Position numbers and translations under genes: made by a program. The notes beneath the pieces were generated by a model. It was given only the letters and a program-made list of their open reading frames with translations. It was not told the DNA's origin and did not search any database. This document shows, in pieces, positions 1 through 64,000 of a DNA stretch of 64,000 nt (position 1 is its first letter; every line of letters starts with the position of its first letter). The DNA comes from Dastarcus helophoroides. Lineage: Eukaryota; Arthropoda; Insecta; Coleoptera; Bothrideridae. The DNA lies in contig CM053332.1 in the NCBI GenBank assembly GCA_028583605.1, forward strand, positions 18,856,555-18,920,554. The letters run 5' to 3'.

Positions 1-179
1 ATTTTGATTTTTTTGTAAACCGCTGATTGTTCTCTCAAAAATTTCTTTATAAATATTTTGAGGCAAAAGAATTTTAGAGTCATTTTTAATTTTATCATTT
101 AAGCATTGTGAAAAAAAAGTAACACTTTTCAATTTATTTTGTTGAGAATTTCTGTGAATGTTTTAGTACTTACTTGTCG

Positions 180-279
180 GAACATTTATTAGCATTTGAG
201 TTGGATATACCAAACTGACGAGATCTAACAAGATCGAAACCGGTATTTGCTTTCCAAACTTCAAATCTAATAAATGTTC
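180..279 (+). ncRNA. Minimal type I hammerhead ribozyme, family 1 copy a
   Basis: The conserved core is CTGACGA at 215-221 and GAAA at 236-239. Stem II is GATCT (222-226) with AGATC (231-235), closed by loop AACA. Stem III is the self-complementary ACCGGT (239-244) with no loop. The cleavage site would follow A245, in a GTA triplet that obeys the NUH rule. Stem I pairs CAAA 211-214 with TTTG 246-249 and TTGG 201-204 with CCAA 254-257, then ATTTG 194-198 with CAAAT 262-266, then 13 bp of 180-192 with 267-279. A loopless palindromic stem III is expected to work in cis only poorly. Such forms are known from Penelope-like elements and cleave as dimers. Confidence 0.8.
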
Positions 280-557
280 AAACCTATTGGTCTGTGCATT
301 TATAGAATCCTTGTCTCCTAGGAACTCTCCTAGAGAGCAACCGCTTCGCTAGGTGGCAGTGTTTCAACTGTTGGTAGTTCAGCTACCTACGATTCACTAT
401 ACACGCCTGGAGGGCTGCATGTATTTGTAGTCTAGGTTTCATTCTTCCTGCATACGACATTGTTGGCGATGGCCATAGTTTCTCTATGGACCAATAGGTG
501 GTAGTACTAAAGAGTCACCCGCTTGACGCCTGTGTATGTTTTAGTACTTACTTGTCG

Positions 558-657
558 GAACATTTATTAGCATTCGAGTTGGATATACCAAACTGACGAG
601 ATCTAACAAGATCGAAACCGGTATTTGGTTTCCAAACTTCGAATCTAATAAATGTTC
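558..657 (+). ncRNA. Minimal type I hammerhead ribozyme, family 1 copy b
   Basis: Same fold as copy a: CTGACGA core, five-base-pair stem II, GAAA, palindromic ACCGGT stem III and predicted cleavage after A623. In stem I the segment ATTTG/CAAAT of copy a is ATTCG/CGAAT here. Both strands changed together and pairing is kept. The outer 13-bp stem (558-570 with 645-657) is perfect. Confidence 0.8.
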
Positions 658-686
658 AAACCTATTGGTCTGTGCATATTTATAGA

Positions 687-2139
687 GAATTTTGACTGAA
701 AGCATTATTTGAGTAACTTTACATTTTAAGTTTCGGAATATTGATTTTTTTAACTTGAGCATTGAAGTTCTATTTTTTGATTAAAATCGGTAAAGAACTC
801 AATATTTAAAAAAATTTTTCTTTTTACAAATCTTGACCTTTTTTTTAGAATCCCATGCATAAATTTGGATTATTTAATTATTTTTCAAAAATGGCAAATT
901 TTAAATTAGCAATTTGGGATTAAAATCGAATTTCCTGGGAAAAAATTTAAAAAAATTTAAGCATCTTTAAAAGAAGTTGCATAAAAAAATCAAAATTTGG
1001 AAACTTTAACTCAAATTTTTAATACTGATAATTTTAAAATGAAATACTTTTTAAAAAAGTCAATTCTTTAAAAACCTTAAGAAAATTACATTTTTAAAAA
1101 ATTATATTTTTGAAAAATTAAATTTTTAAAATTTATATTTTTAAAAAATTAAATTTTTAAAAACTGTAAATTGTAAAAAATTAGAAATTTTGAAAATGTT
1201 CCAAATTTTTAGTTGAAATTACTAAGAAAAAGGTTACAAGGTTCTCAAAAAGAGTCCAAATATTTAAAAAAATGGATATTTAAAAAAAACATCCAAAAGT
1301 TAAAAAAACACCAAAATTTTGAGAAAAGGACTAAATTTATAAAAAATGGAATTTCTGAAAAACTTAAAACTTTGAAGTTATTGGACATTTAAGCGAGTAG
1401 AAATTAAAAAAAAATTAATTTTCAAATACTTGGAAATTAAAGCAAAATTCTAAATTAAAAAAAAATCGAATTCTTCAAAAACAAAATTAAATTGGCATTT
1501 TTAAAAAATCCAAAATTTTGAAACATATTTTTCTATGATATTATTTTTAAAGGAAAGTAAAAAAGTTTTTAAATATGTAAAACTTTTGAGCAAAGCGCCA
1601 AACATAGAAAATCTCGAGATCGTTACTAAAAATTTCTTCCAATTTGAATAAATATTTTCAAATTTGAATAAATATTTTTAAGAAATTGACTCAATTTTAA
1701 TAGAAAATATCAAAATTGTCATAAAAATTAAAACTTTGTTTTAAGAAATTTATTGTAGTAATTTTGAGAAAAAATGTGAACCTTGTCAAAAATATGAGAA
1801 ATCGAAAATTTTGAAAAGAATCGAAAATGTGAATACATTCAAATTTTAATAAAAATGGAAATTTTGGAAGAGTAAAAACTTTTAGAAGTTGAAATTTGGT
1901 ATAAAATATGCAACAGAAAAGACTACTTTAAACCTTTCCAGAAAAAGTGGAAATTTTGAAAAGGTTGAACACTTTAAAATGTCGAAGTCTTTTAAAGTCC
2001 CCTCGAAATATACAAAAAAACTTTACATTCTTGAACGGCGTCGTAATTTTTTTAAAAAGATCAAACTTTTTGAAAAAATCAATTCTTTAAAAAGTAATTT
2101 CTTTAGTTTTCCAGAATTGATTTTTTTTAAGTTTTAATT
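687..2139. other. AT-rich spacer, no gene seen
   Basis: Homopolymer-rich sequence of the style AAATTTTGAAAA with no motif I can name. The frame at 1889-2137 is low-complexity and runs through the end of the long repeat. Most of this stretch is the remainder of the 5.06-kb-offset duplication. Confidence 0.6.
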
Positions 2140-3435
2140 GGTTTTTGAAAAATTCGACGCGTTCAAGAATTTAAAGCTTTTTTTATATTTCGACTTTCAA
2201 AGACTTCGACATTTTAAAGTGTCCACCGTTTCAAATTGTCCACTTTTTTCATACATTTCAACTTTTTGTCAAAACTGATGGTTTAAGGTGCAAGATTCTT
2301 TGTTTGCTGAAAATGAGATCTTTTATTTTTCAGAATACCCCCTTTTGAAATTATTGCAATTTTTTAAAAATTTTAATATTGTGAAAATTTCTGTTTTGTA
2401 ACTTTGCATTTTTGTGAAAAGGTTAATTTTAAACAGTTACGAACTTGTCTCGAAATGTTAAAATACTCTTTTTATTCACATTTTTTAACAAAATTCAAAT
2501 ATTTAAAAAGTTTACTTTTATAAACTTTTCACATTTTTATTAAAATTGTTAATATTCTCAAAAAATATTTCGACTTTCACAGACTTCGACCATTTTAAGT
2601 GTCCAACCTTTTACAAAATTTTGACTTTTTACACATTCACAACTTTTTTTTTTTCAAATCTTACTCCCCCTGCTAGGTTTAAGGTTATTCACAAAAATTT
2701 TGCGTGTTTGCTGAAAAATGAGACGTTATTATTCAGAATAACTACTTTTTTAAATTGGTTGCGATTTTTTTAAAAATTCAATATTTAAAATTTCCTATTT
2801 TGTAACCTTTTGCCATTTTTGTGAAAGGTCAATTTTAAAAGTTCACTTGTTCTCTGAAATGTTAAAAGTACTCTTTTTTATTCCACATTTTTTTAAACAA
2901 ATTTTCAATATTTAAAAGTTTTTACTTTTATAAAATTTTCATTTTTATAAATTTTAATATTCTCAAAAAATATTTCGACTTTCACAACTTCGACATTTTA
3001 AAGTGTCCAACCCTTTCAAAATTTTGTACTTTTTCAACATTACAACTTTTTTCAAAACTGCTTTTAGAGGTTTTCACAAAATTTTGGTTTTGCTGAAAAT
3101 GAAGACGTTTTATTTTCAGAATAACTCCTTTTTGAATTGGGTGGCGATTTTTTTAAAATTTCATATTTTAAAATTTTCTATTTTGTAACCTTTTGCCATT
3201 TTTGTGAAAGGTCAATTTTAAAAGTTCATTTTTTTTCGAATGTTTAAAGTACTCATTTCATTTCACATTTTTTCAACAAATTTCAATATTTAAAAACTTT
3301 TACTTTTAGAAAATTTTCTTTTTATTAAAACCTTTAATACTCTCAAAAAAATATTTACAGACTTTCAAAGGACTTCGACATTTTAAAGTGTCCAACTTTT
3401 TTCAAAATTTAGACTGTTTCAACATTACAACTTTT
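2140..3435. repeat. ~390-bp tandem repeat, about 3.5 copies
   Basis: A segment containing CTTCGACATTTTAAAGTGTCC recurs with CTTCGAC at about 2204, 2584, 2988 and 3373, giving periods of 380, 404 and 385 bp. Each unit also carries TTTGCTGAAAATGA, then an ACGTTTTATT motif and a TTTTGTAACCTTTTG motif. Short frames such as 2546-2773 and 3003-3188 are shadows of this repeat and look alike for that reason. Confidence 0.75.
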
Positions 3436-4139
3436 ATTCTTCATAATATTTTCCGGGGGGGGGTCTAATAAGGGTCTACCCATGAAGAATAAACCTATTC
3501 CTCTAACGGAAACGAACGGAAAAACTCCGGGGGGGGGGGGGGGGCAAATGGTGAGTGCTTCTAACTACCAAGCTGAATAGATTTTTAGCGGTTAGGAACA
3601 AGTAGTCCCAAGGAGCATATAATTCGACCCACAGTGTAGTTCAATGCCGGAAGGGGTATTAGCCCTCGGAGTAGTTGTTTCTTGTGGATTCTGGGCTTCA
3701 AAATATTTAAATTTTTAACACATTAAATTTTTACCACATAATTGATGATGAAACGTCTATCATGTTTAAAATTTCTTATTTTTCTTTTTTATATTTAAAA
3801 AAAAAAAAAATTATTTTTTTTTTAGGTATTTTCTTCCTCATTGTTCCCTTTCCATGTTATGCACGCTGACGAGCTCATGAGAGCGAAAACATCGATGCCA
3901 GTCTACAACCTTTTTATGTATTTTTTTATATTTTCCTAATTTATCAAAAAATAAAAACTTTTATTTTTTTCCATATCGAATTTTTGGTCTCCTATTTTTC
4001 ATTTATTACTATTCTAATGTAATAACAACCTCTTAATTTGTGACTGTCCAATGAAGTGAAGTGTTTCAATAAATTTAAATATCACGAAGTCGTATTTCAA
4101 AAACTGTTTTTAGAAATTGTCAACAACCAAAAAATTTAA
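3436..4139. other. Non-repeat island with two poly-G tracts
   Basis: This stretch differs in composition from its flanks. It has a G run at about 3450 and a 16-base G run at 3529-3544, followed by mixed-composition sequence to about 3690 and then AT-rich DNA. It may be the remnant of an inserted element, but I found no terminal repeats or coding motif. Confidence 0.4.
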
Positions 4140-4450
4140 ATATTTCCAAACTTGGCCAAAGAAATGTTAAATAAATTGAAAAAAACGGTTTTCACATAAA
4201 TTTTGGTGTTTGCTGAAAATGAAGACGTTTTATTACCAGAATAACTCCCTTTTGAAATTGGTTACGATTTTTTTAAAAATTTTATTATTTTAAAATTTCT
4301 GTTTGTAACTTTTGGCCATTTTTTGTAAAAAGCGTTAATATTAAAAGTTCACTTTTTCTCGAAATGTTTAAAGTTGCGTTTTCTATTCCACATTTTTTAA
4401 CACATTTCAATATTTAAAACCTTTTACTTTTACAAATTTTCCCTTTTATC
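4140..4450 (+). repeat. Separate copy of the ~390-bp repeat
   Basis: The landmarks of the 2140-3435 array (TTTGCTGAAAATGAAGACG, the GTTTGTAACTTTTGGCC region and the following TTCCACATTTTTTAAC) return here in the same order and orientation. A reverse-oriented relative lies at about 7020-7200. Confidence 0.65.
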
Positions 4451-5064
4451 AAAGATTTTAATATTTTCAAATTTTGGATTCTTTTTTGAAAATTTCGACT
4501 TCTCCGATTTTTGACATTTATTACACTTTTCTTCTCATAATTACTACAATAAATTCATTTAGACAAAGTTCTAGTTTTTCTCACAATGTTTACATTTTCT
4601 ATAGAAATTTCGAATTTTCTTAAAAAAATTACTTAAATTTGGAGAATTTTTTAATAAGAATTTCAAGGTTTTCTGTATGTTTGACGTTTTTCTCAAAAGT
4701 TTTGCACATTTTTGCTCTGTTCTTTAAAAATAATATCAAAGAAAAATCAAAATTTAAGTTCCAAATTTCTGTAAAAGTAGTCCTTTGATGACAGTGTGAA
4801 AAAAACACTTTTCCAAGAAACGTCGCTATTGCAAGAAGTAGCTAAAACTGTTTAAACAATTTTTTTTAAAGGAATATTTCTTTATAGAACTTTTGGCTTA
4901 AAATAACTTCTCATTAAATATTTTTACGAACATGTCCAAAGTTTTTCAACGTTAACATTATGTTTCCCCAAATTGTCTTTATTTTTAAAAATCTCCACTT
5001 TTCCATAAACATAATTTTATAAAAATGTTGAAGCCTTTATCCAAACTTTTACCTTCATCTCAAA
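4451..5064. other. AT-rich spacer, nothing recognised
   Basis: Low-complexity A/T-rich sequence between the isolated ~390-bp repeat and the second copy of the long direct repeat. No coding, RNA or terminal-repeat signal was seen. Confidence 0.5.
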
Positions 5065-5243
5065 ATTTTGATTTTTTTGTAAACCGCTGATTGTTCTCTC
5101 AAAAATTTCTTTATAAATATTTTGAGGCAAAAGAATTTTAGAGTCATTTTTAATTTTATCATTTAAGCATTGTGAAAAAAAAGTAACACTTTTCAATTTA
5201 TTTTGTTGAGAATTTCTGTGAATGTTTTAGTACTTACTTGTCG

Positions 5244-5342
5244 GAACATTTATTAGCATTTGAGTTGGATATACCAACTGACGAGATCTAACAAGATCGA
5301 AACCGGTATTTGCTTTCCAAACTTCAAATCTAATAAATGTTC
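5244..5342 (+). ncRNA. Hammerhead ribozyme, family 1 copy c (1-nt deletion in stem I)
   Basis: Counterpart of copy a in the duplicated segment. The catalytic core, stem II and palindromic stem III are intact. One A is missing just before CTGACGA, so the first stem I helix is CAA rather than CAAA. This is the only copy of the four with a stem I indel next to the core and may be weakened. Confidence 0.72.
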
Positions 5343-5620
5343 AAACCTATTGGTCTGTGCATTTATAGAATCCTTGTCTCCTAGGAACTCTCCTAGAGAG
5401 CAACCGCTTCGCTAGGTGGCAGTGTTTCAACTGTTGGTAGTTCAGCTACCTACGATTCACTATACACGCCTGGAGGGCTGCATGTATTTGTAGTCTAGGT
5501 TTCATTCTTCCTGCATACGACATTGTTGGCGATGGCCATAGTTTCTCTATGGACCAATAGGTGGTAGTACTAAAGAGTCACCCGCTTGACGCCTGTGTAT
5601 GTTTTAGTACTTACTTGTCG

Positions 5621-5720
5621 GAACATTTATTAGCATTCGAGTTGGATATACCAAACTGACGAGATCTAACAAGATCGAAACCGGTATTTGGTTTCCAAAC
5701 TTCGAATCTAATAAATGTTC
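5621..5720 (+). ncRNA. Hammerhead ribozyme, family 1 copy d
   Basis: Counterpart of copy b with all core bases, stem II, the palindromic stem III and the CG-type variant of stem I (ATTCG with CGAAT). The distance from copy c is 377 nt, almost the same as the 378 nt between copies a and b. Confidence 0.8.
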
Positions 5721-7777
5721 AAACCTATTGGTCTGTGCATATTTATAGAGAATTTTGACTGAAAGCATTATTTGAGTAACTTTACATTTTAAGTTTCGGA
5801 ATATTGATTTTTTAACTTGAGCATTGAAGTTCTATTTTTTGATTAAAATCGGTAAAGAACTCAATATTTAAAAAATTTTTCTTTTTACAAATCTTGACCT
5901 TTTTTTTAGAATCCCATGCATAAATTTGGATTATTTAATTATTTTTCAAAAATGGCAAATTTTAAATTAACAATTTGGGATTAAAATCGAATTTCCTGGA
6001 AAAAAATTTAAAAAAATTTGAGCATCTTTAAAAGGAGTTGCAAAAAAAATCGAAATTTGGAAACTTTAACTCAAATTTTTAATACTGATAATTTTAAAAT
6101 GAAATACTTTTTAAAAAAGTCAATTCTTTAAAAACCTTAAGAAAATTACATTTTTAAAAAATTATATTTTTGAAAAATTAAATTTTTAAAATTTATATTT
6201 TTAAAAAATTAAATTTTTAAAAACTGTAAATTGTAAAAAATTAGAAATTTTGAAAATGTTCCAAATTTTTAGTTGAAATTACTAAGAAAAAGGTTACAAG
6301 GTTCTCAAAAAGAGTCCAAATATTTAAAAAAATGGATATTTAAAAAAACATCCAAAAGTTAAAAAAACACCAAATTTTTGAGAAAAGGACTAAATTTATA
6401 AAAAATTGAATTTCTGAAAAAGTTAAAACTTTGAAGTTATTGGATATTTAAGCGAGTAGAAATTAAAAAAAAATTAATTTTCAAATACTTGGAAATTGAA
6501 GCAAAATTCTAAATTAAAAAAAAAATCGAATTCTTCAAAAACAAAATTAAATTGGCATTTTTAAAAAATCCAAAATTTTGAAACATATTTTTCTATGATA
6601 TTATTTTTAAAGGAAAGTAGAAAAGTTTTTAAATATGTAAAACTTTTGAGCAAAGCGCCAAACATATAGAAAATCTCAAGATCGTTACTAAAAATTTCTT
6701 CCAATTTGAATAAATATTTTCAAATTTGAATAAATATTTTTAAGAAATTGTCTCAATTTTAATAGAAAATATCAAAATTGTCATACAAATTAAAACTTTG
6801 TTTTAAGAAATTTATTGTAGTAATTTTGAGAAAAAATGTGTACATTGTCAAAAATATGAGAAGTCGAGATTTTCGAAAAGAATCGAAAATGTGAAGATAT
6901 TCAAATTTTGATAAAAATCGAAATTTTGTAAAAGTAAAAACTTCTAGAAGTTAAAATTTGGTATTAAATATTTAACAGAAAAGACTACTTTAAACCTTTC
7001 CAGAAAAAGTGGAAATTTTGAAATTGAACTTTTCACAAAAATTGACTTTTTGTGAAAAAACGTACAAAATAGAAATTTTAAAATATTAAAATTTGAAAAA
7101 AAATCGCAAACCAGTATCGAAAAGCAGTTGTTCTGAAAATAAAAAGTCCACATTTCTAGCAAACGTCAAAATTTAAAAAAAAAGTCCAAATTTAGAAAAA
7201 AGTGGAATATCAGAAAAAGTTGAAATTTTGAAATTATCGAACATTTTGTAATGTCATCATTTTAAAAAAGGTAGAAATTTAAACAAAAGCTTTAAATTTT
7301 CAAACGCGCAGAACTGCGAAATAAAAAAAACAAATTTTTAAAGCCAAACCTAAATCGACATTTTTAAAAAATCCAAAATTTTGAAACAGTTTGATATTTT
7401 CAATCGAAATAATTACGAAAATTGTGACGTCATATCATAGTTTATTTTCTAACACAACTTTCCAAAATATGAGTTTGGAAAGGTTTGTTATATTTAGACA
7501 AATTTTTAATTGGGATATTGGCAATAAAGAGCGTTTACGTTATTTTCTCAGCTAAAGTCGAGCATACGAGTATATAAAATTGTGATGACATTTTCAATAG
7601 AGGTAAAAACATTCAGCAAAAGTTGATATTTAAAAACAAATTGACAAAAAACAGAAATTAGGGATTTATGGGGATTGCCGAGAGAAGTGAAAACTTAAAA
7701 CTATCAGCAAAATAGTGAACATTCTGAAAAAGGTAAAATTTTGAATTGAATTGAATTGAACATTTTAAAATGTTAAA

Positions 7778-7920
7778 GTTTCTCTCTGAAGATGATAGTT
7801 TGGCTATCGAAATACGTTGGAGCAAACTTTATTGTGTTTTTTGATCCTTCTTAGTTTCAGGGGATAAGATTTCTATTTCAATTTTTGAAGATAACCAAGG
7901 ACCAGTGCATTCCACCAAAA
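7778..7920 (+). repeat. Dispersed family-2 (hammerhead-like) repeat, copy A
   Basis: It opens with GTTT-CTCT, then CTGAAGA (7786-7792), one extra T, and a hairpin GATAG/CTATC followed by GAAA. The 3' part is the shared tail ending GATAACCAAGGACC and TTCCACCAAAA. The palindromic ACGCGT of the consensus is degenerate here (TACGTT), so this copy is decayed. Confidence 0.7.
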
Positions 7921-8796
7921 TTCAAATTTCGATAGAAATGGAAATTTTGTAAAAGTAAAAGTTTTTAAATTTGGTAAAAAATATCGAATACAAAATAATA
8001 CTTTAAACATTTTAAGAAAAAGTAGAAATTTCTGAAATTGAATCTTTCACAAAAAAAGTCAAAAATTACAAAACAGAAATTTTGTATTAAAATTTTTAAA
8101 ATATAGCAAACTATTTTGAAAGGTAGTTATTCTAAAAATAAAAAGTTCACATTTTTAGCAAACATCAAAATTTTGAGAAAAAGTCCAAATTGGGAAAAAA
8201 GTGGAATTTCTAAAAAAGTTGAGATTTTGAGATTATCGAATATTTTAAAATGTTATAATTTTAAAATGTCATAATTTTAAATAGGTGCAAATTTAAAAAA
8301 CCTTAAATTTTTAAACTCGCAGTTCTGCGAAATTAAAAAAAAATCAATTTTTTAAAAACAAAACTGAATCGACATTTTTAAAAAATCCAAAATTTTGAAA
8401 TAGTTCGAGATTTTTAATCGAAGTTATGTTATTACAAAAATTGTGATCTCATTTCATAGAGTTTATTTTTTAACAAAACTTTCTAAAATATCACTTTGAA
8501 AAAGTTTGTTATCTTTAGACAATTTTTTTATTGGGATATTGGCAATAAAGAGCGTTTACGTTATTTCTTCAGGTAAAGTCGAGCATACGAGTATATAAAA
8601 CTGTGATGACATTTTTAATAGAGGTAAAAACATTCCTCAAAAGTTGATATTTAAAAACAAATTGACAAATAACAGAAATTAGGGATTTATGAAGACTGCC
8701 GAGAGAAATGAAAACTTAAAACTATCAGCAAAACAGTGAACATTCTGAAAAAGGTGAAATTGAATTCAATTGAATTGAACATTTTAAAATGTTAAA

Positions 8797-8938
8797 GTTT
8801 CTCTCTAAAGATGATAGCTTGGCTATCGAAACACGTTAGAGCAAACTTTATTGTGTTTTTTAATCCTTCTTAGTTTCAGGGGATAAGATTTCTATTTCAA
8901 TTTTTGTAGATAACCAAGGACCAGTGCGTTCCACCAAA
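8797..8938 (+). repeat. Dispersed family-2 repeat, copy B
   Basis: GTTT and CTCT of stem I pair with AGAG and AAAC downstream (up to 8846). The core G of CTGAAGA is A here (CTAAAGA). The hairpin is GATAGC/GCTATC with loop TTG, then GAAAC. The tail ends with GATAACCAAGGACC as in the other copies. Confidence 0.7.
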
Positions 8939-9800
8939 ACTCAAATTTCGATAGAAATGGAAATTTTGTAAAAGTAAAGGTTTTTAAATTTCGTAAAAAA
9001 TATCGTATACAAAAAAATACTTTAAACATTTTAAAAAAAGTAGAAATTTCTGAAATTGAAGCTTTCACAAAAAAGTCAAAAATTACAAAACAGAAATTTT
9101 GTATTAACATTTTTAAAATATAGCAAACTATTTTGAGAGGTGGTTATTCTAAAAATAAAAAGTTCACATTTTCAGCAAACGTCAAAATTTTAGAAAAAAT
9201 CCAAATTCGGAAAAAAGTGGAATTTCTAAAAAAGTTGAGATTTTGAGATTATCGAATATTTTAAAATGTCATAATTTTAAAATGTCATAATTTTAAAAAG
9301 GTGCAAATTTAAAAAACCTTGAATTTTTAAACTCGCAGTTCTGCGAAATAAAAAAAATCAATTTTTTAAAAACAAAACTGAATCGACATTTTTAAAAAAT
9401 CCAAAATTTTGAAATAGTTTGAGATTTTTAATCGAAGTTATTACAAAAATTGTGATCCTATTTCATAGAGTTTATTTTCTAATAAAAGTTTCTAAAATAT
9501 GACTTTGAAAAAGTTTTTTATCTTTAGACAATTTTTTTATTGGGATATTGGCAATAAAGAGCGTTTATGTTATTTCTTCAGCTAAAGTCGAGCATACGAG
9601 TATATAAAACTGCGATAACATTTTCAAAAGAAGTCAAAACATTCAGCATAGGTTGATATTAAAAAGAAATCGACAATTAACAGAAATTAGGGATTTATGG
9701 ACACTACCGAGAAAAGTGAAAACTTAAAACTAGCAGCAAAATAGCGAAAATTCTGAAAAAGGTAAAATTTTGAATAGAATTGAACATTTTAAAATGTTAA

Positions 9801-9920
9801 ATTTCTCTTTGAAGATGATAGCTTGGCTATCGAAACGCGTTTTTTAATTTTTCTTGGTTTCAGAGGGTACAATTTGTATTTCAAATTTTGAAGATAACCA
9901 AGGATCAGTCCGTTCCACCA
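9801..9920 (+). repeat. Dispersed family-2 repeat, copy C (internally deleted)
   Basis: It contains TTGAAGA, hairpin GATAGC/GCTATC, GAAA and the intact ACGCGT palindrome. It then jumps directly to the TTTTTAATTTTTCTTGG part of the tail, so the downstream strand of stem I (AGAGCAAAC) is missing. Confidence 0.65.
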
Positions 9921-9925
9921 AAATT

Positions 9926-11353
9926 AAAATTCCAAAAAGTAAAAATGTTCAAAAAAAGTTGACATTTTGAAATGCGTCGGATTTTCAAAGACAATGCAAA
10001 TTTTTATAAAAGTCGAATTTTTCAAGAACAAATTATTTTTTTAAAAATTCGAAATTTTAAAAATTTCGAGATTTTTACTCGAATTTATTAGGAAAAAGTG
10101 ACGACATTTTTAGAAGAAATCAAAACATTCAACAAAATTTAATACTTTCAAAAAAAAATGTTTAGGAAAACTTAAAAGAGCGAAAATTTTCAAAAAGTTG
10201 AAAATTTGGTGATAACGTGATAAGCATCTGTTATTTAATGTGTTCAGTGGCGCCAGCCTTTGGTGGTCATTGGGTTGATTTGAGTCTATTTTAAAATGTC
10301 GAATAAGCATTTTTTTCGATTTTCTGTCTTTACTTAACCTTCCGAACACTAAAAGCACTAATTTTAATTTAACTGAAACACTCTGTAAATTAAAATCTAC
10401 AGCGCTTAAAACGTTCTCTTTGAAATTTACTTTATCGAAGCTCGATTGTATTTAAAAATGTTTCATTGTGTGTCAAGTGAGTTAGCTGTATCACCAGTTC
10501 CATTCTAAATTATTTTTTTATCTTTTTTGTCAGTTCCAACTTGCCCAGGCTAGGATGCATATTCAATAAAAGAAAAGGGAATAAAATGTTCTTATTCCTC
10601 TCGAGTAAAGCGTGCTTGAATGGTTAAACACTTTTCCTTTTTACTTCAAGTTTTGCACCTAATCCAGCTTATCAGTGTAGGAAAATAAGGCGAGCAGTAG
10701 GTCAAAGAACGTGTAGCGTCGTTGTTTTGTTTGCCAAGTTTTCGAGCTTTGAGCCTCTAGCTACTTTGAGAGAGTTTTTCCATGGGAGTTATGTAGCTAC
10801 GTGACATTTTATGTCACAAAGACCAATAAAATACTGCAAGGACGTAGAGGTTGTAGCACATGTTCGTAAGGACACAGATGTTCTTGAATGTTAGGGCTTT
10901 ATCGGTGAAATTAGGCTAACGTTGCGAGGTTGCTCTCGTCTTGATGTCCCGGTACTCTTTCTAATTCAGCTCGTTAGTAATTAGACGTGTAGTGAAAGTT
11001 CGAATTGAATTAAGCAGACGCTTTTAACAACAAAAGTGCTCTCAAACGTTTAGGGTAAACATATTTTAATCTAAAAGTCGCATCCGGGGAAGAAACTGAT
11101 CCGTAATATACCTTAACAGAGACATAACACAGCACTTAATATAACCGAATTAAGCTTGAAATAGTTATGAGAAAGAAGCTGCTTGCTTTGACATAAAGTT
11201 ACTTTCATCAAGTTTACTTGAAATTGCTTGAATTTACTTTCTAATAATTATTTTATTTGTAATCTTTGAAAAATCCAATAATTGTAAGATAATTTCGATT
11301 TTCACAAATTAAACTTCTTAAAATAGGTCCATTTTGTCTTCAAATGTTGATAT
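9926..11353. other. Spacer with mixed composition, no feature identified
   Basis: AT-rich repeats fade out near 10.2 kb and sequence of more even composition follows. No protein family is recognisable. The 82-residue minus frame at 10110-10358 is unsupported. Confidence 0.45.
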
Positions 11354-11660
11354 TGTTGCGCGTTATTGGTTCGATAATTAAAACTTCGTGAATTGTAAAC
11401 ACTTTATTTCAAACTTATTTCGAAACACTAAAATTATCATTATCATTCACTGTCAGACGATCTGACTATCTGACTATCTGACTATCTGACTAACTGACTG
11501 ACTGACTGACTAATTAAGGAAAAGACGACGCGTATTTATACCGTTCCGGTTTCTAGAACGGATCTCCGAATATATCAGGCTAGAGCTAGCGCTTACCTAC
11601 CGTGTGATTCATTCTCGAGGCCGCTTCCCATTAACAAATGCTTCCAGAGAGTTCCTTACA
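11354..11660 (-). mobile_element. Probable solo LTR, minus strand
   Basis: Read on the minus strand this segment starts TGTAAGG and ends CGCGCAACA, the TG...CA form of retroviral-type LTRs. It has a TATA-like GGTATAAATACG, a (GACT)n-type microsatellite (about 11455-11512) and a polyadenylation signal AATAAA near its 3' end. No target duplication is evident and the boundaries are approximate. No internal retrotransposon coding region is adjacent, hence solo. Confidence 0.45.
11455..11512. repeat. GACT/GACTATCT microsatellite
   Basis: Tandem CTGACTAT octamers followed by CTGA tetramers, lying inside the minus-strand LTR-like segment just downstream of its predicted promoter. Confidence 0.85.
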
Positions 11661-12087
11661 CTGCACAATCACCAATACAAATTATACAACTAAACTTCGT
11701 TATACCATTTTTTGAATTTTGTAAAACTTTTTTTTAGATGTTTTTTTTATTTTTAATGGGAAAACTTTTGCGTCATCATTAGATGAATTCGGGTTACCAA
11801 CGTGCTCTAATGGTAACAGACAGCATTCGGTGTAAGATGCTTAATCGAATCAAGAGCAAGGGTGAGGCAAATTAGCGTGTTAGTCACGCGAAATCATGTT
11901 CTTCCCAATCAGAAATCATTCAACTGCCTATTTTTTTTTTAATTTCGACTTCTATTTTAGGAATCGCGCCTTTCTGAAAAGTTTAACTTTAAAATTTTTA
12001 GTTGGAAAATTTTGACATTTTGCATATTCGACTTTTCCTAAATTTTGACGTTTTGGTTACAATTCTAACTTGAAACTTTCGATATTT

Positions 12088-12461
12088 TGTAAAGCAATGT
12101 AAATAGATGAAATATAATTTAGAATAGAATTGTAGAATTTAGTACATAAGAAAAGTTTCTAGAATGATCCGATAAAGGGAAAGCGACCACGATAACGAAG
12201 CAAACAGCAGATAAGCGTTCCCGAAATTTCGGCAAACGATAAGCCTTATCTGCCGGATTGTTCTAGAACCTGGATGCTAAAACTATATAAGGCGGTCAGC
12301 TTTGTCTCGAGTAAGTCAGTTAGAATCAGTGTAATTAGTGAGTTAGTAGAAGTCAATAATAAGTGAGTTAATTGTTAATTGTGGTGATCCAAGTTGAGTT
12401 CAGTAATAAAGTGGGTATAATCCATCACGTGTAATCAATTCGAACCGATAAATCCGTAACA
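12088..12461 (+). mobile_element. Probable solo LTR, plus strand
   Basis: It begins TGTAAAGC and ends CCGTAACA, with ATATTT immediately outside both ends (12082-12087 and 12462-12467) as a plausible target duplication. Inside are a core promoter motif CTATATAAGG (about 12281), TCAGTTAGAATCAG downstream, and a polyadenylation signal AATAAA near 12403. That order (promoter, signal, CA end) is what an LTR should have. No gag-pol lies beside it, so it is either a solo LTR or a small LTR element remnant. Confidence 0.65.
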
Positions 12462-12930
12462 ATATTTTCGAAATTTTGACTTTTCTAACTTTGCCTTTAG
12501 AGATCTACAAAATTGCCATCTTTTTCTGTTTTTTGAAAATGTGAACTGTTGTCAAATTCGGACTTTATTTGAATCTGTTTTTTTTTTATTTACGGCATTT
12601 GGAATTGCCAATTTTGTACAAAATGGTGATTTATTTTATAAATTTCGATTCTTTATCAAAAGATCAACTTTTTTTAAAACTCGATTTCATTTTGTAAGTT
12701 AAACCTTTTAGGTAAATTTTAACCTTTGTACATTGTAACTAGTTTTTGATAATTTCGACTGTTTAAAAATTCTGAATGTTTTCTCGAGTGTCCTCTCACA
12801 ATTGTTACTTTATTTAAATTTTTTCATACGCTTGAAATTAACAAGAAATCTTTTTATTAAAATTTCATAAAAATATTATTTCCAGCTATTTAGGTTTCTA
12901 ATCAAATTTTTATTCAATCTTGGAAAAATA

Positions 12931-13441
12931 AACGAATTTTATGAAAAGTCAAAATCTTCAGAAAAAATATAATTTTAAATGGAAATGTCCAAAAACAGAA
13001 AATATCGAATTTTGCGATAAAAGTCAAAATTCGGAGAAGATAAATTTCAAACAAGTTGAAATTACAGAAAAACGAGTCAAAAAAAAACATTTAGTTAAAA
13101 AACGAATTTTATGAAAAGTCAAAATCTTCAGAAAAAATATAATTTTAAATGGAAATGTCCAAAAACAGGAAATATTGAATTTTGCGATAAAAGTCAAAAT
13201 TCGGAGAAGATAAATTTCAAACAAGTTAAAATTACAGAAAAACGAGTCAAAAAAAAAACATTTAATTAAAAAACGAATTTTATGAAAAGTCAAAATCTTC
13301 AGAAAAAATATAATTTTAAATGGAAATGTCCAAAAACAGGAAATATTGAATTTTGCGATAAAAGTCAAAATTCGGAGAAGATAAATTTCAAACAAGTTGA
13401 TATTACAGAAAAATGAGTCAAAAAACAACATTTAATTAAAA
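12931..13441. repeat. 170-bp tandem repeat, three copies
   Basis: The start AACGAATTTTATGAAAAGTC is found at 12931, 13101 and 13272 (periods 170 and 171). The three monomers are nearly identical, which implies recent amplification. The 135-residue minus frame at 13024-13431 exists only because the array lacks stops in that frame, and it repeats itself every 57 residues. Confidence 0.9.
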
Positions 13442-14440
13442 AACGAACTTCGAAAAAAAATGATTTTTGAAAAATCCTTTGCATTTTTTTACGAAAAAGA
13501 CTAAAATTTATAAAAAATAATAAAAACTACTTTAAAGATAAAATTCAATTTTAGGAGAAAAATTGAAAATTTAAGAATTTCGAGACGAATTTCGAAAAAA
13601 AATTTTTTTCAAATGTCGGAATTTTCAGAAGCCATATTAAAAATAGAAAACTAATCTTTCCTGGCAAACCTTAGGCAGAAAACACCGGACATTCAGGTGA
13701 GTCATTTATGCATTATTTTTTGACATCATCTTTGCGGTACATACACCTTCTTAAAAGTCAAATTTTCAAAAATCTAAATTTTCAAAAAAAGTTGAATATT
13801 GTATCGGACATTGGAAAAAAAGTGAAATTTTGAGAAATCTTCGAAATAAACAAAATTTTCAAAATTTTTTGGAAAAATGCAAATTTTAATAAAAACAACG
13901 TCAAAATTTTGGAAAAAGCAGTCAAAACTCCGAGAAAAAAATGAAGTTACGAGAAAATGATAGACAATTTGGAAAAATGATCGAAATGTTGAGAAAAAGC
14001 GCTTAATCTCAGTGAAAAATCGAAATTTTCCACAAAGAGATAAATTTTATCGAGATTTGGAAAAAAACACATTTTAATGAAAAAAATTGAAATTTTGGGC
14101 AAAAACATCGAAATTTCTTGGGTGAATATCAAATTTGTATGCTCCAGTCAGCTCCCTCAATGTGGCGTCAAAAAATGTCCAATATTGTAAAACACTTCAA
14201 AATTTTGACACACAAATTTTTAAAAATGTGGTTTAGGAAGTTGTTGACATTTACGAAAAAAACGTCTTTTCTTATTTCTATATTTTTATGCAAATTTTAA
14301 ATTTACAAAAAATATACTTTCTTATCAAAAGATTGACCAGATTGAAAATATCGACTCCTTTAAAATTTTGAATTTAATCATATTTTGGCTTTCAAAATTT
14401 TGACTTTTCTTAAAAAATTTAACTTTTTGAAAATGTTAGC
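13442..14440. other. AT-rich spacer, no gene seen
   Basis: Low-complexity sequence in the style of TCGAAATTTTGAGAAAA. Short frames at 13947-14132 and 14118-14300 are unsupported. Confidence 0.5.
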
Positions 14441-14453
14441 GTCTCAAAATTTC

Positions 14454-17245
14454 CTATTTTTCTAAAAAATTCTTCATTATAACGTAGCATTGTTTCAAAA
14501 TTTTTAAAAAGAGACAAGACAGACTCCTGAGTACCGCTACATTAATCGCAAATGTCTCGGATGAGATGCCATCGACGACGACCTGAAGAGATCTGTTAAG
14601 ATTAGAATAAGCAATTTTTGAAAAACACAACGTTGCAAACCAAACCCGGAATTTGGAAACGTCTAAATGTAAAAACAAATAAAAATGTTCTTAAGACCAA
14701 ACTTTTGCTACTAAAATGAAAATGTCGACATTAATATTTAACTTTTTTGTTGACATTTTAACCTCTTAACTTGAAAATATTAAGTTTTTTTGAGGAAAAA
14801 GTTTAAATTCAGAATTTGTCGACATTCAAACTCAAAATTTTCAAAAGGACACAAGACAGACTCCTGAGGTATTCCTGGATTAATCGCAAATGAGATGCCA
14901 TCGACGACGACCTGAAGAGATCTGTTAAGATTAGAGTGGGCAATTTTTAAAAAACAAAACGTTGCAAACCAAACTCAGAATTTGGAAAAGTCTAAATGTA
15001 ACAACAAACAAAAAAATGCCCCTTAGAGCAAATTGTTGGTACTACAATAAAAATGTCGACATTAATATTTAATCTTTTTTGTTGACAATTGACTCACTAA
15101 ACTTGAAAATATTTAATGTTTTTGAGGAAAAAGGTAAAAAAAGTTTTAATTCTGAATTTGTTGACTTTTAAACTCAAAATTTTCGGAAGGAGACAATACA
15201 GACTCTTGAGGTACCCCTGCATTAACCTCAAATGTCTCGGATGAGATGCCATCGATGAAGACCTAAAGAGATCTGTTAAGATTAGAGTGGGCAATTTTTG
15301 AAAAACAAAACGTTGCAAACCAAACTTGGAATTTGGAAAAGTCTAAATGCAAAAACAAAAAAAAATGTCCCTAAGAGCACATTTTTACTACTAAAATAAA
15401 AATGTCAACGATAATATTTAACCTTTTTTGTTGACATTTCAGTCTCTAAACTTAAAGATATTTAATTTTTTAAAGAAAAAGTATAAATTCAGAATTTGTC
15501 GATATTCAAACCCAAAATTTTCAAAAGGGGACAAGAGAGACTCCTGAGGCACTCCAGGATTAATCGCAAATGTCTCGGATGAGATGCCATCGACGACGAC
15601 CTGAAGAGATCTGTTCAGATTAAAGTGGACAATTTTTAAAAAACAAAACGTTGCAAACCAAACTCAAAATTTGGAAAAGTCTAAATATAAAAACAAAAAG
15701 AAAATGCCCCTAAGAGCAAATTTTTGGTACTATAATAAAAATGTCGACGGTAATATTTAATCTTTTTTGTTGACAATTTAGTCTTTAAACTTGAAAATAT
15801 TTAATTTCATTGAGGTAAAAGGTAAAAAATAGTTTAAATTCTGAATTTGTTGACTTTTAAACTCAAAATTTTTAGAAGGACACAATACAGACTCGTGAGG
15901 TAACTCCTGCATTAATCGCAAATGTTTCGGGTGAGATGCTATCGACGACGACTTGAAGAGATCTGTTAAAATTAGAATGGGCAATTTTTGAAAAACAAAA
16001 CGCTGCAAACCAAACTTGAAATTTGGAAACGTCTAAATGTAAAAACAAATTAAAATGTTCCTGAAAGCAAATTTTTGCTACTAATATAAAAATGTCGACA
16101 TTAATATTTAACCTCTTTTGTTGACATTTTAACCTCCAAATTTGAAAATTATTAATTTTTTTGAGGAAAAGTTTAAATTCAGAATTTGTCGACTTTCAAA
16201 GTCAAAATGTTTAAAAGGAGACAAGACAGACTCCTGAAGCGCCCCTGGATTAATCCCAAATATCTCGGATGAGATGCCATCGTCGATGACCTGAAGAGAT
16301 CTGTTAAGACTAGAGTGGACAACTTTTGAAAAACAAAACCTTGCAAATCAAACTCAGAATTTGTAAAAGTCCAAATGTAGAAACCAAAAAAATGTCCCTA
16401 AGAGCAAACTTTTGGTACTAAAATAAAATGTCGACAATATTTAACATTTTTGTTGACATTCCAATCTTTACGCTTGAAAATATTTAATTTTATTTGAGGA
16501 TAAAGGTAAGAAAAAAGTTTAAATTCAGAATTTATCGACTTTTAAACTTAACATTTTCAAAAGGAGACAAGACAGACTCTTGAGGTACCCCTGCATTAAT
16601 CGCAAATGTCTCGGATGAGATGTCATCGACGACGACCTGCAGAAATCTGCTAAGATTAGAACAATTTTTAAAACACAAAACGTTGCAAACCAAACTCGGA
16701 ATTTGGAAAAGTCTAACTGTAAAAACAAAAAATAAATGTCCCCAAGAGCAAATTTTTACTACTAAAATAAAAAAGTCGACATTAATATTTAACCTTTTTT
16801 GTTGACATTTCAATCTCTAAACTTAAAAATATTTAACTTTTTGAGAAAAAAGGTAAAAAAAATGTTTAAATGCAGCTTTTGTCGACCTTCAAACTCAAAA
16901 CTTTTAATAGGAGACAGGACACACTCTTGAGGTACACCTGCATTAATCGCAAATGTTTCGGATGAGATGCCATCGACGACAACCAGAGATCTGCTAAGAT
17001 TAGAGTGAGTAATTTTTAAAAAACAAAACGTTGCAAACTCGGAATTTAAAAAGGTCTTAATGAAAAAATATAAAAAAATGTCTCTAAGAGCAAATTTTTA
17101 CTGCTAAAATAAAAACGTCGACGTTAATATTTAACCTTTTTGTTGATATTTCAATCTCTAAACTTGAAAATATTTCATTTTTTTGAGGAAAAATATAAAA
17201 AAAAGAGTTTGAATTCGGAATTTGTCAACGTTTAAACTCAAACTT
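14454..17245 (-). repeat. ~345-bp satellite containing a LINE reverse-transcriptase fragment, 8 copies
   Basis: The landmark ATGAGATGCCATCGACGACG recurs at about 14561, 14890, 15241, 15579, 15931, 16269, 16615 and 16962. Spacings alternate around 351 and 338 in the middle, so pairs repeat at about 690 bp. On the minus strand roughly 100 bp of every monomer reads as RT of a Jockey-type LINE, with SLQVVVDGISSETFAINAG leading into a VPQ-SVLSP box B. The LINE at 23.55 kb has the matching DNA. The rest of the monomer is AT-rich and non-coding. This is a satellite built around a retrotransposon fragment, not a gene. Confidence 0.88.
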
Positions 17246-17868
17246 AACAATTTTTGGAAAATTTTGACCTAAAATTTCTTAATTATGTTTAGATAAGATG
17301 TATTTGAAGTAGAGAAATTTGTCATTTTGTCTGGAGTGGCGTAAATGCTAAAACCTAATTTATTCTAGTTTTCGGAGTTTTTGGATAGTTTCGTCTACCG
17401 AATTAGTTGAATAATTGCTTTTGCAGCGTAACGGAAAAACTGTTTCAACTTAAAGAAGGTTTTAACTTATAAAGTAGACGAATCAATTTGTTTTGTTTAA
17501 ATTTGTTTTGGTTTTAATTGAAAACCAGCTTGTAAGTGCCTTTAAGACAACAATAGATGATACCAGTAGATCAAATTAAATTTTAGATTTATAAAACTCG
17601 TTAGGCTGAACGTTATACAACAAACTTAATCAACTATGCATAGCTTTAAAAAGTTCGTGCAGATTGCAGAATGTTTTGTTCAAATTCATTGATAGGATCT
17701 ATCATGTTAAACAACGCTATCAGGCCCATATATTAAAGAGAACTTCTTTGTGTAATGTTACAGGGCCTTATTGTTAGATGACGCTGTCCTCACTGTCAAA
17801 TAATTTTTTACGAAGAAAAAGCTCTTCTACTCTACCTAGTTATAATATTAGTTTGGCACTATCTTTTG
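17246..17868. other. Spacer, nothing recognised
   Basis: Mixed AT-rich sequence between the RT-derived satellite and the minus-strand mariner. No coding motif or terminal repeat was found. Confidence 0.45.
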
Positions 17869-18340
17869 GCACATTTTGCTTCATCCAATAGCTAACATTA
17901 GTAGGCAGCATTAATCGTACGACGTTTATGCAGAAAATCGACATGCACAACAGCATTAATCTTATCCGCAGTCACGCTGGCCCGAGGACGACAGACAAGG
18001 GGTTTATTTTCAACTTGAGTTCGTCCTTCCAAAAATTTTTTGTGCCATTCATACACTTGAGTTTTCTTCAAACAAATATCTCCAAACTGTGCTTCTAGTC
18101 TACGAAGAATTTCAGGCAAGCTTTACATCATTAACGGCAAGAAATTTAGTAATAATGCGCTGCGCAACATGCGGATGATCCTCTTGCTCACTCATTGTAT
18201 TTACAATTGACGAACGGCGAGAACGGAATTCGCTTGAACGCAGGAAGTTACGTTATATCCCCACCCAACATGTCTACGATTATGCGCATACTCCCGACGC
18301 CCTCATGGCGACATGGCTGTCTATATTTGATTTACCCTCG
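17869..18340 (-). mobile_element. Internally deleted mariner, minus strand
   Basis: Starting from 18340 on the minus strand: an end TACGAGGGTAAATCAAATAT (TA at 18341-18342), a leader, then the mariner N-terminal helix-turn-helix region with SEQEDHPHVAQRI-type residues and KKTQVYEWHKKF. The frame then jumps from TADKINA straight to VVHVDFLHKRRTINAAY, which is far downstream in a normal transposase. The catalytic core between them is deleted, and a short insert interrupts the final part. The element stops near 17869 without the second terminal repeat. A normal mariner transposase is about 345 residues, so this one cannot be functional. Confidence 0.85.
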
Positions 18341-18354
18341 TACATCCTATTTCT

Positions 18355-18570
18355 AGTGAAAGCTGCATCATCTAAAATTGAGTTGGAGAATATGTAGAGC
18401 GGGATTTAGTATAAAATGTGTCAAAAACGAATAAAACCACAGAAAGCGTTTTCACTCCCATTTGTAGTAAAAGTTGCATCATCTAAAATCAACTTGGAGA
18501 ATATTTAGAGCGAGATTTAGTAAAATATATGTCAAAAACGAATAAAAACACAGAAAGCGTTTTCACTGCG
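18355..18570. repeat. 111-bp tandem duplication
   Basis: GCTGCATCATCTAAAAT at 18362 and GTTGCATCATCTAAAAT at 18473 begin two similar copies, both containing GTCAAAAACGAATAAAA and CACAGAAAGCGTTTTCACT. No coding potential. Confidence 0.85.
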
Positions 18571-19390
18571 TTTGAAACCGTGTCTCGTGCATCTTTATTA
18601 ACAAAGCTACATCGCACGGTAGTATAAAAAATGATCACATTAATTTATTATATTCCGACACTAATAAATAAAACAGCTATAAAAAGCGACCTAATAATAT
18701 TATTAACAGTTAATCGTTTATCAATTTCCCTTTCATCCCCAACACACTGACACGTTCTTCATTAATTTGTATTTTCCTCTATAAAAAAAATGGGCTCGCC
18801 GTGGAAACTCAATATATCATTATTCGAATTTAAAAAAATGACCAATAATAATTCATCTTTATGACTTGAATAGATCGGAATGGATATGATAGATATGACG
18901 CGGGATCGACTATTTTGACTGCACGAGCAATAAATCAATTGAAATCTGAGGCGGTTAAAACAAATGCGGCCAAGTCACGCACTCACATCTCCACGGGCAG
19001 GAGCAATTTAGCTTTATTTTTACTCCAAAAGCTGGAAGCCTGCGGAGGATCTTTCAGAAATACCCCCGGAAGATATATAACGGGAAACCTGCAAATGACT
19101 GAAGCTTTATTTTAGAGAATGCTTTATATTTCGGGCCTTCTGAAATGTGCGGCCATCAGGACTATTTCCTGCTTAGTTTAAAATAACAAAGTTGGTTGCT
19201 GACACCTCGAATTCAACATACGTTGGCGTTTTGGGGGTAGACCTCACGTGCAGTTGCAAAAATTAGGGGGCGGCATTTTACTTCTAACAGAGTTTATAAA
19301 CATAGCAACCACTCAACCGTATCGCGATGTCAATTTTGCAGGAATTTTAACTTATGTAACTTTTTTGCATATTTCCTCATTTCATCTATT
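18571..19390. other. Single-copy-looking non-coding sequence
   Basis: Composition is more even than in the satellites. A 66-residue frame at 18915-19115 has no recognisable motif. No splice or promoter signal could be tied to a gene. Confidence 0.4.
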
Positions 19391-19401
19391 TTTCTTTCTT
19401 T

Positions 19402-19444
19402 GTTCCTGAAGAAGCCCTCTACGATGGTGGGCGAAACGTCGAAC
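19402..19444 (+). ncRNA. Hammerhead-like hairpin, family 3 (single copy)
   Basis: GTTC (19402-19405) pairs with GAAC (19441-19444) as stem I. Between them lie CTGAAGA (19406-19412), one extra A, stem II GCCC/GGGC (19414-19417 with 19429-19432) and GAAA (19433-19436). The self-complementary ACGT (19436-19439) then forms a minimal stem III, followed by C19440 as the cleavage base. The layout matches family 2, including one extra base after CTGAAGA. With only one copy there is no covariation, so activity is uncertain. Confidence 0.45.
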
Positions 19445-19570
19445 ACTTTTGGTAGTTCTTTGATACGGTCCAATCCCGGAAGAAGTATATCCTGTACTGA
19501 CTCTGGCCGTGGAAGCCTTCGTTATCAACTTATGTATGAATTTAAAATTTTATTCAATATTCTTGTGTTA

Positions 19571-20429
19571 CGAGGGTTAATCAAATATGAACCGGAATTT
19601 CTATCATATCGCCATGAGGGCGTCGGGAGTGTGCGCATACTCTAAGACATGTTGAGTTGGGGTGACTTCCTGCGCTCAAGCGAAATTCGCTTTCGCCGTT
19701 CGCCACTTGTAAATACAATGAGTGAGCAAGAGGTTCATCCGCACGTTGCGCAACGCATTATTATTGAATTTCTTGCCGTTAAGGGTGTAAAACCCAGCGA
19801 AATTCTTCGTAGGCTAAAAGTACAGTTTGTTTGAAGCAAACTCAAGTGTATGAATGGCACAAAGAATTTTTGGAAGGACGAACTTAAGTTGAAAATGAAT
19901 CCCATGCCCGTCGTCCTGGGACTAGTAGCGACTGCGGACAAAATTAACGCTTTTTGCAAGGTGATCGCCTTTTAACTGTTGATGAAATTGTCAGCTGAGA
20001 TAGGGATAAGCTTTGGGAGTGCTCAATCCATCATTACAGATGAGCTGGGGTTTTGCCAGGTGAGTATCTTGTCTTTTGACTGAAGAACAGAAACAACAAC
20101 GTCTGAAGATTTGTCAGCGCCTTCTTGGACACGTTTTTAACGTGGAGGTGATGGGTTTTTGCAACGTGTCGTTTCGTATGATAAGACACTCCTTATTCTA
20201 AAGAAGCAAGCATGGAGTGAAGAAGAGAGAGATAAGGTGCCTCCTCGCTTCTCAACTGGAAAGGTTCCTGCTGCAGTATTTTGGGATTTTAAAGGAGTTG
20301 TGCACGTCGATTTTCTGCATAAACATCGTACGGTTAATACTGCCTACTACTGGATGAAGCAAAACGTGCCTATTGGCGGAAGGGGTGCGAATTTTCGGTC
20401 AAAAATGTGATTTTGCTTCACGATAATGT
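19571..20429 (+). mobile_element. Mariner 5' portion, interrupted by a LINE
   Basis: The end ACGAGGGTTAATCAAATATG (19571) is followed by a leader and the transposase start at 19719 (MSEQEVHPHVAQRI), a helix-turn-helix DNA-binding region. Frameshifts and stops follow. A later piece at 20159-20410 reads PRFSTGKVPAAVFWD and VVHVDFLHKHRTVN, which flank the first catalytic region, and the copy reaches LLHDN (second catalytic Asp) at 20414-20428. The LINE insertion begins right after GATAATGT (20422-20429). The 3' remainder lies at 29101-29457. This is a pseudogene. Confidence 0.85.
19719..20429 (+). pseudogene. Mariner transposase pseudogene, N-terminal two thirds
   Basis: Mariner-family transposase (DDE/D recombinase with a paired-type helix-turn-helix). 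The N-terminus is open for about 38 residues. Reading is then broken by frameshifts: KLKCMNGTKNFWK-type residues show the WHKKFLEG region in a shifted frame, and a stop falls before QRVVSYDKTL. The catalytic motif LLHDN survives just before the LINE junction. Several disabling changes predate or postdate that insertion, so no protein can be made. Confidence 0.8.
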
Positions 20430-21007
20430 AAAGGTGATTTCGATCGTAAAATACGCCAGAGGTTTATCAACTGTCCGAATGGTTCCAGGTCCTTTTGGGG
20501 ATTTGCAAAGTCGATTGGAAAGATTGTACATTTTCACATTTTCCACCATTACTCGATGAAAATAGCAATATTGCTACTACCTCCAAGTTTCAAGTAAAAG
20601 GCTGACATGTTAGCCTTAATTTTTGCTGAAAATTCCAATCTTGATTCTCGAAACGCAGATCCTCCTATTCTTCCTTAGGTTGGCACATTGATGCGGCTGA
20701 AATTGTTTTCAGACAACGCACATTCAGGAAGATTCTTTTGAGCTGGCGACACCTCGAAAGCTTCTGGCCTTGATGGTATTCCCGCTATTGTTTTTAAGAG
20801 AGTTGACTCCTGTCCTAAGCAAATTGCTCACACTCTTTTACAACAAAGGTGTATTCCCTAACATAGGGAAATCTGCCAGAATGGAGCCTGTCCCTAAAAA
20901 GGGAAAAAAGAATCTGGCTAACAACAATCGCCCTTTGTTACCCGTTATATCTAAAGTGATGGAAAAGGTTATCAACATCGAGATTCTCAAATATCTGGAG
21001 GAAAATG
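20430..21007 (+). pseudogene. Jockey-clade LINE ORF2, segment 1 (5'-truncated, RT N-terminal part)
   Basis: The LINE starts directly after GATAATGT and already inside ORF2, so it is 5'-truncated. Residues such as SRSFWGFAKSIGK (about 20480), KASGLDGIPAIVFK (about 20757) and PVPKKGKK (about 20890) followed by PVISKVMEKVIN and ILKYLEEN mark the linker and the first RT blocks of Jockey-type elements. They fall in more than one frame, so frameshifts are present. The frame is cut at 21008 by a DNA transposon and resumes at 23329. Confidence 0.88.
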
Positions 21008-21404
21008 CAGGGTCTTCATTAATGTCAGAGTCCTACGTGACTCTCTCCTAGTGATTTAAATTTCTATAGGTTTGGTCGGGAATATGACAGGACAATCTAG
21101 TGACTAAAAATTCTGACAGTTCATGGGCGTTTTGTGCTTATAATTTATGCTAAATTTTACATTATATAATTAAAATTTGTGTAAAATAAAGAACAAGTTT
21201 TTATCAAAATCTATTTCACAGTTAACTATCCAGACAGGTAATTATAAATATTCATGCAATTATTGATAGCTTTAAAAGCATATACACATTTTTTGTAAGC
21301 AATAAGATTTTCATGAAGAAATGTTAGGCTGCAATTATAATTTATTTTCTAATTTTTTTATACGTCTGTCAATTGGAACTTGTCACAAAGCATTAACGAA
21401 GTAG

Positions 21405-22105
21405 TTGCATATGCATCCCTATAAAATGACTGTCGTTCAAGAGTTAGAACCACCAGATTATAATCAACGAGTTCAATATTGTCATTGGTTTAATGAACAT
21501 TTAAACAATAATGATATATTAGACTTGACTTTTTTTTCTGATGAAGCCTGGGTACATTTGTCTGGCTATGTGAATGGTCAAAATTATAGAATTTGGGGTA
21601 CAGAAAATCCACATAATTTTATTGAAACACCTTTACATCCCCAGAAGATTGATGTATGGGTAGCAATTTCAAGAAGGATAATAGGACCATTTTTTATTTC
21701 GAGACACAATAAATGGAGAACGATACCGGGCCATTTTACAACAAGCTCTGGAGATTATGCATAATGATGAACTGCAACTTGGATACTTCCAACAAGATAG
21801 AGCTACAGCACATACTTCGGCACAAACGTTTAGATATTTGAGAGAATTTTATGATGATCGTTTAATCAGTAGAGGCTTATGGCCTGCATCTGTCCTGATC
21901 TAACACCCTTAGATTTTTATCTGTTTGGTCGCATTAAATATAATGTATCTAAAAACCATTTGCACACAATTGAGGAACTAGAAGTTGCAGTTGAGCATGA
22001 AATAGACTACATCGCCAAATGAACTGCAACATGTTTTTGATTGCATGAAACGTAGAGTAAATTTATGTTTGCAAAATGAAGGTGGACACTTTGAATATCT
22101 TCTTT
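21405..22105 (+). pseudogene. DDE transposase pseudogene (Tc1/mariner-like, DUF4817-type group)
   Basis: The first 119 residues are open: HPYKMTVVQELEPPDYNQR, then HWFNEHLNN, and FFSDEAWVHLSG containing the first catalytic Asp. A frameshift near 21750 follows, after which LQLGYFQQDRATAHT gives the second catalytic Asp. Another 2-base shift precedes PDLTPLDFYLFGRIKYN, where an Asp occupies the third catalytic place, about 37-38 residues on. The N-terminal DNA-binding domain is absent, with only about 400 bp between the terminal repeat and this frame. The element is therefore internally deleted as well as frameshifted. Confidence 0.85.
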
Positions 22106-23288
22106 AATTTAAAAGAGCCTTTTTTATCAATAGATAATTGTTGGTTGATAATTATTTAAATGTTGTATAGTATATAATTGAAAATGCATATTTCTGTAGA
22201 GTAGATACTGTTTTTTTTAACTTTGTTTCTATTTGGTTTTCTTACATGTAATTGACTCCTTGAAATAAATGAAATGCTAAGATCATTACTGTCTTTTTTT
22301 ATTTCCAAACTTTTTTCATATTTTATGTAATGGGCAATTAAGTTGCTGGAACTTTTATTTGTATGTAAACACAATTTGAGTTTTTTGTATCTTGTTCTTG
22401 ATTAGTAGGAAACGAAATCCGAAAACAGATAATTTATTTAATTGTTTAGGAAAAGCAGCTGCTCAATCACTTTTTGTTCGATCTAATAAGACAAACTACT
22501 CTCCCATTTGACCAAAATTGAAAACTGAAATTGTTATTCAACGTCTTTTCCCTTGTTTTCTAGTTATTTTTTTGTTCATAAAAGGTTTTAATAAGTGGCA
22601 ACTTGTGAGTTCTGTCAATTTTTAATTTTTGGTAGGATTAGTTATAGCGTTCAATTTTAAATCAAACAACTATCGATTGGGCAGCTGTGAAATTCAGGCA
22701 ATTTCATGAATTGTCTACTTTCAGACTTTTTCCTAGTAATTAAGAACAAGCTGCAAAAAACTCAATTAAATTGTGCAGCAACGAACATTTAAAAGTTATG
22801 TATTTCTATAATTTGTAACCATTGAAGAAGAGTAGTAATACATTATTTGAAACATTAACAGTTTTTCGCAGTTTTTAAAACAGTATTAAAACTATTTAAT
22901 ACCAAATAATATTAAAACTATTTTTCAATATAGCGCAAAAGTTCTTTCACCCTTCCACTAAAATTTTCTAAATTTCAAAACAAGGGTTTGCAGTCAAAAA
23001 TCTAAAATTAGTATTCAAAAGACATTAAAAGATGTTACTATGAAACATTTTAACAGTTTCAACCTAAAGAGGTCCTGCTAGGCCTATCAGAAAGAATATT
23101 TATTTTAGTAAAGTGAATATTTTATGTTTACTAACCAATAATCTTAAAGGCCACGTTTAAATATATCTTTATTTAATCCCAGTGCCCCCAAGAATGAAAC
23201 GCCACTGACAGGCAGGGAATATTGAATAGCTGATATTTAGGGATTTTATTATTTATTTTGTGCATAAGTGTATGTTCGGTTGCCTACA
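22106..23288. other. Non-coding 3' part of the TA-target transposon
   Basis: AT-rich sequence between the transposase pseudogene and the right terminal repeat. The minus frame at 22156-22374 has no recognisable features. Confidence 0.5.
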
Positions 23289-23328
23289 AGATCGAGTCAC
23301 GTGGGACTCGGACATTAATGAAGACCCT

Positions 23329-24127
23329 GTAGAATCATCTCCGACAGGCAATACGGTTTTAGACAACAACGTTCCACTGGCGATCTACTGGTATATGTTA
23401 CTTCATATCTGTAACTCAGTTATGGAAAAACATGGTGAGGCTAGGATTGTGGCATTGGATATCTCAAAGGCTTTCGACAGAGTCTGGCGCCGATCTTTTC
23501 TCGCCAAATTAATGGTCTTCCTCCTGTCATTTGATATCCATTTTCTCGCTGACAGATCTCTTCAGGTCGTCGTCATTCGAGATATTTGCGATTAACGCAG
23601 GGGTGCCTCAGGGGCCTGTTCTGTCTCCTACTCTATTTCTGTTACACATAAACGATCTTTTAGATTCAACTGCCAATCCTATATACAGCTATGCAGATGA
23701 TAGTAATCTTGTGTCATCTTTTTTCCCCGACAAACCATAATCTATCGCTGCTTCAGATCGACTAAGGGAACAGCAGATATAGAAGATTAATCGAGATCTC
23801 GAGATTATTCTGGAATGGGGTAAGAACAATTTGGTCGACCTCAACGCTTCAAAAATTCAGCCCGCGGTTTTCTCTAAGAAAACATCAAGGGATAATGCAA
23901 CAAACATACTAATTGGACGGTAAAATCCTTCCGATGGGATCTAATCTATCTATTCTAGGAGTGAATGCGAGCACTAACTTCTCTTGGGACTATCATGTGC
24001 GCGCCATTGCCAAATCCGCTCTCAGAAGCTAGGCTTTTTTTTAGAGCTAAAAAGTACTTCACATCTCATCAGCTATTAACACTATACAAAGCTCAAGTTA
24101 AGCCAACACTAGAATACTGTTCTCATG
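23329..24127 (+). pseudogene. Jockey-clade LINE ORF2, segment 2 (RT palm and thumb)
   Basis: Order of motifs: SDRQYGFRQQRSTGDLL (about 23344), EARIVALDISKAFDRVW (about 23434, with the first catalytic Asp), DRSLQVVV (about 23553), INAGVPQGPVLSP (box B, about 23592) and SYADDS (23687-23704, the YxDD catalytic pair). The thumb follows with EWGKNNLVDLNASK (about 23815) and YKAQVKPTLEYCSH (about 24085). Stops and frameshifts occur, for example a small deletion after VVV that puts box B into another frame, and a stop after YADD. The copy is interrupted at 24127 by another insertion. Confidence 0.9.
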
Positions 24128-24889
24128 ACAAATGACCAATTAAATGTTTTGTAATTAAACAGTTAAACGGGCCTAAAATTGAAAATATGTACAACCGCAA
24201 CCATAGACTAGTTTTCCGCCTTCCTTGGCCTCATCAGCATGATACGGTGGCTGTATACACTTCCAACGTAAAGCCGTTAATCAGTCGTATAAGTATCCAA
24301 GAGAGTAAACGTCCATTTGGTGACCTGTAACTGACTTAACTGTTTATTACGCAAACCAGGCACGTAGCCAGGGGGGGGTCCAAGGGGTCCGGACCCTCCC
24401 CGAAATGAATATTCCCCAAAAAATTTACGATGATACGAATTGAAATATCAGTAGAAAAACGACTGATTGTATATTTAAGCATGTAAATAATTTTCGAAAT
24501 TGCCAACTATTGAGCTTATGATAAGCAAAATAGCCATGTAGACATTTTAATAAAAATTGACAATGAGCTCAAGGCTTCCCAATACATGCACCAACCCTTT
24601 TACAATTTAATATTGACACTAAGCAGTAGGCTACGTTCAGTATTTTCAATTTTTTATTACCCCAAATTTCGGCTTTCTTGACATGGAGTAGAATTTTCGA
24701 GAAAAAAGTCGAAATTTTGAGTTAAAAGTCGACATTTTACAGAAGCATAGGAAGGCATTGATTAAAAAAAATTATATTTAGAAATTTCGACATTTTACAA
24801 AAGCGTAAAAAGTACACTGATTATAAAAAAAATGTTTAGGGATTTCGACTTTTTTGTCAAAAGTTCGGTTTTTTTTTTTAAAAATTTTT

Positions 24890-27060
24890 TCGAAATTTCG
24901 GCTTTATACTCGAAATTTCGACTTAACACTCAAAATTTCGACTTTTTTCTCAAAAATTCGACTTTTTTCTTGACATTTCTACTTTCTTCTTAAAATTCCG
25001 AGACTAATGTCGAAATTTCAACTTTAATATCGAAATTTTTTTTCGAATAAGTCAAAATTTCTACACTATGGTCAAATTAGGCAGATGACAGTTGCGTCCC
25101 ACCGCTCCTCTTTCCCAACAATCTTGACAGTTTGTAGTAGGGTGCGTTCAATAACTGCTATTTTTAGTTAGCAAATTTTGATCTTTTTTTTAGAAATTTC
25201 GAGATGAAAGTTGAAAATTCGAATAAAAAATCGAAACTTCGTGATTAAGATCAAAATTTCGAGAAAAAAGTCGGAATTTGAAAAAAAAGTCGAAATTTCG
25301 AGAAAAAGGTAGAAATTTCGAGAAAAAAGTCGAAGTTTGAGAAAAAAGTCGAAATTTATAGAAAAATAGCCGACATTTTAAGTTAAAACCGAAATTTCAA
25401 GAAAAATGTCGAAATTTCGATATTAAGGTTAAAATTTCGAGAAAAAAATCGATATTTGAAAAAAAAGTCTAAAATTGAGAAAGAAAAAACGAAATTTTGA
25501 GAAAAAAGTCGAACTTTTCAGATTAAGGCCGAAATTTCGAGAAAAAAGTCGAAATTTTAAAATAACATCGAAATTTCGAGAAAAAGTTGAAATTTCGAAA
25601 TATTTCGAGCAAAAATTCGAAATTTGATAACGTCGAAATTTCGAGAAAAAAGTAGAAATTTCGAAATATTTCAAGCAAAAAGACGAAATTTTGGGAAAAA
25701 AGTCGAAATTTGCGAAAAAAATCGAAATTTCGATAAAGAAAGGTCGAAATTTCGATAAAAAAAGGGTCAAAATTTTGAGTGTAAAGTCGAAATTTTGAGA
25801 GAAATGTCGAAATTTCTATATTAAGGTCAACATTTTGAGAAAAAAGTCGATATTTTAGAAAAAAGTGGAAAATTGAGAAAAAAAACGAAATTTAGAGAAA
25901 AAAGTCGAACTTTTCAGATTAAGGTCGAAATTTCGAGAAAACGGTCGAAATTTCAAGAAAAAGTCGAATTTTCTAGAAAAAAAGTCAAAGTTTGAGAAAA
26001 ACGTAAGTCGAAATTCCGAGAAAAAAGTCGAAATTTGAGAAAAAAGCCTAAATTTTGAGAAAAATGTCGAAATTTCGATATTAAGGTTAAAATTTCGAGA
26101 AAAAAGTCGATATTTCAGAAAAAAGTCTAAAATTGAGAAAAAAAAAACGAAATTTTGAGAAAAAGGTCGAACTTTTCAGATTAAGGCCGAAATTTCGACG
26201 AAAAGGTCGAAATTTGAAAATAACGTCAAAATTTCGATAAAAAAGTTAAAATTTCGAAATATTTCGAGCAAAAATTCAAAATTTGAGAAGAACGGAATGT
26301 CGAAATTTCGACAAAAAGTAGAAATTTCGAAATATTTTGAGCAAAAAGATGAAATTTCGAGAAAAAAAGTCGAAATTTGCGGAAAAAGTCGAAATTTCGA
26401 TAAAAAAGGTCGAAATTTTGAGTATAAAGTCGAAATTTTGAGAGAAATGTCGAAATTTCTATATTAAGGCCAAAATTTCGAGAAAGAAGTCGAAATTTAA
26501 GAAAAAAAAACGAAATTTCGAGAAAAAGGGCAAAATTTCGAGAAAAAAATTCAAATTTTGAGAAAAAAGTCAAAATTTTGAGAAAAAAGTTGAAATTTCG
26601 AAATATTTCGAGCAAAAATTCAAAATTTGAGAAGAACGGAATGTCGAAATTTCGACAAAAAGTAGAAATTTCGAAATATTTTGAGCAAAAAGATGAAATT
26701 TCGAGAAAAAAAGTCGAAATTTGCGGAAAAAGTCGAAATTTCGATAAAAAAGGTCGAAATTTTGAGTATAAAGTCGAAATTTTGAGAGAAATGTCGAAAT
26801 TTCTATATTAAGGCCAAAATTTCAAGAAAGAAGTCGAAATTTAAGAAAAAAAAAAACAAAATTTCGAGAAAAAGGGCAAAATTTCGAGAAAAAAAATCAA
26901 ATTTTGAGAAAAAAGTCAAAATTTTGAGAAAAAAGTCAAATTTTGAAAAATAAAGTCGAAATTTAAGAAAAAAATCTAAATTTCGAGAAAAAAGTCGAAA
27001 TTTCGAGCTTAAAATCGAAATTTGAGAAAAAAAGTTGAAATTTTTTAAAATGACATTTTT
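24890..27060. repeat. ~18-20-bp degenerate array, consensus AGTCGAAATTTCGAGAAAA
   Basis: Dozens of copies of GTCGAAATTTCGAGAAAAAA with variable A-run length. The heart, CGAAATTTCG, is a perfect 10-base palindrome. A longer block within it is duplicated with an offset of 344 bp (about 26250-26590 and 26594-26930). Frames such as 25429-25770, 26226-26615 and 26578-26811 translate this repeat and are not genes. Confidence 0.9.
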
Positions 27061-28560
27061 TTAATCGATGTCTTTTCTACGCCTTTGTAACATTTCGAAA
27101 AAGTGGAAATTTCTAGAAAAAAGTCAAAATTTCCAAAAAGAGCTCTCTTTTAGAGATTTTGATTGTAATTTGAGATTATATATTTTTTTAAACTTCGAGC
27201 TTCCAGAAATATCTTTCACAAATGTTTTACTTAAAACTTAAATTATTTTCTAAAATTTGCAATTATTAATATTATTATTTTCGCGATTTATTTTTGAGGG
27301 AAAAACTAAATATTGGCTGCAAATATAAAGGAAATTACACTATTTTTTAGGTGCAGTTTCATAAATTTTCTATACATTTCAATGTTTTTCGAAATTTCGA
27401 TTATTTTTAGAAATTTTCGAAATATCAACTTCTTTTGTGAAATTCTTTCCACTTTCTTTTAAATTTTGATTCAAATTTAACATTTCGACTCTTTTGATAA
27501 ACATATTTATACGTATTTTGATCTTATTTTCAAAATATTCATTTTAGTTTAGTTTAGTTTTAAGTTTGGACTTTTAATTTTCCTTTTATTTAAACAAAAT
27601 TTTCAGTTGATATTCTAACTTTTGATATTTTTGAGACGTAATTTTTATTTAACATTTTGAAATAATTTAGAAATATCTACATTTTTATTTTGCCATTTCG
27701 ACTTTAAGTCGAAATTTCTAAAAAATGATTTTATAAATTTCGATTTTCTAAAAATTTTCTTTACAGTTTAGCTCGAAATATTTTTTATAATGTTAGCGTT
27801 TTTTTATTAAAAATTTTAATTTTTTCTAAAGATTTTTATTTTACAATTTCAGTTTTTTATTTTTTTTTCTAATTTTTTTGCTTTGCACTAAAAATTGTGT
27901 TTTTTGTTTCAAATTTTAATCCTAGTCACGAAATTACTACTTTTTTGAACAAATTTCGAGTTTAAACCCAAAAGTTTTGCTTCATCAGATAACTTTCGGT
28001 TTTTTCTCAACAACTCAACATTTTGAGTTTTAAAAAAATGTACCTTAAACTTCGACGCTTCTGGATTTTTAATGGTAAAGTTCTTTTCTTTTTCATCCTT
28101 TTAGTTTTTCGTCCAAATTTCCGCTTTTCCTGAAGATTTTTAAAATAAATTCAAAGTTTCGACAGAAATCGAAATACAAATTAAAATGGAAGCTTCTGTT
28201 AAATTTTTTTTATTTTATCCTTAATATCTAATATTCCTAATTTCATCTTTGATTTCAAATTTTATGCTGCTCTGAAAAGTTCAAAAATCAGTTATTTTGA
28301 AAAAATTACAGGGTAATTCTAAAAAAATTTTTGAAATTTAAATTTGAAAGATTTAAGTATTGAGACTGAAGTCAAACTTTCGAGTTTCAAATTATAGTCC
28401 AAATTTCAAAGTTAAGATTAGAAATTTTATGCAAAAATAAGAAATGAGCACTAAGTAAAATACCAAGACGTTTATTGATTTAACAACTCAGCTTTGTCTT
28501 TAAATTTTGTAATATTGCTTTTTTCGAAGAAGTTTCTGTGTCTCTAACCTAAAAAAAAGG
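27061..28560. other. AT-rich interior of the hAT-like element
   Basis: Low-complexity A/T-rich sequence without a transposase or other recognisable frame. It continues to the right G/C-tract next to the terminal repeat. Confidence 0.5.
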
Positions 28561-28616
28561 AGGGGGGAGTTGGACCCCCCCCCCGAACGAAAATCCTGGC
28601 TACGTGCCTGACGCAA

Positions 28617-29100
28617 ACTGTTCTCATGTTTGGAGTTCAGCCCCAAACCACACTTTAACTCTCTTGGATTCAACTCAAAGAAGACCGATTTGCCTAATTG
28701 ATGACGAGAGTCTGACCACTTCTCTCGAAACACTAGAGCACAGGCGTATGGTTGGTGACTTGTCTCTTTTCTACAAGTACTATCATGGAAGATGCTCCCA
28801 AGAACTAATAGGATTGATCCCCCAAGGGCAAGATTCTTGAGGCGTACTAGAGAGTCGAACACGGAATTCCTGTGCAGTCCAGCTTGACACAGTGAGGACT
28901 TCTGTCTACGGGGACTCTTTTTTCTATAGAACTTTCAAGTTATGGAACTTGTTACCGAAAGGAATTTTCCCCAAAAATCACAACCTATCCTTGTTTAAGA
29001 AGGCGGTTCATCGCCATCTATCCTTGTTTTCGCATCCTACTCGCAGTGCTTTGAAAGCATAATAAGGTTACCCTTTGAGTGGAGTAAGCTTTAAAAAAAT
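28617..29100 (+). pseudogene. Jockey-clade LINE ORF2, segment 3 (C-terminus and 3' end)
   Basis: Reading resumes with THVWSSAPNHTLTLLDS-like residues, then CLIDDESLTTSLETLEHRR and GDLSLFYKYYHGRCS, the typical C-terminal region of Jockey-type ORF2 proteins. Stops follow in the final part. A short 3' end finishes in AAAAAAAT (29093-29100), the A-rich tail. It is directly followed by GATAATGT (29101-29108), the second copy of the target duplication seen at 20422-20429. Confidence 0.9.
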
Positions 29101-29457
29101 GATAATGTCCGCCAATCTGACACATCAAAAATTGGAGGAAATGCATTGGGCAACTTTAGTACACCATCCTTATAGTCCCGATTTATCATCATGCAATTAT
29201 CATATGTTTGGGCCGCTGAAAGAAGCTCTAGGAGGTAAGCAATTCCATGATGATATTAAGACATTTGTGCGCAATTGGCTACAAACCCTCCTCCCTCTTT
29301 TTGATGATAATGGCATTAAAAAACTCCCAATCCGTTGGGGAAAATACATAACAAATTCAAGAAATTATGTCTAAAAATAGTTATTATCTTTCATGTACGT
29401 ATCGTATACAAATGAATTTTTAAAAACAAATTTCATTTCATATTCGATTTACTCTAG
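29101..29457 (+). mobile_element. Mariner 3' portion, displaced by the LINE
   Basis: Continues the mariner broken at 20429. ANLTHQKLEEMHWATL follows the second catalytic Asp region, then HHPYSPDLSSCNYHMFGPLK with the third catalytic site. GPLKEALGGKQF and IKKLPIRWGKYI follow. The third catalytic position is Asn in SSCNYHMF, where mariner transposases have Asp, so the active site is lost. The right terminal repeat is recognisable at about 29423-29457 (AAAAACAAATTTCATTTC, then GATTTACTCT). Confidence 0.85.
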
Positions 29458-29517
29458 GAGAGTTGTGGCGCACAAAAAGGCGGGAAATTCAAATTCTGAC
29501 GCATGCGCAATTGGTTC

Positions 29518-30108
29518 AGATTTACAACTACTTGTCTAACAGTTGGTTTGACTTGTCCAGCTGTTGGTTTGAGTTGTACAGTTACTTGTCTAACAGTTGG
29601 TTTGACTTGTACAGTTACTTGTCTAACAGTTGGTTTTAGTTGTCCAACTACTTGTCTAGGAGTTGGTTTGACTGGTCTAACAGTTGGTTTCAGTTATACA
29701 ACTCAAACCAACTGTTAGAAAAGTCAAACCAACTGTTAGACAAGTAGTTGAACAAATAAAACCAACTGTTAGACAAGTCAAACCAACTGTTAGACAAGTA
29801 GTTGAACAAATAAAACCAACTGTTAGACAAGTCAAACCAACTCCTACACAAGCAGTTGTACAACTGAAGTCAACTGTTAGACAAGTAGATGTACAACTTA
29901 AACCAGTTGTTGGACAAGTAAAACCAACTGTTGGACAAGTACATATACAGATTAAACAAACTGTTAGACAAGTCAAACCAACTGTTAAACAAGTTAAACC
30001 AACTCTTAGACAAGTAGTTGTACAACTGAAACCAACTGTTAGACAAGTAGCTGTACAATTCAAACCAACAGCTGGACAAGTCAAACCAACTGTTGGACAT
30101 GAAGTTGT
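29518..30108. repeat. AACTGTTAGACAAGT minisatellite with internal polarity switch
   Basis: Units of about 18-33 bp built on CCAACTGTTAGACAAGT. From 29520 to 29700 they run as the reverse complement (CTTGTCTAACAGTTGG), and from 29700 to 30105 in the forward sense, so the array is itself an inverted repeat. Both strands are free of stops, giving KPTVRQV-type and LTVGLTC-type repetitive frames (for example 29684-30190 and 29677-30084), which I regard as spurious. The array sits inside the left arm of the foldback element. Confidence 0.9.
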
Positions 30109-30550
30109 ACAGGGTGAGCGAAACTCGATGTCTCGGCGCTATAATAAGAAAAGGAAAACGATATCAGAAATCCTGAAAAGAGATTTTTAAATTGGATTGA
30201 ATAAGGACCATTTTCAGTTCAATTTGCATATTTTTCCAGATTTGGAAACTAAAGTAATGACGTCATTGAATTTTTTTCTTTCGAAACATACCTATATTTT
30301 TGCACATTTAAAAAGAACTAATTTTTCTAAACAAATTTTGAAAACAAAAAAGGTTGGTATCTTTTTTCATTAAAAAGTCATAAGCAAATTTATTGTGGAA
30401 AGTGTATTATTAGAAACTCGCAATTAGTACGATTTAATCAAACTGCCTTTGGAAACAAATCTATCATTTATTTTTAGGTTTAGAATATCCCAGAGATTAT
30501 TTATCTGCTCCTATAGTTTTTTTTTATTCCCCATAAACTAATAAATAATA

Positions 30551-31165
30551 CAAGGTGAGTCAGAAAGTAATGGGCCAACATAAAACTGGAGATAATAGCC
30601 ACCAAAATATTACTATTGAGCTCAACGTGCCTCATACTAATGTGACTGGTTTAAGAGATACAGGGCTTTTAAAATTTAAATTTTATTCTGAAACTAATTT
30701 ATCAATAATTGGGAAAGTTTTGGTGCTATAAATTAAATATTTTAACTTTAGACGACTTAAACTTACTTTAGCTTTAGACAACTTAAAAAAGAGTACTTTT
30801 TCTTTGTAGAATTGATCGTTTCTATATACTGTCTACTTGTTTTAAGTATAACTCAACAAATAAAAAAAATATGTTTTAATTTACGTAAATAATTAGGTGA
30901 AACTAGCCGCCCTCTAGAGGAAACATCAATATAAATTTAAAATTCGTAATTCTCACACCGAAAAACATAAAATTCTTGAATATTAAATTTATAGAATTAA
31001 AACTTTTTCAATTATTAAAAAAATTTCGAATAAAATTTAAACTTTGAACGCCCTGTATCTCTTAAACCAGCCACATTGGCATAAGGCATGTTGAGCTCAA
31101 TCGTAATATTTTGAATGTCTAGTATCTCCAGTTTAGCATTGGCCCATTCTTTCTAACTCACCCTG
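30551..31165. mobile_element. 615-bp MITE with TA target
   Basis: It begins CAAGGTGAGTCAGAAAG and ends CTTTCTAACTCACCCTG, with TA on both sides (30549-30550 and 31166-31167). The terminal inverted repeats extend at least 120 bp and include GGGCCAA/TTGGCCC, TGAGCTCAA and TCTCTTAAACCAG motifs. There is no coding capacity. TA duplication and end sequence suggest mobilisation by a Tc1/mariner-type transposase. A truncated relative is at 36942-36990. Confidence 0.9.
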
Positions 31166-31307
31166 TATATCATTTACGTAAACATTTTTCCAAGTCAAGT
31201 GGCAACATAAAATGTCTGTCAACCATTAGTTCAATCATTGACAGACCCCACTATACTTTTATTTTTAATTTCTTGCATTTCCAGAGACTATTTGACTAAA
31301 TCGTAGT

Positions 31308-31443
31308 TTTCTCTCTGAGGATGACAGCTTGGCTGTCGAAACGCTTTAGAGCAACCTTTGTTGTGTTTTTTAATTTTTCTTGGTTTCAGGGGACAAGTTT
31401 CAATTTTTGAAGATAACCAAGGACCAGTCCGTTCCATCAAAAA
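31308..31443 (+). mobile_element. Family-2 hammerhead-like repeat as a discrete insertion, copy D
   Basis: TAAATCGTAGT occurs immediately left (31297-31307) and right (31444-31454), so this 136-bp unit was inserted with an 11-bp target duplication. It starts TTTCTCT, has CTGAGGA (31315-31321), an extra T, stem II GACAGC/GCTGTC (31323-31328 with 31332-31337) and GAAA (31338-31341). It ends GTTCCATCAAAAA. The short length, A-rich 3' end and irregular target duplication are what a SINE-like or retrozyme-like retroposon would leave. Confidence 0.75.
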
Positions 31444-31850
31444 TAAATCGTAGTAATTACGAATTTTTGATAATATTCTTTTTTTACAATAAAATTGCTT
31501 ATAACTTTTTAACCAAAAAAGATACCAAATTTTTTTTTACAAAATTTGTTTAGAAAAATTAGTTCTTTTTAAATATATAGAAATACAGGTATGTTTCTGG
31601 AAAAAAAGTTTAATGACGTCATTACTTGGGTTTCCAAAGCTGAAAAGACATGTAAATTTGACTTAAAATGAACCTTATTTAATCCAATTCAAGAACCTTT
31701 TTTCTGATTTCCTATTTCGTTTTTCTTTATCTTATAATACAGCTGAGACATCGAATTTCGCTCACTCTGTACAACTGAACTAATTGCGCATGCGTCGGAA
31801 TTTGAATTTCCCGCCTTTTTGTGCACCAGAACTCTCCTAGGGGTACTACT

Positions 31851-32396
31851 AAAATTGGACAATAAAAAAATTGTCTATTTTCAAATACATACGTTGTTCT
31901 ACAATCAATTCAAATATTTATAGAACTGATTGTATTAATAACGTCTCAGGTAAAAATCATTCATTCGCAATTCGTAATGATTCAATGGCTAACACAATTA
32001 TGGGAATCAACTCGAATCGCGCTAAAAAGTTCGATTTCAACAACAATTGCTGCATTGCTTGCCATTTAATAAACCTGTGCTAACTCCAAAAATATTCATC
32101 CAAATGAAATAATGTAAAAGACAAATTTGATCTGAATTCTATCCTTCGACTAAATTTTTATTTGGGAAAAATTAATACTATAACACGAAACTTGGATTTA
32201 GCGTCAACATTTTTATAAACCTCGATACACAGTGGTTTAAAAAGTATCCAAACCAATTTTTAGATTACATTACAAATTTACGCAAAAGACGAATGACTCC
32301 ATTCTCATTTTGAGCGGTTTTCCACCCATTAACATTAATTTTTAGACACGACAGAACATACATTGCTGCAGACAATTTATTTTAGCGAGAATCGTC
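31851..32396. other. Spacer with a 70-residue unexplained frame
   Basis: Single-copy-looking sequence between two mobile elements. The plus frame at 31871-32083 is rich in Asn, Ile and Ser and has no recognisable motif. Its codons give no strong coding impression, so I do not call a gene. Confidence 0.4.
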
Positions 32397-32404
32397 CTTC
32401 GGGC

Positions 32405-35400
32405 CAGTGGCGGCTCGTAGCTAAAACTAGAGGGGGTGCTGCGACGACGTTTGCGTTAAAATTGTGTAAAAGCAAATAAGTTACAAAAAATTAATAACAT
32501 AAACCACCTCTGTTGCTTCTCAATAGAAATCTCAGCTTTAGGAAAATTTAAAAATGCAAAATTTCGAGGAAAAAATTGGAATTTTGTGATTAAATAACGA
32601 ATTTTATCTGTTTTTTAGAAACTTTCCTAAGCTGGAAATATATATTTTTTAAAACCTAATGTTTTTTTTAATGTCAACTTTTTGAGAAAAATGTCGAATT
32701 AACACTGAAAATTAAAGAAATAGTAACAAAAATTTCTATTTTTAAAATTGTTCGAAATTTTGAAACAAATTTAAAAAAAAAACTTGCAGGTCAATTACAA
32801 ATAAAATTTTAAAATGTGAATTTCAATTACAAAGGATTGACTTCAAGCTGAAATATTTGATCTTTGAAGTTTCCCTGGGAACTTAAAAATTACTAGAAAC
32901 AATTTAAATTAGAACATTAAATTGTGAATTTTTTAAGATGTTGAGTATTTTTAATTGCGAAATTTCGACCTTTTCTGGAAATGTTGATTTATTTTTAAAA
33001 ATGTCCTACTTCAAAAGTCGAACTTTTGAGAATATTTATGACAATTAATTTATTTTTAAAAATTGTTTTTCTTCATCGATTCCGACATTGCTATTTTTTT
33101 CAAAAATTTTATATCCAAAAAACAAATTTCAACTTTTTTTCTAGAAATGTTGTCTGCTTTTATCCAAATTTTAAGGTTAATCTTTAAATTTTAATCCATT
33201 TTTTATCGAAATTTGACGGACTTGACAATTCCAAGAATAAATTTAACAAATAAAAATAACAGATCTAGAAAAATTGGAAATTTCGATTCAGAATTTCTTC
33301 GGTTGTACAATGTAGTGGTAAGTTTTTTTTAGCGAAATATCAAATTGCAAAAAAAGTTGAAATTTAGAAGGTTCATTTTTTCTTGAAATTCAATATTTTT
33401 CTCAAAATTCAGAATTACTTTTTTTTAAATTTCTTCGTTTCTTTCCCAAATTGTTAACATTTTTAGAGAAATATCAGGGTTCTTTACCAAAAATTTTTTG
33501 TCAAAATTTCCACACACACACACATGAAAGCAATCAATAAACACGTACTTAATCGATTTAAAAAATGCTAACCCCAAGCGGGGTGAAAAAGGGTATTTAA
33601 CTGAACATTGAAATTTAAAATTTTTTTTAGAAGGCAAAAATTGGGTTTTGAAAAACAATTTTGCTCGAACAAGGCAACATTTAAAAAGTCGACATTTTCG
33701 AAAAACTTTTTAAAAAAATGCGAAACAAGACGCATTTTTAATTCCTAAGGGGGTAACAAACGGTTTTATTAAATACTAAACAATGTCAGCACTTTCTTTT
33801 GTGAGCTAAAAATTAGGTTTTCTAAAACAATTTTGGCTCAACAAGACAACATTTTGAAATGTCGAAAGTTCCAAAAAAAATCGAAAATTTTAATAGTTAA
33901 CATTTTAAAAAACTCTAAAATGTTTTAAAAAAGTCGAAATTTTTAAAAAATGTTCAAATTTTTAAATCAGGACGAAATTTGAAAAAAGGTCCAGATTTTC
34001 AAAAAAACGAAATTTTCAAAAAAATCTAAATTTTCAAACAAATCGAAACGTTCAAAAAAATGTTTCAAATAAAAGTCGAAATTTAAAGAAAAGCCGAAAT
34101 TTCGAAAATAAGTCGTAACTTTCAAAAGTCAAAATTTCGAGAAAAGATCAAAATATTTTAAAAATAATTGAAGTTTTTAATAAAAAATGAAAATCATCAA
34201 AAATCAAAATTTTCCAAAAAATTTGGAAAATCGAAATTTTCCAAATTTTGGGAAAAAAACTTCACATCAGAACAGTCGAAATTAACAAAAAAAAATATCA
34301 AAATTCGAGAAAAATCAAATTTAAAATAAAAATCGAATTTTCAAAAAGGGCAAAATTTTGAAAGTTTCAACATTTAAAAAAGTTTACATTTTTCACAAAA
34401 AGTAAATATTTTAATAAAGCCGTAAGTTTTCAAGACAGTAAAATTTTTGGTAAATTTCAAAATTTTCACAAAAAGTTAAAATTGAGAGAACAAATCAAAT
34501 TTTTGAAAAACGGTCGAATTTCAAAAAATAAATTGTAAAATACGGAAACTTTTGAGGTTGAATTTGCAAATAAAATTAAAATATGAGCCAAAATTCTCAC
34601 AAAAAATCAAAATTTCTAGGAACATCCGAACGAAATTCTTAACAAAAGTGGAAGTTTTCAAATTTTTCAAAATCCTGGAAGAGGTCAAAATTTTGAAGGA
34701 TTTCAATTTTCTTAGAAAGAAAATTGAAATTTCGAGAAATAATTTGAAATATCTGTACAAAAAAGTCGAAATTTTAGGAAAGTAATCCATCGCCTTTTAC
34801 TTTTTTTCAGCAACATATCAAAATGCGGAAACAATGGAAAATTTTCCTAACATTTTTTCGTTTCTTTCCGAAATCTTGATATTTTTATAAAAATGTCAGA
34901 ATTTTTTTCCAAAAGTTGTTAGACAAAATTACAAAATAAACTTTGAAATGTCAAAACGCCGTAAAAAAACCTAACATTTTTAAAAGCAAATTAGAGGAAC
35001 ATAAAAAATTGGGAGAAGTTGAAATTTCCAGAAAAAATTTTAAAACCAAATTTGCTGGAAAAGTATAAATTTCGAGAAAATTTATTTATATAATATATTT
35101 AGGAAAATAGAAACTTTCCAAAAAACTTTTCCAACAAAAAAATCAAAATATTAGAAAAAATTAAAAATATTTCCACGATACAGTGGAAATTGCGAAATCG
35201 GGTAAAAACTCGAAGATTTGGTATTATTTTTTTTCAGAGAAATATTAAAATGTGAGAAGAGTTGGATTTATATTGTTTCCTCAAATGTTCATTATTGTCT
35301 CAAAATTTTGACACTTAGAGAAATTTAACCTTTCTTTTTCAAAATTTCAATTCTTTCTCGAAATATTGATTTCTTTTTCAAAAGTTTTACAAAAATTAGT

Positions 35401-35628
35401 TTTTGAAAATGCGTTTTTCATCAAAATTAAAAATAAAATAGATTTTAGATGATCCTAACAAGAAAGAAAGATAAGGTTTCTATAAAAGAAATCAGAGAAA
35501 ATTTAAAATTTCAATAAAAAAGTTTTCAATGAAAAGTCTTTAAAAAAGACCCAACATTCTGAAAAAAAATTTGAAAGCGGAATTGGGGGTGCTGCAGTTC
35601 CTCAGTGCATATACGCGAGCCGCCACTG
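32405..35628. mobile_element. Non-autonomous hAT-like element (3224 bp)
   Basis: Terminal inverted repeats begin CAGTGGCGGCTCG at both ends (perfect over 13 bp, then GGGGGTGCT further in). A perfect 8-bp target duplication CTTCGGGC lies at 32397-32404 and 35629-35636. The interior is AT-rich and contains the same TCGAAATTT-style degenerate sequence as the other hAT-like elements here. No transposase is present. Frames at 33425-33658, 34521-34790 and 34552-34785 are low-complexity. Confidence 0.92.
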
Positions 35629-35636
35629 CTTCGGGC

Positions 35637-36717
35637 GATCATCGATTTCTTATAGCTTCACTAGATTCGAGAAACCAAATAGTCTTTTCATTTGCCAGTG
35701 TGCAACTGATGCCTGAAGTTGCCCATTGTTTTCTTGATTTCAATACAGGGGCCATCCTCCTGAAAGATAATTGCGACTTCAGAAACAGCTTGACAGGAAT
35801 TCAATATCTGATGTTATATTTATGCCATACGGTTCGATGACTTCACAGGCCCATCTATTTAAAGGACATTAAAGCCTTTGAGTCGTTTCTATTCTCTGAA
35901 ATAGCAACCCATTGATCTGCCGTCCACTTAAGATAATTTATTATTTCAGTGGGATTACTAATGACGCCCGAAAGTCTAACAGGCAATTTATAACAAAGAA
36001 TTGATGAATACGTTAAAAGTGGTAGAAATGGGAAATATTACCCAATCGTCGCTCTAAATATAAAATTGATCTAACGTAATTCTTATTCCAAGATCGGCAT
36101 TTGAAAAAAAAAATTCCAGCAGTTCGCTCGCGTAACAAAACTTTTTTAATAGCCTGCCCTCGAAGCAATTTTGTTCAATTGAAGCCGAAAAAAAATCAAC
36201 TGCTGTGTGGCAAAGATAAATTCGCACATCGTCGTTCCAATTTATAGGTCAACCGAAAAGAATTTAATTTCAGCTGGGACATATTTTCACTTTTGTCGAA
36301 GTTTTCTTTCACAGTTTAAACTCGCTTAAGTAATTGCTACGCTATAAATGGATTTAAATTGCTATTCGAAAATACTCCCCTGTTCAAATAATAAGATCCG
36401 TTACTTAAGGGAAAGCTAAGTAATCCAATTTGCATAGGTGCGAACTTGCTTCTGTTGAGATCTTGGAGGAATTATTCGACAAAATACTCCCGAATGCAGT
36501 TTGCGCTAGAATACATAATAAAGATTTTGTTATTCAAATTGCTTTACGATTAAGACTTAGAAATTATGTGGGAGCTTTTCAGCAGTTGAGGTAATTTAAA
36601 TTCAAAATGATATTAAATTAAATTGTGCAACAGCACAATGTTTATTTAAAAGAAGTACTTAAACCATCTCCTTTAGTTCCTATGTAGATTCTGTTACATA
36701 CCGAGGGTAACGACTGT
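35637..36717. other. Single-copy-looking non-coding sequence
   Basis: Even composition and no terminal repeats. The frame at 35571-35840 starts inside the hAT-like element and runs out of it, so it is not a natural gene. No motif was recognised. Confidence 0.45.
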
Positions 36718-36870
36718 ATACGAGGGTAAATCAAATATAAACCAGAATTTGTTTTTAAAAATGTATTGGTACAAGATACACATATTAAGTTATTAACTAT
36801 TTTTCTACATAATCTCTTGGCATCTAAAATTTGAGTTGTCTTAATTACTTGGTTTTTTATTATATAATCA
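36718..36870 (+). mobile_element. Mariner terminal fragment
   Basis: TACGAGGGTAAATCAAATAT followed by AAACCAGAATTTG matches the terminal repeat of the mariners at 18.3 and 19.57 kb. The sequence after it (TTGGTACAAGATACACAT, then CTACATAATCTC) resembles the 3' untranslated part of mariner elements. The rest is missing. Confidence 0.65.
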
Positions 36871-36941
36871 ATGACTGATTTTTAGCTTCTGATGTCGTAA
36901 AATGTGAATTTGTGTGGAAAAAGAAATGTGGATATTTTCAA

Positions 36942-36990
36942 AGTATCTCCAGCTTATCGTTGGCCCATTCTTTCTGACTCACCCGGTGTA
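36942..36990. mobile_element. Truncated MITE end (relative of 30551-31165)
   Basis: AGTATCTCCAGCTTATCGTT, then GGCCCATTCTTTCTGACTCA and CCCGGTG, match the right end of the 615-bp MITE. Only about 49 bp are present. Confidence 0.75.
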
Positions 36991-37300
36991 GATATTCAAA
37001 AAAAAAATTCCAATTTTCAAAAAAAAATCAGAATATTAAAAAAACGAAATAATTTCGAATTATACGTCAAAAAACCAAAGTTAAAAAACATTAAAATTTG
37101 GAAAAAAATTAAAATTTTCTAAATATCTGCTTTTTTGAACCAAGAGGAAATTTGGAACAAAAAGCAAAGATGTTCAAATAAATTGACACAAGAAAAAGTT
37201 GACTGCTTTAAAAATAAACAAATTTCAAAAAGAGTCGTTATTCTCAAAAAAATGTTGTTTCATCCCCCCGCAGAAAGAAAATAAAATATAGATTCTTTTT

Positions 37301-37414
37301 TTTTGGTGGAATGGACTAATCCTTTCTTATCTTCAAATATTGAAATACAAATCTTGTCCCCTGAAACCAAGAAAGAATTAAAAAACACAACAAAGGTTGC
37401 TCTAACGCGTTTCT
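37301..37414 (-). repeat. Family-2 repeat, copy E (minus, 5'-truncated)
   Basis: On the minus strand it starts at AGAAACGCGTTAGAGCAACC, so only the GAAA, the palindromic ACGCGT and the 3' strand of stem I are kept. The tail (TTTCAGGGGACAAGA, GTCCATTCCACCAAAA) is complete. The cut lies at the base of stem II. Confidence 0.75.
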
Positions 37415-37934
37415 AAAATGTAAAAACATTTTGATTTAGTTTTATTCCATTTATTATTATTAGTGTTATAAGAAATATGGCATCGATAAAAAAAAAACTT
37501 GGCCAAAATACTGCTGCCAAAACGATTCAAGAACTTGAAGTATTGTGGTCTAAGCCACGGGTCAGCAAACCGCGGCTCGCGAGCCGCATGCGGGTCTTTA
37601 AAAGATAATTAAATTCCCCTAAAAAAATAAAAAAATAAAAATTAGAGTGGATAGACACGCAAAAATTAAGTACTTATTAAACAAGTGACCTACAGAGATC
37701 GAAAATTTCAAAAATACTTTCCTAGATATTTTCACATTTGATTAAAATTTGACAAAAAAGTTATGATTTCAAAAATTATTTTTTTTTAATTTTTGATTGA
37801 TTTGTATTAACATTTTGAAAAAACACAAGAATTTTGAAATTTCTAGAAAAAGACCAATTCGGAAAGTCAAAATATCTAAGACAAATTTTTTTTTTCGTGA
37901 TTTTACATTTTATTTGTAGTTGTTTTGTTCGTAG

Positions 37935-40450
37935 TTTTTCAGAGAAGAAGAAAATAAAAAATATGCAATGTTTCAGAGAAAGTTAAATTTTGAGAATAAA
38001 TTGAAATTTCGAGAAAAAGACGAATTAAAAAAAAACTCTGAATTTTCAGATGAATCGAATTTTGAAAAAATTGGTGAAATAATCTTGAAAGAAAAGACAA
38101 TGTCCATAAAAGTTCCAGTTTCGAGAAGAAAATTAAATGTTAAAAGGAGGTCAAAATTTCCCAAAGAAAGTCTTTAAGAAACAAAATCAAATTCTTAGAT
38201 TTGAAAACAGATAAATTTAAAAAGTAAATTTTCTACAACCTTAAAATTTCATAAAAAAAAGATGAATTACTTTTGTGAAAAAAAATTAATTTACATAAAC
38301 AGCAAATATCAAAGTTCGAAATAAAAGCTGAAATTTCAAGAAAAAGATGAATTTCGAGAAAAAGGGAGAGATTTCGAAAAAATTGAGGAGAAGAGACTTC
38401 GAAAAAATTGAGAAAAAGGAAGAGATTTCGAAAAAATTAAGAAAAAGTAAAATATTTCAAAAAAGTCGAATTTATCAAAAGTTCTCAAAAAAAGGTAAAA
38501 TTATAGAAAAAAAAACGTCGGATTTTGACAATAGATTGAAACCCAGAACAAATTAAAAACCTAAATTTTTAGACAAATTTGAATTGTTTCAAAAACTGTA
38601 AAATATCAAAAAGAGAAATTGTAAAAATAAACTGGAAGTTTAAAAAATAATATCGAACATTAAAAAAGTCAAGATTTTTCAATAAAGAAGAACAAAGTCA
38701 AATTTCAGGAAAAATTATAAGGAAAGCTCAAAATTTCGACAAAATATTTGTAATTTTTCAGAGAAATTTAAATTTTGAGAAGAAATTTGAAATTTCGAGA
38801 ACAAGACGATTAAAAAAAATCCAAATTTTCTGATAAATTCGAATTTTAAGAAAATTGCTAAAATAATTTCGAAAGAAAGAGCGAATGTCGATAAAACTTC
38901 CAGTTTCGAAAAAGGTATCGAATTTTAAAAGAAGGTTAAAATTTCCCAGAAAAAGTCGAATTTTAAGAAAAAAATCAAATTTTGAGATTTAAAAATAGAT
39001 GAATTTCGTTCGAAATAAATGCTGAAATTTGCAGAAAAGGCTTAATTTTGATAAAAAAAGATTTCGAAAAAAAAAGAATTCGTCAAAAGTTCTCAAAAAA
39101 CTAATTTTTACAATAGATTGAAATTCGTAGAACGAATTTAAAAATCTGACATGCTTAGACAAATTTAAATTTTGTAAAAAATTGTAAAATTTCAAAAAGG
39201 GAAGTTGTAATAAATTAAAAGAAAAAATTGTCGAATTTTTTCAGAAGTCGAAGTTTTTCAGAGAAGAAGAAAATAACAAATATGCAACGTTTCAGGGAAA
39301 GTTAAATTTTGAGAATAAATTGAAATTTCGAGAACAATACGAATTAAAAAAAAACTTTAAATCGAATTTTGAGAAAATTGGTGAAATAATTTCGAAAGAA
39401 AAGAAAATGTCCATAAAACTTTAAGTTTCCAGAAAAGTTTAAAATTTTAAAAGAAGGTCAAAATTTCCCAAAGAAAGTCTTTAAGAAACAAAATCAAATT
39501 CTGAGATTTGAAAACAGATGAATTTAAAAAGTAAATTTTCTACAACCTTAAAATTTCGTGAAAAAAAAATTAATTACATTTGTAAAAAAAATTAATTTAC
39601 AGAAACAGCAAATATCAAAGTTCGAAATAAAAGCTGAAATTTCAAAAAAAAAAAGCTGAATTTCGAGAAAAAGGGAGAGATTTCGAAAAACTTGGGGAAA
39701 AGAAGGAGACTTCGAAAAAATTGAGAAAAAGGAAGAGATTTCGAAAAAATTAAGAAAAAGTATAATATTTCGAAAAAGTTAAATTTATCAAAAGTTCTCG
39801 AAAAAAGGTAAAATTATAAAAAAAAACGTCGGATTTTGACAATAGATTGAGACTCGGAACAAATTAAAAACCTAAATTTTTAGACAAATTGAAACTGTTT
39901 TAAAAACTGTAAAATATCAACAAGAGAAATTGTAAAAATAAACTGGAAGTTTAAAAAAAATTGTCGAACATTAAAAAAAACGAAGTTTTTCAATAAAGAA
40001 GAAGAAAGTCAAATTTCAGGAAAAATTGTAAGGAAAGCTCAAAATTTCGACAAAAAATTTGTAATTTTCCAGAGAGATTTAAATTTTGAGAAGAAATTTG
40101 AAATTTCGAGAACAAGACGATTTTTAAAAAGTTCAAATTTTCTGATAAATTCAAATTTTGAAAAAATTGCCAATATAATTTCGAAAGAAAAGCGAATATC
40201 GATAAAACTTTCATTTTCGAAAAAAGTATTGATTTTAAAAGAAGGTTAAAATTTCCCAGAAAAAGTCAAATTTTAAGAAAAAATCAAATTTTGAGATTTA
40301 AAAATAGATGAATTTCGTTCGAAATAAACGCTGAAATTTGCAGAAAAGGCTTAACGAATTTAATAATCTGACATGCTTAGACAAATTTAAATTTTGTGAA
40401 AAATTGTAAAATTTCAAAAAGAACAATGGTAATAAATTAAAAGTTTTAAA
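37935..40450. repeat. ~1.3-kb AT-rich tandem repeat, two copies
   Basis: GTTTTTCAGAGAAGAAGAAA begins units at about 37937 and 39251 (offset 1314 bp), and internal marks such as GAAAGAAAAGACAATGTCC/GAAAAGAAAATGTCC keep the same order. A shorter half-unit pattern is also visible at 38760-39240 and 40070-40450. Frames at 37968-38177, 38347-38556, 38989-39195 and 39990-40214 are low-complexity shadows. Confidence 0.75.
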
Positions 40451-40498
40451 AAATTGTCGAACTTTTTCAGAAGTCGAAGTTTTTCAAAGAAGAAATTT

Positions 40499-40598
40499 TG
40501 GTGATGGAACAGACTGGTCCTTGGTTATCTTGAAAAATTGGAATGAAGAACTTTTCCCCTGAAACCAAGAAAGATTAAAAACACACCAAAGGTGTGTG
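40499..40598 (-). repeat. Family-2 repeat tail, copy F, at left border of the palindrome
   Basis: On the minus strand: CCTTTGGTGTGTTTTTAATC, then TTTCAGGGGAAAAGTTC, GATAACCAAGGACCAGTC and TGTTCCATCACC. The hammerhead-like 5' half is absent, and its place is taken directly by the TACGTA array. It is an inverted, almost identical copy of 53987-54086. Confidence 0.85.
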
Positions 40599-40606
40599 TA
40601 AGGTGG

Positions 40607-43600
40607 TGTACGTATGGCGTATGATGTACGTACGTATGATGTACGTATAGTGTACGTATGATGTACGTATGATGTACGTACGTATGATGTACGTATGATG
40701 TACGTACGATGAACGCATGATGTACGTATGACGTACGTATGATGTACGTGATAACGTACGTATAATGTACGTATGATGTACGTACGTAAAGACTGGGGTG
40801 CGGGGTCCGGGGTTCGACGTCCGGGGACCAAAGGCCGGCGACAGGGGTGCGGAGTCCGGCATGTGGGGTCCGAGGTCCAAGGACCGGGATCCGAAAACCA
40901 GGGTTTGGGACAGAAGACCGGGGTATTTTGTCCGGGGACCGAATACGGGGTTCGGGGACCTTAGTTCGGGGTCTGGGGACCGTGGTCCGGGGACCGGAGT
41001 CCAGGGACAGTGGTCCGGGTTGCGGAAACCGGGGTTCGGAAACCAAGGTTCGGAATCCGGGGTCCAGGGTCCGAAGTGCGGGGACTTGGGTGCGGAGGCA
41101 GGGGTCCGGGGAGCAAAGACCGGGGTCCGAAAACCAAGGTCCGAAGACCGGGGTCCATAGTCCGGGTACCGGAGGTCAAGGGTTTGCGAACCGTGGTACG
41201 GAGACCGCAGACCAAGTTCCGGCTACCGCAGTTTGGAGATTGGGGTCCAGGGTTTGGGGTCCGGGGTCCGGGGTCCGGGAACTGGGGTGCGGGGTCCGGA
41301 GTCCGAGGTCCGGGAACCGAAGTCCAGGGACCGAAGTCTAAGGCACCGATGTTCGGAAACCGGGGACCGGAGTGCTAGGACCGATGTGCGGGGTCCGGCG
41401 TTCAATGTTCCGAGGTCCAAGGACCGGGGTCCCGAAACCGGGCTCCGGGGACGGGGGTGTGGGAACCAGGGTGCGGGCACCGAGAACCGGGGTGCGGGCA
41501 TCGGGGTCCAAAGATTAGTGTCCAAAGACCGGGGACCGAGGAGCGAAGTTCATGGTCCGAGTACCAAGGTCCGGGGTCCGGGGTTTGAAGACTGTTTTTT
41601 GGAGAGTGCGGACGGAGGTCCGAGAATCGTGAACCAGGGTCCGGGGACCAGGAACCGGTGTGCGGGGACCGGGGTTCTGGGATCGGAGTCCGGGGACCAA
41701 AGGCCAGGGACCGAAATCCGGGGACCGATATCCGGAAACCAGGGACCGGGGTGCTGGGACCGGGGTGTGAGGCCTGGCGTTTGATGTCTGAGGTTCGGGG
41801 ACCGGGGTCCGGAAACCAGGGTCCGGGGTCCGAAGACTGGGGTATATGGACCAGGATCCGGAGTCTAAGGTTCGAAGACCGTGGTCCTAAGTCCGGAAAC
41901 CGTGGTTTGGGGTCCGTGGATCGTGGTTTGAGGTCCGGAAACCGGGGTCTTGTATGGCGTACGTATGATGTACGTATAATGTACGTACGATGTACTTATG
42001 GTGTACGTACGTAAGATGTACGTATGGTGTACCGTGTACGTATGGCGTACGTATGGTGTACGTATTATGTACGAATTATGTACGAATGATATACGAATGA
42101 TGTATGTACGTACGTATGATGTACGTATGGTGTACGTATGACGTACGTATGATGTACGTACGATGTACGTACGTATGATGTACTTATGGTGTACGTAGGT
42201 AAGATGTACGTATGGTGTACCGTGTACGTATGGCGTACGTATGGTGTACGTATTATGTACGAATGATGTACGAATGATATACGAATGATGTATGTACGTA
42301 CGTATGTATGATGTACGTATGGTGTACGTATGACGTACGTATGATGTACGTATGATGTACGTACGATGAACGCATGATGTGCGTATGACGTACGTATGAT
42401 GTACGTATAACGTACGTATAATGTACGTATGATGTACGTACGTACGCATGATGTACGTACGTGAAGACTGGAGTGCGAAGTTCGGGGTTCGACGTCCGGG
42501 GACCAAAGGCCGAAGACCGGGGTGCGGAGTCCGGCATGTGGGGTCCAAGGTCCAAGGACCGGGGTCCGGAAACCAGGGTTTGGGACAAAAGACCGGGGTA
42601 TTTTGTCCGGGGACCGGGTACGGAGTTTGGGGATTTTAGTTTGGGGTCTGGGGACCGTGGTCCGGGGACCGAAGTCCAAGGACCGTGGTCCGGGGTGCGA
42701 AAACCGGGGTTCGGGAACCAAGGTTCGGAATCCGGGGTCCAGGGTCCAAAGTGCGGAGACTTGGGTGCGGAGGCAGAGGTCCGAAAAGCGAAGACCGGGG
42801 TCCAAAAACTAAGGTCCGAAGGCCAAGGTCCATGGTCCAGGTACCAAGAATCAAGGGTTTGAAAACCGTGGTCCAGAGACCGCGGACCAAGTTCCGGGGT
42901 CCGCAGTTTGGAGATTGGGGTCCAGGGTTCGGGGTCCAGGGTCCGGAAACTAAAATGCGGGGTCCGGAGTCCGAGGTACGGCAACCGAAGTCCAGGGACC
43001 GAAGTCTGGGCACCGATATCTGGAAACCAGGGACCGGGGTGCTGGGACCGATGTGCGGGGTCCGGCGTTCAATGTCCGAGGTCCAAGAACCGGGGTCCGG
43101 AAACCAGGCTCCGGGGACCGTGGCCCGGATTCCGCTAACATGGGTCCGGATTCCGCTGACCGGGGTGCAGGGACCGGGGTGGGGAGACCGGAATGTGGGA
43201 ACCGGGGTGCGGGCACCGAGAACCGGGATGCGGGCATCGGGGTCCAAAGTTTAGTGTCCGGAGACCGGGGACCGAGGAGCGAAGTTCATGATACGAGTAC
43301 CACGGTCCTGGGTCCAGGGTTTGGAGACTGTTTTTTAAAGAGTGCGGACGGAGGTCCAAGAATCGTGAACCGGGGTCCGGGGACCAGGAATCGGTGTGCG
43401 ATTACCAGGGTTCTGGTATCGGGGTCCGAGGACCAAGGGCCAGGGACCGAAGTCCGGGGACCGATATCCGGAAACCGGGGACCGGGGTGCTGGGACCGGG
43501 GTGTGGGGCCCGACGTTTAATGTCTGAGGTTCGGGGACCAGGGTCCAGAAACCAGGGTCTGGGGTCCGAAGACCGGGGTATATGGACCAGGATCCGAAGT

Positions 43601-46600
43601 CTGAGGTTCGAAGACCGTAGTCCTAAGTCCGGGAACCGTGGTTTGGGGTCCGTGGACCGTGGTTTGGGGTCCGGGATGGTGTACGTACGTAAGATGTACA
43701 AATGGTGTACCGTGTACGTATGATGTACGCATGGTGTACGTATGACGTACGTATGATGTACGTATGATGTACGTACGTATGATGTACGTACGATGAACGC
43801 ATGATGTACGTATGACGTACGTATAATGTACGTATGATGTATGTACGTACGTATGATGTACCTACGTAAAGACTGGGGTGCGAAGTCCAATGTCCGACGT
43901 CCGGGGACCAAAGGCCGGCAACCGGGGTGCGGAGTCCGGCATGTTGGGCCCGAGGTACAAGGACCTGGGTCCGGAAATTAGGGTTTGGGACAGAAGACCG
44001 GGGTATTTTGTCCGGGGACCAGAGTTCAAGCAAGGACCGTCGTCCGTGGTGCGGGAACCGGGGCTCGGTAACCGGGGTTCGGAATCCGGGGTCCGGGGTC
44101 CAAAGTGCGGGATCTTGAGTGCGGGCACGAATGATATACGAATGATGTACGTACGTACATATGATGTACGTATGGTGTACGTATGATGTACGCATGGTGT
44201 ATGTATGACGTAGTGTGATGTACGTATGATGTACGTACGTATGATGTACGTATGATGTACGTACGATGAACGCATAATGTACGTATGACGTACGTGTAAT
44301 GTACGTATGATGTATGTACGTATGATGTACCTACGTAAAGACTGGGGTGCGGGGTCCAATATCCGACGTCCGGGGACCAAAGGCCGGCAACCGGGGTGCG
44401 GAGTCAGGCATGTGGGGTCCGAAGTACAAGGACCTGGGTCCGGAAACCAGGGTTTGGGAGAGAAGACCGGGTTATTTTGTCCGGGGACCGGGTACGGGGT
44501 TCGGGGATCTTAGTTCGGGGTCTGGGGACCGTGGTCCGGGGACCGGAGTCCAAGGACCGTGGTCTGGGGTGCGGGAACCGGGGTCCGGGGTTCGGAGTGC
44601 GGGGTCTTGGGTGCAGGCACAGGGGTCGGGGAAGCGAAGACCTGGGTTTAAAAACCAAGGTCCGAATACGCGTACGTATGGTATACGGACGATGTACGAA
44701 TGATGTACGTATGATGTACGTACGTACGTACGTGTGGTGTACGTATGATATACGTATGGTGCACATATGATGTACGATGATGTACGTACGTAGGTATGAT
44801 GTGCGTACGATATGTACGTATGATGTACGTACGTACGTATAATGTACGTACGTACGTATGATGTACGTATGATGTACGTATGACGTACGTATGACGTACG
44901 TATAACGTACGTATAATGTACGTATGATGTACGTACGTACGTATGATGTACGTACGTAAAGACCGGGGTGCGGGGTCCAGGGTTCGACGTCCGAGGACCA
45001 AAGGCCGGCAACCGGGGTGCGGAGTCCGGCATGTGGGGTCCGAGGTCCAAGGACCGGGGTTCGGAAACCAGGGTTTGGGACAGAAGACCGAGGTATTTTG
45101 GGACCGGGTATGGGGTTCGGGGACCTTAGTTCAGGGTCTGGGGACCGTGGTCCGGGGACCGGAGTCCAAGGACCGTAATCCGGGGTGCGGAAACCAAAGT
45201 TCGTAAACCGGGGTTTGGAATCCAGGGTCCTGGGTCCAAAGTTCGGGGACTTGGGTGCGAAAGCAGGGATCCGGGAAGCGAAGACCGGGGTCCGAAAATT
45301 AAGGTCCAAGGACCGGGGTCCATGGTCCGGGTACCGGGGGTGTAGGAACCGTAGTCCGGAGACCGCGGACCAAGTTCCGGGGACCGCAGTTTGGAGAATG
45401 GGGTCCGGGGTTTGGGGTCCGGGGTCCGTTAACTGGGGTGCGGGGTCTGGAGTCTGAGGTCCGAGAATTAAAGTCCAAAGACCGAAGTCTGGGCACCGAC
45501 GTCCGGAAACCGGGGACCGGGGTGCTGGGACCGATGTGCGGGGTTCGGCGTTTAATATCCGAGGTCTAAGGACCAGGGTCCGGAAACCAGGCTTTGGGGA
45601 CCGGGGCCCGGATTCCGCTGACGGGGGTCCAGATTTCGCTGACCGGGGTGCAGGGACCGGAGTGTGGGGATTGGGGTGTGGGAACCGGGGTGCGGGCACC
45701 GAGAACCGGGGTGCAGACACCGGGGTCCAAAGTTTAGTGTCCGGAGACCGGGGACCGAGGAGCGAAGATTATGGTCCAAGTACCAAAGTCCGGGGTCCGG
45801 GGTTTGAAGACTGTTTTTGGGAAAATGCGGACGGAGGTCCGAGAATCGTGAACCGGGGTCCAAGAACCAGGGACCGGTGTGCGGGGACCGGAGTTCTAAA
45901 ATCGGGGTCCGAGGGTCCGTGGACCGTGGTTTGGGGTCCGGGGACCAGGGTCTTGTATGGCGTACGTATGATGTACGTATGATGTACGTACGATGTACGT
46001 ATGGTGTACCGTGTACGTATGGCGTACGTATGGTGTACGTATTATGTACGAATGATGTACGAATGATATACGAATGATGTTTGTACGTACGTATGATGTA
46101 CGTATGGTGTACGTATGATGTACGCATGGTGTACGTATGACGTACGTATGATGTACGTATGATGTACGTACGTATGATGTACGTATGATGTACGTACGAT
46201 GAACGCATGATGTACGTATGACGTACGTATGATGTACGTATAACGTACGTATAATGTACATATGATGTACGTACGTATGATGTACGAACGTAAGGACTAA
46301 GGTGTGGGGTCCGGGGTTTGACGTCCGGGGACCAAAAGCCGGCAACCGGGGTGCGGAGTCCGGCATGTGGGGTCCAAGGTCCAAGGACCGGGGTCCGGAA
46401 ACCAGGGTTTGGGACAGAAGACCGGGGTATTTTGTCCGGGGGCCGGGTACGAGATTTGGGGACCTTAGTTCGGGGTCTGGGGACCGTGGTCCGGGGACCG
46501 GAGTCCAAGGACCGTGGTCTGGGGTGCGGGAACCGAAGCTCGGAAACCGGGGTTTGGAATCCGGGGTCCGGGGTTCGGAGTGCGGGGTCTTGGGTGCGGG

Positions 46601-46817
46601 CACAGGGGTCGGGGGAGCGAAGACCGGGGTTTGAAAACCAAGGTCCGAATACGAGTACGTATGATATACGTACATACGTACGTACGTGTGGTGTACGTAT
46701 GATATACGTATGGTGCACGTATGATGTACGTGCGGGGTCCGGGATTCGACGTCCGGGGACCAAAGGCCGGCAATTGAGGTGCGGAGTCCGGCATGTGGAA
46801 TCTGAGATCCAAGGACC
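40607..46817. repeat. Left arm: alternating TACGTA and GGTCC blocks
   Basis: TACGTA-type blocks (about 11-bp unit ATGATGTACGT, with TACGTACGT variants) lie at 40607-40790, 41954-42462, 43676-43870, 44130-44338, 44666-44960, 45954-46293 and 46650-46730. GC-rich blocks (degenerate units of about 7-8 bp, GGGGTCCG and GGGGACCG) fill the gaps. Full-length ones measure about 1.0-1.2 kb (40791-41953, 42463-43675, 44961-45953) and shortened ones 0.26-0.36 kb. Landmarks such as GGTATTTTGTCCGGGGACC and GACTGTTTTTT return in the same place in each full block, so block plus block is a higher-order unit of about 1.4-1.7 kb. Confidence 0.9.
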
Positions 46818-47604
46818 TCGGCCCCCGGTCTCCGGATTTCGATCCATGGTTTCCGGTCTTCATACCTCAAAGTTAGGTCCCCGAACCTTGGTCCCGGACA
46901 ACGGTCACCGGTCCCTGGAGCCTGGTCTCCAGATTTCTGTCACTGGACCCCGGACCCCGTCCCCGGTCTTCGGTTCTTGGACTTTGATTCCTGGTTCTCG
47001 GACACTGGTCCGTGGTCCCTGGACCTTAGTCCCCGGACCCCAAACTCCAGTCCTCGGTCTTTGGACTGCGGTCCTGGGACAAGGTACCGTGGATCTAGGA
47101 ATATGGACCGGGGACCAAAGTCTAAGGATTGGGTTCGGGTACCACTGATCGGGCTCCAAGGACCAGTATCCAAGGTCCATGAATCGGGACCATGGATCGG
47201 GGTCCGAAGAAGGGGGACCGAGGTCCAGGGATCAGTGAACGGGGACCGGGGACCGGGCTCCGGGCTCCGGGCACCGGTGACCGAAGGCTTAGGTCTGGGG
47301 ACCTGGATTTCGTGGACCGGGGTCCAAGGTCCGGGGACCGGGGACCGTGGATCGGGGTAAGGAGACCAAATACAAAGGTCCGGGGACCAAAAATTGGGAA
47401 ACGTGGGGACCATGGACCGTATTCCGGGGATCATGGTGCAAAGACTTGGGTGCGGAGATAAGGGGTCGGGGACCGGTCGTACATCCGTATATTATACGTA
47501 AATCGTACGTACATAAGTACGTACATCATACGTACGTTTTTTTCAAAACATGGACTTTTTGTACAAAATTACTCAGAGGTTTCAATCATTTACATCATGT
47601 AAAT
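46818..47604. other. Central region of the palindrome: polarity switches and a non-repeat spacer
   Basis: At about 46818 the plus strand changes from G-rich to C-rich units, at about 47089 back to G-rich, and at about 47478 to TACGTA units in the ACGTACATC orientation. From 47537 to 47604 there is a stretch (TTTTTTTCAAAACATGGAC, then TACTCAGAGGTTTCAATC) that belongs to neither repeat. This is the likely junction where the two arms meet and it is rearranged, not a simple hairpin loop. Confidence 0.7.
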
Positions 47605-50600
47605 TATACGTATATCATACGTAAACCATACGTACGCCATACGTACAGGGTACACCATACGTACATCTTATGTACGTACACCATAAGTACATCGTACGTA
47701 CATTATACCTATGTCATACGTACACCATACGTACGTCATACGTACACCATACGTACATACGTATGATACGTATGATGTATGTATGAAGTACATAATCATC
47801 ATACGTACATCATACGTACACGGTACACCAAACGTACATCGTACGTACATCATATGTACGTCATACGTGCATCATGCATACATCGTACGTACACCAAACT
47901 TACGTACGTTATCATACGTACATCATACGTAGGTCATATGTACATTATGCGTTCATCGTACGTACATTAAACGTACATCATACGTACGTACGTACATCAT
48001 ACCTACGTACGTACATCATACGTACGTATCGTACGCACATCATATGTACGTGCATCATACCTACGTACGTACATTATCGTACATCATACGTGCACCATAC
48101 GTATATCATACGTACACCACACGTACGTACGTACATCATACGTACATCATTCGTATATCGTACGTATATAATACGTACGCGTATTCGGACCGTGGTTTTT
48201 AAACCCCGGTCTCCGCTCCCCCGACCCCTGTGCCCGCACCCAAGACCCCGCACTCCGAACCCCGGACCCCGGATTCCGAACCCCGGTTTCCGAGCCCCGG
48301 TTCCCGCACCCCGGACCACGGTCCTTGGACTCCGGTCCCCGAACCACGGTCCCCAAACCTCGAACAAAGGTCCCCGAACCCCGTACCCGGTCTCCTGACA
48401 AAATACCCCGGTTTTCTGTTTCAAACCCTGGTTTCCGGACCCAGGTCCTTGTACCTCGGACCCCACATGCAAAACTCTGCACCCCGGTTGCCGGCCTTTG
48501 GTCCCTGAACGTCGGACATTGGACCCCGCACCCCAGTCTATACGTAGGTAAATCATACGTACATACATACATCATACGTACATTATACGTACGTCATACG
48601 TACATCATGCGTTCATCGTACGTACATCATACGTCCATCATACGTACGTACATCATACGTACATCATACGTACGTCATATGTTCACCATGCTTACATCAT
48701 ACGTACACGGTACACCATACGTACATCTTACGTACGTACACCATTAGTACATCGTACGTACATCTTACGTACGTACACCATTAGTACATCGTACGTACAT
48801 CATACGTACGCCATACAAGACCCTGGTCCCCGGACCCCAAACCACGGTCCACGGACCCCAAACCACGGTTCTTGAACTTAAGACCACGGTCTTCGAACCT
48901 CAGACTCCGGATCCTGGTCCATATACCCCGGTCTTCGGACCCCGGACCCTGGTTTTCGGACCCCGGTCCTCGAACCTCACACATCAAACGCCGGGCCTCA
49001 CACCCCGGTCCCTGGTTTCCGAATATCGGTCTCCGGACTTCGGTCCTTGGCCTTTGGTCCTTGAACCCCGATCATAGAACTTCGGTCCCCGCACACCGGT
49101 TTCAGGTCCCCGGACCCCGGTTTACGATTCTTGGACCTTTGTCCGCACTCTCCAAATAACAGTCTCCAAACCCCGGACCTTGGTACTCGGACCATAAACT
49201 TTGCTCCTCGGTCCACGGTCTCCGGACACTAAATTTTGGACCCCGGTGCCCGCACCCCGGTTCTCGGTGCCCGCACCCCGGTCCCCACACCCCGGTCCCT
49301 GCACACCGGTCAGCGGAATTTGGACCCCCGTCAGCGGAATCCAAGCCCCGGTCCCCGGAGCCTGGTTTTCGGACCCCGGTTCTTGGACCTCGGACATTGA
49401 ACGCCGGACCCCGCACATCGGTCCCAGCACCCCGGTCTTCGGTTTCCGGTCATCAATGCTCAGACTTCGGTCCCTGGACTTTGGTTCTCGGACCTCAAAC
49501 TCCAAACCCCGCACCTTAGTTCCCGGACCCTAAACCCTAAACCCTGGACCCCAATCTCCAAACTCCGGAACTTGGTCCGCGGTCTCCGAACCACGGTTTC
49601 CAAACCATCGACCCCCGGTACCCGTACCATGGACCCCGGTCTTTGGACCTTGGTTTTCGGACCCCGGTCTTCGCTACCCGGACCCCTGCCACCACACCCA
49701 AGTCCCCGCACTTTGGATTCAGGACCCCGGATTCCGAACCCCCGTTTTCCAACCCCGGTGTTCGCACCCCGCATCACGGTCCTTGAACTCCGGTCCCCGG
49801 ACCACGGTCCTTAGACCCCGAACTAAGGTCCCCAAACCCCGTACCCGGTACCTGGACAAAGTACCCCGGTCAGAAGACCGGGGTACTTTGGACAGAAGAA
49901 CAGAAGTCCCAAACCCTGGTTTCCGGACCCCGGTCCTTGGACCTCGGACCCCACATGCCGGACCTTGCATTCCGATTGCCGGCCTTTGGTCCCCGGACGT
50001 CAAACCCCGGACCCCGGACCCCGGTCTTTACGTACGTACATCATACGTACATTATACATACGTTATACGTACATCATACGTACGTCATACGTACATCATG
50101 CGTTCATCGTACGTACATCATACGTACATCATACGTACGTCATACGTGCACCATACGTACATCATACGTTTGTACGTACATCATTCGTATATCATTCGTA
50201 CATCATTTGTACATAATACGTACACCATACGTACGCCATACGTACACGGTACACCAAACGTACATCTTACGTACGTACACCATAAGTACATCGTACGTAC
50301 GTCATACGTACATCATACGTACATCATACGTACGCCATACAAGACCCCGGTCCCCGGACCCCAAACCACGGTCCACGGACCCCAAACCACGGTTCCCGGA
50401 TTTAGGACCACGGTCTTCGAACCTCAGACTCCGGATCCTGGTCCATATACCCCGGTCTTCGGACCCCGGACCCTGGTTTCCGGACCCTTGTCCCCGAACC
50501 TTAGACATCAAACGTCGAACCCCACACCCCGGTCCCAGCACCCCGGTCCCTGGTTTCCGGATATCGGTCCTTGGACTTCGGTCCCTGGCCTTTGGTCCTC

Positions 50601-53600
50601 GGACCCCGATCCCAGAACCCCGGTCCCCGCACACCAGTTCCTGGTCCCCGAACCCCGGTTCACGGTTCTCGGACCTCCGTCCGCACTCTCCAAAAAACAG
50701 TCTCTTAACCCCGGACCCAGGACCTTGGTACTCGGACCATGAACTTCGCTCCTCGGTCCCCGGTCTCCCTGCACCCCGGTCAGCGGAATCCGGACCCATG
50801 TCAGCAAAATCCGGGCCCCGATCCCCGGAGCCTGGTTTTCGGACCCCGGTCCTTGGACCTCGGACATTGAACGCCGGACCCCGCACATCGGTCCCAGCAC
50901 CCCGGTCCCTGGTTTTCAGACATCGGTGCCCAGACTTCGGTCCCTGGACTTTGGTTCCCGCACCTCGGACTCCGGACCCCGCATTTTAGTTCCCGGACCC
51001 CGGACCCCGAACCCTGGACCACAATCTTTAAACTGCAGACCCCGGAACTTGGTCCGCAGTCTCCGGACCACGGTTTCCATACCCCCAATTCTTGGTACCC
51101 GGACCATGGACCTCGATCTTCGGACTTTAGTTTTCGGACCCCAGTTTTTGCTCCCCGGACCTCTACCTCCGCACCCAAGTCCCTGCACTTTAGACCCTGG
51201 ACCCCGGATTCCAAACTCCGGTTTCCGAACCCCGGTTTTCGCACCCCGGACCACGATCCTTGGGCTCCGGTCCCCGGACCACGGTCCCTAGACCCCAAAC
51301 TAAAATCCCCGAACCCCGTACCCAGTCCCCAGACAAAATACTTCGGTCTTCTGTCCCAAACCCTGGTTTCCGGATTCCGGTCCTTGGACCTTGGACCCCA
51401 CATGCCGGACTCCGCACCCCGGCCGCCAGCCTTTGGTCCCCGGACGTCAAATTCCGGACTTTGCACCCCAGTCTTTACGTACGTACATCATATGTACGTA
51501 CGTACATCATACGTACATTATACGTACGTTATACGTACATCATACGTACGTCATACGTACATCATGCGTTCATCGTACGTACATCATACGTACATCATAC
51601 GTACGTACATCATACGTACATCATACGTACGTCATACGTACACCATACGTACATCATTCGTACATAATACGTACACCATACGTACGCCATACGTACACGG
51701 TACACCATTCGTACATCTTACGTACGTGCACCATAAGTACATCATACGTACGTACATCATACGTACATCATACGTACGTCATACGTACACCATACGTACA
51801 TCATACGTACGTACATACATCATTCGTATATCATTCGTACATCATTCGTACATAATACGTACACCATACGTACGTCATACGTACACGGTACACCATACGT
51901 ACATCTTACGTACGTACACCATAAGTACATCGTACGTACATCATACGTACATCATACGTACGCCATACAAGATCCCGGTCCCCGGACCCCAAACCACGGT
52001 TTACGGACCCCAAACCACGGTTCCCGGACTTAGGACCACGGTCTTCGAACCTCAGACTCCGGATCCTGGTCCATATACCCCGGTCTTCGGACCCCGGACC
52101 CTAGGTTCCGGACCCTGGTCCTTGGACCTCGGACCTTACATGCCGGACTCCGCACCCCGGTTGCCGGCCTTTGGTCCCCGGACGTCGAACCTTGGACCCC
52201 GCACTCCAGTCTTTACGTACGTACATCATACGTACGCACGTACATCATACGTACATTATACGTACGTTATACGTACATCATACGTACGTCATACGTACAT
52301 CATGCGTTCATCGTACGTACATCATACGTACATCATACCTACGTACATCATACGTACATTATACGTTTGTCATACGTACACCATGCGTACATCATACGTA
52401 CATTATACGTACATCATACGTACGTACGTACATCATTCGTATATCATTCGTACATCATTCGTACATAATACGTACACCATACGTACGCCATACGTACACG
52501 GTACACCATACGCACATCTTACGTACGTACACCATAAGTACATCGTACGTACATCATACGTACATTATTCGTACGCCATACAAGACCCCGGTTTCCGAAC
52601 CCCAAAATACGGTCCACGGACCCCAAACCACGGTTTCCGGACTTAGGACCACGGTCTTCGAACCTCAGACTCCGGATCCTCGTCCATATACCCCGGTCTT
52701 CGGACCCCGGACCCTGGTTTCCGGACCCCGGTCCCCGAACCTCAGACATCAAACGCCGGGCCTCACACCCCGGTGGCAGCACCCCGGTCCCTGGTTTCCG
52801 GATATCGGTCCCCGGACTTCGGTCCCTGGCCTTTGGTCCTCGGACTCCGATCCCAGAACCCCGGTCCCCGCACACCGGTTCCTGGTCCCCGGACCCCGGT
52901 TCACGATTCTCGGACCTCCGTCCGCACTCTTTAAAAAACAGTCTTCAAACCCCGGACCCCGGACCTTGGTACTCGGACCATGAACTTCGCTTCTCGGTCC
53001 CCGGTCTCCGGACACTAAACTTTGGACCCCGATGCCCGCACCCCGGTTCTCGGTGCCCGCACCCTGGTTCCCACACCCCCGTCCCCGGAGCCCGGTTTCG
53101 GGACCCCGGTCCTTGGACCTCGGACATTGAACGCCGGACCCCGCACATCGGTCTTAGCACCCCGGTCCCCGGTTTCCGGACATCGGTGCTTAGACTTCGG
53201 TCCCTGGACTTCGGTTCCCGGACCTCGGACTCCGGACCCCGCACATCAGTTCCCGGACCCCGGACTCCGAACCCTGGACCCCAATCTCCAAACTGCGGAC
53301 CCCGGAATTTTGTCCGCGGTCTCCAGACCACGGTTCCCAAACCCCCGACCCCCGGTACCCGGACCATGGACCCCGGTCTTCGGACCTTGGTTTTCGGACC
53401 CCGGTCTTTGCTCCCCGGACCCCTGCCTTCGCACCCAAGTCCCCGCACTTCGGACCCTGGACCCCGGATTCCGAACCTTGGTTTCCGAACCCCGGTTTCC
53501 GCAACCCGGACCACTGTCCCTGGACTCCGGTCCCCGGACCACGGTCCCCAGACCCCGAACTAAGGTCCCCGAACCCCGTATTCGGTCCCCGGACAAAATA

Positions 53601-53986
53601 CCCCGGTCTTCTGTCCCAAACCCTGATTTCCGGACCCCGGTCCTTGGACCTCGGACCCCACATGCCAAACTCCGCACCCCGGTCGCCGGCCTTTGGTCCC
53701 CGGACGTCGAACCCCGGACCCCGCACCCCAGTCTTTACGTACGTACATCATACGTACGTACGTACATCATACGTACGTACGTACATCATACGTACATTAT
53801 ACGTACGTTATACGTACATCATACGTACGTCATACGTACATCATGCGTTCATCGTACGTACATCATACGTACATCATACGTACGTACATCATACGTACAT
53901 CATACGTACGTCATACGTACACCATGCGTACATCATACGTACACCATACGTACATCATACGTACGTACATCACACGCCATACGTAC
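47605..53986. repeat. Right arm: the same blocks in reverse orientation
   Basis: TACGTA-type blocks (read as ACGTACATCAT) lie at 47605-48184, 48540-48817, 50029-50341, 51476-51968, 52213-52581 and 53735-53986. C-rich blocks (CGGACCCCGGTCC units) lie at 48185-48540 (short), 48818-50028, 50342-51475, 51969-52213 (short) and 52582-53734. The short blocks keep both ends of a full block but lack the middle, which points to internal deletion. All three plus-strand frames are open for long distances, giving YVHHTYIIRTS and PRTPDPGPR translations. Confidence 0.9.
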
Positions 53987-54086
53987 ACACACCTTTGGTG
54001 TGTTTTTAATCTTTCTTGGTTTCAGGGGAAAAGTTCTTCATTCCAATTTTTCAAGATAACCAAGGACCAGTCTGTTCCATCACCAA
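53987..54086 (+). repeat. Family-2 repeat tail, copy G, at right border of the palindrome
   Basis: Mirror image of copy F: CCTTTGGTGTGTTTTTAATC through CTGTTCCATCACCAAAATTT. The TACGTA array ends exactly where the tail of the family-2 repeat begins, as on the left border. Confidence 0.85.
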
Positions 54087-54392
54087 AATTTCTTCTTTGA
54101 AAAACTTCGACTTCTGAAAAAGTTCGACAATTTTTTTAAAACTTTTAATTTATTACCATTTTTTTTTGAAATTTTACAATTTTTCACAAAATTTAAATTT
54201 GTCGAAATGAAAAAAAAAATCAATGACGCTTCCCAAGTTTTCACTGTGGTCGGTTAGATTTAATTAGGGTGAGTTATGCCTTTCTAGACGGGCAAATAAA
54301 ATGGATCAAAAGGAATTTTGGTTTTTCAAAAATCACTTATTTTATATGATTGTATTCAGAAAATTGTAAATATTCCAAGAATGCTATATTAT

Positions 54393-55026
54393 CAGAGACT
54401 AAATAGACTGAACCTAACACGGCAAGCAGTGAAGCCAGCTGAAAGCCTGGCGAAAGCCTAGCTCCATCTAGCTCGCAATGCCCTCTTATTATTTGACAGA
54501 CCTTTGCGAAGATAACATCGGTTTTTTTTTTAAAGAAAATGGGCTGTAAATATGGGGAAGTGTATTGTGGATCATTGTTGAAACCTCAGTGAACACATTA
54601 GTGAAGGAAAATCAAGATTTTTATTCTTTGGGTAGGTAAAAATAAAATATATAAATATTCAATTATCGGCGTGCGCGCGTCGCCATTTCACTGCAATCAT
54701 GACGTGTTTACAGCATCGGCTTAACAATATTGTAGACAGGCGTCGCGTATTGAAAGAAAATTATTTTACTATTAAACCAAGAAAATAGTTCTCCTGGCCT
54801 TTAACCAAAAAGCACTTATAAAAATTATCCTATTGATCCAAAAGCCCCTAATTCTAAAGTTTCACCTAAATCGTTAGAATCGTGACGCGGCAAGTTTCGT
54901 ATTTGTAAATTTTATTTAATCCGACCACATCAGAGAGAAGTGGGATGCACCTCCCCACTTCCCCAGATTTTAGCTTCAACTGTACGCATGAGACAACATT
55001 GAAACGTTCAGTCTATTTAGTCTCTG
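54393..55026. mobile_element. 634-bp MITE
   Basis: Ends CAGAGACTAAATAGACTG and its reverse complement CAGTCTATTTAGTCTCTG (inverted over 21 bp). There is no coding capacity. The flanks (TATATTAT and GCTTTTAA) do not match, so the target duplication is lost or the true ends differ slightly. The outer CAGAG is compatible with hAT-type ends. Confidence 0.7.
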
Positions 55027-55204
55027 GCTTTTAACAATTTTACGGGCATAACGCGCACTCACAAACTACTTTCTTTCACAAAAACAAAGACTGAAGTATA
55101 TGGGGAGCCAAGGTGCATACGCAGCGGGGACTGCGAGGGCATAACGAGATTTATGATATGTTTATTTCTTTAAAATATGTAATCGTATCGCCTAGAATGA
55201 AGGT

Positions 55205-57730
55205 ACTACAATTTATCCTATTAACGAGACGGGACCGAATATAATTTTTATTATAAACGTTAACATCATAGAAGCTATAGAAACCGAGATAATTGCAAAA
55301 AACTGATTTTTAGAAACTTTGACCTTGAATAATTTACTAATGGTTGACCATATAAAAAAATGTCTTAAACAAAACTTGTGGCAAATTCGATGCTCTACAA
55401 CTTTTATAATAAATGTTACCATCATTGAAGTTGCAGTGTAGGTGCGAAGTGGGTAGGTGCGCAATACGTAGGTGCGCGGTGGGTAGGTGCGCAGTGTGTA
55501 GGTGCGCAGTGGGTAGGTGCGCAGGTGGTAGGTGCGTAGTGGGTAGGTGCGCAGTGAATATTTGCGTAGTGAGTAGGTGCGCAGTGGGTAGGTGCCCTGT
55601 AAGTAGGTGCGCAGTGGGTGGGTGCGCAGTGGGTAGGTGCGCTGTAGGTAGGTGCGTAGTGGGTAGGTGCGTAATGGGTAAGTGCGCTGTAGGTAGGTAC
55701 ACAGTTATTAGGTGCGCAGTAGATAGGTGCGCAGTAGGTAGGTGCGCAGAAGGTAGGTGCGCAGTGGGTAAGTGCGCGGTAAATAGGTGCACAGTAGGTA
55801 GGTGCGCAGAAGGTAGATGCGCTGTGGGTAGGTGCGCAGTAGGTATATGCGCAGTGAGCAGGTGTGCAGTAGGTGTGTGTGCAGTAGGTAGGTGCGCAGT
55901 AGGTCAGTGCACAGTAGGTAGGTGCGCAGTAGGTAGGTGCGCAGTGAGTAGGTGTGCAGTAGTTGTGTGCGCTGTAGGTAGGTGCGCAGTAAGTAAGTGC
56001 GCGGTAAATAGGTGCGCAGTAGGTAGGTGCGCAAAAGGTCAATGCGCAGTGGGTAGGTGCGCAGTAGGTATATGCGCAGTGAGTAGGTGTGCAGTAGGTG
56101 TGTGTACAGTAGGTAGGTGCGCAGTAGGTCAGTGCGCAGTGAGTAGGTGCGCAGTAGGTAGGTGCGCAGTAGGTCGGTGCGCAGTAGGTAGGTGTGCGTT
56201 AGGTAGGTGCGCAGTAGGTAGGTGCGCATAAGGTAGGTGCGCTGGAGGTGGATGCGCAGTAGATAGGTGCGCAGTAAAAAGGTGCGCAGTAGGTAGGTAC
56301 ACAGTAGGTAGGTGCGCTGTAGGTAGGTGCGCAGTAGGTAGGTGCGCAGTGAATAAGAACGCAGTAGGTAGGTGTGCGGTAGGTAGGTGTGCGGTAGGTA
56401 GATGCGCAGTAGGCAGGTGCGCAGTAAATGGGTGCACAGTTTTTGTAAATTTGATCTGAAATAACTTACCAACTATTAGGCATATGAGAAAATATTTGCT
56501 ACAAAAGTTGTCAAATTTTATGCTTTACAATTTTTATTATAAACGTAAACATCCTAGAAGCTATAGAAACCGAGATAATTGCAGAAAACTGATTTTTTGG
56601 AAATTTGATCTTGAATAATTTACTAACGGTTGATCATATAAAAAAATATCCTGAACAAAACTTGTGGCAAATTTTATGCTCTACACATTTTATTATAAAC
56701 GTTAACATTATAGAAGCTATAGAAACCGAGATAATTGCAAGAAACTGATTTATAGGAAATTTGACCTTGAATAATTTACTAACGGTTGACCATATAAAAA
56801 AATGTCTTGAACAAAACTTGTGGAAAATTTTATGCTCTACAAATTTTGTTAAATACGTTAACATCATAGACGCTATAGAAACCGAGATAATTGCAAAAAA
56901 CCAATTTTTGTAACTTTGATCTTAAAAAATTTACTGTTGAGCATATGAGAAAATATTTGTTAATAAGGTTGTCAAATTTTATGCTTTACAATTTTTGTTA
57001 TAAACGTTAAAATCATAGAAGATATAGAAACCGAGATAATTGCAAAAAACTGATTTTTAGGAAATTTGACATGAATAATTTACCAACAGTTGACCATATG
57101 AAAAAATGTCTCAAACAAAACTTGTGGCAAATTTTATGCTTTACAAATTTTATAATAAACGTTAACATCATAGAAGCTATGGAAACCGAGATCATTGCAA
57201 AAAACTGATTTTTAGGAATTTTGACCTTGAATAATTCACTTACGGTTGACCATATAAAAAAATGTCTTTAACTAAACTTGTGGCAAATTTTAGGCTCTAC
57301 AAATTTTATTCTAAACGTTAACATCATAGAAGCTATAGAAACCGAGATAATTGCAAAAAATTGATTTTTAGGAAGTTTGACCTTAAATAATTTACCAACG
57401 GTTGACCATATAAAAAAATATCTCAAACAAAACTTGTGGCGAATTTTATGCTTTACAAATTTTATTTTAAACGTTAACTTTATAGAGGCTATAAAAACCG
57501 AGATAATTGCAAAAAACCAAATTTTGTAACTTTGATCTTAAAAAATTTACTAACCGTTAGGCATATAAGAAAATATTTGTTACTAAAGTTGTCAAATTTT
57601 ATGCTTTACCATTTTTATTTTAAACGTTAACATTATAGAAGCTATAGATACCGAGATAATTGCAAAAAACTGATATTTAGTAAATTTGACTTTGAATAAT
57701 TTACTAACGGTTCACCATATAAAAAAACCT
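55205..57730. repeat. ~156-bp satellite, interrupted by a minisatellite
   Basis: The landmark CCGAGATAATTGCAAAAAAC is at 55284, then at about 56570, 56726, 56882, 57031, 57186, 57342, 57498 and 57651, a period of 149-156 bp. Two monomer types alternate irregularly: one with TTGACCTTGAATAATTTACT and ACAAAACTTGTGGCAAATTT, the other with TTTGATCTTAAAAAATTTAC and GTTGTCAAATTTTATGC. Minus frames at 55213-55464, 56634-56867 and 57013-57195 are shadows of the repeat. Confidence 0.9.
55434..56440. repeat. 15-bp minisatellite GTAGGTGCGCAGTAG, about 67 copies
   Basis: Strict 15-bp period with variants at a few positions (GTAGGTGCGCAGTGG, GTAGGTGTGCAGTAG and so on). Because 15 is divisible by three and the unit lacks stops, several frames stay open: VGRCA repeats on plus, and CAPTY, HLPTA and LLRTY repeats on minus. 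These are not genes. The array lies inside one monomer of the 156-bp satellite, starting after GAAGTTGCAGT and ending before TTTTTGTAAATTTGATCT. Confidence 0.93.
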
Positions 57731-59960
57731 GAAATTTTTAGACAAATTTCAATTTTGTGAAAAATTGTACAATTTCGAAAAGAGCAGATGTAAAATATCA
57801 AAGGGTTGAAAAAAATCGTCGAACTTTTAAAAAACCAAACTTTTTTAGAGCAAAAGAAAAATAATTTACATTTTTCCAGAGAAAGTTAAATTTTAAGAAT
57901 AAATGTGAAATTTCGAAAACAATACGAATTAAAAAAAATCCAAATGTTCAGATAAATTCGAAATTTTATAGAATTGGTAAAATAATTTCGAAAGAATAGA
58001 AAATGTTGAGACAACTTTCAATTTCGAGAAAAATGTTGAACTTTAATGAAATTTTAACAAAAAAATCCAATTCTGAGAAAAACTCTCTGAACATGACAGC
58101 TTGGCTGTCGAAACGTGTTAAAGCAACTTTTGTTGTGTTTTTTAATCTTTCTTGGTGTCAGGGGACAAGTTATTTATTCCAATTAGAGAAGAAGAAAATA
58201 AAAAATATGCAATGTTTCAGAGAAAGTTAAATTTTGAGGATAAATTGAAATTTCGACAACAAGACGAATTTTGAGAACATTGGTGAAATACTTTCAAAAG
58301 AAAAGAAAATGTCCATATAACTTCCAGTTTTAAGAAAAGTATTGAATTTTAAAAGGTCAAAATTTACCAAAGAAATTCTTCAAGAAACAAAATCAAATTC
58401 TGAGCTTTGAAAACAGATGAATTTAAAAAGTAAAAGTTTTCAGAAAATACGAAATTTGGTAAAAAGGAAATTGCGAAAAAATTAATTTGTCAAAATTTTC
58501 AAAAAAGATGGAACACGAAAAAAATCGTCGAATTTCATCCATAGATTGAAACCCAGAACAAATATAAAACCTGAAAATTTTATACAAATTTCAATTTTAT
58601 GAAAAATTGTACAATTTCGAAAAGAGCAGTTATAAAATATCAAAGGGTTGAAAAAACTCGTCGAACTTTTAAAAGGCCAAAGTTTTTTAGAGCAAAAGAA
58701 AAATAATTTACATTTTTCCAGAGAAAGTTAAATTTTAAGAATAAATGTGAAATTTCGAAAACAATACGAATTAAAAAAAAATCCAAATGTTCAGCTAAAT
58801 TCGAAATTTTATAGAATTGGTAAAATAATTTCGAAAGAATAGAAAATGTTGAGACAACTTTCAATTTCGAGAAAAATGTTGAACTTTAATGAGAGGGCAA
58901 ATTTTAACAAAAAAATCTAATTCTGGGATTAGGTCAAACATTTTGAAAATTGATGACTGTCGAAAAAACACACAATAAAATGTCGAATTTTAAAAGTCGA
59001 AATTTAAAAAAAAACGAATTTTGCGAACCAACTCCAAATTTGTAGAAAATACATAACAGTTTAAATGTTTTATAAAAGTTATTATTTGGCCAAAATAAAT
59101 AAGCTAAATAAGCTAAATTTGCGAAAAGGACGAATTCCGAAAAGAATATAGAAATTTCGAGAGAAGTGTTCAAGTGTTGAAGGTCAGAATTTCCCAGAGA
59201 AGGTCAAATTTTGAGATCAAGTCAAATATTTTGAAAATATATAGATAATTTTCGTTAAAAAAATCGCAGTTGGCAAAAAGAATAAAGTACCCAATTTGAA
59301 GTCGAAATTTCAAAAAAAAAACCGAAATTTTACTCAACAAGTAAAAATTGGTAGAAAATAAATAAAATATTAAATGTTTAATAAAAGTCAAATTTGGGGA
59401 AAATGTCGAAATTTGGTAAAAGCACAAATTTTAAAAAAGTTTTAGAAAAAAGCCGTAATTTGGAACGAAGTCGCAAAAATGTAATTTTGGAAAGAAGTGA
59501 AATTTGAGAATAGATCTAAATTTCGAAGAAAGAAAACTTCTAAAAAAGATCTAAATCTTTCAAAGCTATTTTACTTAAAATACCCAATTACTTTAAATGT
59601 TTACTTTTTTTTTATAAAAAAATCTGACAAAGATAAATTTTTGACAAATAAGTCGAATCTTCCTGTAAGTCGAATTAGAAAAAAGTAAACATTTTTACTA
59701 ATTGTCGAGTTTTGGGAAGGAAGGAAGATTTGGGGTAAAAATCTAATTTTAGGAACAAAATAAATATTAAAAAAGAAGACTTATACAGAAAAAAGTTAAA
59801 AAAGTCGAAATTGCGAAAAAAAGAAAAATTTTGAAGTAAAGGTCTAAATTTTGAGCAATATGTATCTTTTGATCTGAATGTATTTTCGTTTGACTACATG
59901 AGTCAGTCTCTGTCCCCTATTTTGTCTGATTTATCTGATTTAATTTTGAAATAAAATGTA
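57731..59960. repeat. AT-rich repeats homologous to the left side of the giant element
   Basis: Contains the marks of the 37935-40450 repeat in the same orientation: GAGAAGAAGAAAATAAAAAA at about 58184 and AAAGAAAAGAAAATGTCCAT at about 58297. A local duplication of about 0.76 kb (57720-58070 and 58560-58890) shares GCAGATGTAAAATATCAAAG/GCAGTTATAAAATATCAAAG. No coding sequence. Confidence 0.7.
58082..58180 (+). repeat. Family-2 repeat, copy H
   Basis: CTCT, then CTGAACA (one core base changed from CTGAAGA), T, stem II GACAGC/GCTGTC, GAAA and ACGTGT. The tail follows to TTTATTCCAATT and then stops, so the 3' end is truncated. Confidence 0.75.
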
Positions 59961-60063
59961 AAAATTAGAAATAATAATTTGTGGCTCTTTGAAATTCACG
60001 AAATGAATTTTTTTATTGGGGCTGGCTCTTTCGGTTTAAAAGTTTGCAACCTCTGGTATAAGC

Positions 60064-61133
60064 AATATGATTTTCATTATATTTAAACATTTTTCAGGCG
60101 AGGCCTTAGTCATAAATCATGTTTAATATTTTCGAGGTTTAATTATGGTTATGTCCAAACTGAGACGTGGCTGAATTTAAAAAAAAAACGAAAAGAAGAA
60201 GGCTGGGTTGTAATAGAAGGAATTAGTCACATTTTAATTTAGTTCGAGGGAGTTTCAGTGCATGCTACTCTAAAAGCTTTAGAAATAAGTTAAATCCCAA
60301 TAATATTCTAAAGTGAAAACAGTTAACTAACTTAAAAAGTGGGGAAATTTTTATATTTGAGGAAAACTTTTAAATGGAGTGCCATTTAATTTTTATCGGG
60401 GCAAGTGCTCTGGTTAATTATACAACTTGATCCTAACGAGTTCTTGTTCTAACGGGAAACTTAAACCATTAATTCCCTTTTGCGCAGTCGGTAATCCGTT
60501 TGGTTATTTGTTGAAATAACTACTTTAAAGTTGCTTAGAGATTTCATGGTCAGAACTATTAAACGATTCCTTGTTTGCACCCCTTGGGCAACATTTAAAA
60601 ATCAGTTGCTTTACCGATTCGATAATATAAAACATTTTTATTAAATGGAAAAATTTATTAGTATAACACTTGGTGTCCAATTAAATTAACTAAGGCGGTG
60701 ATTGTTGGCTAATATTGGTATAATAATATCAATTATTTATATTGGTATTTCAAGTATATTAGAATATTCAATATTCTGAAGTCTGGAACACACAATTACG
60801 TATTAATATAGCTCTAATTACTTGTAAACATTTAATAGATGTCTGGAACCTATGTGTAATTTCTCCTGCAGCGCATCTGCCTAATATCTTTTTTTAAACG
60901 TCTAGTAAATAGCAAAATTTTTAATTCAGTGCAAGCAAAATTAGTAAAGGTAACACTGGTCAACAACGACTTTGTCACACGAATTGTGTTTGGACTACCT
61001 ACCCCCATCATGAGACAGCACTTATTTTCTTTCCATCACCTCCAGTTTTCTTGTGACAAGGTAAAATTTATTTTTGGAAATGTAATCTTCCCAAATATTG
61101 TTCGTCTTTATTTACGAACATTTATTATGTACA
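60064..61133. other. Single-copy-looking non-coding sequence
   Basis: AT-rich but not tandem. A 72-residue plus frame at 60929-61147 has no recognisable motif and overlaps the next repeat, so I do not call it. Confidence 0.4.
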
Positions 61134-61250
61134 TCTTCAAAAATTGAAATACAGAACTTGTCATCTAAAACCAAGAAAGATTAAAAACAAAGGACAAGTT
61201 CTGTATTTCAATTTTTGAAGATAACCAAGGACCAATCCGTCCACCAAAAA
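61134..61250. repeat. Inverted pair of family-2 tails (copy I)
   Basis: The minus-strand tail (61134-61191) and plus-strand tail (61192-61250) meet head to head, giving a near-perfect hairpin with arms CTTCAAAAATTGAAATACAG and its complement. The hammerhead-like half is missing from both. Confidence 0.8.
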
Positions 61251-62707
61251 AAATGTACATCTTAAAAAATCTTTATCGTAAATAAAACATAATATCATGA
61301 TTATATTAATTCTTCATTTGAAGTCTTTTTTATCAATAAAATTGGGGTACTTTTTATGTGAATGGGACACCAAAGATTGAAAAATTTACAATTAGGAAAA
61401 AGTATGTCCTACACGTAGATCTTTAATTTGAAAACAGAAAACTGTAAAGCATTTACATTTGTAAAGCTTTCTGATATATTTCTACCACCACTTCAGATCA
61501 AATTAGGTTTACCAGAAATTTTCTAGAGGGGATGGGTTCCAATAAAAATGAATTTTTATATTTCAAAGAGAAATTTTCCAGAATCAGTGAAGTAGCAGCA
61601 GTAGTAGAACCTTAAATTAAAAAATTAATAATAGACTCGTTTTGTAAAGAAATATTAAATGTTTTAAAAAAACAGCATGAAAGTGCTTCAAAAATTTAAT
61701 TGGAAATGTTTTGGTTTACCATAAGAGTGACATCTATAGGTTAAAAAATTTTTATTAGAGTATAAAACTTTGGGTTACAATATGGGGATCAAGATTCATT
61801 TTTTAGACAAATATCTTGACTTTATTCCTACGAATTAGGGGGCCCTGGGGGGCTCTGAGTGATAATAACTGATAAAAGTTTTAGGTGGATATTCCAATGA
61901 TGGAAAAACTTCAACAGAGCAGATTAAACTCAAGAGTGTTGACTGACTACTACTGCTTGATCAGGAAGGTCCAATTAAAAGCTAAATAATCAAGAAAAAC
62001 AAAGTATAAGTTCCTAATGTATATTTTTCATGTTATACTTCTGGAGATCCACCATTTTTCTAAGGGTTAACAAACACATGTCGTGGGTGATGAAAATTTC
62101 AAATCTGCTTATTTTAAATGACAACAACTAACAGTGTTAAAAAACACAACAGAAGTTCATGTAACATGACAAAACTTCAGTGTAATTAATCTTCAAAGAA
62201 GGTTATATCACTTAAAATATTTTCAGGGAGCTGACGCAAACCAGTCAATGTTCATAAAATTATTAATATATCGACATAATAAATTATATCAAGCGTTCAT
62301 GAACTTCTTATAAAAGCGTTTGCCTTTTGTTTACTCCGAAATTGAACACCATTTTTTATTATTCGGTTCATTAGTGGCTCTGAGCCCTATATAGCAAAGT
62401 TAACATTTAATTGCCACCCCCAATATATTTCTTTTTAACGAAGCAGGAATATTTAATTACGGTTCATTGTTAATGCTCGAATAAATTGATTGAGAGTAAC
62501 CGGTCGTTTAATATTACATTTTTAATTGATAGAGTTTATATTTAATTTGAAAAATTAGTCGGAAATTTAAATGAATAATCATTCGGGCCGCACTGTCGAT
62601 AAAACGAAACTGGTTTAAATGAAAAATCACCCCAAATTGGACCGCAATTTAGGCCAATTTTATCTTTTTCACTTTTTTAATATTTTTAAAATATGTACAC
62701 AAATTTG
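61251..62707. other. Non-coding spacer, nothing recognised
   Basis: Mixed AT-rich sequence without repeats, frames or terminal repeats that I can support. Confidence 0.4.
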
Positions 62708-62902
62708 ATGTACAAATCTTGTCCCCTGTAACAAATAAAAATTAAAAAACAAAACAAAGGTTGCTCTAATGCGTTTCGATAGCTAAGCTATCATCTTCAG
62801 AGAGATACTGACAATGCGTTTCGATAGCCAAGATATCATTTTCAGAGAAATACTGGGGACAAGATTTGTATTCCAATCTTTGAAGATAACCAGGGACCAA
62901 AA
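62708..62902. repeat. Family-2 cluster: two hammerhead-like motifs head to tail on minus, plus a tail on plus (copy J)
   Basis: Minus strand: a full 5' half at about 62755-62808 with CTGAAGA, T, stem GATAGC/GCTATC, GAAA and ACGCATT, joined to its tail (down to 62708). Just upstream on the same strand is a second motif (62812-62851) with CTGAAAA, hairpin and GAAACGCATTG. A plus-strand tail (62855-62902) follows. The pair therefore has two motifs about 50 nt apart in tandem. Confidence 0.75.
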
Positions 62903-63212
62903 GAAAAAAATATTTACAAAAACCAGTCAATGAAAGAAATGCCTCAAATATGTTGTTTTTACTATTTTCTTGTGTTTACTTGAATTATTTTTATTGGAAC
63001 TTTCCTGGTGTGTTAATAGCTTTGAGATTAAATTCGACTGTCAATTGAAAAGTTTAAGAAAAATTTCGAAATTTCCTAACTTCGCAAAGTAGAAATCAAT
63101 ATCGAAAATTCACCGGTAGTGGCGTGGCGAGCCTTAGACGCGACTCTTGCATCAAAATTTGTTGCGGGGCTCAAATGAAGGGTAAAGATTTTTCACAAAA
63201 GGAACAGAAACG
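62903..63212. other. Short spacer, nothing recognised
   Basis: AT-rich non-coding sequence between family-2 copies J and K/L. No structure was noted. Confidence 0.4.
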
Positions 63213-63380
63213 CCCGCAGCCAAGCTGTCATCTTCAGAGAGATACTAGAGATACAGTACCTCTCTGAAGATGAAAGCTTGGCTGTCGAAATGGGTTAGAG
63301 CGTTTGTTGTGTTTTTTAATCTTTCTTGGTTTCAGAAGACAAGTTCTGTATTAAATTTTTGAAGATAACCAAGGACCAGT
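63213..63380. repeat. Family-2 inverted pair (copies K and L)
   Basis: A partial minus copy at 63216-63245 (CTGAAGA, T, GACAGC hairpin, then lost) faces a long plus copy at 63259-63380. The plus copy has CTCT, CTGAAGA, T, GAAAGC/GCTGTC (one mismatch in stem II), GAAA and ATGGGTT. The tail ends GATAACCAAGGACCAGTA. Confidence 0.75.
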
Positions 63381-63437
63381 AGGGTACATTAGTAATGCGC
63401 GATGATAACATGAAGTTTATCTCCTATGCATGCATTA

Positions 63438-63470
63438 CGGGTTGCGCAACTTACATCATTACGCAACCCG
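63438..63470. repeat. 9-bp inverted repeat (hairpin)
   Basis: CGGGTTGCG (63438-63446) and CGCAACCCG (63462-63470) are perfect complements across a 15-base loop. Function unknown. It lies about 420 bp upstream of the TATA-like element. Confidence 0.6.
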
Positions 63471-63694
63471 AAATTCACACATTTATCCGAACGCATGAGC
63501 ACGACATGTTGGTGTGTGCACAAGCTGGTACAGCCTGGTACAGTCGGTGCACGGAAATTCACAATTCACGGTGCGCATTTTGATGATGTAATTTATCAAT
63601 TATATTCAATTTATTTAGTTATTTATCTGCGGTCGGATGATAGTGATCGGGATGGACGTGGGGGCGGTCGACTTTCTTCCTCATTAGTTAATGT

Positions 63695-63835
63695 GGCAGG
63701 TACCGCTTTCATGCGGGAGAGTACAGCCCTTGATGTGCCGAATATCTTCTCAATAAAAGATTTAGTACCGCTTTCTTGCGGGAGAGTACAGCCCTTGGTA
63801 TGCGGTAATACCTTCTTAATAAAGGAGGTAAACAC
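63695..63835. repeat. 65-bp tandem duplication upstream of a TATA motif
   Basis: GTACCGCTTTCATGCGGGAG at 63700 and GTACCGCTTTCTTGCGGGAG at 63765, each followed by AGTACAGCCCTTG and, later, CTTCTCAATAAA/CTTCTTAATAAA. Both halves also contain the small palindrome-like CCGC...GCGG. Duplicated promoter-proximal elements of this sort occur in LTRs and other mobile-element promoters. Confidence 0.75.
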
Positions 63836-63890
63836 CTTTAAGGGATATTTTATACAACGTTTTCTTTTGTGAAAATTTGTCACTTGATGC

Positions 63891-64000
63891 CTATATAAGA
63901 ACTCCCTACACCTCATCTCCTTTGCTTCCATTCTTTCACTCATCGATTGCCAACGCGCGCGTAAATGATGATCGTGGTGCCATGAAGATGTATTGGTAAG
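63891..64000 (+). promoter_or_regulatory. Putative core promoter with TATA box at window end
   Basis: CTATATAAGA (63891-63900) is a good TATA match. A pyrimidine-rich stretch (CTCCTTTGCTTCCATTCTTT) follows about 20-40 bp downstream, where a start site would fall. The window ends with ATTGGTAAG, which could be a splice donor. No coding sequence can be judged within the remaining bases. It could be the promoter of a host gene or of a mobile element. Confidence 0.4.

Follow-up and report, generated by a model that had tools for sequence, protein, structure and literature searches.

The element at the left end of the window (the whole 64,000-nt stretch of DNA analysed here) is a metazoan retrozyme. 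Metazoan retrozymes are already known, and this looks like a new family of them. It is fairly probable, in our judgement, that the element is a non-autonomous member of this class which has been spread by double-ended target-primed copying of circular RNA with a Penelope-type enzyme. Most of the copies examined are inverted pairs with two fixed ends, a layout that hints at the type of enzyme responsible for their spread.

Structure of the element

Two direct repeats, 152-304 (153 bp) and 530-684 (155 bp), lie in AT-rich DNA at the window start with their first bases 378 bp apart, which bears out the repeats of about 150 bp reported in the initial annotation. A repeat search of the window aligns 152-304 with 530-682 at 96% identity; the repeats differ by four substitutions and one 2-nt indel. 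Since they abut, on both sides, an exact 8-bp repeat GAGAATTT (144-151 and 685-692, flush with the repeat boundaries), the inserted element is taken to be 152-684 (533 bp, 1.4 units). The unit is 378 nt long in the window and is present in more than one head-to-tail copy. The unit had previously been taken to be the stretch bounded by the two ribozymes; its retrozyme-like nature stands but its extent does not, the mobile unit being the 533-bp insertion. No open frame of 90 aa or more is found in it, so its description as non-coding and non-autonomous is upheld. The flanking repeat GAGAATTT and the duplicate at 5208-5755 were absent from the initial annotation, and the family is visible only from the genome. 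The features are as follows, with phase 1 defined as the first base after the ribozyme cut and with A and B denoting the two outer-end sites of the family.

144..151, no strand: left 8-bp target-site duplication GAGAATTT, exact match to 685-692
152..304, plus strand: left terminal direct repeat R1, 153 bp, partial unit
176..290, plus strand: predicted hammerhead ribozyme 1 with long stem I (fold; Rfam HH9 at 197-268, 29.1 bits)
215..245, plus strand: hammerhead core 1, with the palindrome ACCGGU as a loopless stem III; cleavage predicted after 245 (sequence, pattern)
301..310, plus strand: RNA site B, first occurrence; one of two fixed positions for outer ends in the family (phase 56-64, converted by hand)
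305..529, plus strand: internal part of the unit, no open frame of at least 90 aa
447..457, plus strand: RNA site A, the other position at which outer ends of the family lie (phase 203-213, mode 208, one at 220; converted by hand)
530..684, plus strand: right terminal direct repeat R2, 155 bp; the element end at 684 is site B, phase 58
554..668, plus strand: predicted hammerhead ribozyme 2 with full stem I (fold; Rfam HH9 at 575-646, 34.4 bits)
593..623, plus strand: hammerhead core 2, predicted cleavage after 623 (sequence, pattern)
685..692, no strand: right 8-bp target-site duplication GAGAATTT, exact match to 144-151
5208..5755, plus strand: duplicate of the element; flanks and flanking repeats are shared, and stem I of its first hammerhead lacks one base

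The duplicate sits inside a repeat of the whole locus (1-1970 against 5065-7029, 97.9% identity). Left flank and element show no substitutions and one missing base between the two locus copies, and the right flank shows 31 substitutions in 1,278 positions. As the flanks of 5208-5755 match those of 152-684 as well as the element does, an independent second insertion is ruled out and we assume one insertion that was later duplicated. The two locus copies lie about 5.06 kb from each other; a single base differs in positions 1-744 and about 3% in the rest, as if the pair had recently been evened out in part.

A short core between two terminal direct repeats would also be expected of an LTR retrozyme or a TRIM-like element with LTRs of 153-155 bp. 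We regard this reading as the least probable of those considered, since the ends are CTGTG...TTATA and not TG...CA, no TGG primer site is present at 305-312, the longest purine run in 490-529 is 6, the target duplications of the family are mostly 9-15 bp and its mostly inverted layout already contradicts such a reading. Plant LTR retrozymes likewise have a non-coding core flanked by terminal direct repeats with two hammerheads, but they differ in having a type III hammerhead, a 4-bp duplication, a primer binding site (PBS) and polypurine tract (PPT), and a larger size (PMC4918200, accessible part). None of these plant-type marks (LTRs with PBS and PPT, type III hammerhead, 4-bp duplication) is found in the window element.

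Hammerhead ribozymes

Both cores consist of CTGACGA, GATCT, AACA, AGATC, GAA, ACCGGT and A, in this order, at 215-245 and 593-623. These positions place the predicted cleavage sites after 245 and after 623, 378 nt apart. Each core has a five-pair stem II with an AACA loop and lies within a long imperfect stem I. Sequence and fold thus confirm what had been noticed earlier, namely CTGACGA, the five-pair stem II, ACCGGT followed by A and the long stem I in both repeats, together with the spacing of the cleavage sites. The core with a perfect stem II occurs at five places in the window, four of them in the element and its duplicate and one at 3866, while 100 first-order Markov shuffles gave 0.01 matches per window. 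The hammerhead-like core at 3866-3903 is isolated, with a perfect stem II and without a convincing stem I.

An Rfam search had been proposed as a check of the hammerheads, and its outcome is mixed. No match reaches the gathering score anywhere in the window. With a lax threshold on positions 1-1000, RF02275 (Hammerhead_HH9) aligns end to end with both hammerheads, at 575-646 (34.4 bits, E 1.1e-6) and at 197-268 (29.1 bits, E 5.4e-5), both scores being below the gathering value of 52 for this model. The HH9 alignment includes the stem I internal loop, and the element differs in having no stem III loop.

The fold energy of the hammerhead region 165-290 is 5.0 SD below that of dinucleotide shuffles; the whole unit folds 3 SD better than its shuffles as a circle and 5 SD better as a line. 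Because the palindrome ACCGGU cannot close a loop, stem III should require a partner, either another molecule or another copy within one transcript. In the predicted single-molecule fold the catalytic CUG is paired with CGG. A double hammerhead is predicted to be nearly as stable as the best dimer fold for two copies of repeat 2 (-83.1 vs -83.4 kcal/mol) and for two copies of repeat 1 (-68.7 vs -70.2 kcal/mol), with values of -69.9 vs -75.9 kcal/mol for the mixed pair, in whose constrained fold stem I also pairs across the two copies. The dimer-type hammerhead with a minimal stem III suggested earlier is therefore retained as the predicted form, with a loopless palindrome. We infer that the ribozymes cleave and that 378-nt RNA circles may be formed.

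Newt and axolotl hammerheads with a weak palindromic stem III, expected to need a dimer, are known to act in this way (PMC7229834, in the part accessible), and dimer action has been proposed for a palindromic stem III in Aedes (PMC3088659, accessible part). The newt, axolotl and Aedes hammerheads have other sequences, whereas here the six nucleotides ACCGGU leave no loop.

One base pair of stem I differs between the repeats in a compensated manner (T197-A263 vs C575-G641, a chance of about 0.6%). We rejected this change as evidence of selection because the family has C-G there and both changes resemble CpG decay. The position is G-C at phases 18/331 in 48 of 50 family rows.

The family in the genome

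The source genome (538,885,228 bases, or 539 Mb, in 50 contigs) contains 2,456 exact copies of the 31-nt core, 1,209 forward and 1,247 reverse, and the reversed core, used as a control, has no match in the whole genome. The further copies anticipated by the initial annotation thus exist in large number. With the element as a DNA query at least 106 matches were obtained (the best 40 of 2,469 candidates being scored), and copies are present on each of contigs C1 to C13 among the matches listed.

Insertions were analysed in two sets. Set 1, the best-match set, comprises 38 regions, that is, all places listed by the DNA query outside the window. Set 2, the positional set, comprises 32 of 72 regions on contig C1, taken in positional order from the first 100 core places with the middle 40 left out. 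Pieces were mapped to one real unit, from locus L057. Eighty clusters were mapped and 75 were clear of cuts: 35 of 38 in set 1 (3 cut or with N) and 40 of 42 in set 2 (2 cut). Because one locus, C1:7136 kb, was sampled twice (L059 in one set, L094 in the other), the 75 clusters represent 74 distinct ones. Between consecutive cores, 71 complete units were found in 70 loci plus the window, 50 of them distinct. Locus L071 carries at 1434-3074 five sense pieces that share an internal junction (phase 131 to 28), which would fit tandem amplification of a deleted unit.

Layout of the insertions

The predominant arrangement is head-to-head, antisense followed by sense (54 of 75 clear clusters). Tail-to-tail arrangement (sense followed by antisense) occurs in 0 of 75, and the remaining clusters are of a single orientation (20/75) or three-part (1/75). 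Set 1 has 30 antisense-sense, 3 antisense and 2 sense clusters (n=35), and set 2 has 24 antisense-sense, 9 antisense, 6 sense and 1 antisense-sense-antisense (n=40).

The outer ends gather at two places in the unit, site A (phase 203-213, mode 208, one at 220) and site B (phase 56-64, mode 60). All 43 antisense-sense clusters with a target duplication of at least 9 bp (29/29 in set 1, 14/14 in set 2; 42 distinct loci) have one A end and one B end. Set 1 had already yielded the two sites when set 2 was retrieved; the widths accepted for them (A 198-222, B 52-70) were settled once both sets had been mapped. Without the duplication filter the rule holds for 29 of 30 antisense-sense clusters in set 1 and 19 of 24 in set 2; the six of 54 with an end outside A and B all lack a duplication of 9 bp or more. 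Among the 50 clusters of any orientation with such a duplication, 45 are A+B, one is A+A and four have an end at neither site.

Target duplications of at least 9 bp flank 50 of 75 clusters (31/35 in set 1, 19/40 in set 2), with a mode of 12, and the same search performed 60-180 bp outside the clusters finds at least 9 bp in 16 of 375 cases. The duplications are 76% AT and the flanks 70%. Flank bases match the RNA beyond site B above expectation at the first two positions (0.87, 0.62), a figure to be read with the fact that choosing the longest duplication favours such matches.

Since the family is mostly head-to-head in the two sets, the window copy, with its single orientation, represents a minority form. 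Its right end is at site B (phase 58) and its left end (phase 286) is at neither A nor B. The 8-bp duplication is weak when taken alone, as 27 of 375 control searches give 8 bp or more, and the right end at site B is the stronger sign of insertion.

These data bear on whether the family moves as RNA at all. Satellite DNA with a relic hammerhead, spread by unequal exchange, would account for the duplication of the window copy along with its locus and for the five pieces with one shared junction in L071. It would not account for fixed ends and target duplications at 50 of 75 clusters, nor for the presence of copies on each of contigs C1 to C13 among the matches listed, and we consider it very improbable.

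A LINE could have inserted the same retrozyme RNA by ordinary target-primed copying combined with twin priming, which also gives an inverted head-to-head orientation. Twin priming yields only a minority of products, and its second site varies, whereas head-to-head insertions are the majority here and both of their sites are fixed; moreover, no poly-A or simple tail was seen at the cluster ends inspected. Some fragments in the window appear to be LINE-like; they have no Pfam match. Duplications of 9-15 bp do fit LINEs, and the accessible part of PMC4918200 likens the 15-bp duplications of Nematostella repeats to those of LINEs. On balance we regard insertion by a LINE as unlikely, and priming from both DNA ends by a Penelope-type enzyme is preferred.

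Inner junctions and arms

Inverted copies could also arise from a single cDNA by self-priming or a hairpin turn-round, in line with the antisense-template idea put forward for Penelope (PMC3846280, accessible part). This would produce the head-to-head layout, and 7 of 58 antisense-sense junctions do have arms meeting within 10 nt of the same phase, where 3.2 are expected. The other 51 of 58 join positions further apart, and the outer ends are both at fixed yet different sites, so this route was already disfavoured and seems to us improbable. Shared bases, 0-6 in number, were found at 40 of 58 junctions. The junction positions and shared bases fit two separately primed cDNAs that were joined afterwards. 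Inner cDNA ends occur all round the circle, with a somewhat higher density at phases 241-340 and few at 121-140 and 221-240.

For the 41 loci whose arms overlap sufficiently, median divergence is 0.8% between the arms of a locus vs 1.9% between loci. When the antisense arm is compared with all sense arms, that of its own locus ranks first in only 16 of 41 loci, and 12 of the 16 are ties. Judged by sequence, this similarity agrees with one template RNA per insertion and does not prove it.

Sites A and B in the predicted RNA fold

When the reference unit is folded as a circle, B (48-62) is predicted to pair with A (197-210), a small internal loop separating two parts of the helix. The A-B pair probability is 0.93-0.98 in the linear ensemble of this unit, and of 61,075 site pairs with a separation of 30 or more, only 540 show facing to this degree. 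Among the 47 distinct units with both motifs, the pairing is kept in the best circular fold of 35 and missing in 12. Covariation cannot test it because the family is too uniform and the pairing hardly varies.

Penelope-like elements

The initial annotation had proposed a partner Penelope-like reverse transcriptase, and the genome does contain one in many copies: a search for GIY-YIG uncovered a 417-aa frame that combines an RVT_1 with a GIY-YIG domain and belongs to a Penelope-like element. Among the best 100 of 5,509 candidate matches, open frames reach 814 aa, and a hand count finds nine opposed pairs within 3 kb, all antisense-sense. The protein has 225 relatives; among the 120 listed, those with a species name are insects, including several beetles. 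A Penelope-like frame of 780 aa lies at G000:C8:18826054-18827268, about 29 kb to the left of the window.

One Penelope insertion, the inverted pair at 739-3294 of L097, was examined base by base at both ends. It has a 15-bp duplication and a 35-nt tail at one end only, features published for such elements (PMC3846280, PMC11167929, the former at least in its accessible part). Its end sites are 84 and 119 nt after an ATG. As judged from this one copy, the retrozyme insertions share the Penelope layout: head-to-head orientation, different ends and target duplication. The same layout is described for rotifer Penelope elements (PMC3846280, accessible part).

The Penelope protein of a lizard cuts and extends both DNA strands and has two start sites with a tail between them, the commonest start being 111-118 bp into the frame (PMC11167929). 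In vitro no strand difference in its start site was seen (PMC11167929), whereas the two ends of regular retrozyme insertions differ.

Retrozyme sites A and B show no significant likeness to the Penelope end sites of L097 (p 0.09 to 0.94 and 0.10 to 0.84). Start sites common to both elements were therefore rejected for this one copy, with p of at least 0.09 in each comparison. Because the likeness is not significant, the Penelope machinery is deduced from layout and presence and not from sequence, and a link between the Penelope-like element and the retrozyme insertions may be presumed on these grounds. LINEs or Penelope-like elements were considered as possible helpers of animal retrozymes in a 2020 study (PMC7229834, accessible part).

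A dispersed motif of the form CTCT-CTGAAGATG-stem II-GAAACGCGTT-AGAG was observed in the window at 7786, 8805, 9809, 31315, 58087 and 63264 on the plus strand and at 62800, 62845 and 63237 on the minus strand. By analogy it resembles minimal Penelope-type hammerheads, with a palindromic stem III ACGCGU and an ATG inside the core. Most copies are degraded, and the tentative assignment follows the published Penelope layout. Rfam gives no hammerhead match at these copies at E 1.

Proposed mechanism

A transcript of at least two units would be cut by hammerheads that pair via the palindrome ACCGGU, releasing RNAs of 378-379 nt, which a host ligase may close into circles by analogy with published retrozymes. 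A Penelope-type reverse transcriptase-endonuclease, presumably acting in trans, would make a staggered cut of about 12 bp in AT-rich DNA. Of the two DNA ends, one could then prime at site A of the retrozyme RNA and the other at site B, two sites that lie opposite one another in the predicted fold. Each cDNA would run a variable distance round the circle, and the inner ends would be joined, often with a few shared bases. The expected product is a target duplication, an antisense multimer, a sense multimer and the second target duplication; this layout is the one observed, and the steps leading to it are our reconstruction. The window copy, ending at site B on one side and at neither site on the other, would be one of the minority products.

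We further speculate that the insertion of metazoan retrozymes necessarily proceeds by double-ended, target-primed copying of a single circular RNA. With its two fixed start sites on the opposing strands of one helix, the RNA would offer a two-fold platform to a dimeric Penelope-type reverse transcriptase. Each half of the enzyme would take hold of one end of the staggered double-strand break, so that every regular insertion receives one A end and one B end. We hold this more specific form tentatively, as a real possibility that falls somewhat short of an even chance.

The rule (head-to-head orientation, one A and one B end, a duplication of about 12 bp) is a record of the insertion reaction kept by a family of thousands of cores. 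The rule restricts the candidates to machinery able to prime at two defined RNA sites from both DNA ends, and the exact sites are testable with purified protein. It may also help to explain why Penelope-like copies can carry a tail at only one end.

Relation to known elements

Metazoan non-LTR retrozymes (PMC7229834, accessible part) share with the present family a type I hammerhead, a non-coding unit of about 170-400 nt with GC below 50%, genomic multimers, a target duplication of over 4 bp, the lack of LTR, PBS and PPT, a highly self-paired RNA and the coexistence of Penelope-like elements. The window element accordingly has the type I motif with the full catalytic core and head-to-tail units free of LTR, PBS, PPT and coding sequence, and its mobility is evident from dispersed copies with target-site duplications. 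Known retrozyme copies are described as tandem in the accessible parts of PMC7229834, PMC7761336, PMC4918200 and PMC11722881, whereas those found here are mostly head-to-head inverted with two fixed, different outer ends. No head-to-head or inverted layout of retrozyme insertions was found in the retrozyme literature searched, which covers the accessible parts of these sources and few of the subscription papers.

Penelope-like elements (PMC3846280, accessible part; PMC11167929) resemble the family in their partial tandems, head-to-head inverted copies, target duplications of 8-10 bp, two start sites of reverse transcription with an optional tail between them and a minimal type I hammerhead. 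They encode a reverse transcriptase with GIY-YIG, whereas the element found here has no protein. Their tail is 30-40 bp; the retrozyme start sites are 148 nt apart on the circle, on opposite strands of the predicted helix.

Other observations

The strict core pattern has no match in the viral contigs searched. The loose pattern matches 17 of these contigs, four of them with at least four stem II pairs (L001, L004, L007 and L012). No convincing stem I was seen by eye in any, and these contigs were rejected as relatives, being unrelated. Rfam finds no hammerhead at the gathering score in L001, L004, L007, L012 and L009. Three of the contigs (L004, L007 and L012) contain a CTGATGAG-stem-CGAAACCGGT motif with good stem II pairing, possibly representing other ribozyme types or chance.

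No Pol III A-box/B-box pair was found, and 72 of 500 shuffles have one. Nine frames of the window compared with Pfam matched no family. The block at 40000-56000 is GC-rich (about 0.5) in AT-rich surroundings, has long mechanical frames of repeated peptides and looks like a satellite.
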